DNA of 64,000 bases from Antitrichia curtipendula (lineage: Eukaryota > Streptophyta > Bryopsida > Hypnales > Leucodontaceae), in assembly GCA_951230915.1 (NCBI GenBank), contig OX579635.1:48050001-48114000 (forward strand), in the 5' to 3' direction. A program made the translations under genes and the position numbers. Position 1 is the stretch's first letter; the number at the start of each line of letters is the position of its first letter. Below are positions 1-64,000 of this stretch, one piece after another. The notes beneath the pieces were generated by a model. That model did not search any database and was not told the origin of the DNA. It saw only the letters and a program-made list of their open reading frames with translations.

Positions 1-526
1 TCTCTAAGCTTAAAATTTATGGTTATTTGGGTAGCTAATTTGTTGTTTGTATCACCTTTTCTACTTAATAATGTGGACTGTGGAAATATAAAAGTTTTGT
101 AGAGCTTTGCTAGAGCTACAAATTTTCATTAATGCTTTGTCAATTACTAGATCAAAATGACACTACAACACTGAAAACATCAAATTTGCTATAGTACCAT
201 CATTCTGACTATAAAAATCTGCCTTCAACGTAAATTTGTACCTACAATTTGGATATTCACCCCTCTCAAGGAAGCACACTCACGACCTACAGAGCTCGCT
301 CAAGACCTACAAAGCTCAAAACGTAGTCTGTTTGATCTATCGGAAAGCAATCGAGAAATAGACCTCTAAAACAATAGCGGCGTCGTCACTAAACCCACTA
401 CATTTCAAAAAATCTCACAGCTTGTAGAGACTCAGATCTACTTGCCATGATCTACAAAAACACCAAAATATTCTAAATATGAAGGCTTAATACTATAACA
501 ACTATACATGAATTTTTTTTGTTGAA
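1..526. other. Intergenic, no gene recognised
   Basis: AT-rich sequence with no coding segment I can support. The hAT relic to the right reads leftwards into this stretch and ends at a possible splice donor near 527, but the expected C-terminal hAT dimerisation exon is not visible here. Confidence 0.5.
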
Positions 527-530
527 GCGA

Positions 531-2310
531 TCATACCTTTACAGCCTCATTTTTCCCAACATCCAACTTCATTTTGGCAAGCAAAGTCTGACAATCCGCA
601 AGCAACCTCCTCAGTTGCTCCAACAACGACAGCCATCTGGTCAAAACTTGTAGGAGAAGCTTTAGTCCATTCATTTCCATAACCTCAACAAATTTCTGAT
701 ATTCACGAAGACGCTTCGGGGATTTGCTGAAATAAGAATGCACCCTTTGAATCACCTACTCAACAATTGAAAATAACGGTAACGCAGGTAAAGACTTTGC
801 AACTAGGTTGCATCTATGGGCCATGCAATGGATTGCATTGCAAAATGGAGCATATTTTGTTTGGATTTGGGTTGTGACTCGGGTCCGAACGCCCTGAAAC
901 GTGTTCACTCCATCTGCTCCAAACCAAATCAATCTTCTCGATAATTGCTCGAACATGAGGTTGCCGCCACTTCATAATGACCAATGTGAGGCTGTTTGCA
1001 CCCGCTCCATCTACCAACCACTATAAAGAGATCATATGTGGAATTCTAATGTAATTTTCTACCATGTATGTATGAATGCAAAGCCAGGTGCCATTATCCA
1101 TGGTAATCACCTCATCGCAAGTGATCACCATGAAAAGAGCAAAACCTTAACTTCTTCTTAATTGTTGCTTTGACTTTGTGGTACAAAGAGTCAGCCATTT
1201 GCCACCTAGAAGTATCACTCCAGTGCATCCTTGGCAAATTAGGAACATTGAAGAAAGCATAGAATGATTGCCTCTCCTCATACTCTAACATGGGACATCC
1301 GCTTGACAAAATCTGGTAGATTGTGCATAATTGCACAATTTTTTTGGAGCAAGCCATTGATGTATTGGTATTCACTTGTTGTAGGACAAATGCTGGTTGC
1401 CTACTTGCAAAATGGCATAAGTTAATTTGATGTCAACAAGTTTTCAAAATGTACCATTTGCTTTTTTTAACATTCTACTTCACGATACCAAATGTAGCCT
1501 TCCTCCTACCCTAACCCTTTGTGTTTTTGAAGCGTGTCACACTTTGTGCCCAAGATCTTTGGATTCTTGTCAAATGTTGAACACATTGTACACTTCACAA
1601 GGTGAATATGCCCATCAATATCTCGAATAGGTTCTGCCCATGCAAACTTCGCAGCCCATTAACTTAGAAAACGTCGTGTTCGGTTGTAGTTCAACTTTGG
1701 TTTCTTGGAGGGAGGAGGGATTTCTTGGAAGTCGTCATCTAACTCTATCTTGTCTTCTCCATCGGAAATATACACCATGTTTTCTCTAAGTTCACGGTGC
1801 AGTTGGTGATCTACATGTGCTGTTGATGATTGAAATCAGACACTACTGCTACTCCCCTTCTTTGAATGGATTAAATGTTTAGTTTCCAAGAGCTTTGTGC
1901 CTATAGACACATTGTTCAATGAAATGCTCTTTGAAGCACATTCAGAACTTGGAGACTTGGGATCTGCTAATGTTAAGTCATACAGTAGATGTAAGGATTG
2001 CAGGTAGCTCGGGCTACAGGAACTTTGGAAGTACTTGGCAATAGAGGCTTCTCCTGCAGCACATCGCCGAGCCATTATGTCTTCTTTACAAACAGCTTTG
2101 CCCTTCATTTGATGTTGACGGAAAGCAACCTCCTTCTGTACCTTCCGTGCCACTACATGAGCTGTCCTTGTGGAGATGGCTCTGGAAACTAAAGTGGGCA
2201 CTGTCATAGTTCTAGGTTGCAAGGTATTGTCTGCTGCTGGTAGCTCTCCCTTGAAATTTTGGTTTCCCAACTCTTGGCAGCCTATTTTGTCCTCCATTGC
2301 AGTCTCACTT
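531..2310 (-). pseudogene. Degenerate hAT-superfamily transposase
   Basis: Read right to left, pieces in different frames line up with the order of a hAT transposase. An N-terminal Ser/Lys-rich part lies at about 2300-1836. A BED-type zinc finger lies at about 1640-1500 (CTMC, then KCDTLQKH). A block with KHWSD-like MHWSDTSRWQMA follows at about 1375-1112, then DEVITMDNGTW at about 1125-1085 in a shifted frame. Next come ADGVNTFQGVRT and HCMAHRCNLVAKSL (about 900-800) and YFSKSPKR with LTRWLSLLEQL (about 740-620). There is a TAG between SIVE and VIQRV near 756, a frameshift near 914, another near 1115, and stops near 1020. The C-terminal dimerisation region is absent. The family resembles the BED-hAT genes with a DGxxxFQG motif. 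It cannot make a working transposase. No terminal repeats were identified. Confidence 0.8.
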
Positions 2311-2328
2311 TGGCACCAAAAAAACAAC

Positions 2329-3375
2329 CACTATAAGAAAAGCATGTTTTTGGTGGCATTTAGCAACAAACGCGTCGTGTTTTTTCAAATGTTAGATGTT
2401 CCAAAAAACATGTACGTGTTGTGCAAAAAACGTGTACGTGCTGTGCAAAAAACGTGTACGTGTTTTGCAGAAAATGTGACCATGTCACTGGGACGGCTAT
2501 GTTTGTGACAATGTCAATTGCGACATGGCCATGTTTCTATAAAACGTTGCATACAACATAAATTGCCACATCAGCAAGTAGATTTAGAGAAGGGTAGCCA
2601 CGTGGCATATTTTGGAAAAAAATAAATGGATGGATGGATGGACGTCGAGCTGGACGTCTCAAACAACGTAGGCTAATTATTCCATATCGTTTGTTTCATA
2701 ATGGACAATTTTTTTAGCAACAGACAGCCACGTGGCATATTTTGGAAAAAAAAGAAATGATGGATGGATGAACGTCAGGTTGGACGTCTCAAACAATGTA
2801 GGCTATTTATCCCATATCGTTTGTCGCACCATGGACAACGAATGGGTATAAATATGACCCTTAAAATGTTCATTTTTATGTAATTTTTCCATCGAAATAA
2901 AATTGATGGTAAATGATAAGTTTTTTTACTTCTTGGTGAATTCTACATTTTTTTTGTTGTTTGCTTTTATTTTTTTAATTTATGTTAACTAATTACTTTT
3001 TGAAAAAATGGATTGGATGACAAGAATGGGATGGATGAAAAATATCAGATTCTCTGACCTCCGCGTCATCCACCACTTTAGACACGGTCAAGTTAAAAAA
3101 ATAAATTACGTGGCAGTGCCCGTCCGAGTGGCGCCTCCGTGGCACTCAGGTGCCCTCCACATGTCGACCTCTGAGGACCTCAATAGACTTTGTTGTCACC
3201 CACGTTTTGGGAAAAACGAGTAAAAAAGTGATGCGTTCTTCTAGATTTTCACATGTTTTTACCCCGTCTAATCGAATGGATTTTAGAAGACGTCAACGCT
3301 GATTATTTTTGCGTCATACACAACGCATTATTGTATTGTTTTTTATGTTTTGAAAAAGTCCATTTTCTTATAGTG
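2329..3375. mobile_element. Non-autonomous CACTA-type element
   Basis: The element starts CACTATAAGAAAA and ends TTTTCTTATAGTG, a terminal inverted repeat of the CACTA (En/Spm) class. It is flanked by the 3-bp duplication AAC (2326-2328 and 3376-3378), the length expected for CACTA elements. The 1,047-bp interior has no transposase. It holds a short tandem repeat with the core GTGCAAAAAACGTGTACG (about 2415-2470) and two copies of a roughly 110-bp segment containing GCCACGTGGCATATTTTGG (about 2588-2700 and 2727-2840). It inserted just beyond the hAT relic. Confidence 0.85.
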
Positions 3376-3378
3376 AAC

Positions 3379-4308
3379 TCAAACCCAACGCCAAGCTAAA
3401 ATCAACCCCCGTTGGTGATCTTGTCAAACCATGGGACTACTTAAAGCATGAACACTGAAATGTTGACAACCACCTTTGGCGAAGCTGTATCAAATCAGGC
3501 TGTTGTAGATAGAATAAACAACCAAAAACAGAACTTGCAAAGCAAACATAGAGCAATGCAACAATATTTCAATCTATAACTCATTTAAGCCAAGTGAAGA
3601 CAAGAACATAGCCAAGAAATGCAAAGATTGGATTGAAGCATACACTAATGTAGTCCACAAGTGATTCTTATTGTCCTCCAATTGTAGAAAACGACCAAGC
3701 CGAATAGAGCATTGGAAACCAATGTACCTTCCAAAGCTCTCCATCTCCATTGCAATAACCAACAAATGAATGCGCCTCCCCTTAGCAATGGCATTGCCAC
3801 CACTAAACCTCTCCAAATCAAACGCAGATAAGAAGAAATCAAGAGGAGCGAAATTCAACAGGCGACAGAGTGCAAAGATCTGTAGAAACACTGGCAATTG
3901 TGTTTTTCAAAGAGGAGTTTCAATTTGACAATGAACAAAATCAACAACCACGCTATACTAGCCCCAGTTGTGTATATGGAAGCGCGGGGCAAGCAACAAG
4001 GCGAGGGCTTTTGCGGCAATTTAGTGAATGCTGCATGCAATGCAGGCGCGATAGTGGGCAACAATGATGGCGCTTTTAGACCATCTCCCCCCCAAACCCT
4101 AAGCGTCCCACTGGCTTTGATATTTGAAAAAATTATTAATTCTTGTACAGGCTTTTCGCTTGATTTTCTGCCTTGGTGCTTTCTGGCTTCCGTTCGCTAG
4201 GAAAAAAAAAGGGTTGGTCCTTCTACATAATTTATTAATGGAATTAAGTTAGATTAAGCGTCAGTCCTTGAGGTTCGCATGTCGTAATATTGTAGAATTG
4301 TTTGAAGA
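3379..4308. other. Intergenic, unassigned minus-strand open frame
   Basis: No gene is recognised. A minus-strand open frame of about 107 codons (3897-3574) resembles no family I know and lacks clear coding signals. A run of Cs near 4087 and a poly-A near 4201 are the only obvious local features. Confidence 0.35.
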
Positions 4309-4617
4309 TAAGGGCTACTTCACACTATAGCCGCCCAAGTCAAAGGCCATGTCCAAACAATGATCAAGAGTCCAAAGGAATGAGCACTAAATAGGCAATA
4401 AATGATAGAAATTAGAGCTTTTGGTCAGCCATAGTGTAAAGCCTCTAAAGGCCAAGTACAAAGTCCAAACTTGTATAGTTCAACTTCTATCATTTTCTCT
4501 CAACAAATAATAATTAACAAAGTACAAATGAATTTAAGGAATTCTTGAATTTCTAAAATATGATTGGTGGAAATTGATGGACTCTCAATCCTTTGTCGTA
4601 GTGTGAAGTTGCCCTAA
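4309..4617. mobile_element. Short inverted-repeat element (MITE-like)
   Basis: The ends are inverted copies of AGGGCWACTTCACACTA (4311-4327 and 4599-4615). The sequence GAAGA sits immediately outside both ends (4304-4308 and 4618-4622) and may be a 5-bp target duplication. No coding content. The superfamily is not assignable from this copy. Confidence 0.55.
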
Positions 4618-6450
4618 GAAGAAGTTGGATCAAAAACACTTTTAACATAATGAAATTGAACTAAAGTGGATTTTTCTTCATGAATTTTTTATATAAAATT
4701 AAAAAAGAAACTTCCTCTAAATATGCTTAAAGTTCAATGAAAATAAAATTTTATAATGTATAATTAGTAATAATATTCCATTTCAATAAATTCAATATAA
4801 ATGATTTCAGTACATAACATTAAAAACTAGTGAAATATTATTAGGTTTGTAGAACTTTGTTGAAGCACTCAATAAGATAGGCAAAAATAAAGAATCTCCA
4901 TCATTTTGAGTCAAGGAAGTGAGACCACTTCATATTTTTGAGAGAGTTCTTTTGTGCATAGAAAGCAATTAATGTTTAAGGGTTATGAGAATCATTTCGG
5001 TCAATGCAATTTAGTAAGCATCAATTAGAAGTCTGAAACTAGAAATTAGGATTATAGGTTTTATGGATTAGAATTTAGACATTAGATGTTTTGGGGACCT
5101 CTAAGAAACTATTTTGGGACTGTTTTCCTTATTGAAAACCACGATAACACAATCAGATTATTAAAAAATTAAAAAATAATTAATTTTAGTTTTTTAAAAT
5201 TGTAAAATGATTTAAAAGTTATTTAAAAATTAATATCTAACACGGCAATCTCTTGATTACATCAGATTACTGAACTGACGTCATTTCCATGTTCCCTATA
5301 GTTCGGGAACTCATAATCTTCAAAAGGCCTGAAAAAACATCTAATTGTTTAGGATGTGACAAACCACAACTCTTGCATTGAAAGCACTTTGTGAGTAACT
5401 CTAAATCTCTCATATAGAAGACTAAGACCTCTTAAATTATTTGGACAAAACACTACCTCAAAGTACTAATTAGAATTAGAATTTAGAATTATAGGATTTA
5501 ACAATTATAATTTAGGATTTAGGATGTGACAAACCACAACTTTTGCATTGAAGCACTTGGTGAGTAACTCTAAATCTCTCATATAGAAGACCGTGACCAT
5601 TGCAAATTATTAGACAAATCATTACTTTGAAACACTTTGTGCAAAATATGGACTTCAGACAAGATGAGGGGCTAGGTGATTTCTTGCAAACTTCAAGTAG
5701 CATTCAATCAACACATGCTTGGCCTTGTGTTTACCATATTGATTTTTGTTTGTGCCAATAGTGAAGTACCTACTAGAGAATGGGGTTCTTTAAGTGCAAA
5801 TTTAAATTAAGAAAACCATACTAGAAGGTTTCGTGCTTTCAATCAAAATTTCTTAATTTCTTGTATCTAGGACCTATCTTATTATATTGTACTGAAAAGC
5901 AAGAAGATGTCCTTTGAGCACTGCATTGTGTGACCTATAAGTAAATGAGTTCATTATTGGTATATTAAGTTTTTTATTTCCTAAACAAACTAACGACAAG
6001 GTTGATTTTGTCTTTTTTTTACTTACCACTACATGGTGACATTTGGCAAGCTCTTATAGCAATATAGCATGTAGATAGAGTTTTTTTAGTTTTTTTTTAT
6101 CCTTTGTAGCCAATTGCATTCTCTCTACCTTCGGAATTAAAAAATTACACAATGCAAGTTTAAAATGTAGGAGAAATGTAGAGAACATATTTTACATATC
6201 AATAACATTATTTTATTATAAGATTGGATCATCATCATTTCTTCAATGCTACACAGTAGTGGTGGCACTTCTATTCCTCTCCACGTCTACTTAGCACACA
6301 ACATGCATCATCAGCAATGGTGCTTCAACACAACTAAAAAAACTCTATCTACATACATACATTGTTACTCTTTGTACATAGTTGCGGTATCCATGTCACA
6401 TGCATCGTAGCCACTGCTTAGCATCTTCTTGTCCAAGGATTCTCGTAGAT
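4618..6450. other. Intergenic, AT-rich
   Basis: No gene is recognised. Apart from the duplicated segment listed separately, the stretch holds only low-complexity A/T-rich sequence. Confidence 0.5.
5348..5639. repeat. Direct duplication of about 120 bp
   Basis: Two diverged direct copies, 5348-5469 and 5518-5639, share TTTAGGATGTGACAAACCAC and GTGAGTAACTCTAAATCTCT. They are separated by about 48 bp of A/T-rich sequence. Nothing in them looks coding. Confidence 0.7.
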
Positions 6451-6606
6451 ACAGGGAAAATGGCAAGGTATCCCCTCGGGGTATTTTTCTTTCACAATGC
6501 ATCTTTATCCCCTTCCAAACCTTTTAGTGTAAGCAAGTTTAGGGGGGGAGATAAAGATGCATTGTGAAAGAAAAATATCTTGAGGGTGACACCCTACCGG
6601 TTTCCC
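6451..6606. mobile_element. Foldback (hairpin) element
   Basis: The two halves are inverted copies. The outer arms begin AGGGAAAATGGCA and end TACCGGTTTCCCT. The inner arms (about 6479-6512 and 6548-6580) share ATTTTTCTTTCACAATGCAT in opposite orientation without mismatch. The loop is about 35 bp. The structure fits a MITE or foldback element, and a transcript would form a long hairpin. No clear target duplication is seen. Confidence 0.65.
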
Positions 6607-9600
6607 TATGAGAACCGCAACTGCAATGAGGTCATGCATTTGTGTTCTTAATTTTGCTTCACCCTTCCAAAAGACTTTGCAAAAGCATATTTGGCTACAG
6701 TATGATTCTATTGTTTGTTTCCTTCATAGTCTTATTCTTCAGTTGCTCTATCCATCCGAGTGGGAAAGGACACACTTTGCATGCTCCACTAGATGTGCAT
6801 GATGTTACTTTAATGCTACGCCACCTTTAGGAATTACTCTTTTCGCATACTTTGACCCTGCCAAGCCTATTACAATAGCCTTTCCGATCTCTTCCTTTCT
6901 CCCCCATGTAAAAGCAATCAGTAGTAAGGTAAACCAGCCTATGACAGGCAGATTGCCTAGTTTGCCTTGTTGACATATTTGAAATTTTGAAATCTTTTTT
7001 CCATATAAAGGCAAACATGAAAAATTGGTAGAACAATTGAAATTTTATTTTTTTGACAAAGTATGAATTTGTTACAAATTTTTGAAGTGAATTGGCCAGA
7101 TGGCTCAAAACAATCTGTAGACTATCCCACAACCATCAAAAACTATACCCATGGTGGTCATCAAAGTTACAATATTTCCTAACATGGTTGAAATATTTTC
7201 TAACATGGACATGGCATAAAGGAATAAAAAAAGTTAGTTCATGTAATGAATTACACTAGAAAGGGACGAGTTCCTAAAACAGTCTCTAACATTTCTATCA
7301 CCATCATACAAAACATTGATTTCAGCCATCAACCTACCTAATAAAGTTTTGCTTACATTAATTGGAAAAAACCTGGCACAGATTGATGGAAAACTGTAAT
7401 GGGTCATCTTATAGATGTCTGTATTAGGCACTTGGCCTGTCATAGGCTGGTTTACCTTACATCACCACAATCCATTTGCATTATTGATGCAAAATCACTT
7501 CAGTATTTAGTTCAATAGATTAATTTATAAGTCAACAACAAAAGGCTTTATACAACGCTCGAAAATAATATCTTCTTGACGACATTTAGACAACTTCCTC
7601 TTCCAGTGTTTTCTTTTGAACTTCATGAAAATATAACATTTGTTGTTTAGAAATGAACATGTACTTTACACATATGCCTAAAAACAAATAAATTGACTAT
7701 TTATTCAACAAAACTATACAACTAGCAAATCAATGACAAATTCTTTTCAATCACTTTGTCCACTTATATTTCATTGTCCAATCTACTTAAACCTTTCAAT
7801 GTTGACGCTTATACATCCTTTAACTTTTAAAAGGTTATACCAAATACTTTAGCAGTTTATGAAAATTACATCACTTCATTGCACACAAATGAGTAATATT
7901 TTTTGTTCATATATCATGAGTGCTTATGGAGACAAATTAGGACACAATCTCACCTTTGTTTTCTCCTCATCGTCTCTTGAGTCGTATTCCACTTCTTGTT
8001 GGACTTTAGGCACTTCTAAGGATGATGTGTTCCCCTCCAGGGCTCAAAGCCCCTTGCTATGCACGTCTACATTCCTTCCTTCTACTATAAAATTCAAACT
8101 CAGGAAGCACATATTCTCTCTTATTCCACTTTGGGAAATTAGGTTCTCTTTTTGTTCATAAAAAACTGAAAGCAACAAACAAAACAAAAAATAGTCTCTT
8201 AAAGACCTTCATAATTGTTAGGAATGTTGTACTCAAGTAGACAGATCATGTGTTTGCATTACACGTTGACACTTCATCATCACACTTTTTGAAGATTAGA
8301 ACTCTATTGTGGTCCTCTTTTAATAATACTTTCATTTGCCGTTTGTTCCTATTTCTGTAATTATTGGACAAGCATTATTTTTCATGAATTGTGTCTTTTG
8401 TTGAAATCTACTTCCATTGAAGTTCAGGTCATGGTGGAGTTCACTATCTATTTTCTTGTCGAGGAACCCTTTTGGAGATAGTATTGAGTGTTGTAAGAGA
8501 TGGAAAAGTATGTTGTGGGCAATGGTTGGTGGGATCAATGAGGAACTCCCTACTGATGGTAACAGTGAGATTGCATGACTGGAAATAGCAAACTAGCAAA
8601 GAGGTGCCATCCAAATATTTTTGCATTGGCGAAATAGAGGAGGGAACATATTCACTGTTTATTTGGAGGAAGACAGTGGACATGGTTGCTAGTGCTAGTG
8701 GAATTGGTGTTGTGCCATTGTCAATAATTATTTAGTGTACAAAGAATTGAATTTAATAGTGAAGATTGTACTTGTGCTATATATTTATAACCTAGGGTTT
8801 CTAATTTTTTTCTTATATTGTAAAGTAGTATTCATTAGATCCTATGTTGTAAATGTGTAACAATTACTTATTCCTTGTATGTGATGCCTACACATCTTAT
8901 ATAGATGTTGCAGACTCATGCAAACTATGTTGACAAAGAAGACATTGCTATGTTCATTTAAGACAATTTGTGTCAGGGCAAAAGGGTGCATATTGCTTCC
9001 ACAATGAAGGAAGCAACTTTTCACATAGTGCCCTTGCAACTTTGTGAATGACATGCATACTATTGTTATTTTAATGTACATCATATTATATAGACAATGA
9101 GTAGACATACATATGAACATGGCATTCCTCAGGAAGTGAGTGGAATTGGCTAACTAGAAGAATGTGGTTGTAGTGGTTGTATGCGTGTTTGAGAATGAAG
9201 ATCCTGTTACATCCACTACAACAATGACGAACTTCATCGAAGTGTCAAATGCAATATACTACAAACACTTCTTCAAAGGTTTTCTTAAATTCATGTCTTG
9301 TTGCTTGGCATTCTTCTCTTATTTGTAGAACAAGGACTTCTTTTAATTTGTATGTACTAGCCATGTATATTGTAATCACAAAATTCAATTCAATTGTTGG
9401 TTTGCTTCTGCTTCTCAATGCTTTACACAATATTGTGGAAATACGGAAGATGCTTATCCTTGGACAAGAAATGGATGATGTTGTTGCATATATCAAGTTT
9501 TGAAGACTAGGAAGGTTTCTATCTTGTAATGTGATTTTGTTGTAGTGCACACTGAAGCATTTTTTCATAGAACTAGAGTTAAATGTGTTTTGAACAAGAC

Positions 9601-12600
9601 ATAATGTATCTTTTTTTCATTGGAAGGGGTAGAGTTCTTTGCAAATTGAAGAGAAGTAAAGTTGAATTCTACGTTCTACAGGCATATATACGTGGATAGA
9701 AAAAGAAAACAAGTTTTGATAAAGTTGTTGCGGAAGCACGCGTTGATGCTACCAACATCACTAGAAGTGGATACATGTAAGTTTGAAGAATGTTTTCTTT
9801 CCTACGATTGTATATGACATTGGCATATTCACAAGTGTGCTAAAAAAGAAAAGGAAAGGTTTGGGAGAGATATTTTAAATGAGAAATAGGAAGTGTACAA
9901 TTCATCTTATAACTGGATAAACAAAAAAGTCGGAATAGAGAGGTGTTAAAGAAAATAATTTGTGCAACAATGTTACTTTGTTGTCCCTAGTTGTCTTTCA
10001 ATTTGCAAGGAGTAATCACTACAGACAAGATGAGCAAGAATTATAACAAAATTCTACTTCTCCACGACATCTCATTTGGTATGCTATATAGGTAATTTAT
10101 AAAGTCCTATTTATTCAAATGTGACATGACTAACGTTGTTGTAAATAATTTTAGAGAAAATAAAAAAAGGCGCTTTAATTATTCATCGAGTTGATGCAAT
10201 GTCATGAACTTCATTATTGCAGTTTTGACCACATAGCATCAAAAAACAAGATGTGAAGATGAAGATTTTACTAGAACTTTATGTTGTTAGTCATTGACTG
10301 ATTTCATCCTCCAATGTCAAACAAGAAGCCAATGGTGAGTTCCAATGTTCACGCAACATGATGAAGTGTGAGACTCCAATCAAGTTTGAATAGCAACCAA
10401 TCTCCAACTTCCACGGTGTGGTGCACACAAAACTTCTTCCAACCTTTTCCCACAGAGAAATGCACGGTTTTCCATTGATAGAGTCTACATTGACCGTTAC
10501 ATTCCACAAAGTAGTTTCTTTGTCATATTGAAAGGTTGTAGCGTGGTTCACTTCTTCAGCAAAAGCGCTCACGGATAGTTGCAAGAGACACTTGTCCTAT
10601 TTCTTGTCCCCTTGTCCTTGGATGGGTACTTTTTGGCTCGTAACTTTTGCATACTTTGTCCGATGGGCGTGAAATTTGGAGTGAAGGTAGCTACAAAAGT
10701 TTCAAACAATCTTTGATTTTTTGAATTTAAAAAAAAATAATTTACTATTTTTAAGCTGCCCCCGATTGGGTGTCTACCTTGGGCATTTTGGGGGGTTTTA
10801 GTCCTATTTTTTTACCCAAAATTGCAAATTTAAGGCCACAAATTGGACACACAACAATTCTACTAACATTACAAAGATTGACCGAAGTTTTTTTGAAAAT
10901 AGCAACATGTCCGTTGCACAAATGATGTCAAAGTGGCCTTCCTTTGCGCAGAGGCTACAAAGAGGAAAAAAAATTTCCTTCATGAATTTTTTGGTGCAAT
11001 GCAAGTGCACTCTTTTCTAGCAAAATGGCTTTTTTATGGAATTTTTTTGAATTTTTTTTGAATTACTAAAAATGAAAAACTCCACATATACCTTATTTGC
11101 TATTTTCTGCTCCTAGTGGTTTTTGTAGTACTTTGTAGTAGTCTGTAGTACTGCATAGTACAACATAGTATTAAATCAACGGTTAGATCTGCAGGCGCCT
11201 AAAACTGACGGTTGAGATTTGCTAGGGTGCTGCTAAAAGATAGTATTGGTAGTACTGCATAGTACTACCAGTCCTGTGGCCAAAAAACACAATTTTGGCC
11301 AGAAAACATGAAGTGTTTCTTGCAACAACCCTCACAAACCAAGCAGGAATGGTCTGCAAAATGAGGTATAATAAGTGAATTTTGTAGTAGTCAATGAATT
11401 CAATTTGGTTTTCTAAAGCAAAGTTACAAAACTGACATAATTCAAAACAGAATTGAAATTGCAATTCCAGTGTCTAATACAATCAATGTGAACGCAACAA
11501 TTTCTTATGGAATTTAATGGAGGAGCGTTAAATCAAAAGCAAGTATGCGGTGATGAAGGAGCACATTTCCTCCACAAGTGATACACTAAAATCGAAGAGA
11601 GAAAGTTGTTTGCGAAAAATTATAGTGTTGGAAGTGTGATAAGTTTCTTCTTAGTCAACTAATGCACAGAGAAAAATAAAAGTAAAAAAATGGAAGGTGA
11701 TAAGAGTAGAGATGCACCATTGACCAGAAAGATGGTTTTTTCATTTCCTTTTCAAATGACTTTTGAACTACATGTGAGAAAGTCCCGTCCTCAGCAATGA
11801 CATTCTGACACTTCTTTGCAAGCATTGTGGCAACTGAGCAGCGCAATCGACAAGAGAAGCAACCGTAACAGAAGGGAGAAATCTGTGCACGGTGAAGAGC
11901 GATTGCTGAAATGGAAATGAGAATGAAGAATACTCTAATGAAGAAGAAGAACATGTGCAGTTGAGGTGCACTTCTAAGTAGAAATACATTCCTTGTCATC
12001 ATGGTGTTCTGTTTACTATCACTTCACGTCGCAGCAATGTGTCAATTACACTTAAATGTTGTTATATCTTGGAGATTACAAGAAGATTTGCTAAATATTG
12101 ATATATACATCAATACCTCCATTTGGGATATTGAAAGTGACTCGTTGAAGGAGCAGGGACAGTTGAAGTGATTGTTGTATCCAAATCGGATTTGTTTGCA
12201 ATTGAGAAGAAAAATATATATTTTGAAGAAAAAATGAATTTCCATTGAATTAGTACTCAAATTTTTTGTTTAGTTGTACCACCCAATTTTCTTCAAATTG
12301 AAAATGAAAAACTCAATTTTGGAGAACTGAGAACATATTTTTTTTCATTATCAATTGTCCATATGAATCTCAAAAATTTGAACATTGCATGCATTTAAGT
12401 CTATATTTCTTAATTGTCTATAGTTTGGGGGGAAGGAAGGGTGTTTTTTTTGGATTGCTTGAAGTCCACCAACAAACTTTCAACATGTAGGGAACACCTT
12501 TTGGACATTGCTTAAAAACAACCGTCAGTCAACAAGTAGTCACTGTTCATTTCAATTTTAAATTAAATGATGGACTCATCAGTGGCCGTTCTATTATCGT

Positions 12601-13667
12601 TTTATGCATGCATCTAAACATGCTAATATGGACAACAAAGACTATTTGTTATCTACACAGTTGAATTTGAAGCACTCTTGTTAGTCTCTTCATGCAAAGT
12701 GCAAACAAAAAAAATAAATTTCCTCTATAGACTCCATAGGCAATGACAATGTAATAGTATCAATAGCTGTTATGTTCCTTTTTTTTTAACCATACATAAT
12801 TTGAAGAACGCTAAAATGGAGAGAAATTTCAATGAAAACTTTCCATTTTCCTTATTGTGAACATATAGTCTATAGTAGGAACTAATACAAATCTCGCTTT
12901 CAAGACTAGTCTTGACCGATAAGGTTGCCCCACTTGAATGTATTCATTATTGGTAGGAAGCGTATGAATGATTTTTCCTGCTTAAAGAAAAAATCATCTT
13001 TAGAGTTTGGTGAGGAAGAGTATATGAATCCTAATCAAAATTGCCTCCAAGCAATGGACTTTTGTAAAAAATTTGATAATTTTTTAGTGAATTGACTCTA
13101 AGTGAAAAGGAGGCAGCCCATCTCACATTACCAAATAAACCTCCTAACAACCTATCATCATCAACTTAAGTACTTAAATAGATTAAGGTAGCTTCGTATG
13201 CCAAAATCTCACTCAAATGTGCAATTTGGGGTTCAAAATGACCTAAACTAGGCCTTAACCAAGAATTACAGCACAACAACAATCACCCCAAGCATGACTT
13301 CAAAATTTGCATTTCCCATTTTATTTTTTTAATTCAACACTAAGACACCTTCTTTCAAGCAAGCAAGTGGTACCTTATTTGTCATCACCCAATTTAGATA
13401 ATCCTAATTTAGTTGGGTTTGGAGCAACGCTTCCACGCTTGCCCTAAAACCCTACAAATATTAGACTCCACATTCATGCATCCATTAGTCCTTCATTGCC
13501 TAAGGTCTATTTGAGATCAAAAATATCTTTGCTTTTGAAGTGTTATAGGTCTAAATGTTGCTTAGTTATAGAAAATCCTCGTACAAAATTGATCGCCCCA
13601 TCTTGTTCATTGCTTCAAATTTGGCAAGCCTTAATTTTTCAGAAAGCTAACTTGAAGATCCAACTCC
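6607..13667. other. Long intergenic region, no gene recognised
   Basis: Seven kilobases of A/T-rich DNA. All open frames are short (at most about 115 codons) and lack recognisable domains or plausible splice-joined continuations. A perfect 10-bp inverted repeat with a 4-bp loop, centred on GTACTGCATAGTAC, lies at 11247-11270, in a stretch with repeated TAGTACT words (11125-11270). Confidence 0.5.
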
Positions 13668-13739
13668 CACTATAAGAAACCCGTGTTTTTTTTGACGTCT
13701 AAAATTTTGACGTCAAAAAAACATGGGTTTCTTATAATG
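13668..13739. mobile_element. 72-bp CACTA-type MITE
   Basis: The element begins CACTATAAGAAACCC and ends GGGTTTCTTATAATG. It is almost entirely an inverted repeat, with TTTGACGTC and GACGTCAAA facing each other across a 9-bp loop. It is flanked by TCC on both sides (13665-13667 and 13740-13742), the 3-bp target duplication expected for CACTA elements. Its termini match the larger element at 2329-3375, so both were probably moved by the same transposase source. Confidence 0.8.
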
Positions 13740-16590
13740 TCCTTAGAAAATTTTGGCTCAATTTTCTTTGCCATATCGCTTACCAAAGTTGGCAGTTCCA
13801 ATTAAAGGTGGCAGTTGACCTCTCTCCACAAAAATGTCCACCATTTCCTTGTCCTTACTCCAAATGGGATGAATCTAGGCTTTTCAGATAGGTAGCTTCA
13901 AGGCACATCTTTATATCAATTTTTAGCCCCATTTGCATTGCCGTTCTTCCGTTGTTGCTCACCAAGCTGGCAGTCTCTTTTCAACTCAATTTCCCCATCC
14001 TTTTCAAGCACTTTCCCATCTAATCTACAAAACCTCCATTTCTCATCCATTTTTCACCCATTTTTCACCCATTTTTCACCCATTTTCTTCATGGAAACAA
14101 GTGAACTTACTCAATTAATTGTCCTACTTTAAATCCTAATCCATTTCCATCATCTTTTTAGCATTTTTCTGTTTCATTCTTTGTACACTCTCTCTCCCAC
14201 ACCCACCCATACAAAGTTGCAAGATAGTTGGAAGAGAAGAAGTTCCTAACACTAATTTTGCCTATATCCAAACTCCTAACGGATTTATTTCACTAATTAC
14301 ATTCATCCAACTCTACTTTACTGTAAAATTGCTAAAATAATGTAAAATGTGCCAAATTAGTGCAAACTATGCTAATTTGGTGTAGACTGCACTAATTTAG
14401 CACAAATTGCGCCAATTTAGTATAAAATTCCTTAAGTTTTTCCAATTTTATTATTTTTATCCTATTTTGGTGACTCCTTCACTATTCTAGAGTTCTAGTA
14501 GTAGTTTTAAGTTTACTAACTTGTTTTGTGTTTTTTCAGATTTATGATTTTTTATGATTTTTAATTTATTTTTAGCTTCATTTTCTACTTGTAATATTTT
14601 TATTTTTATTTCTTATTTCTTACTTTTTATTTCTTATTTCTTACTTTATATTTTTGTTTTTTTCATTTTATGTTTATTATGTTCGATATTTCTTTTTGAT
14701 TTCTAACTTTTTATTATAATCATTTTCCATTTGTAGGATTTTTTTTTCATTTTCTAAACATTTTACCATTTGCCTAATTTGGTTACTTTACCAAATCTTG
14801 CTTAAAGTCTTTTTAGTTTTAAATCCCTATTTTTTCCCTAGACTTCTCCCTTTGTTTTTTCCTAATTGCATTTTAAGATTTTCACCCTAAATTCTTAAAG
14901 TATCTATCCCTACCTCATAAAGAACTCTTTAAATTGTGGTCATGGCTTATTCCGGAGTACAAACACTTTTGGACTTGGAACTTCATATATATAATGTTCA
15001 TATTTTTTATACTTTAGGAAGTGAACCAATATGGTGGTTCACAAGGTGTGACCTTCCAACACAGTGAATCAAAATTAAACACTTTCATACTAATCTCTTG
15101 TCCTTAAAACTACTACATCCCTTGTAGTGAGTATTTTATAGCATTCATGTCTCATCAATCTTTTTGAACGCCTGACAAGTGGATCGATGATATTGTGACA
15201 AAGTTGCTCTTTTTTTCAGGATTGGGATTGCTTTTGGAATATTAGACATGATGTTTCAATCTTGTTTTGTACAGATCTAACTTTTATAAAGAACAAAAAA
15301 TTTCATTAAATTGATGGAATTCCATAACTTTGGCACTTTGGATAGATGCATACCACGGGTACTCAAATATATTGTAAGTCACAAAGCAAATTTCAAGAAA
15401 ATGATCAACTTTCATTGGAGATGATTTTTGGTTATTCAATATCAATATTTCACCAATTAGATGATGGGATTATAAATTTGTATGTCCTCTAAGGTAGAAA
15501 CACCCATTTAAGTCCATATATCCATTGATTGATTGTAGAGGTCCCTTAAAGTATCCCTCAAAGTACCTTGAAACCGTCCCTATGCTTAACTGTGGTTGGT
15601 AGGTGTTGCTTTTAAAAAAAATTTGCATCAAAATCAAGGCAAGTTTACTAGAGTGTTGATTTGGGTGCCCTAAGAATCTCTTCTTTAAAAATACAAAAAA
15701 AATAGATTCTTTGTACAATTTTTATGTTTATTTTTTTTAATTCATGATTTTTGGTTTCCAATATTGCAAAAATGTTGTTTCTAGCAAAAGGTGCCTCCAA
15801 CTATGTTGAATTGCTTAAATTAACAAGAATGGGTGCTTCTACCTTTAATAGTTATTTCAACCTAAAACTTACAAGGCCATTTTTAATTTTTTATATTTCT
15901 CTCAAACTAATACTATGATGTTAAAATGTTGTACATTAATTTCAAAAAAAACAAGAGAAGTACTTAAATTTATTAGTTTGAAGAGGTACTTTGAAGTGAA
16001 ATTTTGTATATTAAATGGCATAAGGTCATGGAACAATATTTAATGAGTTTCTATTTTTACATGATTTATAAAATGTATTATTTATTTAGACCTCCTTCCA
16101 TTTGATGATTTTTATTTAATATATGTGATGAATTTTAACATTTAACAAATTAACTATTATTGACATTTGAGAAGGGTTAAAAGTTGGTTTAAATAGCTTT
16201 TTTACAATAATTAAAAAAATTCATCAAAGGGCTACAATCACAGTTGTGGCCTATTTTGAGATATTATTTACAATACACTCAATCTATCTGAGGCCTTTCT
16301 ACCAATTCATTAACCCCTTAGTGCCTCAATCCTTTCTTGAATTGGCTATACCCAAGGTACTATAGCTAGCTATCTATGCATTGTCATAAATGAAATTGGG
16401 CAACTTTTGTTTTGAGGGTATCAAAGTTGGAATTTGAAATAGAGGATAGATAGCACTTATGCTTAGCAAACGTGGCACATCAAGAGAGAATCAAATTCTA
16501 GAAAGGAACTTTGATTCCCCTACCCTAAGGAGAGACTAACAAAAAGAGATTCTCATAACTTTGAAGATCCTCAAACGTCAACCCCTGCCC
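13740..16590. other. Intergenic, AT-rich
   Basis: No gene is recognised. A short tandem repeat of CATTTTTCACCC (four copies, about 14045-14092) and TTTCTTATTTCTTACTT low-complexity tracts (about 14600-14650) are the only structured parts. Confidence 0.5.
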
Positions 16591-16592
16591 CC

Positions 16593-16793
16593 ACATTTTC
16601 AGAACTTCATTATTCCTGGTGACACTCCCCCCCCCCCATTTTCAGAACTTCATTATTCCTGGTGACACTCCCCCCCCCATTTTCAGAACTTCATTATTCC
16701 TGGTGACACTCCCCCCCCCCCCATTTTCAGAACTTCATTATTCATGGTGACACTCCCCCCCCCATTTTCAGAACTTCATTATTCATGGTGACG
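16593..16793. repeat. Minisatellite with poly-C spacers
   Basis: Five tandem copies of a unit of roughly 38-47 bp with the core CATTTTCAGAACTTCATTAT, then TCCTGGTGACACTC, followed by a C run of variable length (about 7 to 12). The last copies carry CATGGTGAC instead of CCTGGTGAC. The array lies about 0.8 kb upstream of the receptor kinase. The C-rich strand could adopt i-motif/G-quadruplex structures. Confidence 0.9.
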
Positions 16794-17573
16794 CAAGCGG
16801 TTGTCCTCAAAAGCAGACAAACTTCTGAAAAAATAGAAGTTCCGAATGTCCGCATCACTAAGTTATCCCTGTTAGTACTTTTGCCCCCTACTTTCGTAAA
16901 TTCATGCTAGGGAACAAGCTAGCGAGGTGAAACCACGACGCATGGTGATGTCAAAATGAGTGATCGTGCAGGAGGTACTCTAAACAAGATTCGTAGTGAT
17001 ATTTTATTTAACGCGCGCGCGTCTTCCTCCTTTAAATTAAATGAGATTCCTACCACGAATTAGAACATGGCATCATCTTCAAATCCTAATCATTTGAACG
17101 TTGACGTGTGAAGAGACTGATACTATTTGGGGCCCCTTCCTGGAACCTCTGTAAGATCGATACCAGTCCTTGCTCAATTTCCGAGCTTCGTTAGCGTGAA
17201 TGTCACCAAGTTCCGAAACACGCCAACTTCGATTTCAAATATGAATGTTGACCGACTGAGAGGACGGAAGACTGAACTGTGTGCAAACTCTGACTCTCAG
17301 TTAAGAACCTGGGTTGCATGCATTGAGTTCCCAAGAATTGAACCGTTACTCTAGCTTAAGCTTCGGGTTGATTCCATTTTGACGTTGACAAGTGCGTACC
17401 TGAATCAAAGCTAAGCGAGGCCCTTGGTCAGCAAGAGAGTAGTTTGGTAGTTTACCATTGAGGATTGAAGGCAACGAGAGCAATGCCACGTAGTTTATAG
17501 AGTACACGAGCGTATCATCCGGACAATTCCCTTGCAGCTCATTGCAGTTCATTTACAGATCAAGACAGTCAGA

Positions 17574-19847
17574 ATGGTCCTCTTTTACTTCCGTCTCATC
17601 GTCTTATTTGCATTCCTGCTCTCAGTAGCGAGTATGGGCACGCAAATCACCTTCCCGGACTTCTCATCTGAAGACAATCTCATGGCACTTGGAGATGCTG
17701 TGCACAATGCCTTCAATCGTTCCTACGTCTTCAACGCCAAAGGGCCATGTGGAGAGTTGTTGAACAAGAAAAAAATTCGTGTTCAAGATGTAGCAACAGG
17801 GAGAGCTGCTTCGTTCAGCACCTCGTTCTCTTTCACTTTCACCACTCACGGCTCACCTTGGGATAACAGCAGTGACCTCGGGAGTGGAATCGTCTTCAAG
17901 TTTGTGCAGAGCGTGTACTTTGATACAATGAAGGAATTCGTCTCGGAATGGGGATGGTCGAGTGGGTGCAGAGGCTTTCGAACTGATCCCAATCTCATCT
18001 ACAATCGTCCAGGCTTTGGTGTCATTATTGCTACGGATTACAACGCTAACCTCAAAGCGCCCAGCAACAATTACATCAGGATTGGCAACAACTCGGACCG
18101 GGAGTATGACATCTCAGCATACACGCACAACCTCTGTGGAAACGACACGCACTGCTCGTATTTCTCCAATGGGAGGATTTTCACGGCTTGGATTGATTTC
18201 AATAGCTCATCGCAGAGCCTGGAAGTGCGGCTTGCGAATGGATCCCATTCCAGCGTGAAGAAACCCTTGCAACCTCTGCTGCACATTCCCCATTACGAAA
18301 TGGCCAAGGCGCTTGGAGACGACGTGTACCTCACGTTTTGGGGAAGCTCAGATAACCATATCGAAACGCACGAGCTCCTGTCGTGGAGCTTCTTCAGTGG
18401 CGAGATTGACTTCACAAGCTTCTCAGAGTTTAACACTTTCCAAAGTCTTCTTCTTTTCTTGAAGGCGAGAACATGGACTGGTATCACTATAGGCGTTCTG
18501 GGCACGGTGGCTGCGTGGGCGATTATCAGATCCATATCTCGTTTGGCAACGAAATCGAGGTACCACTACCGCTACAAAGCGCTCGATTATACCGCAGGAC
18601 CGCACAAGTTCACGTATGCGGAGCTTCGCCAGGCAATGGAGAACTTTGATGAAAGAAACCTACTGGGAAGTGGCGCATCGGGGTCTGTGTACCGAGGCTC
18701 TTTGGAAGGGCCAATTGCACAAGAGGGCAAACTGATTGCCGTGAAGCAGATCCGAGTCTCGGAGTCCAAGCAAGCCGAGGCTCTCTTTCACGCTGAAATG
18801 GCCAGTCTCAGCCAAATTCGGCATCGGAACGTGCTGCAGTTGCAGCGCTGGTGCCAAGAGAAAGGACGATTGCTGTTGGTGTTGGACTACATGCCCAATG
18901 GAGGCCTCAATGAATGGCTGCACAAAAGTCGCGGCCATTTCCAACGCCAAGCTTTGTCTTTGCAGCTGCGGCAGTCCATTTTGGAAGGGGTGGGTGCAGC
19001 TCTGGAATACTTGCACGAGGATTGTCCGAGTGTTGTTCTCCACCGGGACATCAAGTCCAGCAATGTGTTGCTGGATGCAGATTTCAAAGCCCACTTAGGA
19101 GACTTTGGTTTTGCTCGCTTGATGGATCACCACATGCTAGACAAAACCACTTTACCTGCAGGAACTTTTGGCTACATGGCTCCTGAGATGCCCTATACTG
19201 GGAAAGCCACTAAGGAATCAGATGTTTATAGTCTTGGAATCTTGTTGCTTGAAATTATGTGTGGAAGGCGTCCCTTTGATGTGCTCACAAGAGAACCAGA
19301 GGATCTCATGTTGTTACATTTTGTTTGGCGAGCTCATGAAGCCGGGTCATTGTTGAGTGTGGTGGATCCAAGACTACTTCAAACTCTTCAACCTTCTAAG
19401 GCAATTCCTATTCAAGACCATGAACCCACATCTACAATTAATCTTCCTACTATACCAACAAGGTCTCTCAATTTGATTGAAAACATTCCTATCACATCTA
19501 TTGTGGACATGGACATTGAAGTCCGGAAATTAATGGTTGTACATCTCCTTCAATTGGGGCTACTATGTTGTCTTCCCAATCCAAAAGCCCGGCCATCTAT
19601 AGTACAAATGAATGGTATATTGCAACAAATACGAGATATGGAGAGTCTATCTAACACTGTCACTATAGCAATGCCTTCTTTGCCAACCACTAAGCCTTTG
19701 GGACTTTACCAGTCGTTGGAGTTCTCACAAACAATTTTAAGTCCCAATTTATTGGCACCTTCTTCTATCTCATTAACTTATGACAGATCCATTGTTGATA
19801 ATTCTACCTTGCAACAAGTTTTGGATAGTTTACACAAAGTTGATTAG
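17574..19847 (+). CDS. L-type lectin-domain receptor-like kinase
   Basis: This is a single-exon gene for a 757-residue plasma-membrane receptor kinase. I chose the ATG at 17574 because it opens a signal peptide (MVLFYFRLIVLFAFLLSVAS); an in-frame ATG 14 codons upstream would put a charged stretch first. A legume-lectin-like ectodomain (about residues 25-285) with several N-glycosylation sequons is followed by a transmembrane segment (about 300-320, GITIGVLGTVAAWAII). The cytosolic Ser/Thr kinase (about 350-650) has the glycine loop GSGASGSVYRG, the lysine in AVKQIRV, HRDIKSSNVLLD, GDFGFARL and GTFGYMAPE. It is an RD kinase with all catalytic residues, so it is probably active. Plant LecRLKs act in defence and wall or extracellular sensing. 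The ligand cannot be inferred. A roughly 100-residue Ser/Thr-rich tail follows the kinase. Confidence 0.93.
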   Translation: MVLFYFRLIVLFAFLLSVASMGTQITFPDFSSEDNLMALGDAVHNAFNRSYVFNAKGPCGELLNKKKIRVQDVATGRAASFSTSFSFTFTTHGSPWDNSSDLGSGIVFKFVQSVYFDTMKEFVSEWGWSSGCRGFRTDPNLIYNRPGFGVIIATDYNANLKAPSNNYIRIGNNSDREYDISAYTHNLCGNDTHCSYFSNGRIFTAWIDFNSSSQSLEVRLANGSHSSVKKPLQPLLHIPHYEMAKALGDDVYLTFWGSSDNHIETHELLSWSFFSGEIDFTSFSEFNTFQSLLLFLKARTWTGITIGVLGTVAAWAIIRSISRLATKSRYHYRYKALDYTAGPHKFTYAELRQAMENFDERNLLGSGASGSVYRGSLEGPIAQEGKLIAVKQIRVSESKQAEALFHAEMASLSQIRHRNVLQLQRWCQEKGRLLLVLDYMPNGGLNEWLHKSRGHFQRQALSLQLRQSILEGVGAALEYLHEDCPSVVLHRDIKSSNVLLDADFKAHLGDFGFARLMDHHMLDKTTLPAGTFGYMAPEMPYTGKATKESDVYSLGILLLEIMCGRRPFDVLTREPEDLMLLHFVWRAHEAGSLLSVVDPRLLQTLQPSKAIPIQDHEPTSTINLPTIPTRSLNLIENIPITSIVDMDIEVRKLMVVHLLQLGLLCCLPNPKARPSIVQMNGILQQIRDMESLSNTVTIAMPSLPTTKPLGLYQSLEFSQTILSPNLLAPSSISLTYDRSIVDNSTLQQVLDSLHKVD

Positions 19848-20549
19848 TTCTACAGCCTCTTAAAATGTTTGTTAGTTTTCTTGTCTATTAGACCTTAGGT
19901 AGATCAAATGTAATATATAGTTATACACTTAGAGGTAGACAACTTATTTAGAGTTCCCAAACATGTATAGCTCCTACAGTAGCACCACTCAAGGAAGCAG
20001 GTAGAAATTCACGTCCAACAAATTATGTAACTTACCTTGACTATTTCACATGTAAGCACCACCCATGAAATATACCAACTACGCGAAGGTCAGATTCAAC
20101 AAAACTTAAGTCATTATTGTAAAAAAAGTGACACATGTCATCTTGTGAATGGTCTGAATCTACTGTGGAAATTCAATTTGGGCAGTCCGGTGCCAAATCA
20201 GACCTTCACATACGATATCATTGTGGGCGAAATTTTCACTAGCAGGCTAGTCCTGAGGCACCTCCTTCTCCCTCTCAATTCTAAGTTATGCACGAAAGGC
20301 AATTCAAAAGGAATTTCAAGGATAACATAGAAGCGATCAAATCTCCCTGATCACTCGACAGAGACACTCCCCGTTAATTTTCGGGTAAGCTCCAAGTCGT
20401 TGTGTATTTCACCGTCAAACAACGAATGATTTTAGGTCGTGACTTTGTCTTCAGGTTCACTGGAAACTTCGCAGACCAGAACGAAACATATGCAAAGAAA
20501 TGAATCGATGGACAAGGTGCAGTAAGCAGTCTAGACAGCAACTTCAAAT
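19848..20549. other. Intergenic between receptor kinase and giant element
   Basis: Includes the presumed 3' UTR of the kinase gene. No further gene is recognised. The right edge is the target duplication of the giant element. Confidence 0.5.
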
Positions 20550-20559
20550 TGCAATGAAT
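20550..20559. repeat. Left target-site duplication of giant element
   Basis: TGCAATGAAT occurs here directly outside the left terminal repeat and again at 41409-41418 directly outside the right one. A 10-bp exact duplication fits Mutator-like elements (typically 8-11 bp). Confidence 0.8.
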
Positions 20560-20615
20560 GAGCGTTGCTAGCGCGTGAGCGGGGAGCGGGGAGCAGGAAG
20601 TGGTGAGCGGGGAGG
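20560..20615 (+). repeat. Left terminal inverted repeat
   Basis: Begins GAGCGTTGCTAGCGCGTGAG and continues through repeated GAGCGGGGAGC words. Compared with the right end read inward (GAGGAATGCTGGTATGTGAG), they share TGCT and GTGAGCG in register and end with the same TGGTGAGCGGGGAG. The right copy has about 16 extra bases. Confidence 0.8.
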
Positions 20616-20679
20616 GCAGATTTTAATTATTAAAAAGAAATTCTTCAAATAAGAAAATAAAGTTGAATGAACATGAATA

Positions 20680-20915
20680 AAAAATATGATGTAAACTGAT
20701 GGAAATGGATGAAAAAAAATCCGGATGTACGTAGAAATGGACGAAGCATGGGGCGGACAATAGATGAAATTGGATGAAAAAAGTAGATGAAAAGTAGACC
20801 CAAAAAGTAGATGAAAAGTGGACCAAAAAGTAGATGAAAAATTTGGATGACAAATGGGTAGCAAATTAGATGAAAGTGGATGAAGAAATTGGATGGGAAA
20901 GATGGGTGACAATAA
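20680..20915 (+). repeat. Left subterminal motif cluster
   Basis: At least ten spaced copies of GGATGAAAA or AGATGAAAAGT variants, all in the same orientation reading inward. The right end has the mirror-image cluster. Subterminal motif clusters are common transposase-binding regions in plant DNA transposons; that role here is inference. Confidence 0.65.
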
Positions 20916-21555
20916 ATGGGACACCTTCACAACATCAGAGCTTCAGAAATTGGAACTCGCTCATGAAAATGGATAACTACCCGAATGACAAACTCATCAA
21001 AATCCAAATGACTAACTGATGACAAGGATTCGCTAAAAAATATTGCCTTTTACGAGAACGACGACACTACATTTACAAAAGAGGGTTCAGCTAATTGAGG
21101 ACCTAAGACCGCGTAATAACAATGCTTTATAACCGTGAAAGACAATAGATCAGTGTTATAGAGAACTGATGTTTTGAAGTGGCTGCATGGTTAATGAACC
21201 TAGTTAATGAACCTAGTTAACTATGCATTCCTTCGTTGTACAGTTCGGAATCATAAAACATTTACACAGAATTGTAGCATTTCACTTGTACGCCAAAACT
21301 CAGAAGGTTCCATTGCTTTATGCAGTGTACTGAAATTAAATGTGGAAATTCATACAATGCTAATTCAAAACACAAAACATAATGTCTGAATCTAAAAAAG
21401 CAATACAGAGAACTCCAGTATATTTTTTTGATATGATGGCCTACTCCTACAAGGTTCAGAAAATGTAAATAGTGACCCTTCTGGTCTCACTACTACTTCA
21501 TTAATAACACTTGTGGTCACATGAAGATCTCTGGGAATGTATAAGCACTTTCTCT

Positions 21556-24500
21556 CTAATTAGGGTCTAAGTGGTTAAGTATCCCACTAAGAAGTATTAG
21601 CTTCACCTCATTGAAACTAAAACTGGGAGCATGAATGAAGCCATGTACTGGGGATTGCAGGTTACAGATGACGGTAAGAAGGAAATAAAGGTGCTTACAG
21701 TTTGACCACTGACCGCGCTTTCCTAAGGCCTTTGTCTTCATCTCTTTGAAATAAGGACACGTGCACTCTGGAAACGATGAAATCGTAAGCATGTATTGCT
21801 CAGTCCGCGGTTCTACTCCAGAAGTTAAACAAACTATGCATCCAAATCCAGGGTGAGGAACCATAGTCACTCTATGAATTTGTGCATTCAATATCATAGC
21901 TGAAGCGATATTGTTTGCATGTTTCCCTGTAGGTGGCTAGGTGCCTTGAGGTTCCGACGAATGATTTTTCCTGATCGTAATTTAGGATGTTCGTCAGGTG
22001 CCAATGGAATGGGATAAGCATTGACCAAGTCAACCCCACATTCTCCCCCAAACAACCTGCGAGGTGAAATTACTTCACGTTGAGGAAGTCTGAAGCCAGC
22101 TGATTCTAAGGCTAAAATCTCTTGCTTTGACAAGGCAGTGCCCCTTTTAACAGGCCAAATGTCAGGAACGGGGGGTTTAGACAACACCCACTTCCGCTTC
22201 GTCCCCTTCACACAACGTTCTATATCATCATTGCAAAAATAGAACTCCATACGCTCGTTTTTATTTTTCTTGTAATTCACCATCATACCTATATATGTTG
22301 GTGCTGCTGTGCTGACGCTATTTTGGACAATTCTTGTTGTGCATTTCTTCTTTGTATTCGCTTGAAGGGCAAAACATGCCTTTGCAGATGTTTGGGGAAG
22401 TCTTGCAATGTGCCAGGTCAGGACATCACAGTCGGTCTCTTGGATACATGATACATCGAAGGAAGGACCTTGAGTACGGCACTGGGATTCCTGCCGCGTT
22501 TCAATAAACAAGGGTACGTCTACTTCCACAGTTGGGCACACATCCTCTACAATTGGGGTTAGAGAAGGAGCACTTGTGAAAGCCTTCCACGATCTTGTCT
22601 GTACTCGGGGATGTGAGAAGTTCACTTTATCCGGTCTATGTGAATCATGCTCGCATCCCAAAGGGTGGTCCGCCTTTCGTTTCTGTGATCCAAATACTTC
22701 TTCACTTCAAAATGAGGTTGTCTACTAAAAAATTCTTGAACTGATGGAAGGCTTGAAATAGCTTCAGTGAGCACCTTCGGATTCCCGCTTCGTTGAGTTG
22801 ATCGTTGGGCAACGCGGAGTAGTAATTCTTCCTTTCCAGGACCCGTCCCCGCATCTCCGCCTTTAAGGTATTGGTAATACCTTACCATCTGCATAAACGC
22901 TCTGACAAAATCATCAACAGTGGCAATGTATAAATCGTTCCCACGATTTCTAGACTGTTGAAGCCACTTATTGTGTACAGTCTTGGCGAGGTTGCACGAG
23001 GGCATCTTAGCCTTCTCCGTGTCAAACAGATCCTGAAGACATCGGAAGCATGTCAAATTAGTATAAACGACTAACATCATTAATTCACTTGTCACTTGTC
23101 AAAACATAAAAATAAGAGTTGCTGAAGAAATACACTTACCAGTTGCATGAACCCCCCCCATTGCCGATAACGAAAGTTCCAAACGATGTAGGCCGTCTTC
23201 AATTGTGGCACCGGATGAGGTCCACCATACTTTAATCGCAGGTAACGTTCTTCAGATTGTTCCGTTGAAATGGCATTTTTGTACTGTTTGCATAGAAGTC
23301 GGTGTTGATCTTATAAGTCCGCCCGTATATCAGCCTTTGTATGCTTTTCCATGGATTGGGTCCAATGAAAAGGCAAGTCCGCTCTCGATTCTCCATGGGT
23401 ACACTAGTGTCACCTGATCCGTAGATAATTCGTACCGCATTCCAATTTGCTTGGGCACTATCTGCCATGAACCCTTTGAACTAAGTTTTAGGGACCCCAT
23501 GTCTCTGCAGAACTGAATTTAGGTTTGTCCAGAATATGACTTGTGCAATACAGGCTTCTGATTGCATGTCGCACATGGCAATGGTCATTACTCGACAGTA
23601 TACACTGTCATAAACGTGGCATGCCATGGTAGTCCATCCTTTTACCCGTTTCACATGATCAAACATCATCCAAGCATCCTGGAGGTCACCACCACTTTGC
23701 ATATGCTTGACCAAGTCTATTCCACTACCTAGACCTACTTCCGACATTTTGAAGACAAATACCTTGTCCTTGTCAGAGCCTTGACCTGGGAATTTGCTCT
23801 CTTGAACAAATGCCCAAGTACTTGCCCCCCGCAACTTTGTTATGCTATCCATAACTCCAAACCTCCTCAGGTACTTGAAAGAAGCGACCTCGTTACGAAT
23901 ACTGGGTGAACTGAAATACTTACATTTATCCAGGATAGGTACGAGTTCTTCAATATTCAAAGTCTTCTGCAATTCTCCATCAGGGCGTAGAAGAAGTTCA
24001 CCCAACAGTTCTTTTGTGGCCTCCAAAACAATGGCTGAATTTCTGCCAATTGGTGTCTTCTCCATTTGATCTCCTATTAGGCTTCGAGTCCTCTCCTTCA
24101 TGTCGCGAAGCTCACCATCCTTGACGGGATGCTGATGATCGCCGAGATGAACAAATGCACAAGTTATAAGCGGATTCCCCAAGACGTAATACACCCTCAC
24201 AGCGCAACGAGATATACAACTTGGCGCTTCCTTACAAATCTTGCAGACAAGGGTAGAGCCAGTTGGATGCGGTACTCCAATATCAAGCGGGCTAGGAGAG
24301 AAGCCTTCCCACTCCAACTCGTTTACTGGATTTGTTCTTTGCACTAGACCCAAGTACTCGCAATTCCCGTTCTCGCATCTGAGATGACCAACACATACGG
24401 AGGTACGAAACGACAAGCCATGACTGTTTGTTATATTTGTAGTAATCGTTTTCGTCCACACATGACCATCGTACCTCTTATCCATACCAATCATTTGTTT

Positions 24501-25245
24501 CGCATATGATGGAGCCCCCAACGAATCAACGGCTGGTAATTCAAAAATAACGTCGCCATTGAAATTCGAAGGAAGCACTGTAACCTTGTGTGTTGTAATT
24601 GTGTCGTAATCTATTTTAGACATAGCATTTTTACATCCCTTCCGTCCACGAAGTCCTTTCAAACAATCAATTACCGATGCTACAGAAGCAGTTTTGGTAC
24701 TGGGAATCACAGTAACAGTCTGCTCTCCCAAATTAGAACTAGGGACTGGAATATCTGACGAGCGGTCCCATGCTTTCAAAGTTGGTTCCGTGTTCTCAAT
24801 GTCAGAGTCATTGCTGAGAAGGGTTACTGTGAAGACACCAGGCTCAACTTTAGGAACCTTCATAGGTGGCGTCTGAAATGACGAAGAAGAAAAACGCTGA
24901 TCAAGCACTAAGTCTGCGGATTTCCGACCAATCAGAATTACTTACCCCATAGGCCCTATATTTCCCAGCTTTCAAGTGCCACAATCTATTCACGCCTTCC
25001 AAAATAGGTACTTGACCGACAGTGTGAGTTAGGACTTTCGTCTCTACGTCAAATATTTCTTCATCGATATGCAGAGAGTCCGCATGTAAGTTAAATCTAA
25101 TACCAAATCGAAAGGCGGACACCGAAGCGACACCATCAAGGTCCAGCGGAAATAGTATAGGAACCCCATCAGCGGCGCCATTCACGATCACCATATCCAG
25201 AAACTCTGACATTGCAAAATATTCCAATTCATAGCATGGACACAA
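21556..25245 (-). pseudogene. DDE/SWIM transposase of the giant element, degraded
   Basis: Exon 1 starts at 25245 or, more likely, at the internal ATG 25212 (MSEFLDMVIVNG) and ends at 24946 with donor GGG|GTAAGT. Exon 2 starts at 24872 after a pyrimidine-rich tract and runs to 23140. Exon 3 starts at 23032. Exon 2 encodes a Cys/His cluster (CxNxNC, VCKICKEAP, HLGDHQHP; FLYWCH/GCM-like zinc module). It then has an RNase-H-fold catalytic region with Asp in MMFDHVKR, Asp in GFMADSAQANWNAV, then ERTCLF and HWTQSMEKHTK. A SWIM finger (CTCPYF, then NCKH) lies at about 21780-21690. This copy is broken by TAG 23481-23483, a frameshift near 23370, TAA 23311-23313, and frame changes near 22640 and 21899. 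The first and third breaks lie in otherwise continuous homologous sequence. Transposition of this copy would need another source of transposase. Confidence 0.8.
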
Positions 25246-26583
25246 ACAATCTCACGATCACCATGTGACGCTCTCTAACACGTAAACTACGAACTCATAG
25301 TCCAGGGAGGTACATGAAATAACACAGCAAGCAAATAAACTGAATCCTGCATACCAAACGATGCAGAGGATGATAAATTATCTATAATTCAATGAAACCA
25401 ATATTAGGAACGCCTCATTATACAACTTTGGCGTTACGGCCGTCATTATATATAATGAAATTTATAATTAATTTTTTACCTCACTAGAAGTAACAACTGA
25501 GTTGGTTAAGAGGATTTCGGCCGTCCTACAAAACTAAGAATATAGACTCCTCCAACGTTAACATGTAAGCACATCGTATGCAATAAAATATAACCGGAAC
25601 ATTTGTAATAAAGACCAAATTCTATGACAAGGCAACCTTCCGAAGAGGCATTGCGATTGAAAAATGGATATCCCGGCCACTAATTAGGACGGTAGGCATT
25701 AACTTTTGTTCCCACAGTGATGGTACGAAGCTAATTAGGTAACAAAATACAATAAATGTCTGACAATAATTAAATACAATGTCAGCTTTCTCCAGCCAAT
25801 CATTCGACAATCAGTTACTTCAAAAGATGTATTTAAAGTGATAAACAAGGGAATCCTGACGGCTATGCGTCAAGATACATAGGCACGGAAGGAACATGAA
25901 TTACTAATATCCAGCGTCATGAAGATGCATATTATGTGATACACTATATTATTTGCTACTAATAACAAAACTGTGACATTACCGTTTGAGATGAATACAG
26001 TTCGATCATTCGTATCAACAACGACCCAGGAGTATTTAACGTGTATGAGTAATCATTATATAACATTCTGAAATAACCCAACATTATTTGACTATACGTG
26101 GGGGACCCTGAAGGCCATACCCTTCGAACAACTACTACTGTACATCAAAGGAATCTGGATTAGAAACAAACGTAACAGCATAAATGCCAATATCCATGAG
26201 TGTAATCGTGTCGAGTATGTTCGACACTGTCTATGCGTGTCCACCAGGGCTGATAAGGATTTTGTCACTATTGTAAGAGACCATTACGTAGAACTTCATA
26301 TTAGAATTTGAGAATACAGAAAATACTATTAAGTGACTCTATCAATTGATGATTAAGGCTAATAACATTAATGAACTTGTAAACTCACAACGCCATAATC
26401 GTTTTATAAATTATACTAATCGAATCACTGACACACTATCGACAAAATTTATCCCCCCAGACAGAAGGCACAAGATATATGGATTATCCATTACCTTAAG
26501 AAACAACGGATGGGGAATTTCATGACTGAGAAATATTGAAACACCGTCAGAGAAATCCAAGGTAAAGTCCATCCAAAGGACTA
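25246..26583. promoter_or_regulatory. Divergent intergenic region of the giant element
   Basis: A gap of about 1.3-1.6 kb separates the divergently read transposase and ParB-methyltransferase genes, so both promoters should lie here. The sequence is A/T-rich with several TATA-like words (for example TATATAATGAAATTTATAA near 25446). I cannot assign a start site. No other gene is seen. Confidence 0.4.
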
Positions 26584-26841
26584 ATGACGCACCAGTTCTC
26601 CCAGGAAGTCAAGGTCGGCGAGAAAGGATGGGGAGACTGGGAAGTGTGTGACGGCGGGGATCCAGCTGGCGCGTTGGAGACGAAACGAGCGGTAAGGAAC
26701 GGCGGGAAAGAAAAGGGCAGCGAGGAAGCCCGGACTGGCGCAGTGGTGCATTCCCTTCGACAAAATTGTTCTCCTTGCGTTTTTGATTTTCGACGTCGTT
26801 GGAGCGTGGACTATCTGAAGTTGGTTGCGAGCGAAGCAAAG

Positions 26842-29800
26842 ATGGATGGGGTTTACAACTTACGGCCAAGGGTGGGGAGGTCGAACGCCATCCCAGGACC
26901 TTCGGCAAACTCGGCACAGGCAATAGTGCGTCCGGAAGAAGCCTCTCCTCGAAACCAGGTAAGGGTTGTGAACTCTCAACTTCTCATCCTGTCTCGCATG
27001 CATGACTCAGTACGCGTCGCCCACGGCCTGAATAGCTGAATTCAGAGCTAGGTTTTATTAGGGTTAAAGGCAAGCCCAATCCGCTCCGCTCAAGGTAGCT
27101 GGTCACCTCATCGAGCGGGGGCCAAACCTGCCAAGCGTATTCATATTTCTTTTTTGCTTTCGTCTACGTGCTAAGGTCACATTCTCGTAAGCTTAGTATT
27201 AGCGTTGCATGGCCTGGTCATGGCGGAGCTCGTCTCGGCCCCGAAAGATTTCCCAGGGTCAAGGGGTCATACATAACTTCTTCGGATCGTTCTGGTTTCG
27301 GGACGGAGCTCAGTCCTTTTCGGGAACACCACCCGCTCCCCGTGACCATCTGGTCACCACACCAGAGGCCAGACAAGCCAGCCAATCCCTTTTGGATATA
27401 TTTTCTTTTTGTTTCTCCAATTGGGTCTCACGTCACGTTTTCTTCAGTTTTGCATTCTGCTGCATGGCTTGGTCACGTGGGCTCTCGTCTCGGCCTCGAG
27501 AGAAGTCCCATGGTCACGGGGTCATGCATAACTTCTTCTGATCGTTCTGGTTTCGGGACGGAGCTAAGTCCCTTTCGGGAACACCACTCGCTCCCCGTGA
27601 CCATCTGGTCACCGCACCAGAGGTTGGACAAGCCAGCCAGTCCCTTTTGGATATATATTTTTTTTGTTTCTCCAATTGGGTCTCACGTCACGTTCTCATC
27701 AGTTTTGCATTCTGTTGCATGGCCTGGTCATGGCGGAGCTCGTCTCGGCCCCGAAAGATTTCCCAGGGTCACGGGGTCATGCATAACTTCTTCTGATCGT
27801 TCTGGTTTCGGGACGGAGCTCAGTCCCTTTCGGGAACACCACCCGCTCCCCGTGACCATCTGGTCACTGCACCAGAGGTTGGACAGGCCAGCCAATCCCT
27901 TTTGGATATATCTTTTTCTTGTTTCTCCAGCTGGGTCTCACGTCACGTTCTCATCAATTTTGCATTTGCTGCATGGCCCGGTCAAGGCAGAGCTCGTCTC
28001 GGCCCCGAGAGATTACCCATGGTCATGGGGTCATGCATAACTTCTTCTGATCGTTCTGGTTTCGGGACGGAGCTAAATCCCTTTCGAGAACACCACCCGC
28101 TCCCCGTAACCATCTGGTCACCGCACCAAAGAGAGGACAAGCTAGCCAATCTCTTTTGGATATATTTTTTTTTTGTTTCTCCAGTTGGGTCTTACGTCAC
28201 GTTCTCACCAGTTTTGCATTCTGTTGCATGGCCTGGTCATTGCCGAGCTCGTCTCGGCCCCGAGAGATTTCCCAGGGTCATGGGGTCATGCATAACTTCT
28301 TCTGATCGTTCTGGTTTCGGGACGGAGCTAAGTCCCTTTCGGGAACACCACCCGCTCTCCGTGACCATTTGGTCACCGCACCAGAGGTTGGACAAGTCAG
28401 CCAATCCCTTTTGGATAAATTTTTTTTTTGTTTCTCCAGTTGGGTCTCATGTCACGTTGTCACCAGTTTTGCATTCTGCTGCATGGCCTGGTGATTGCCG
28501 AGCTCGACTCGGCCCCGAGAGATTTCCTATGGTCATGAGGTCATGCATAACTTCTTCTGATCGTTCTGGTTTCGGGACGGATGTTAGTCCCTTTTGGAAA
28601 CACCACCCGCTCCCCGAGACCATCTGGTCACTGCACCAGAGGTTGGACAGGCCAGCCAATCCCTTTTGGATATATCTTTTTCTTGTTTCTCCAGTTGGGT
28701 CTCACGTCACGTTCTCATCAATTTTGCATTTGCTGCATGGCCCGGTCAGGGCAGAGCTCGTCTCGGCCCCGAGAGATTTCCCATGGTCATGGGGTCATGC
28801 ATAACTTCTTCTGATCGTTCTGGTTTCGGGACGGAGCTAAATCCCTTTCGAGAACACCACCCGCTCCCCGTAACCATCTGGTCACCGCACCAAAGAGAGG
28901 ACAAGCTAGCCAATCTCTTTTGGATATATTTTTTTTTTGTTTCTCCAGTTGGGTCTTACGTCACGTTCTCACCAGTTTTGCATTCTGCTGCATGGCCTGG
29001 TCATTGCCGAGCTCGTCTCGGCCCCGAGAGATTTCCCAGGGTCATGGGGTCATGCATAACTTCTTCTGATCGTTCTGGTTTCGGGACGGAGCTAAGTCCC
29101 TTTCGGAAACACCACCCGCTCTCCGTGACCATTTGGTCACCGCACCAGAGGTTGGACAAGTCAGCCAATCCCTTTTGGATATATTTTTTTTTTGTTTCTC
29201 CAGTTGGGTCTCACGTCACGTTGTCACGAGTTTTGTATTCTGCTGCATGGCCTGGTCATTGCCGAGCTCGTCTCGGCCCCGAGAGATTTCCCATGGTCAT
29301 GAGGTCATGCATAACTTCTTCTGATCGTTCTGGTTTCGGGACGGAGCTAAGTCCCTTTCGGGAACACCACCCGCTCTCCGTGACCATTTGGTCACCGCAC
29401 CAGAGGTTGGACAAGTCAGCCAATCCCTTTTGGATAAATTTTTTTTTTGTTTCTCCAGTTGGGTCTCACGTGACATTGTCACCAGTTTTGCATTCTGCTG
29501 CATGGCCTGGTCATTGCCGAGCTCGTCTCGGCCCCGAGAGATTTCCTATGGTCATGAGGTCATGCATAACTTCTTCTAATCGTTCTGGTTTCGAGACGGA
29601 TCTCAGTCCCTTTTGGAAACACCACCCGCTCCCCGAGACCATCTGGTCACCGCACTAGAGGTTGGACAAGCCAGCCAATCCCTTTTGGATATATCTTTTT
29701 CTTGTTTCTCCAATTGGGTCTCACGTCACGTTCTCATCAATTTTGCGTTTGCTGCATGGCCCGGTCAGAGCAGAGCTCGTCTCGGCTCCGAGAGATTTCC

Positions 29801-32800
29801 CATAGTCATGGGGTCATGCATAACTTCTTCTGATCGTTCTGGTTTCGGGACGGAGCTAAGTCCCTTTCGAGAACACCACCCGCTCCCCGTAACCATCTGG
29901 TCACCGCACCAAAGAGAAGACAAGCCAGCCAATCCCTTTCGGATATATTTTTTTTTTGTTTCTCCAGCTGGGTCTCACGTCACGTTCTCACCAGTTTTGC
30001 ATTCTGTTGCATGGCCTGGTCATTGCCGAGCTCGTCTCGGCCCCGAGAGATTTCCCAGGGTCATGGGGTCATGCATAACTTCTTCTGATCGTTCTGGTTT
30101 CGGGACGGAGCTGAGTCCCTTTCGGGAACACCACCCGCTCTCTGTGACCATTTGGTCACCGCACCAGAGGTTGGACAAGTCAGCCAATCCCTTTTGGATA
30201 TATTTTTTTTTTGTTTCTCCAGTTGGGTCTCACGTCACGTTGTCACCAGTTTTGCATTCTGCTGCATGGCCTGGTGATTGCCGAGCGCGTCTCGGCCCCG
30301 AGAGATTTCCTATGGTCATGAGGTCATGCATAACTTCTTCTAATCGTTCTGGTTTCGAGACGGATCTCAGTCCCTTTTGGAAACACCACCCGCTCCCCGA
30401 GACCATCTGGTCACTTCACCAGAGGTTGGACAAGCCAGCCAATCTCTTTTGGATATATCTTTTTCTTGTTTCTCCAGCTGGGTCTCACGTCACGTTCTCA
30501 TCAATTTTGCATTTGCTGCATGGCCCGGTCATTGCAGAGCTCGTCTCGGCCCCGAGAGATTTCCTATGGTCATGGGATCATGCATAACTTCTTCTGATCG
30601 TTCTGGTTTCGGGACGGAGCTAAGTCCCTTTCGGGAACACCACCCGCTCTCTATGACCATTTGGTCATCGCACCAGAGGTTGGACAAGTCAAACAATCCC
30701 TTTTGGATAAATTTATTTTTTGTTTCTCCAGTTGGGTTTCACGTCACGTTTTCATCACTTTTGCATTCTGCTGCATGGCCTGGTCATTGCCGAGCTCGTC
30801 TCGGCCCCGAGAGATTTCCCATGGTCAAGGGGTCATGCATAACTTCTTCTGATCGTTCAAGTTTCGGGACGGATCTTAGTCCCTTTCGGGAACACCACCC
30901 GCTCTCCATGACCATTTGGTCACCGCACCAAAGAGAGGACAAGCCAGCCAATCTCTTTTGGATATATTTTTTTTCTGTTTCTCCAGTTGGGTCTTACGTC
31001 ACGTTCTCACCAGTTTTGCATTCTGCTGCATGGCCTGGTCATTGCCGAGCTCGTCTCGGCCCCGAGAGATTTCCCATGGTCAAGGGGTCATGCATAACTT
31101 CTTCTGATCGTTCAAGTTTCGGGACGGATCTTAGTCCCTTTCGGGAACACCACCCGCTCCCCGTGACCATTTGGTCACCGCACCAAAGAGAGGACAAGCC
31201 AGCCAATCTCTTTTGGATATATTTTTTTTTTGTTTCTCAAGTTGGGTCTCACGTCACGTTCTCACCAGTTTTGCATTCTGCTGCATGGCCTGGTTATTGC
31301 CGAGCTCGTCTCGGCCCCGAGAGATTTCCTATGGTCATGGGGTCATGCATAACTTCTTCTGATCGTTCTGGTTTCGGGACGGAGCTAAGTCCCTTTCGGG
31401 AACACCACCCGCTCTCCGTGACCATTTGGTCACCGCACCAGAGGTTGGACAAGTCAGCCAATCCCTTTTGGATATATTTTTTTTTTGTTTCTCCAGTTGG
31501 GTCTCACGTCATGTTGTCACCAGTTTTGCATTCTGCTGCATGGCCTGGTGATTGCCGAGCTCGTCTCGGCCCCGAGAGATTTCCTATGGTCATGAGGTCA
31601 TGCTTACTTCTTCTGATCGTTCTGGTTTCGGGACGGATGTTAGTCCCTTTTGGAAACACCACCCGCTCCCCGAGACCATCTGGTCACTCCACCAAAGGTT
31701 GGACAAGCTAGCCAATCCCTTTTGGATATATCTTTTTCTTGTTTCTCCAATTGAATCTCACGTCACGTTCTCATCAATTTTGCATTTGCTGCATGGCCCG
31801 GTCAGGGCAGAGCTCGTCTCGGATCCGAGAGATTTCCCATAGTCATGGGGTCATGCATAACTTCTTCTGATGGTTCTGGTTTCGGGACGGAGCTAAGTCC
31901 CTTTCGAGAACACCACCCGCTCCCCGTAACCATTTGGTCACCGCACCAAAGAGAGGACAAGCCAGCCAATCTCTTTTGGATATATTTTTTTTTTGTTTCT
32001 CCAGTTGGGTCTTACGTCACGTTCTCACCAGTTTTGCATTCTGTTGCATGGCCTGGTCATTGCCGAGCTCGTCTCGGCCCCGAGAGATTTCTCAGGGTCA
32101 TGGGGTCATGCATAACTTCTTCTGATGGTTCTGGTTTCGGGACGGAGCTAAGTCCCTTTCGGAAACACCACCCGCTCTCCGTGACCATTTGGTCACCGCA
32201 CCAGAGGTTGGACAAGTCAGCCAATCCCTTTTGGATAAATTTTTTTTTTGTTTCTCCAGTTGGGTCTCACGTCACGTTTTCACCAGTTTTGCATTCTGTT
32301 GCATGGCCTGGTCATTGCCGAGCTCGTCTCGTCCCCGAGAGATTTCCCATGGTCATGAGGTCATGCATAACTTCTTCTGATCGTTCTGGTTTCGGGACGG
32401 AGCTAAGTCCCATTCGGGAACACCACCCGCTCTCCGTGACCATTTGGTCACCGCACCAGAGGTTGGACAAGTCAGCCAATCCCTTTTCGATAAATTTTTT
32501 TTTTGTTTCTCCAGTTGGATCTCACGTCACGTTGTCACCAGTTTTGCATTCTGCTGCATGGCCTGGTCATTGCCGAGCTCGTCTCGGCCCCGAGAGATTT
32601 CCCATGGTCATGGGGTCATGCATAACTTCTTCTGATCGTTCTGGTTTCTGGACGGATCTTAGTCCTTTTCGGGAACACCACCCGCTCCCCGTGACCATCT
32701 CGTCACCGCACCAGAGGTTGGACAAGCCAGCCAATCCCTTTTGGATAAATTTTTTTTTTGTTTCTCTAGTTGGGTCTCACGTCACGTTGTCATCAGTTTT

Positions 32801-35800
32801 GCATTCTGCTGCATGGCCTGGTCGGTGCCGAGCTCGTCTCGGCCCCGAGAGATTTCCCATGGTCATGTGGTCATGCATAACTTCTTCTGATCGTTCTGGT
32901 TTCGGGACGGATCTTAGTCCTTTTCGGGAACACCACCCGCTCCCCGAGACCATCTGGTCAGCGCACCAGAGGTTGGACAAGCCAGCCAATCCCTTTTGGA
33001 TATATCTTTTTCTTGTTTCTCCAGTTGGGTCTCACGTCACGTTCTCATCAGTTTTGCATTTGCTTTATGGCCCGGTCATGGCAGAGCTCGTCTCGGCCCC
33101 AAGAGATTTCCCAGGGTCATGGAGTCATGCATAACTTCTTCTGATGGTTCTGGTTTCGGGACGGATGTTAGTCTCTTTCGGGAACACCACCCGCTCCCCG
33201 TGACCATTTGGTCACCGCACTAGAGGTTGGACAAGTCAGCCAATCTCTTTTGGATAAATTTTTTTTTTGTTTCTCCAGTTGGGTCTTACGTTTCGTTGTC
33301 ACCAGTTTTGCATTCTGCTGCATGGCCTGGTCATTGCCGAGCTCGTCTCGGCCCCGAAAGATTTCCCAGGGTCATGGGGTCATGCATAACTTCTTCTGAT
33401 CGTTCTGGTTTCGGGACGGATCTTAGTCCCTTTCGGGAACACCACCCGCTCCCCGTGACCATTTGGTCACCGCACCAGAGGTTGGACAAGCCAGCCAATC
33501 TCTTTTGGATAAAATTTTTTTTTGTTTCTCCAGTTGGGTCTCACGTCACGTTGTCATCAGTTTTGCATTTTGCTGCATGGCCTGGTCATTGCCGAGCTCG
33601 TCTCGGCCCCGAAAGATTTCCTAGGGTCATGGGGTCATGCATAACTTCTTCTGATCGTTCTGGTTTCAAAACAGATCTCAGTCCCTTTCGGAAACACCAC
33701 CCGCTCCCCGAGACCATTTGGTCACTGCACTAGAGGTTGGACAAGCCAGCCAATCTCTTTTGGATATATCTTTTTCTTGTTTCTCCAGCTGGGTCTCACG
33801 TCACGTTCTCATCAGTTTTGCATTTGCTGCATGGCCCGGTCATAGCCGAGCTCGTCTCGGCCCCAAGAGATTTCCCAGGGTCATGGAGTCATGCATAACT
33901 TCTTCTGATGGTTCTGGTTTCGGGACGGATCTTAGTCCCTTTCGGGAACACCACCCGCTCCCCGTGACCATTTGGTCACCGCACTAGAGGTTGGACAAGC
34001 CAGCCAATCTCTTTTGGATATATTTTTTTTTTGTTTCTCCAGTTGGGTCTTACGTCACGTTCTCATCAGTTTTGCATTCTGCTGCATGGCCTGGTCATTG
34101 CCGAGCTCGTCTCGGCCCCGAGAGATTTCCCATGGTCATGGGATCATGCATAACTTCTTCTGATTGTTCTGGTTTCGGGACGGAGCTAAGTCCCTTTCGG
34201 GAACACCACCCGCTCCCCGTGACCATTTGGTCACCGCACTAGAGGTTGGACAAGTCAGCCAATCTCTTTTGGATAAATTTTTTTTTTGTTTCTCCAGTTG
34301 GGTCTCACGTCACGTTCTCATCAGTTTTGCATTTGCTGCATGGCCCGGTCATGGCAGAGCTCGTCTCGGCCCGAGAGATTTCCTAGGGTCATGGGGTCAT
34401 GCATAACTTCTTCTGATCGTTCTGGTTTCGGGACGGAGCTCAGTCCCTCTCGAGGAAACCACCCGCTCCGCTGTGACCATCTAGTCACCGCACCTCAGGC
34501 CGGACAAGCTAGCCAATCCCTTTTGGATATATTTGTTTTTGTTTCTCCTGTCGGTCTCATGTCACGATCCCTCAGTTTTGTTTATTGCTGCATGGCTTGG
34601 TCACGTGGGGCCTCGTCTCGGCCTCGAGAGAAGTCGATTGGTCACGGGATCATGCATAATTTCTTTCGATCGTTTTTGTTTTATGACGGAGCTCAGTCCC
34701 TCTCGAGGAGACCACCCGCTCCGCTGTGACCATCTGGTCACCGCACCAGAGGTTGGACAAGCCAGCCAATCTCTTTTGGATATATTTTTTTTTGTTTCTC
34801 CTATTGGGTCACACGTCACGTTCTCTTCAATTTTGCATTCTGCTGCATGGCCTGGTCATGGCAGAGCTCGTCTCGGCCCCGAGAGAAGTCCCAGGGTCAC
34901 GGGGTCATGTATAACTTCTTTCAGTCGTTCTTGTTCTGGTGACGGAGCTCTGTCCCTTTCGGGAAGACAACACGCGCCTTGTGACCATCTGGTCAAAGGG
35001 TCACGAGGTCATGCACATATTTCCTTGACTGGTATGCGTCCAATTGACGGGGCTAAGCCTTGATCGGGAGTTCTCACCCGTTCCTCTGTGTTCTGGTGGT
35101 CACCGCACGAGGGAGCGGGCCATGCCTGCCAAGCATGTTCGCTTTTTGTTTTTTCCATTGGTCGATTTGTTATAGTCACGACCTCTTATATTCGGTCTTT
35201 CTATGCTGCTTGGCTTGATCACCGGGAACTTTATGCTGGCCCCGAGAGGGACTCTGGATGCATGTTCTTATGGGTCAAATATAGTATCCTTTTATTTTTA
35301 TGTCCGACATACGTGCTTGTTCTACACAGTTTTGTCCGTTTTTTTAACCGTGTACTAATTGTGTAGTCTTCTCTATTCTCTATATTGCTAGCAGGTGCGG
35401 GCTTCTGAGGATTTAATGCAAGAGGATACTGGACCGGTTGGTGTTACAGTTGTCCATTCAACCGGCGCAGAAGTTGGTGTCCCTGAGCTTCCTGAGGAGG
35501 TTCCCATGGCAGTGGTAAACCTTGACAATCTATTACGTGACCTAGATCAAGCACTGGATGATATGTATAGGGATGGTCGCATGCCCCCTCCTGAGTCTAC
35601 TTGTACTTCACTGGGATCCAATGATGTTGAGGTTCATGACTTCTGTACATGTAATCATCAAGATGATGAGGTTACCTCTGCACTAGATGGAGACAAGGAC
35701 ATTTATATCTTGTGCTGTGGAAACTACAGATCCTTAGCAGAGAAATGCATATGTGGCATTTAGTTTGTTTTATTGGGGGGCCGTGATTGAATCTCCTGGA

Positions 35801-38800
35801 TTGTTCAATCCAATAAGTTCATTCTCTTAAGGATATAAACAAGGTTTATCATTGGCTCACACACCCATAAGTCTACCATTCATTGATGGGAGTAATATCA
35901 GTATTTATTAATTTTGTGTTTCATGTGTGTGGCTAATAGTGGAAGGAACCATACGATTGCTCCACCGACGAGGTCATCGAGGTTGACGAGCTGGAGGATG
36001 ATAGAATTCGGGGAATTGAACCCCACTACATGGAAGATGACATTCGGCAACCCCAAACGATGGACACAGTTTCTATCATTTCCAGTCTGAGGCTCACTTT
36101 CTCTGATCAGTCTCGTATGAAGATACCTTTATGTAGGATGGTTCCAATGCCAATGGTACGACCAACCCTGGAATGTAACCTTACACTGTTAGAGAATCAA
36201 TTTAGTCGTGGATACGACGAAGGCGCAAGAGTATTCTACATCTCTACATCTGATGAGCAGGGGCAATCAGCTGTATTTTCAGATGCTGAGAAAACTGAAT
36301 GGGGACCACATTGGAATGCGGCGAACGACAAGTTCAACGTATTCTTGAAGTCGCAGACATCGTTGAAGCATTTGCTGGATTACAAGTTTTATGTCTGTGA
36401 TGGTAATCACAGACAAATTGCTTGGATGAAGCACATCCAGAGGCTTCACAGCATCGAGGCGACTTGGCATGTCAGTGTTGATGCTATTGTCCTCGACACT
36501 AGGAATCGAATTGGAGTGGCTATGTAGGCAATGCACGACATAAACAAGTAAGCGAGGTCATGCTGGGTTCATTCATGTGTTGGAGTTTCTATAATTCTGG
36601 TATTGATTCAATTCATTCATGTTTCTAGTGATATTTGATGTTCTTGTCATTCTCTGGTTCAGGCAGACGGAGAATTCTCATATTAAAACGAACCTCGTAC
36701 ATACCCTATATCGGGTCCAGAAGTACGGGGTCATGGGACTTGAGAAATTCCATGAGCTCCTTAGTCCAAAAGAAGCGCACACTTGTAGCCAAAATTCTCG
36801 CAAGACTTGGTACAGTATGCCGCTTGAGATCTTTACATTGTTCATATTCAAGGTATGAAGTTCTGTCTATTTGATGATATTGCATGCTTTGTATGAGTGA
36901 AGGATCACTTCGTTGTACTCTAAAATGGTGCTACCGTGTTGAGGTCCGAAATCGATTTTCTCTTTCTTCAGCAAGACATTGCGTCGGTTGCTGATGCCGT
37001 AGTCAGGAAGTATAATGAAGATACTCCACCAAGTGAAGCTACGAAGGAGGAAGTGGCAACGGCCATGCGAGTTTCGATTAAAGATTCTACGGAGAAGCTC
37101 TACAAGAAACTGTCAAAGATTGTTGCGGTTGCGAATCCCGCGCTTGGTTCTGAGTGGTTGAAGGAGGTATTTTGTCTTCCTTTATTCAATTATGTGAAGT
37201 CAGATGTTTCCATTTCGATTCTTCTCACTCTCTTTTCATTGATTGTCTGCAGATTGAGAGGCATTGGAGCTTATATTCTGTCCCTGAATTGACATTGGAG
37301 AAGTTACAAATGATTGCGACATGCAATACGAGTCCATCATTCAAAGTGAGGTGGCTGAAATGGATGAATTCCTCTGGCCCCTCACGAGAGGCACGTAGAT
37401 TTCCGGCCAAACCGATCAACGAGGAGAGGTTATTACAGTTTCTTGCAAAGGCATGTTGGTATGCTGAGGTAAGCATTGGAATTGTCTTGTTTGGTGCTTT
37501 TTGAATAATCCATCTATTGTATTTCTTCAATGTGTAGGATATTTTGATGGTGCATGAGACCCTTAATATTTTGTCACATCATCCTGTGCCCAAATCGAGG
37601 ACTCTGCTTCTGAAATGTTTGATGCAATCATTCGATCTGATAACATTTCTATCGATCTCACTGTCGCTATGGAGCCGAAGACCCTGTTAGAATATATCGA
37701 GAGTTGGCGCATGAAGCTCTGGGAACATGCGTACACGGGGGTGTTCAAGGGTGCTGATGCATACAAGAAGTCTGAGTCGTTCAAAGATTACAGAGGGTCT
37801 ATTCTGGCTGTCAAGCGAGTTATATACCGGTACAGTGTTTTTGCCCTTTCCTTGTTGGTCAGGTCATTGTGTATCGGACAATATACTTTAATTGATTCAC
37901 TTTATAAGTTCTGTCAATAGCCTTGAATTCAAAGTGGACCTCGGGCCCAATGGAAGACGGGCTAGGAGGCGTCATTGCACCCTCCACTTTTCCCTTCCTG
38001 ATACTATGTATTTTCGGGGTGATGTAGGTACTTCAAGTTTGAGTTGTACATCAAGAAGGCCATCTCCAAAGAAGATCTACCGCCGTTCCTTACGACATGG
38101 TTGGATCGCTCTTCTCCAGACTGCATGTTTTCTCCTATGCAGTTGAAGAATTGGACCAGTGCTCACCTGCAAGCCTGCCCGTGGTACCTCGAGTGCAACT
38201 TCGGCACTATTCCACCCAAAGAGGAAGCACTCTTTGACACTTTGAATGACACTGGGATTGTGGACCCAGAGTTCGATGAGTTCGCTGGTCTGGATCCCGA
38301 TACTCGAGCGAAGGCCATAAAACGACGGGATATATCAGACAAGAAGAAACTGGAGAAGCTGGAGGAGGCTAAGAAGAAGACCGAGGACAGCAAGAAGAAG
38401 AGACTGGCCGCTCAGGTTGAGAAGGACCAGGAGAAGTCGAAGAAGAGAGGGACAAAGAGGAAAGCCTACACTCCGGATCCCCAACCTGCCACAAGTGCAA
38501 CTGACGTTAGGGAAGGGTCATCTGGCTTCTCCCTTACTCAAGAGAGACTTGTACATGGACTGACACCAACGGTTCAAACTCTTCCTGCCGTTCCAGACAT
38601 TGATGAGTGCATACTGAACTTGTCAGTGGGTTCCTTACCTATAGATGAAAAGGCCTTCGATGACGTCCTCGCCTTTCTAGACATGGTTAGTCATGTTAAC
38701 ATTTATTTGTTCGTGCATTATTGGAACATGGATAGAATACATGTCAATTGAAGGTCTTTAGAACATGTTCGTTCTGGCCATGGTGTGATGCTCCAATTGC

Positions 38801-40192
38801 ATGTTTAGGTGAATTAACTGACACCTCTTTGTACTCTGCAGCACTGTACTGATAAGGACAGGTACTTCGATGGTGTATTGAGTACTCAAGAGGCAATGGA
38901 TCTCATCTTTGTGGATGTTCCTGAAGGTCTACATGTGCCGACTGTGTCTGCTCCGCCTGCCTCGATTCCCGACTGGAATGAGTTCAAGAAAGGGTTCCTA
39001 GTTCCCGTTTTTGACTTTGCGAAAGAGTACCTCCACGACAAGGGCGCCTTATTGGTGATGTATCCAGCGCCCTCCACTCGACACAAGAGTCACCTTCTCG
39101 GATGTTGCAAGACGTACAATTTTAGAATTCTTCTTACGTGGTTCGGCATGAACCACCTACATCTCACATCGCCAGTTGATCAAACCAAAACGGTAATTAC
39201 ATTTCTTTATTTTTATATTTTGTCAAATCTTGTGATTCTTTGATCTATTGTATGTTAACCTCTCCATTGTTTGCAGACCATGCGATTCTCAATCTCTCTT
39301 TTAGTGAAGGAGTCGGGACCCAAAACCGAATCGGAGTTTCCATTCCAGTTTGTTCCATCCCATCAAGAGGTGGGTGTGGATGTGGCTAGGGACGATATAC
39401 TCCAGAATTTCTGCAACAAAGAAGATGTCACCATGAATGGTTCCATTCCGTGGAGAGGTCCTCGAGAGAAGGCGCGACAATTCATGCATATGCTTGTCGA
39501 GGCGTTATCGGAACCAGGGGACGTCGTGGTAGACTGCACAGCAGCAACAGGTAACAAATCTTCTCTAATTCATTGATTTTTTTAACCAAGACCAAACTGA
39601 AAGGGATTTTCAGAAGTAATTTTTTTTATTCGCATGGATGTTTTCAGGATCAAGCATTCAAGCATGCCGTGCATCGCGCCGGCACGTCTTGGCATTTGAG
39701 GAGGATAAGGAGATTTTTGACGCTCTGATTGCACCGGTTCTACGCATGGATGGGTATTCTCGACCAGCACCGGCACAGAATATTTCAGAAATTCAGGATG
39801 TGGATGAAGAGGACGTGGAGCCTGAGCATGTTGTGAAGACATCTCGATTCAGTAAGTAAGTTTAACTCGAAAATCTATTCTTTACATTGTCTATTCTCAT
39901 TCCACTAAGCATTCAGTCTAATTCTCTCTTCATTCCATTATCCAGGCAGGCCAAGAAAGTGAGGTCTCTGACACATGTGCCGTTCTTTGGGAAGCCTGAG
40001 TTCTTTCCAAGCCCCCCTAAACCATTTAGGCTACCTATGTATGCTGAGTCCAACGCTGGAGAGTTTATTGCCCTTGAGCTAAAGCCAAGCTCTCGAGCTC
40101 GGTGGGTAGATCCTCGTGTTCTAGACTTCGTGGATGACTGTGCTATTGAGTCACAGTCAGAAACGTCAAACAGCGAGGGTAGTACAATATGA
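26842..40192 (+). CDS. ParB-domain / beta-class DNA methyltransferase-like fusion (12 exons)
   Basis: Exons joined by GT-AG introns in phase: 26842-26958, 35395-35670, 35940-36547 (or 36523), 36663-36852, 36972-37166, 37253-37468, 37600-37829, 38028-38685, 38842-39192, 39277-39550, 39648-39855, 39946-40192. The product is about 1,180-1,190 residues. The N-terminus has MDGVYNLRPR. Exon 3 encodes a ParB/sulfiredoxin-like domain with YVCDGNHRQIAWMKHI. Exon 8 has a highly charged Lys/Glu coil. Exons 9-11 form a beta-class amino-methyltransferase order: motif IV position DLIFVDVPEG, later the helix PREKARQFMHMLVEAL, then motif I position PGDVVVDCTAATGSS. Beta-class enzymes usually have DPPY-like and DPFxGxG motifs, so both are altered and activity is uncertain. 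The start at 26842 is in a good context, but the frame is open upstream to 26584. TAG 36525-36527 is avoided only by the 36523 donor. Confidence 0.75.
27207..35100 (+). repeat. Tandem array of about 31 units of 255 bp
   Basis: Using GCATGGCCTGGTCA as anchor, units start at 27207, 27462, 27717, 27971, 28226 and so on to 34845. Spacing is almost always 255 bp, with a recurrent 254-bp variant (GCATGGCCCGGTCA) at 27971, 28735, 29754, 30518, 31791, 33065, 33829 and 34338. Those variants mark higher-order blocks of 2-5 units. Each unit has palindromes GTGACCATYTGGTCAC (often imperfect) and TCTCGGCCCCGAGA, and a T-run of about 9. Degenerate half units flank the array (about 27090-27200 and 35100-35260). 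The array fills intron 1 of the ParB-methyltransferase gene. Long open frames across it result from 255 being divisible by three. The 254-bp units break them, so I do not call it coding. Confidence 0.95.
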
Positions 40193-41139
40193 GATCTCTC
40201 TATATCCTAAACTTCCAAACCCTACTTTTATATCTTCTGTATATGCTTATGTCCCTAAATTGGGAATTATTTTCTCTACATTGTTGCCGGTCCTATATTT
40301 ATTTCTGCTGAATGCATTGTCTACTTTTTGCCATCTTCCTGCAATATTGTGCTTGTCGTATCATCCCTTGTCCTTCGTATTACATATCATTCTCTTGATG
40401 TGCCCTTCGAGGACCGTAATGTTTCCATTTTTATTACTGTGTCTAGAACTTACTTATATACGAATCATATATATAATTTCGTTGACCGCGTATTGAACTT
40501 GGTATTTGTGTTTTGGTACCTCTGAACCTGATAGTCCCGTGTTGCGTGAGCCCTAAACCCTAAACGCATCTCTTGGTGTCGAGACGGGACTATATTAATT
40601 TTATTCGTTCATTAAACCACGTGTTTGATTTCATAAAATACTTATCATTGTGAACTATATTTCCCAAAAATTTGTCATACCTGTTCGAAGAAGCCAACAC
40701 TCCCGAAGTCTTCTTGGGCCCAAGACATGGACCTTGAAGACCTCTTGCCCATGCACATGCCCTGGGTTGGGCTGTCCGTTCTGCATTTGTCTTCCTTTGC
40801 GTAATCTGCCACTCTTTTTTGTCTTCGGTTGTACACATTAGTTTAGGATTTGAAATTGCATTGTTATCCAAGCATTAATGTTAGAGGATTATTTTGTCCA
40901 GATTATCTCGCGGAGCTTTTTACACTGCGAAATACGAACACCCTCTCCGTGTCAGTCGTCGTGCACTTCTTTCAGCCATGTCGTGTAATTGTCTACTAAC
41001 CACTTTGAAGTACTACACTATGTACTCGACTAATCACAACATGTAGAGGCTTCGTTTTCCAAAAACCGCACATGCTACAAAATTGCCTTCGCCGGCTATT
41101 GTCACATTCTAAATGAACTAGGATACAAGTTCTTCATCA
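40193..41139. other. 3' region of the giant element, no gene
   Basis: Downstream of the methyltransferase stop codon (40190-40192). It probably includes the 3' UTR. No coding segment is recognised. Two CCCTAAA words at about 40551 are too few to be telomeric. Confidence 0.5.
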
Positions 41140-41262
41140 GTTTGCATCCAATTTTTTATCCACTTTTTCATCCACTTTTTCATTTAATTTATCATCCACC
41201 TTCTTCATCCACTTTTCATCCACTTTTCATCCACTTTTCATCCAATAGCATCAAGTCCTCCC
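41140..41262 (-). repeat. Right subterminal motif cluster
   Basis: Eight or more copies of TTTTCATCCACT or close variants (the complement of GTGGATGAAAA) mirror the cluster at the left end of the giant element. Confidence 0.65.
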
Positions 41263-41340
41263 TCAACTTTTTCCTAAACTTTAATCTATTTTCAAATTTC
41301 TCACTTTCCAAAAATTATATTATAGTTCTAATATTGTGGC

Positions 41341-41408
41341 TCCCCGCTCACCAATTCCCGCTTCCCGCTCGCTGCTCGCCGCTCCACGCTCACATACCAG
41401 CATTCCTC
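41341..41408 (-). repeat. Right terminal inverted repeat
   Basis: Read inward from 41408 it begins GAGGAATGCTGGTATGTGAG and continues GTGGAGCGGCGAGCAG, matching the left terminus in register. It is longer than the left copy by about 16 bp. Confidence 0.8.
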
Positions 41409-41418
41409 TGCAATGAAT
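41409..41418. repeat. Right target-site duplication of giant element
   Basis: TGCAATGAAT, identical to 20550-20559 on the other side of the element. Confidence 0.8.
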
Positions 41419-41555
41419 TGTCCCACTCAGGTCCAGGAAGAATGCTCACTCGTTGTGCTTTAGGTTTTCATCATGAATGTTGGATGAAATTGGATGGTAT
41501 TTCTCCAAGATGAAAACATGATGGGTTTTGTGACACAAGTTGTGACACTATATAC

Positions 41556-42216
41556 TTAACCCCTAAATGCCCAAGGCACCAAATTTTGGTGTCAACAATA
41601 CTTTGAAGTTAAATAAAACCTAACCAAGTTGCAAGTTATTTTTAGTAGTTTATATTTTTGAAAAATTATTTTTTAAGTCTAGTTTTAGCATCAAAAATCC
41701 AATTTTCAAAATGATTGATTATGATTTTTCTATTCAAGATTTTGTGCAGGGGTGTCCATTGCAATCTTGAAGCTCCGTAGTGTTGAGGGCTCTTGGAAAT
41801 GAACCTCAAATACACTAGATCTTGGAGACAAATTTACATTAGAAATTCATTTAAAAAAATTATAGAGTAAATTTTGAGAAGTCATAAATTGATTGGGGTT
41901 ATGCATATTAGACCCTTTATCCTCATTTTTTTTTGGTAACCAACTTTTTAGATTTGACATTTGAAAAGAGGATTGAAAGACTTCAAATTACTTTTGCAGT
42001 TTTAACACCTTCATGATCAAACATTATAATCTTTCAATCCATAAGTGATATGGTTGTGTTTTCTTTTTCTAAGTAATATGTAGCATGTCTAATTTGAATT
42101 TGTATGGTTGCAATTCAAAAAAATTGATACAACTTATCAAAATATGTTGTTTTTTTGGTTCGAATTAGAGCAAATTTCTAGAAGCTCAAATAAGGCCTTG
42201 GACATTTAGGAGTTAA
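41556..42216. mobile_element. Inverted-repeat element, TTAACCCCTAAATG ends
   Basis: The left end TTAACCCCTAAATGCCCAAG (41556-41575) is repeated inverted at 42197-42216 with two mismatches over 22 bp. The 661-bp interior is A/T-rich and non-coding. TA-rich flanks hide any target duplication. It lies just outside the giant element. Confidence 0.6.
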
Positions 42217-43190
42217 TATAATAGATTATAATAGTCATATATTCAAAGACATAGTATAAAGGTAATTGTAGCAACTTTTAAGTCAAGGGATTTCTAAGAG
42301 CTTAGAATCAAGGCAAGTGAAGTATCAAAAGGCATCAACAAGGATGTATGAGATAGCATATAAGAATTCTACAAGAAACATATCAATCATTTTGCCTCGC
42401 TCTATCTATCAAAAGGGGAATGCAATTGCAGGTGCATAGTGCAAAAGGTGCCCCTATTTTGGGCAATGAGTAGGCCTTACAATTCTAAAACCTATCACAC
42501 TATCTTTGCATGCTTGCATGCACTTATTAGGTACACACCAATGTTTGCAGGGGCCCCATGTTTTCACCATTTGGATTTTTTTAAAACTCCAATGCACAAG
42601 AAATCATCAAAATTAATTAGTATATTGCTAGATTTTAGATCTATTAGTATTGTGCAAGGTGATTTGGAGTTAGTTAGATTCTATATTTGCTTTTGAAATT
42701 TTGCACAAGTGTACCTGAAAAGATTTACAGTAATCAGCGACTAAACTGTGACGTCATGCGACTTCGAATTTAGCATAGAATGTATATGTTTTTTGTTTGG
42801 ACGTTGGCCATGAAGGTACTGTATGGATCTCATTGGCTGGATTTTTTGCTCCGCAGCTGTTGCAATTATATAGTTTTCCATTTAGAGTTATATAGCGATG
42901 TCTTGGGAAGTTTAAGCAATCCCGGCCTTCCCCCTTCCAAAAAAAACTAACTATTAATGTTTTATTCTGTTTTAGAAATAAGGAGGTGAATTACATGATG
43001 GACCACGACGTCATGAATATGCTCTTCCTTTCATGAAATGTAGTATGTATTTTGTACACTATGTAGCAATATATGAAACTTTTCTGCTTTGCAACAAGTA
43101 CATCAGCAGTGTTGAGACTCTTTGTGATACTTTTTGCTTTGCACATGTATGTTTTATATTATAAAAGTGTTAAAATCCAAGGATGTCAAT
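42217..43190. other. Intergenic, no gene recognised
   Basis: A/T-rich sequence. One plus-strand frame of 85 codons (42439-42696) has no recognisable domain and is probably chance. Confidence 0.5.
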
Positions 43191-44516
43191 TAAGGTAGAC
43201 ACCCTCTTTCCGATCACCCTCCCATTTCCAATCAATAGACTGATCCATTTGTAACCATAGCTTTATAGGCCATTTGATTCTTATTTGATTCTTCTGTAAT
43301 GAATAACACACTGGCACCTAATAAAGTTGCCATTGATCAAGAATGGGCTTGCCTATTGATCGGAAATAGGAAACCCTGACTTTTTCACTTCTTTAATTTT
43401 TACTAATTCTACACGTGATGAAAAATTACCAAAAAATGGCAATCTTTCTTATTCCTATTTCCTTGTTGGAGAAAATTTTCTCCTCCACCATTGCTCAATC
43501 ACACATATGCTGAAATGCTTAACCCCTCATCGCCGGAGGGGATGAAAAGTGTCCTCACAGAAAATTCAAAGTGCTGTAACTTTTGCATCCGATGTCCAAA
43601 CTCAATAAAACTTGTTGGCAAAGTTGCGCTCACTCTTCTAGTTTATGTGGCAGAATTTTCAGATCAATGCAAGCTTTATTGATTTCTTGAAAGCCAATCG
43701 AAGTTCATAGGTTCAATTTGAACTCACCAAACTGCATTTGAAGGCTGCAACTTCGGGGGCTTGTATCTCCTTCATCCAATGTTCGTTTTCAATAAAAATT
43801 TGTTGTGTTATGTTCCCCTTTAAGTCTAGTTATTGTGGTTAGATTTTCATGTCAACCCAAGTTGTTTTGAATGCTTGGGAGCAATTCGAAGTTCAAAATC
43901 TAGACATTTTTGCATTACAGTGAACTTTGGTGGCTTATAACTTCTTCACACAGGAGTTTTTTTCAATAATTTTTGTTGGAAAAGTTTCACATACTAGTCT
44001 AGTTCTTGTAGTAAAAATTTCATATCAATCCAAGAATATTTGATTGACTGAGAAGCATTTTAGCAGAGGTAGGTTCAGCTCTAGATGTGTTTTTTTGCTA
44101 CTTTTTTCACTGTTATTTGACATTTCAAAACAGCTTTGCAAATGCAATGAGTCAATTAAATGTGTTTTTTTTCCACCAAAGTGTTTGTCTTTTGGTTTAG
44201 AATCACCTTGTAGTTTAAAGTTTTTTCATTTGAGTAGGTTTAGAAATCGAATTCCACCTCGAAATGTGTTTTTAGGAAAATTTCAGCATCTTTTTTCAAC
44301 ACTAAAACATTATAATCTTTCAATCTACACGGTCAAATGATCCCAAATTTTACTTACAGCATCTACAACATGCACAATATAATATTGTACGGTTGAGATT
44401 TTTATACCTTACTCAGATTTAGATTTATAACACTTGAAAAGCAAGGTTGTTTTTTTGACATGGTTAGAGCTTCGGCGGTGAGGGGTTAAGTGATCGGAAA
44501 TGGGAGATCTACCTTA
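43191..44516. mobile_element. Possible inverted-repeat element with TAAGGTAGA ends
   Basis: TAAGGTAGAC plus CTCCCATTTCC-type sequence at the left (43191-43230) recurs inverted at the right (GATCGGAAATGGGAGATCTACCTTA, ending 44516). A second inverted pair lies inside (43518-44490), giving a nested layout. No target duplication is seen, so the outer boundaries are tentative. Confidence 0.45.
43518..44490. mobile_element. Inverted-repeat element, CTTAACCCCTC ends
   Basis: CTTAACCCCTCATCGCCGGA (43518-43537) is matched inverted at 44471-44490 in 18 of 20 positions. The interior has three diverged tandem segments of about 170-190 bp. Each has a phrase like AACTTTTGCATCCGATGTCC followed by CAATAAAA and a TCTAGTT word. 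No coding content. A related CTTAACCCCT end is found at 41555. Confidence 0.55.
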
Positions 44517-45130
44517 GAGCAGTTGGGTGTATGGCCTTATGCGTGCTTCCAAACGAAAAGAGTGAAGTCCTAGTCAAATGTGCTTTCTAGATTCTGTAGT
44601 GTAGGGAAAAAATCAACAGAGGAGCAAGACGACAACATGCTGTGGCAATCTCAATGTACATAAGGGGCATCAAGACCATTTCACCAAGTGAAGGTGGTCC
44701 ACAATGCTTTTTATTTAATGTAACTTTACATGCTGTACATGACAAAAACTTGACCTCCATTATGCATTTTGCCTCCACCCACAAGAGGCATAGCTAGTGG
44801 CCCACGTAAGCAACACAAAAGGATCGCATAAATGTCTCCACAAGCGTGGACACAAGCGACTATACAAGGACTGATGAGCGGAAAAAAGCACGGTAGGTTA
44901 CCGCAAATGCAATCCACTAATTGAAGCGTCAGAGTTGCAAAGAAACTCAAAAATGCATAATTTACATCAACTTCAGGTAAGTAAGGCCGTTGCACAGTGT
45001 CGCGCCAGCAAGCGGTAGAAAGTCTGACTGAAGCTGCAGTTCATTGCAACTGAAGTGGCAATAGTCAATTGTCCGCAAGGCTATCGCTCGCTAGAGGTGG
45101 GCCACGCTCGCTAGTGGTTCCAGTGTGCAG
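44517..45130. other. Intergenic, no gene recognised
   Basis: No coding segment is supported. Short minus-strand frames (for example 44995-44726) have no recognisable domain. Confidence 0.45.
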
Positions 45131-45365
45131 GAAGATTTTGTGGCGTTAGTCCCTAGGGCTAAAGTTTGGGGTGGTCTAAACTGCCCCACTTTAGACCCCA
45201 AGGCTTAACCCCGCATGAACTTTAGCCCGGCCAAGGTGGGACATTTTGGGGTCTAAAGTAGTGTGAAAAAAGAACGCTCGAGATTTTTCAAACATTGTGT
45301 ACAAGGGGTCTAAAGTGGGAGCTATTCCTCAAAGGATTAGCCCCGGTTAACGTCACGAAATCTTC
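45131..45365 (+). mobile_element. MITE copy 1 (TIR GAAGATTTTGTGGCGTTA)
   Basis: A 235-bp element starting GAAGATTTTGTGGCGTTA and ending TAACGTCACGAAATCTTC. Its ends are inverted copies. The interior has the recurring words GGGGTCTAAAGT, CCAAGGTGGGACATTTTGG and CTCAAAGGATTAGCCCC. Three more copies follow within 1.3 kb. Confidence 0.85.
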
Positions 45366-45564
45366 TTGTGGTTCTCCTGAGAATGAACGTCAATGGGAAT
45401 ATGGGAGGGTGCAGACGAAGCTCCTATCGACTCTATAAGTTGAAACTTAGCACTGAGGTAAACTGGACCAAGCAATGAACAACCTGACCTTGTTTTTCAA
45501 TGGAAAATTTTGCATTGTCATTCGCTTGTCAAGCTGTTTTTTGTAGTCGTCGATCACGCCACAG

Positions 45565-45797
45565 GAAGATTTCGGGACGTTAACCGGGGCTAATCCTTTG
45601 AGAATAGCCTCCACTTTAGCCCCCTTGTACATAGTGTTTGAAAAATCTCGGGCGTTCTTTTTTCACACTACTTTAGACCCCAAAATGTCCCACCTTGGTT
45701 AGGCTAAAGTTCATTTAGGGTTAAGCCTTAGGGTCTAAAGTGGGGCAGTTTACCCCCCCCCCAAAACTTTAGCCCCAAGGGCTAACGCCACGAAATC
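45565..45797 (-). mobile_element. MITE copy 2, opposite orientation
   Basis: Same family as 45131-45365 but inverted. It starts GAAGATTTCGGGACGTTAAC and ends AACGCCACGAAATC, and contains CTTTAGACCCCAAAATGTCC. Confidence 0.85.
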
Positions 45798-45993
45798 GCG
45801 CTTGCGCTTGTATTCTATCTGCTCGGAGAATAAGTGCAGCTAGACGTCAATCTTCGACTACCGTCAGCCATTTCTTTCATCTAGCCTATCATGGCGTTGC
45901 CAGCTGCACGAGTGGCCTCCACAATTACAGAATGTCCGAACATGCTCTTGCGCCTCACACATGTACTGCCATATCGACGTCGAAATGTCACAA

Positions 45994-46227
45994 AAAGATT
46001 TTGTGGCGTTAATCGGGGCTAATCCTTTGAGAAATAGCCCCCATTTTAGCCCCCTTCTACACAATGTTTGAAAAATCTCGGGCATTCTTTTTTCACACTA
46101 CTTTAGACCCCAAAATGTACCACCTTGGCCGGGTTAAAGTTTATGCAAGATTAAGCCTTGGGGTCTAAAGTGGGGCAGTTTAGACCCCCCCAAACTTTAG
46201 CCCCAGGGGCTAATGCCACAAAATCTT
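45994..46227 (-). mobile_element. MITE copy 3, opposite orientation
   Basis: Same family and orientation as copy 2. Starts AAAGATTTTGTGGCGTTAAT and ends AATGCCACAAAATCTT. Confidence 0.85.
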
Positions 46228-46401
46228 CCTATCAAGGTTGCCATTGCCATCTTTGTCGTCCACCTCTTTTGTGCCTGTGGTAGGAGTTCTGTAGTTGTTG
46301 CCGTCCCTTGACAACAAATCACGAGTGTGTGGAGCCATCTGCTAGCGTCCAGGATCATCAAGTCACGTCCATGAAGGACTTTGACTTCTTCTGTAATACA
46401 T

Positions 46402-46636
46402 AAAGATTTTGTGGCGTTAGCCCCTGGGGCTAAAGTTTTGGAGGGTCTAAATTGCCCCACTTTAGACCTCAAGGCTTAACCTCGCATAAACTTTAGCCCG
46501 GCCAAGGTGGGACATTTTGGGATTTAAAATAGTATGAAAAAAGAACGCCCAAGGTTTTTCAAACACTGTGTAGATGGGGTCTAAAGTGGAGGCTATTCCT
46601 CAAAGGATTAGCACCAGTTAACGTCACAAAATCTTC
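46402..46636 (+). mobile_element. MITE copy 4
   Basis: Same family and orientation as copy 1. Starts AAAGATTTTGTGGCGTTAGC and ends TAACGTCACAAAATCTT. Short open frames crossing these copies are by-products of the repeat. Confidence 0.85.
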
Positions 46637-48281
46637 TTGTGTAAAAACATCTTTCTTCGCTTGGATGAGTGCACTAATCTCTTGTGCACTCCAGTTTGGT
46701 CATTGTTCTTCGCCAAGGCGCTTGGCAGAATAGGTAATATCTGTTGCATCTACGCTTTGGCCAGAATGTGCATTTCTGAGAAGGGCGTATGATAGCCCCA
46801 TGGGACTGTGGGCCACGTTGCATGTGGCTCCTGCAAAAAAAGAAACCCAAATTAACTCAAAACTTGCAGACATGACATATGACAACAACATGACGCCCAC
46901 TTTTCCGTGAAATAAGACATAACAACACGCATGCAAAGTGAAAGGGGGGAGGTTAGAATCTCACTTGTAGTAGTGGCCACAATAGCTTTGTCCGATGATG
47001 CCATCGGTAGTGATCGATCCCTACCTACAGACCCAATTCACGGACATGCAGCAATCTCCCCGTTAGCAACATGATTGTTATTATACATGCTTTTAATTGA
47101 ATAATTGCATGAATGACATTTCTTTCTAGCCCCATCCATGGAAAAATAATGAACTTTGAAGAGGAATTTACCTGCACCACTGCCGGGGTTCGACGTTGCA
47201 GCTATTGGTAGGCGATGCGCTTGTCCATGAGGTACAATCTACAAGGCAAGCCACAGTGAATCATCCCAATTGCCAAACTCATAACAACAGTAAATCATTT
47301 GCGATAGCACTGATCATGGAACCTACCCACTAACCTACTATGCTCGAAACAGATGTGTGATAATTGTACAAGTTGATGCTCTTCGAAGGTGAAACTGCTC
47401 AAATTCTGAAGCTCATTGCATTCAATGACTGCCACTAAGAAATTAGTACTGCAAGAGAGAGCAAAACGACCACCAGCATTGAATTGCAATGTGTAACAGC
47501 AACCCGCCATTGTTTCGTGCATGGCATGGCTGTGTACAACAGCCAGTCATAACTTGTAATTTTTTAATTCTCATCCGCCGAACTAAGTTAATTGGCCTCT
47601 TAAGCTCGCCTTACATACCACCACCTTTTTAGCTCCAAGATCTAGCTTTCCGGCTATTCGGTTCTATTTTAATCTTGTGATTTGACACAGTGCCTAAAAA
47701 AATTGTCACCGCCGCCGGCATTGAGCACCGCTCTTAGCGGTTTCCACCTTGGAAGCCACGTTGGCTTGGCAATCACCCTTATGCCCTGGTCTGGAAACCC
47801 TCACTTAAGCTTAGTGCTGCGTAGCACCATCGCCTAAGCTTGCCTGGAACGCCAAGTGCAAAAGTCCCTTTAGAGAAAACCAATCTCAACAAGGTGTACG
47901 GTAACTACACTTAAAAGCACAAGCTACAGATTCTTGCCTAAAATGTACTCCCACTGTTCATGAGAGTCTATGGTCATTTTTAGGAACACCTATTTTCAGT
48001 ACTTTAAAATTCATAGTTTATTCATACGATGTCCAAAAAATGCATTCTAAGAAAAACTAGAATCCCCTATTCACTACCAAGAAGACCCCACATAACAAAT
48101 TCCAATATAATAATGGAACCATGCTGAATAGCTCATTTGTGCCATTTTAGGTGAAGCTACCTTGATTACAAGCAAAACAATCTCACTGCTCTAAATTCAC
48201 ACCGGTCAAAGCATCTACATTTTCAAAATTTGTTTAGTCTCTGCGAGCACCCTAATGCATTAATATCAAGCAATCTGAAAG
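46637..48281. other. Intergenic, no gene recognised
   Basis: No coding segment I can support. A piece at 47974-48021 (CACCTATTTTCAGTACTTTA) is an inverted relative of sequence at about 57110-57170, so it belongs to a dispersed repeat. Confidence 0.45.
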
Positions 48282-48692
48282 TAAGGTAGAACTACCCAAT
48301 TCCGTCAGTGGTTCAAATCCGTGGTCTACAGCTTTGTCCCACTTCTGTCAGAAAAACATGCAAATCCGCTTCAGATTCTGACAACAGTAGTTTATTAATG
48401 CTATTAAAAGATAACGTGTCAATTAATGATTGGTGGATCTTCTAGTGCTATTAGATACATTGGAAAGCGGTATTGAGTTGTAAGAGGACGTTTATGAATC
48501 CAGCCTAGTAGCGGTTGTGCAATTTCACTTCAGAAATTCACAGAAATTATAATTTTTATCAAAGAATTATAATTCCACTTGGGTTTGACTCCTGAAACAA
48601 AAGCACACCTCTGAAAAATATGTGTCTTTCCTAGAGTTGGCCCAAATATAGTTAGATTGCAAATCAGGGTGGTAATGGGTAGTTCTACCTTA
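48282..48692. mobile_element. Inverted-repeat element, TAAGGTAGAACTACCCA ends
   Basis: TAAGGTAGAACTACCCA at 48282-48298 is repeated exactly inverted at 48676-48692. The 411-bp element is non-coding. The TAAGGTAG start resembles the pair at 43191 and 44516. No clear target duplication. Confidence 0.6.
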
Positions 48693-51600
48693 TTACTGAT
48701 TATGGCAGCGTGAGACATCACAGTTATGCTTCTTTTGCCTCCTGCTATGCTGAAAAGCAATTAGAGTTTTCTCTTTGAACACCACACTTGAGGCAACCCC
48801 CTGAAGAATAGCCTATCATAGAAATAAAGTGAACTCCTACTTAGGATGCTGCAATTGCGTTATACCTGATGGTGTATAGGAAGGTAAGTTTTAAGCAAGA
48901 CAGTTGCAAACATATTGAGTGAGTTGAACTCTGATGTAGACATGTGTTCCAGTGGAACATTGGTCAGGAATGAACATGATTCAGCTGGATCAGAGAGTAC
49001 TCAATACTAAGTTTGACAAGGAACATTTTCAAAGTCTCCAGTTGGCACTGTAATGGGAATCCCCTGCGACAACTCCCTTTTTTTCCCTTTTTTTCCTACA
49101 CACAGGGAATGCGGCCATTACAGGGAAATGTGAGACAAGGAATTCTATTGAGGGGGGAATTTGTGCATTTTTCAGTGTCGTTTGAAGATGTCTCCAACTC
49201 CAAATCACCTCAATTTATGAAATACAACATTCTTGAATGTAGATTTATGCCTCTAAATCTAACTTTTAATGTATATTTCAGTGTGCATAATCAAAACAAC
49301 TTGTAGATTTTGGAGGCTCATACCTAACTTATATGTAGACTTTGAATTTCCAATCTCATTGATTTGTACATTTCAAAAAATTTGAGTTAGACCCTTTTCT
49401 AGGTTTCAAGAGTTCAAAATGTTAGTAATATGTAGATGTCATTGAGTTTAAACATTTTACAATTTCATATATTATAAAATTTATAAGGTTTCTAAACAAA
49501 CAAACTCTAGGGATGCTAGATTTCTATGATTTAAATTCATTGTCATGAAGATTGACAACTTACAAATCTTATGTGTCCAACCTCACGATATCCTTGACAA
49601 TTGATATGGGACAATTGGATCTTGTAAAATCTACTAAATATTAGGTGAAAACAACTTTGAAATGTAAGATGTGTCAATGTGTTGTAAAGTCTACCAATTT
49701 GGATTGCACACGAGGGATTTGGGGAGAGTTTATGAAAATCCCTACAAAGAAAAGTAACCCACTCTTTGTACATAAGGCCTTTTATTTGTAGTAAGAACAC
49801 AACCTCTCACTCTACAGTATAAAAGCTATTGAATTTCAATGGTTTTCTAAATTTTACAATTTTACAATTATTTTTACTTTTATTTTACCAAAAATGCAAC
49901 CTTTCTCACTACGTTGTGAAAAATATTGATTTTTAAATTAAAAAATAAAAAATCATTTTACTTTAATTTTGGTTGTGGCAATGACATAGGGCACACTAGT
50001 CTCTAACTTTGACAGTTGGAAATTCCTTCCATGTCTTCTACGGTATTATCAATTGTAGTTCTTCTACAACAATTTCTTGTCAATGGATCTTCAACCCAAT
50101 AAAATTCAAACACTGGGAATGCGTTTAGGGTTTATTCATATAAGGTAGAGGTATCCATCTCCAATCAAGTACCCATGTGCAACCTATAGGGTGCTCTATT
50201 CCCACCAAAGTGGGTTCAATTTCCAACCAAGCCTTGGAATGCGTTCTTTTTCCCTTTCTAAGTTGGGACTTATAAGGTCATGAGACATATCCCAAAGTAG
50301 TGAGCACGGAAGCAGGAAGTAGTGAACAAGAAAGTAGTTTGGCTAAGATCGGAATTAGAAGTATCTAGTAATTGGCTATGGGTCCAAAGCACTTTTTGCC
50401 TCCCAAAATTCATAGTAATTTCAGTTTAAGTAATAAAATACCAAAAAATTTACAATCCCTAGCATTTCTATCAATGCACCTCTGAAAATATTTGTTTTGC
50501 CTTGCACCATTCCAGACAATGTCCAAAATTGCTTATTTGATCGGTTATAGGTATGTTCAACTTAGTCTCTAAAGGAATGACATGCCCCATGGCATGCCCC
50601 CTTATTCTAATGAAGATGCATGCTCAAAATTGACAAGTGGACTATACATATGTCATCATATAAACTAATGCAAATTTGAATGGGATTTCCACTTTTCAAT
50701 GTTAGTAATTTTTTTGAATTTAAAGTAATTAATAACTAAATTGGATAAATTTCAATGTATTTAGAGACATAATTTCAATTGAGATCACCTTTGAAGTCAA
50801 ACTTGAGCTAAAATATCAAAAGTTTAATATGACAAATATCCTACATAATTATAGTGTAAGATATTTGAAATCTAAAATCATTAAAATGTCTTAAAATATT
50901 GCTCAATTGACTTGAAATTACACTTTTTATGCTTACGATGATTATTTAGAGCATCTACCATGAAAAATATTCTCAGTAAATTATTTTATTTTATTTGTGA
51001 TAGAAATTTAGAAAAGGTATAAATATGGGGGAGAATTTTTTATTTTTAGGTGATTTTATTAGACAAAGTCTAAGATAAATTCTAACACAATTGTAATCTC
51101 ATTTCATCAATCATTCACAGTCCTACCTATAATAAATCAACATTAATAGTTTGCATATTTAGAGGTAAAAAATAATTAGGAAAAAATTGGCTTTCATGGA
51201 GCATCAATATGTTTTGGTTAATTCCATGAATTGCAAGTCAATTTCAACACACTAAAATAGCCTTGTCTAAAATTTCTTTTGATAGAATCATTCATTCACT
51301 TTTATTTATTTATTTAGTACTTTTGTTAATTTCAATTAATCAATATTCTAAAATAGAATTTGGCAATAATCAGAATCTATCATTTAAAAAAACCTGTTCA
51401 AATTAGTTCTTAGTTCAAATTTAAATTATTCCCAGAAAATTGTCATCTTCAAAATAATATGATTTTGTTTAGAATTACAAATATACATTTGTGCATCATC
51501 AAAATTTGAAAAACTCATCGACAATGTCAATTTTTTGGATTGAAATTTGACAAACTTATCAACAATTATTGAAAACCATTGAATTTTCAATAGATTTTTT

Positions 51601-52639
51601 TTTTTTTTTTCTTGAGGTAAGATTATAGCAACATTTTAGAAAAAACAATTTATTGGTTTGTATGAAAGAGTTTGATTGAACAGCACAAGCCCCTCTATCA
51701 CTAAATGATTGTTTTTTGGATGAATCTTTTATAATAAGTGTGAGTATTTGGATGAATTTAAGATGAAAATAGATGAAAGTAAAATAAATATTTGATGACA
51801 GTCACACCAAGGATAGAGCTCCTATTTGTACTATTTGGTTTTACCTTTAGTTTACTATGTATCTGGATTATTATGTTCTATGGCACTTAAAGGGTCTCTT
51901 ACTTATTTGAGACAATATGAGAATAGTGTACAATGCATTTTATTTATTTTATCTAAAATGCTTAGAACAACTACATATTAGTGTGCTTTATAGATTTGTA
52001 TAATTCCCTATCGAGCTATACTCATAGTGAAATTTATTGTTATGTTATCTACAATGTTACTTACCCCATCTCCTAACTCACTCTAATTTTCATTTTATTT
52101 AAAAATTCCTGTTAATGTTGAATACTAATTTAGTGCAAGTTGAACTATCTCAATACTAATAAAATTCATAGAATTTGGTGGAAATTTATGTTCATATTGA
52201 CATTCAGTATTGATAACATTAGCAATATTGTTGACATTTAGCGTTGTTGACATTTAATGTTAGAGTTCGTAATTTGTGTTGCTCACTGGAGGGGTAAAAA
52301 GTGATTACCCGTTTCAGGAACACTCAGCAATAACTTACGTTTGGGCGGTTTGGCTGGTTTCCTGGTAGGGAAAGACCAAAAGGGAAATGTACTGTACTGT
52401 ACAGACAGTCAGGACTCTAGAAAGTTCGGTGGCCTCGTTAGACAAACGCCCTGCTTCCACCAGTCGCTCCCATCGTCGGTATCTCAATTGCGTCCGTCGA
52501 GGTCGAACTTACACTGGAGTGCTCCGATCAGCGAAGGAGTGAGTGAGGCCGTTCTTCTCTGTTGCGGTCCTTCAGGACATCCAGACCCGGTGGCCTTAGT
52601 GGATTTGGAATTTCGCAGGGGTATTTGGGAGCAATCACG
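48693..52639. other. Long AT-rich intergenic region upstream of SGT1
   Basis: No gene is recognised in about 3.9 kb. A TAAGGTAGA word at about 50143 suggests another relic of the family at 48282. A T-run of about 17 lies near 51595. The last 350 bp become GC-richer and should contain the SGT1 promoter and 5' UTR. Confidence 0.5.
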
Positions 52640-55600
52640 ATGGTGGGTTTTCAGACGGCGGATGATCTCGAGAAGCGAGGGCTGGATGCCTTTGTGGACG
52701 AGGATTTCGAAAGCGCCGTGAATTTCTACACGGAGGCTTTGTCTCTGGAGGCCGATAATGCGTCGGTGTACATTAATCGCGCCGCTGCTCATGTCAAGCT
52801 CGAGAATTATACTGGTAAGAAGGAATTAGGGTTGAGCGGTGGGATTGTCGGTAGACACGGATGGGCTTGGATCGATCTCTAACTAATGCGTGCGTGGAAC
52901 GGAGGTCGTCTTTGTTTTAGGTTGAGGTTTTTGGTGACCTATTTTGCAAATTTGTAGACTGATTGAGGAATCTCTTCCCTTTCCTTTTTGAACGAAACCC
53001 TAAGAGAGAAGTCCCCATGAATGCTCTGGCACATCAATATTGAGACTCTCATGGACTGCTATTGTCCTTGCACCGTAGTTCTTGTCGTTAAGAGGGTATA
53101 GCATTGAGTTCGTACGCAGAGTACGCTATGTTTTTGAGACTGATGCGGTTCTGAATTAAAGTTTTGAAATTTATTGATGGTTATGTTGGACAGGGAAATA
53201 ACTTTCGGCAGAGTTGCATACTGCAGAGTTGACCTAATGTGGTTTTATATTGTAGTAGTAAAGAAGAGTTTTCAGTGTGATGCTCTCACTAAATGGCAGT
53301 ATGTTGGTGGTAACAGATGCTGTTGCTGATGCGAACAGAGCGATTGAGCTAAATCCAAAATTATCGAAGGCGTATCTTCGGAAAGGGTAGGCTAGTTGAA
53401 TGAATCTCTTAATCAATGCCGGATATACAAGTAAATTATAGCGGTTTTGGCTTGGAACAGATTCTTCTTTCTGCAATTTGTTCCTGCGGCAGCTTTGTTA
53501 GACAGTACTCGGCCATTAGTCGTCTTGAACAATTTCTGCTGACGCTTGGACACTTTGCAGAGTATGCAACAGAATTGATTGAGAGTGAATTGTATTAATT
53601 GATTTAGGGAGCTGTAATGAGGGGGGTCAATAATCATGAACGATAGCAGGTATGGCATCTAGGGGTCTAAGTGAAGAGATCGTCTTTTGTTTTGTTGGCG
53701 AGTTCTTTATGAGTCCAAGATTTTCGGTGTATTGAGCCTTTCTTATTTGTCTGGTGACCTCAGTATAGCGTGCTTTCACCTTGAAGAATATCAGACCGCG
53801 AAGACATCCTTCGAAGCAGGAGCCGCTTTAGATCCAAAGGCCTCTACATTCAAGTCGTGGATTTCAAAATGCGATGCGAAAATCAGGGGTATGGCTATTC
53901 TTTTCTTTCCCAAAAGGCTTAGGAGGCTTCTATCGTTTTGCCATAGATTAAGGATGTTGTTACTATATTGATCTTTGCGTGTGTGCAGAGGAAAATGGGG
54001 AAGTAGTTGCGGCCTCCAAGGCAAATTCTGCTACAGTTTATGCCACATCAGAGGAGGATGTCGCACAACCGGGGACTTCTGGAGCCGAATCTCGGAAAGA
54101 AGAGGCACCTTCAAATTCTTTGCCTGCACCTGTGCCTGCGCCCAGTCCGCCTGCACCAGCAAAATACAGGTGTGGGGATTGGACTGTTTGATAGTTTCTT
54201 GCTTTCATCTAAACATATAACTGTGGGATAGAGGCAGGATTATGGCCCAATCTAGAATATTATTGTTAGTGGTGGTTTCCTGTTATTCATGGGTAGGGTT
54301 ATAGCTAGACGACTTTCTCTCACGAAGTTGATTGTACAGGTCTGTACTGAAGTCATTTCAAAACTATTTGTAGGTATCCAGTTTATTCTGTGTATATTGC
54401 TCTCATTTTTTTGAAGATTGGTCATGTCTCTAATGGCTTTGAGCGACTTGTTTTATTACTGCAGACACACTTGGTATCAGTCTCAGTCTCATGCTTTTAT
54501 TGAGATATTTGCCAAACGCGTCAAGAAGGAGGATTTGGAAGTGGACTTCGGAGAGCAAATTGTGAGTCAGTGATCTGCTGCACGTCTCTTCATACCCGCA
54601 TTTTTCTTTCGTCTGATGACTATTCTTCTTTTCTTAATGCGATGGTGATCTTTTTTGCTTAAATTAGGGTTGATCGGCACTAGGGCAGTGTACCTTTGTG
54701 ATCACCCGGCTTCTGATGTTTGAGAAGAGATGGACGAGTGTTACATATAGACCGTTTAGTGTCTTCTATTTCTGAATATTACACTGACAAGCAAAATCTG
54801 CGGTTCCTGCAGCTTAGTGTATTGATCAATTCTGCCGACTCAGAAGAGCCTTACGTTTTGCAGCTTCGCCTGTTTGGTAAGGTACGAGGATGCTTGAGGC
54901 TGTCAAAGCTGCCAACCTCTTTCTCAAAGTTGAATTGCTAATCATTGATTAATTTGAATGAGATCGTGTATTATTTGTTCTCAGTTCTGAGCTTGGAAAT
55001 GCAGATCGTTCCAGCAGAATGCAGTTACACCCCCCTGAGTACGAAGATTGAAATCAAGCTCGCCAAGGCCGACAGTATGCAGTGGAAGCAGCTTGAGTTT
55101 GACCCAAAGCCACAGATTGTTAAAACTGTGGTTATTCCAAAAGGTGTGTACTTGGTGCCTACTTGATTTCGCTTATGGTGCTCTTCATGTATGATTTTCT
55201 ATGTGGTTTTAGATACGATTTGTGTTCTTGTTGTTTTGCTAAATCTTTGGTATGGCCCGCAGAGGAGAAGGTCAAGTACCCAACATCAAATAAGAAGCCC
55301 GCTAAGGATTGGGACAGGCTGGAGGCAGAAGTGAAAAAAGAAGTATGTCTATATGTCAATTATTAGTGTTTGCTATGATGAGTCTTCTAATGTTCTATTG
55401 TTGGAGATGATGTACATTTGTTGATTTCTTGGACCTAATTCCTCTTCAGGGAGATTTTCTTTAGTATTTTGTGATCCTTCTTCACAGTGATCCTGATCCT
55501 TTAGGATTGGACATTTGACTATATAGGAGAAGGATGAAAAACTTGAAGGGGATGCCGCTCTTAACAAGCTGTTCCGAGAAATATACTCGAATGCTGACGA

Positions 55601-56002
55601 GGATACAAGGCGGGCAATGAATAAATCATTTGTATGTCTCCTTTACGCTGTTTTTCCAATTTTGTTTTTTTACTTGTACGTGAAGTACAGTCAGCAGAAA
55701 ATGAGATCTATGTCTTGGCACAGGAATTCTATTATTCGTGGAGGGGGCTATAGCCTATACAAAGTAGCCGAGGCAAATCTTTCCATAAAAAGACTATTCA
55801 CCAATGAATATTCGTTTATTGCAAATGCAAATATATTTGTAGAGTGCTTGAGATGTTCTGAAGTTCACATTACTTCCTTCGAATGTTTGGGCAGGTTGAG
55901 TCCAATGGCACAGTACTTTCCACAAATTGGAAGGATGTTGGCAAGAAGACGATAGAGGGCAGTGCTCCATCAGGTATGGATATGAAAAAATGGGAAATAT
56001 AG
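52640..56002 (+). CDS. SGT1: SGT1 co-chaperone (TPR-CS-SGS)
   Basis: Ten exons joined in phase at GT-AG sites: 52640-52814, 53317-53386, 53764-53888, 53989-54169, 54465-54561, 54813-54881, 55005-55143, 55263-55342, 55527-55631, 55895-56002. The product is 382 residues, close to plant SGT1 (about 350-370). The TPR domain (about 1-123) contains [21 protein letters not shown] Pro/Ala/Ser-rich linker follows. The CS domain begins at [19 protein letters not shown] (about 185-285). The SGS domain ends with [20 protein letters not shown] and KKWEI. SGT1 binds HSP90 through CS, works with RAR1 and SKP1-cullin ligases, and stabilises NLR immune receptors. Every exon is intact, so the gene should be functional. 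A Copia element sits 1.2 kb downstream. Confidence 0.95.
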
Positions 56003-56859
56003 TGACGTATCCGCTGACGAGGCCCCGCTCACGTTTAGTATAATTGGTGAAGGTTTTTAGGGAAAGCGTTTGGAGAAGTTTGACATATCTCCTGTCAGTG
56101 CCAAATGACCGGATGATGGACCGATAGTTGTTGTCGTGGTGCTTAGCCAATATATCCCTTTTTAGAATGTATTTGTGACCTGAGTTGTAGCTAATTCACA
56201 AATCCTTTGTTCTAATTTAGCTTCAACGAGTAGTCTGGTATTTGCTGTAGACCTGTCTGTTGGAGGATATGGTACAGAAACGTGATCAGGTAAGCAAATA
56301 TGTTGAGTTTGCACTAACTTAATTCTGTAATTCACCTCGGTAAGGTTTCTTGGATGATGGATTCCATTGAATTACGGTTGGAACTTCTTTCTACGGACAT
56401 TGCCAATCCCCTGCAGGGCATTCATTGTGTTGACTTGCCGCACTATTAGTTTGTGCTTGTTCCCCTCGCCCTGTCTTTTTTACTTGGTGACGTTCTCATC
56501 CAAATTTTGAAGAGAAATGGGTGGATCAAATTTCACAGTTCCCGGCACTTGTGGGGTTTTGCACTCCGCATGTAATTTGGATCTGTGGAAATTATTTCTT
56601 CACTCATGGGTCATTTCTATGGACGGATTTGTTCCACACAATACGATTTTAACTACAGAATATAACCGGGTTTGTTTTTCTGGCACCATGGTTTAAATTT
56701 GGAGGGACCATCCTCCATTCTTTGCATGGAGCACTGCTACAGTGAATATAAGTGTCACTCTTCATCACCGTCATCTCTCTTCCACGTGGCAAGAGAGCAT
56801 AACATCCTAAAGTAGTTGGGATATGTTTTCCATCTCCAAAATGTTTCAATCACTACTGT
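56003..56859. other. SGT1 3' region, intergenic
   Basis: Contains the presumed SGT1 3' UTR. No other gene is recognised. Confidence 0.5.
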
Positions 56860-57012
56860 ACACCCAAGGTAGTTTGCTCTAAAAGTGACCATGTTTTAAA
56901 TGCAACACTTATTTAGGAAGGACTGACATGTTGCTTGAAATATCTTCTATTGTCAATGATGAGCTATGTAGGCTTAAATAGTTGCTTTAAGAACAAACTA
57001 CCTTGAATGTGT
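56860..57012. mobile_element. Small inverted-repeat element
   Basis: ACACCCAAGGTAGTTTGCTC at the left is matched inverted by GAACAAACTACCTTGAATGTGT at the right with few mismatches. The interior is about 110 bp and non-coding. No clear target duplication. Confidence 0.5.
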
Positions 57013-57232
57013 CGGAAACAACAATTGAGCATTGTTTCCACTATTAAATTGTCTAATTTTTGATTGGATGTTGTTGGAAGTTAAAAAAGTATTCTAGATT
57101 CTACTCTAGATGAGTAAACTATGAATTTTTAAAGTACCGAAAATAGGTGTTTTTAAAGTACCAAAAATAGGTGTTTTTAAATTCAACCCTAAACTCTTAG
57201 GAATAGTAGGTATAAATATGAAAAATGAATTT

Positions 57233-57237
57233 GTAAG
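57233..57237. repeat. Left target duplication of Copia element
   Basis: GTAAG directly before the left LTR, repeated at 63129-63133 directly after the right LTR. Five base pairs is the normal length for LTR retrotransposons. Confidence 0.9.
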
Positions 57238-57461
57238 TGTTAAGAACCGTAGTGTGAACGCTCACCATAATATGGTGAGTGACATGTGTCATGAGAATAA
57301 GGTGAATTCCTCATGACCAATAGGAGAAGACAACTATTCATTGTCTCTCTCCTTTCTTCATTGTATATACTTCAAACTCCCTAATGAAGTTTAGTATTCT
57401 TTGAGTTTATTTTGAGTGTTCTTATTGCTTTGTGATTTTGTTTCGTATTTTATTCTCAACA
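57238..57461 (+). repeat. Left LTR of Copia element
   Basis: 224 bp, TGTTAAGAACC to CTCAACA. Includes a short internal inverted repeat CTCACCATAATATGGTGAG and a TATATA word that could serve as core promoter. Confidence 0.95.
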
Positions 57462-57589
57462 CGTTATCAGCACGTGCTTCCGCTTTGAGTTTTTGCTTAA
57501 CTCAAAATTTGGATTTTAATTTTTGGAGAGGCTTTTGCACACACACACACACCATTCTGCACAACTTCTTCCCCCATCTGTGCTTCTCC

Positions 57590-57990
57590 CACTTCCGCCC
57601 CCCACCTCCCCGCCTCCCTCCTTGCCTCCCTCCTTGCCTCCCTCCTTGCCTTCCCCCGACTCCCTACCTCCCTTTTGGGCTTCCCCCGACTCCTTGCCTT
57701 CCCCCTTGGGCTTCCCCTGGCTCCCTGCCCTTCTTTTCTTCCTAGCCCCCCATCTCTCCACTCAGTCCATCACCCCCCACCTTCCTCCCCCTCCACAGCT
57801 CCTCCCCCCTCTTCCACATCCACAGCTCCGCCTTTCTCCCCCTCCCCAAAATCAATTTTATTTTTAAATTTTTTATTTTTAAATTTTTATTTTATTTTTA
57901 TTTTTATTTTTAAATATATAAATTTTTTATTTTTAAATTTTTATTTTATTTTTATTTTTATTTTTAAATATATAAATTTTTTATATTTTT
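57590..57990. repeat. Pyrimidine-rich and AT-rich tandem tracts in Copia leader
   Basis: CTCCCTCCTTGC repeats (about 57610-57655) and other C/T-rich sequence are followed by two copies of a roughly 65-bp TTTTATTTTTAAAT-type unit (about 57860-57980). They lie in the untranslated leader before gag. The open frames across the CT-rich part are low-complexity artefacts. Confidence 0.7.
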
Positions 57991-58248
57991 ATATGTCTTT
58001 ATTTTTATTTTTCAGTTTATCTTTATCTTTTCAATTTTCATATCTTTATCTTCTTTCTTTCTTTTTCTTTTATTCATAGTTTATTTTTATTATAACAGTT
58101 TTCTTTTCTTTCTCTTTATACTATCTTTATCTTTATCTTCAATTTTTCTTTTATCTTTATTTTTCACTCCAAACTTTAATTTTCTCTCCAAACCCTAATT
58201 TTCTTTTTAAACCCTAATTTTTCCACGAAGCCATTTTCATTCTACATC

Positions 58249-58875
58249 ATGACTACTTCGACATCTTCTGTCGCTACATCTACGACTATACCAGTGGCTG
58301 CCACTATTATTGAGCCGCCAAGACTTCAACCTCTTATTTTTACACAACTGGCAGCTGATGGCAACAATTATCTATTATGGGCGAGGACGGTCAAAGTACA
58401 TATATTTGCCGAGGAACTATCAGACGCTATTGTTTTTGACACTATTCCCACTGTAAGTGCCACTGATCCTATTGCTACAAGTTCCACTGTACTTGCTGCC
58501 ACTGTTTCTGCTTCCACTTCCTGGAAAGCTTTACTTTTGCTTCGTCGCCATGTTGTTCTTGCATTACAACATCAATATTTAGAGATAGAAAAACCAGATG
58601 GACTTTGGCAGAAGCTCAAGTCTCGTTTTGACCATCAGAAAACGATGTTCCTTCCTAGAACTCTCCACGATTGAACGCATTTACGAGTGTTGGATTTTTC
58701 AATACTTGTTACTTTTAACAATGAATTATACCGCATCATATCACAATTACGATTGTTTGGTCAATCCAATACCGAACAAGAAATGATTGAGAAAACCCTC
58801 TCAACATTTCCACCAGTTTCTGTTGTACTTGCCCAACAGTATAGAAACATGAAATTTGAAAACACATGTTGCTGA
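58249..58875 (+). pseudogene. Copia gag
   Basis: Starts at ATG 58249 (MTTSTSSVATS). It has the gag-core features LTNxNYLLWARTVKVH-like (DGNNYLLWARTVKVHIF) and LWQKLKSRFD. A TGA at 58672-58674 interrupts it, after which the same frame continues (VLDFSILVTFNNELYRIISQL) to 58875. The usual CCHC zinc knuckle expected before the protease is missing, so sequence has probably been lost between gag and protease. Confidence 0.8.
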
Positions 58876-58897
58876 GGATACCTCCACTGGTGAGTCT

Positions 58898-60595
58898 TGC
58901 GATGCGCTCCTTGACTCTGCAACTACGCATACTATTTTACAAAATAAACAATTTTTTAATGTTGATAATCTTTCAACTTGGCAAACTAGAAATTTAATAA
59001 CTATGGCTGGATCGAATGTGTTTTGTTTCTAGGAAGGACATGCAAAGGTGATTTTGCCTGAGGACACCACCATAACATGCATGTGTGCAATGTTTTCTTC
59101 TTCTGCGCCTCGAAGCCTGATCAGCTATCGAGATATCCGCACCAATGGTTTTCATCTCTCGACCAAAACTATAAATAGGCGAGAGGCTCTGGTTTTTGTA
59201 CAAAACAATAAAGTAGTGGAAACAGCCTTTGCTGCGGCAAGTGGCTTGTATCGGATTCCAATCCAACCACCAACTATATCTAGTTTTCATGTATCTTCTA
59301 AAGATAATAAAACTTCCCTTTGGCATGGAAGATTAGGCCATTCAGGCTCAACTTTGTTCCAAAAAATTATTCCTTGTATTGTTGGCTATAACTTGTAGCC
59401 AGCAGATGTCAATTCTATGACATTGTGTCATGCATGTGTACAAGGCAAGTTGATTGCCAGGCCATTTTCATGGAAACTTTCCCATGAATTGCCACCGATG
59501 CTATCTAGACTACAAGGTGATATTTGTGGCCCAATATCACCTATGTCTGGACCATTCCGATATTTTTTGGTTTTGATGGATGCATCGGGCAAACAGTCGC
59601 ATGTATCGTTATTATCATCTAGAAATTTGGCTTTTGCCAATTTACTTTCTATATTGATCCGTTTCAAAGCTCATTTCCCTGATTATCCAATACAAACATT
59701 ACGAATGGATAATGCTCAAGAATTTCGGTCAAAATCTTTTGAAGATTATTATACTGCTACGGGGATTGAGTTAACTTATTCCGTTCCATACGAACATGCT
59801 CAAAATGGTTTAGCGGAGTCTTTTATCAAACGGATCCAACTCATCACGAGACCCTTGCTTCTTCATGCAAATTTGCCCGCATACATGTGGGGGCATGCAG
59901 TTCTACATGCTGCAACTTTAATTTGACTCCGTCCTTCATCTGTGGAGATTGCTTCTTCACAAGAATTTCTTTCAGGATGCGCTCCTAATGTATCCCATTT
60001 GCGAGTCTTTGGATGTCGTGTTTGGATTCCAATTGCAGAACCTCAACGTCATACAATAGGTGCTCATCGCCAAGAAGGCATCTATGTTGGATTCGACTCT
60101 CCCAGCATTATTCGTTATCTTAACCCTTCTACTAGTATATTACTTCGTGCGCGTTTTGCAAACTGCCGGTTTGAAAAAGATGTATTTCCATCTTTGAAAG
60201 GAGCAACATCTATTCAAGGAACTTCTACAAGTTTTATTTTTCAAGCACCTCAAACATTTACATCAAATCCTGATTCACGGACATCTTTGGTCGAAAATGA
60301 AGTTGCCAAAATTTTGCATTTGCAAAAGATAGCGGATCAGACACCTAATGGTTTTAATGATGCGCCATGCATTATAAAAACTCCATTGAATGAAGCTCGA
60401 AATCTTCCTGCTCGAGTTTTTGTACCAGAGACTACAACCGTACTTACTCCTCAACATATGGGCAAACGGACTCGTGGACATGATAAGCAACCACGTAAAC
60501 GCAAGGCAATCTTTGATGCTGCTAATCCTTCTCTATCTACAACAACCACTGCCAAATTTTACTCATCCATCTACTTCTCAAGAAGAAATGTCTAA
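58898..60595 (+). pseudogene. Copia protease-integrase region
   Basis: One frame carries a protease (CDALLDSATTHTIL, the DSGATHH-like active site), GAG-pre-integrase (SLWHGRLGHSG) and integrase core. The integrase core has Asp in LVLMDASGKQS, Asp in TLRMDNAQEF and Glu in GLAESFIKRIQ. In-frame stops occur at 59030-59032 (TAG), 59396-59398 (TAG) and 59924-59926 (TGA). The frame ends at 60593-60595. It is not functional as it stands. Confidence 0.85.
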
Positions 60596-62342
60596 GTTGA
60601 ACATAGAATTATCTGTGATGTACTCCGGTACTGGTCATGTATGGGACAGAGCAAGTATTGACATAGATGAACCATTCATTTCTATGATTGTAGAAAATCT
60701 TTCTTGCGAGAAAGATGATTCCGAACCTCGTACTATTGAAGAAGCGATGTGCTGCTTAGATTGGCCAAAGTGGAAAGCTGCTATTGAGGAGGAGTATGCT
60801 TCTTTAAACAAAAGACAAGTGTTTGGACCTATCGTGGATAATCTTACTACTCGATCTCTTGGATACAAATTGGTATGTGTACGCAAACGTAATGACAAGG
60901 GTCATATTATTCGTTACAAAGTTCGTTTGGTTACTCAAGATTTCACACAAAAGTTTGGTATTAATTATGATATTACTTATTCTCCAGTTATGGATTCCAT
61001 CACTTTCCGATATCTTTTAGGAATGACAGTTCATGCCTATCTTGAGATGTGTCTCATGGATGTAATGACAGCCTATCTTTATAGCTCACTTCATGCGAAT
61101 ATTTACATGAAAGTTCCTCTTGGTCTTGAAACCACCAACCTAAGTCCATCTATCTCAAGCAAACATCATGGCATTAAATTACAACGTGCATTATATGGTT
61201 TGAAACAATCTGGACGTATGTGGTATCAACGACTCCGGCAATTTTTTATTGAACATGGTTTTATAAATGATGCCTTACTTCCATGTCTCTTTATTAAAAA
61301 AGACAAAGATGGATTTGTTATTATTGTCATTTATGTTGATGACTTAAACCTTGTGGGCACCAAATCTGCATGTACTGCAGCCACTCAGCTTCTTATTCGT
61401 GAATTCGAGATGAAATTACTTGGGAAAACTACATTTTGCATTGGTTTACAAGTTTTTCATATGAAAGATGGTAGCATTTTTCTTTCACAGTTCACATATA
61501 TCAATCGAATCTTCAAAAGATTCAATATGATTAACGCCTATCCGTTGTCTACACCTATGGTTGGTCGTAGTGCAAAAGAAGATGATCCCTACCGCCTTTG
61601 CGAGGAGGAGGAAATATTGGATGAATAATATCTATACTTTGCAACGGTTGGAGCACTCTTGTATTTAGCTACATCTACTAGGCCTGACATTGCATTTGCA
61701 GTTAGTGTCCTAGCAAGGCATAGTTCCCGGCCTACACTACAACATTGGAATGGTATCAAAGATTTTTTTTGTTATTTGAAAGGAATTGAAGATTTGGGAC
61801 TACATTACTCTCGATCAGTGGATCCAACATTAGTTGGATATGTTGATGTTGGATATAGATCTGATCCTGCAACATCTAAATCTCAAACGGGCTATGTTTT
61901 CTTACGACATGGAGCTGCAATATCTTGGAAATCAGTAAAGCAAACTATTACTGCAACATCATCAAATCATGCAGAAATTATTACTTTACATGAAGCATCT
62001 CGAAAATGCATCTGGTTAAGATTAATTGATAAGTTCATTCGAACAAACTGTGGATTATTTTATGATAATTCTCCAACCGTTTTATACGAAGACAATAGTG
62101 CTTGAATTACTCAAATGCAAGCAGATTTTATTAAAGGTGATCGCACAAAGCATATTGATCCAAAATATTTCACCTATACTAATGATTTGATTACCGACAA
62201 AGTACTTGAAATTAAGAAAATTGCATCAGCAAATAATCTTGCTGATCTTTTTACCAAGGCTCTTCCATCATCTACTCATTGTCTACTTGTCCAAGACATT
62301 GGGATGCGGCGGCTTAGCATTTTGGAACAAGAAATTCAATAG
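60390..62342 (+). pseudogene. Copia reverse transcriptase-RNase H region
   Basis: This part lies in the next frame after a frameshift between about 60400 and 60595. The reverse transcriptase has the RVT_2 landmarks WPKWKAAIEEEYASL, KVRLVTQDFTQ, DVMTAYLYS, LYGLKQSGRMWYQRL and the catalytic YVDDLNLVG. RNase H follows with TRPDIAFAVSVLARH, GYVDVGYRSDP, and GYVFLRHGAAISWKSVKQT. In-frame stops are TAA 61626-61628 and TGA 62103-62105. The last part (NNLADLFTKALPSSTH) is the usual C-terminal signature. Confidence 0.9.
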
Positions 62343-62904
62343 ATTTTTATTATGAAATTTATTGATCCTTTTGATATCCTTCCATAGATTTATTCCCATT
62401 GGGTTTTACTATGAGAATGGATTGATAAAGGAGTTGTACTCTTTTTCCTTCATCTGTGATTTTATCCTTGAATATAACCAAGGTTTTCCCAGATAAGGTT
62501 TTAATGAGGCAATAACCGTAAATTTTTAAGATTACGGAAATTTTCGGATAGCAAAAGGTGGGGTCGTGGTGAGAACCACGGTTTGGGTTTCAATGCTGGA
62601 GCTTGTTAACCATCTTGGGGGATCCTGCATCTTGTCACATCACAGCTCAAAGGTGGGATAGCGGGTTGACTATTATTCCTCACTAGCATGCCAAGCCGCG
62701 GGTTTCCTGAACCAGTCAACGAGGCCGATGAGGATCGAACCGCGGACTGGTCGGTTAACCACCGACGTATGAAACCAGTCGACCAAGTCTACGACTTGGC
62801 GACCGAAATCGACATTTAGTCGATTTTATTGCTTACATCAACCAACTCATATCGATTATATTGTTTTATTTTGATTTACTAATATTATATCAAGCGAGAA
62901 GGAG

Positions 62905-63128
62905 TGTTAAAAACCGTAGTGTGAACGCTCACCATAATATGGTGAGTGACACATGTCATGAGGATAAGGTGAATTCCTCATGATCAATAGGAGAAGACAA
63001 CTATTCATTGTCTCTCTCCTTTCTTCATTGTATATACTTCAAACTCCCTAATGAAGTTTAGTATTCTTTGAATGTATTTTGAGTGTTCTTATTGCTTTGT
63101 GATTTTGTTTTGTATTTTATTTTCAACA
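62905..63128 (+). repeat. Right LTR of Copia element
   Basis: 224 bp, TGTTAAAAACC to TTCAACA, about 96 percent identical to the left LTR and the same length. Confidence 0.95.
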
Positions 63129-63133
63129 GTAAG

Positions 63134-64000
63134 GGTTGGTTTTAGAAAAGGGTTATAATTAGGTGTAGTTATCTAAAGATAGGGTGTTTTAAAATTGTAT
63201 ATCAAATTGCCCTCTACATATAATGTTGAATTATATATTATGTCTTATTTGATGTGGTGCCTCCATAAACCTTTAGAGGTTTGGAAAGTCTTGTTTTGGA
63301 TGCAATATGGTATTTGGGGGATGCAACATAGTGTTATGTATATATCACATAGATGATGTATGAATTGAGGTATCCAATGTTTCATGACAACTCTAATATG
63401 GATCATTATTGCTTCTTGTACAAATTCTAAAAAGTTCCAAAATTGTAATGTATTCTATAGGTTTAGATGTTAAAATAGCATACAAATGAAAGATGCTTTT
63501 AATGTACAACAACCAATTAAATTTGAAGAATTTAAATAGATATATAAACTTATTGAAGATTTAAATCATTAAATTTTTTTATCAATTCAAAAATAAATAA
63601 ATAAACTATAAAATTTTTAAATTAATATGAAAATTTGTTTGTAATTATATTAGAAATTTTAAACATCTCAAATTATTACACATTAAAAAAATCAAAAATC
63701 AAAAACCTTAAAATCCTATTGTTTAAAAATTTAAAGAGACTTGGATATTCATCATAGAAGCGTGCATAATATATCATTTAAAAATTCAAAATGCAATTGG
63801 AAGTGATGTTTGCCAAAGTGGTCACGTACATAGTAAGTCTAAAAGGCATTAGTGTTGATAAACTTGCAATGAAAAATGAAATGTTGAAGTATGGAGATCA
63901 AGTTTTGTAGAATCAATTTTTGAAGTTTGAAGTGAGAAAGAAGTATCCTTCAATTAATTCTTTTTTAAGTTAAATAATTTCAACAAGTCTCTATATATCT
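63134..64000. other. Intergenic, AT-rich
   Basis: No gene or repeat element is recognised to the right end of the window. Confidence 0.5.

Follow-up and report, generated by a model that had tools for sequence, protein, structure and literature searches.

A provisionally Mutator-like transposon family in a moss genome with a resident gene for a methyltransferase-fold protein

Results

Organization of the element

The window, by which we mean the whole 64-kb stretch of DNA analysed, contains a transposon at positions 20560–41408, bounded by inverted termini and an exact 10-bp duplication, TGCAATGAAT; the large element described in the initial annotation is thereby borne out. The sequence TGCAATGAAT occurs twice in the 64 kb, adjoining both element ends. 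By itself this pair is weak evidence, since two or more occurrences were obtained in 9 of 100 shuffles; it becomes convincing because other insertions carry their own exact 10-bp duplications. The inverted arms (20577–20614 and 41340–41377) are 38 nt long and 87% complementary, and are accompanied by subterminal pairs. The two terminal 500-bp segments align locally with a score of 98, whereas 300 random 500-bp pairs taken outside the element averaged 23.0 and scored 68 at most. The mirrored subterminal motif clusters noticed earlier are indeed seen at both ends, the right one including a 12-bp tandem at 41141–41244.

Between the termini lie two divergent genes, as had been proposed: a transposase gene on the minus strand (about 25.2–21.6 kb) and a methyltransferase-like gene on the plus strand (26842–40192; 12 exons, 1191 codons). 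The product of the latter combines a weakly supported ParB/sulfiredoxin-like domain with a beta-class methyltransferase fold, so that the intron-rich gene of the initial annotation is present. Exon pieces served as queries because the protein database splits the gene into exon-sized ORFs. The coordinates are collected in Table 1.

Table 1. Features of the element and of its methyltransferase-like gene (window positions)
Feature	Position	Strand	Remark
Left target-site duplication TGCAATGAAT	20550..20559	+	
Left terminus: TIR and subterminal GGATGAAA-type motif cluster	20560..21059	+	
Transposase gene, decayed	21691..25211	-	
Exon 1	26842..26958	+	Inferred from frame and splice donor; DNA present in 6/6 other full copies
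255-bp tandem array in intron 1	27206..34995	+	30.6 units
Exon 2	35395..35670	+	
Exon 3, ParB/sulfiredoxin-like domain (CDGNHR)	35940..36547	+	Domain weakly supported
TAG stop in exon 3	36525..36527	+	Gln codon in most relatives reaching that point
Exon 4	36663..36852	+	
Exon 5	36972..37166	+	
Exon 6	37253..37468	+	
Lost splice acceptor of exon 7	37592..37593	+	AA in window; AG in 6/6 other copies
Exon 7	37594..37829	+	
Exon 8	38028..38685	+	
Exon 9, first half of methyltransferase fold	38842..39192	+	
Motif IV position, DVPEG	38914..38928	+	Phage relatives DLPYG/DPPYN
Exon 10	39277..39550	+	
Motif I (SAM-binding loop), DCTAATG	39532..39550, running into exon 11	+	
Exon 11	39648..39855	+	
Exon 12 including stop codon	39946..40192	+	
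Right terminus: TIR and mirrored motif cluster	40909..41408	+	
Right target-site duplication TGCAATGAAT	41409..41418	+	

Intron 1 is filled by the 255-bp array, which makes up more than one third of the element length. A coding role for the array was ruled out: its periods are 254/255 and, in 12 sampled units, variation is similar at the three codon positions. Such arrays differ in sequence and length between subfamilies, and a comparison of those of two subfamilies revealed no clear homology.

The copy in the window is dead, a fossil in which both genes are broken. The transposase has two in-frame stops within its aligned parts, together with more frame changes than its introns would account for, and the methyltransferase-like gene has acquired the stop and lost the splice acceptor listed in Table 1. 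A frameshift in exon 7 was considered and rejected in view of that acceptor, which is intact in all other copies compared. At least one lesion of the accessory gene is found in each of the seven full-length copies read (the window included, and two of them representing one duplicated insertion).

The family in the host genome

Genome matches to the left terminus exceed 300 bp in 32 of the 44 listed, and those to the right terminus are near full length in 30 of 46; the other 12 and 16 were set aside as partial before counting, as were 5 of 45 exon matches that were second pieces of copies already listed, and all copy numbers are lower bounds. At least 27 full-length matches to exons 8–9 (at least 95%) were obtained, and all 27 lie between left and right ends of one and the same strand, the transposase being on the opposite one. 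Six copies other than that of the window were read whole and keep the complete plan without exception, and a much older element, with 68% DNA identity, is built identically and has an exact 10-bp duplication of its own. When printed flanks were compared by eye, exact 10-bp duplications were seen at the window insertion and at five further sites, one of them common to two duplicated copies, while none was present at C1:43.39 Mb; the survey left aside C10:22.3 and C3:41.8. Gene pair, orientation and duplications, whose recurrence the initial annotation had put forward as its own test, thus all recur in other copies.

Among 28 paired ends, none delimits a copy that excludes the methyltransferase-like gene (4 of 32 left ends were unpaired, and several diverged copies of the gene stood outside this check). 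Reduced forms exist: a 3.6-kb derivative retains only the last four exons of the gene, and the C3:41.8 copy, one of nine near or shorter copies fetched, shows, within the 16 kb read, nothing but the transposase and part of exon 1, without motif IV. Because the plan recurs in at least 27 elements, is complete in the six other copies read whole and is shared by the older element of 68% identity, the methyltransferase-like gene is a resident of the element and not a one-off capture, in line with the cargo role first suggested for it.

The methyltransferase-like protein

The motif order IV ... X–I of beta-class N6A/N4C DNA methyltransferases is present with a matching fold, as judged from PF01555 (a match below cut-off), PHROG 3008 and a phage alignment, and the protein is collinear with phage DNA methylases from motif IV to motif I. 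The catalytic motif IV has the consensus [DNS]PP[YFW]. Its aromatic residue is found in none of the 31 sequences read, which have DVPEG or variants instead; these comprise 12 database relatives (those aligned over exon 9, P0139 being left out), eight near copies including that in the window, three divergent copies and eight copies of a second subfamily. In the latter, motif I is a GxG SAM loop, DCTAGTG in six of the eight copies read. Between subfamilies, dN/dS of the gene is 0.14–0.16, and the accessory protein is under long-term constraint. Canonical DNA base (amino-)methylation by this protein is nevertheless doubtful, because motif IV lacks the aromatic residue throughout, which weakens the earlier proposal that it may modify the element or its surroundings.

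No match was obtained when viral contigs were scanned with exon 3, exon 8 or the transposase, nor did a scan of genome contigs yield any. Exon 9 gave two matches in the viral contigs, L001 and L002, of which L001 is a chance match to a phage protein containing IFVDVPEG.

Discussion

Target-site duplications measure 8–11 bp in Mutator (MULE) elements, 8 bp in Zisupton and 4 bp in Sola elements; at the window a 10-bp duplication is present together with terminal inverted repeats. In the minus-strand transposase, a CTC..CKH motif seen by eye at 21691–21765 is presumably SWIM-like. The name Mutator-like, given in the initial annotation, is kept provisionally on the strength of the duplication length, the termini and this motif; it gains nothing from Pfam, where three transposase ORFs of the window matched no family, and hence no MULE domain, five database relatives matched no transposase family, and a 1278-aa relative did not match SWIM. 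It is possible, though we think it less probable, that the element is instead a giant TIR transposon of the KDZ/Zisupton or another type. The duplications are 10 bp long at all six insertion sites showing one, more than expected of Zisupton, and a Pfam KDZ match is likewise missing (five relatives, E up to 1); the missing MULE match, on the other hand, speaks for such an affiliation. So do the large transposase with its presumed SWIM finger, the giant size and the accessory gene, which are KDZ traits, in part as described in PMC12477816.

The accessory gene is less of a rarity than was initially argued. ParB–methyltransferase accessory genes of transposons from brown, green and red algae have already been published (PMC12477816). 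According to the same text, Sola1-1_Ec32 of Ectocarpus is a 21.5-kb DNA transposon family in which a 1104-aa ParB-like and DNA-methyltransferase gene lies opposite the transposase. It and the green and red algal transposons share with the moss element a TIR transposon structure, an opposed transposase and both domains in one gene, the ParB part being weakly supported here. Sola1-1_Ec32, however, belongs to superfamily Sola and to a brown alga, whereas here we find a 10-bp duplication and a plant-like genome; in a comparison of the accessory proteins by description only, motif IV DVPEG, together with the intron-1 tandem array, is peculiar to the moss element. An N-terminal ParB-like part followed by a methyltransferase in one protein is also described for the Wolbachia adenine methyltransferases, which are, however, bacterial prophage genes (PMC3089641, available part). 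DIRS1-type retroposons likewise keep an N6-adenine methylase fold, described as catalytically inactive, but they are tyrosine-recombinase retroelements, and the word ParB is absent from the main text of PMC3537659, as far as available. Our literature search found no plant MULE with a ParB–methyltransferase gene; a survey of MULEs (PMC6446971) never uses 'methyl' in its main text, and DN4MT1, a Marchantia lead, is absent from the three papers screened for that name. The moss family appears as a new, plant-type variant of the known algal ParB–methyltransferase transposons, with an altered active site.

The recurrence of the whole plan, the duplications, the long-term constraint on the accessory protein and its fold relationship are established by the sequences. 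Beyond them we infer, with a slight preference over all other readings together, that in this provisionally Mutator-like TIR family the divergent transposase is assisted by a resident ParB–methyltransferase-fold protein that would bind element DNA and aid expression or transposition. It may recognize the motif clusters near the termini, the intron-1 array or both, and might help by shielding the element against silencing or re-marking it. The latter step is modelled on VANC of the Arabidopsis VANDAL elements. VANDAL21 is likewise a Mutator-type element with an accessory gene, whose introns contain target-rich tandem repeats that turn over between relatives, but VANC is not described as a methyltransferase-fold protein in the available text of PMC5735166; moreover, its anti-silencing activity has been shown experimentally (same source), while the moss protein is known from sequence alone. 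Since Glu takes the place of Tyr/Phe/Trp in motif IV, we think that the protein more likely acts as a DNA-binding factor that binds SAM or derives from a former methyltransferase than as an ordinary base methylase.

Alternatively, the protein may write 6mA or 4mC on the element, marking it for the transposase or against silencing. The collinearity with phage DNA methylases, the GxG loop kept in the second subfamily and the strong constraint are all consistent with activity, and for the Ectocarpus protein formation of 4mC or 6mA has been predicted (PMC12477816); given the missing aromatic residue in all sequences read, and the inactivity ascribed to the DIRS1 methylases in the accessible part of PMC3537659, we nonetheless regard active methylation as rather unlikely. 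A purely structural helper, acting in synapsis or end binding as a ParB-like clamp unrelated to epigenetic marks, would make sense of the ParB-like domain and of the mirrored motif arrays at both ends, but binding by the protein is putative and the long conservation of the methyltransferase half would have to be explained separately, which leaves this possibility unlikely. Gene capture is common in MULEs (PMC13317346), and the lesions in every full-length copy read would fit a host gene taken up passively, in the manner of Pack-MULEs, that does nothing for the element; such an origin is very hard to reconcile with a full-length 12-exon gene carried by at least 27 elements, a plan shared at 68% identity and the low dN/dS, and we strongly disfavour it.

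Returning to a DNA-binding helper of the element, it is tempting to speculate, although the odds are against so specific a scenario, that a phage-type ParB–methyltransferase with altered catalysis became an anti-silencing factor that binds SAM and whose targets would be the fast-evolving arrays in intron 1 of the gene encoding it; the VANDAL/VANC strategy would then have been invented independently from a DNA-modification enzyme. Transposon-borne ParB–methyltransferases, described for algal elements in the literature found, are extended by this family of at least 27 elements to a plant-like genome, which raises the question of what a transposon gains from a methyltransferase that is conserved yet has Glu in motif IV. 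The intron-1 arrays, changing in sequence and length, make a VANDAL-like model of self-recognition directly testable.

The element and its family

The large transposon proposed in the initial annotation, with both termini and an exact 10-bp direct repeat, was borne out in the window. Its inverted termini are 87% complementary over 38 nt, the two terminal 500-bp stretches score 98 for similarity, as compared with a maximum of 68 among 300 random pairs, and TGCAATGAAT abuts both ends and is absent from the rest of the window. A 255-bp repeat array of 30.6 units sits within intron 1 of the second gene, the ParB/methyltransferase-like gene; judged from 12 sampled units, the array is non-coding.

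Features of the window and of the surroundings of an older family member on contig C2
Feature	Sequence	Coordinates	Strand	Remarks
Element	window	20560-41408
Transposase gene	window element		minus
Second gene	window element	26842-40192	plus	intron-rich
Open reading frame	window	17532-19847	plus	771 codons, stops ~700 bp ahead of element; resembles L-type lectin receptor kinase
Direct repeats	window	57236-57461, 62903-63128		226 bp, 96% identical; 57236-63128 is a Copia-like retroelement
Diverged direct repeats	window	45132-46641		90% over 239 nt and 88% over 162 nt; may be another mobile element
Older element	C2, 25.9 Mb	25937626-25952904		15279 bp; both termini, exact 10-bp duplication GTTGCTACTT
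Second SWIM-like match	L038 (stretch containing the older element)	6445-6726	opposite orientation	33% identity, just outside the older element; perhaps part of a neighbouring element

Searches of the 400-Mb host assembly (303 contigs; 40 candidates scored per search) returned at least 44 matches to the left 500 bp, at least 46 to the right end and at least 45 to exons 8-9 of the second gene. For 28 of the 32 longer left matches, the same strand carries these exons and a right end no more than 60 kb downstream. Twenty-seven of these paired elements contain exons 8-9 in full, and all 27 full-length matches at 95% or more lie inside them. Comparison by eye placed the transposase within each of the 27, opposite in strand; the gene pair and its orientation do recur, a check that the initial annotation had proposed with the termini as genome queries. 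Copies whose boundaries exclude the second gene had been named there as a refutation; all 28 paired ends enclose exons of it, one element of 3.6 kb holding only part of the exon 8-9 sequence.

Twenty of the 27 elements were compared by four probes only, while the window copy and six others were read whole. The six (14.3 to 22.1 kb) all contain the left end, transposase, exon 1, array, exons 2-12 and right end, with 5.5 to 21.6 array units as against 30.6 in the window and, in some, insertions within the transposase. A derivative at C10:22.3 Mb retains exons 9-12 and the ends only. Exact 10-bp duplications, within the 9-11 bp whose recurrence was likewise a proposed check, were found at the window, C6, C10, C1:22.8, C2:25.9 and the C1:32 pair; the flanks of C1:43.39 carry none. 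The C1:32.6 and C1:32.7 Mb copies are a single insertion, duplicated, since they have flanks in common. As for the label 'Mutator-like', duplications and termini fit, but the Pfam test did not support it.

The second gene and its protein

The corrected model comprises 12 exons and 1191 codons. The window copy has one in-frame stop (codon 327) and has lost the exon 7 acceptor, its remaining junctions being GT-AG. The six other full copies are also damaged, at sites unlike those of the window; one stop is common to two copies, and the lesions of the duplicated pair are identical. Between the window and subfamily copies, dN/dS was 0.14 (C5:12.1) and 0.16 (C5:27.3) for the second gene, with dS saturated against C2:25.9, and 0.24-0.26 for the transposase; for near copies it was 0.39-0.79 and 0.52-0.86, respectively. 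Because the ratio is low between subfamilies and higher for near copies, the constraint is old, with relaxed decay after insertion.

With an E limit of 1, queries by exon pieces picked out 48 relatives in the database among 148 candidates. One of these, P0146, probably shares a contig with P0001, the best transposase relative, because their contigs both measure 555475; this suggests, without proving, that the two genes are linked in another assembly too.

The C-terminal part matches DNA methyltransferases: PHROG 3008 (E 1.8e-8), PF01555 (E 9.3e-5; 22.9 bits, under the curated 26.7), NCBIfam CcrM (0.0013) and PDB 5hfj (0.0075), while phage DNA methylases align across 95% of the domain (E 7e-4). 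DLIFVDVPEG aligns with DFIFADLPYG, DLILCDLPYG and DAIITDPPYN of the phage enzymes. Residue four of the motif is Glu in 29 of the 31 sequences read and Lys in two. DVPEG occurs in 10/12 database relatives, 6/8 near copies (window and C10:22.3 derivative included) and 6/8 copies of the second subfamily; the divergent copies counted were C5:27.3, C5:12.1 and C2:25.9 (DIPEG). The window copy has DCTAATG as its SAM loop; in 6/8 second-subfamily copies the loop is DCTAGTG. Exon 3 (CDGNHR) was modelled, with modest confidence, as a ParB/sulfiredoxin-like fold (pLDDT 69.6); Pfam gave no ParB/sulfiredoxin match in 15 members.

Age of the pairing and subfamilies

The C2:25.9 copy is 68% identical to exons 8-9. 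Its transposase (65% amino acid identity) lies upstream on the opposite strand, and a different tandem array (period 233/476) lies between transposase and exon 2; exon 1 was looked for in this copy and not found. By eye, the C5:12.1 (77%) and C5:9.76 (90%) copies have transposase matches of 79% and 89%, respectively, nearby on the opposite strand. Against an old pairing stand a transposase relative at C6:27.25 Mb with no credible second-gene match within 18 kb, the C5:27.3 copy with no transposase match within the 17 kb read, and four of the 32 longer left ends without a partner.

Exons 9-11 of the C2 copy found at least 42 genome matches, many at 85-91% and compared by exon sequence; several subfamilies therefore exist. 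The second subfamily (e.g. L043-L050) accounts for about 15 equal-length (1008 bp) accessory-gene matches among those listed. Eight copies read are about 97-98.5% alike, four of them without a stop in exons 9-11, and the subfamily is a younger one. Contig C5 harbours numerous accessory-gene copies of the more diverged sort; at a guess, it may be a sex chromosome or low-recombination region.

Relation to known systems and proposed role

PMC12477816 describes the 21.5-kb Sola1 family of Ectocarpus, in which a 1104-aa ParB-like and methyltransferase protein is encoded opposite the transposase, and refers to examples from green and red algae. Since these are in print, the present family, compared by description only, is a variant of the algal transposon-borne ParB-methyltransferase kind. 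The moss element is another transposon type, and its protein has a changed active site. The protein could possibly be an active methylating enzyme; most likely it would act as an element-encoded DNA-binding helper. In VANDAL21, according to PMC5735166, fast-changing tandem target repeats are found within introns of both VANC21 and VANB21. By analogy, the intron arrays and the mirrored subterminal motifs would be candidate targets of the moss helper.
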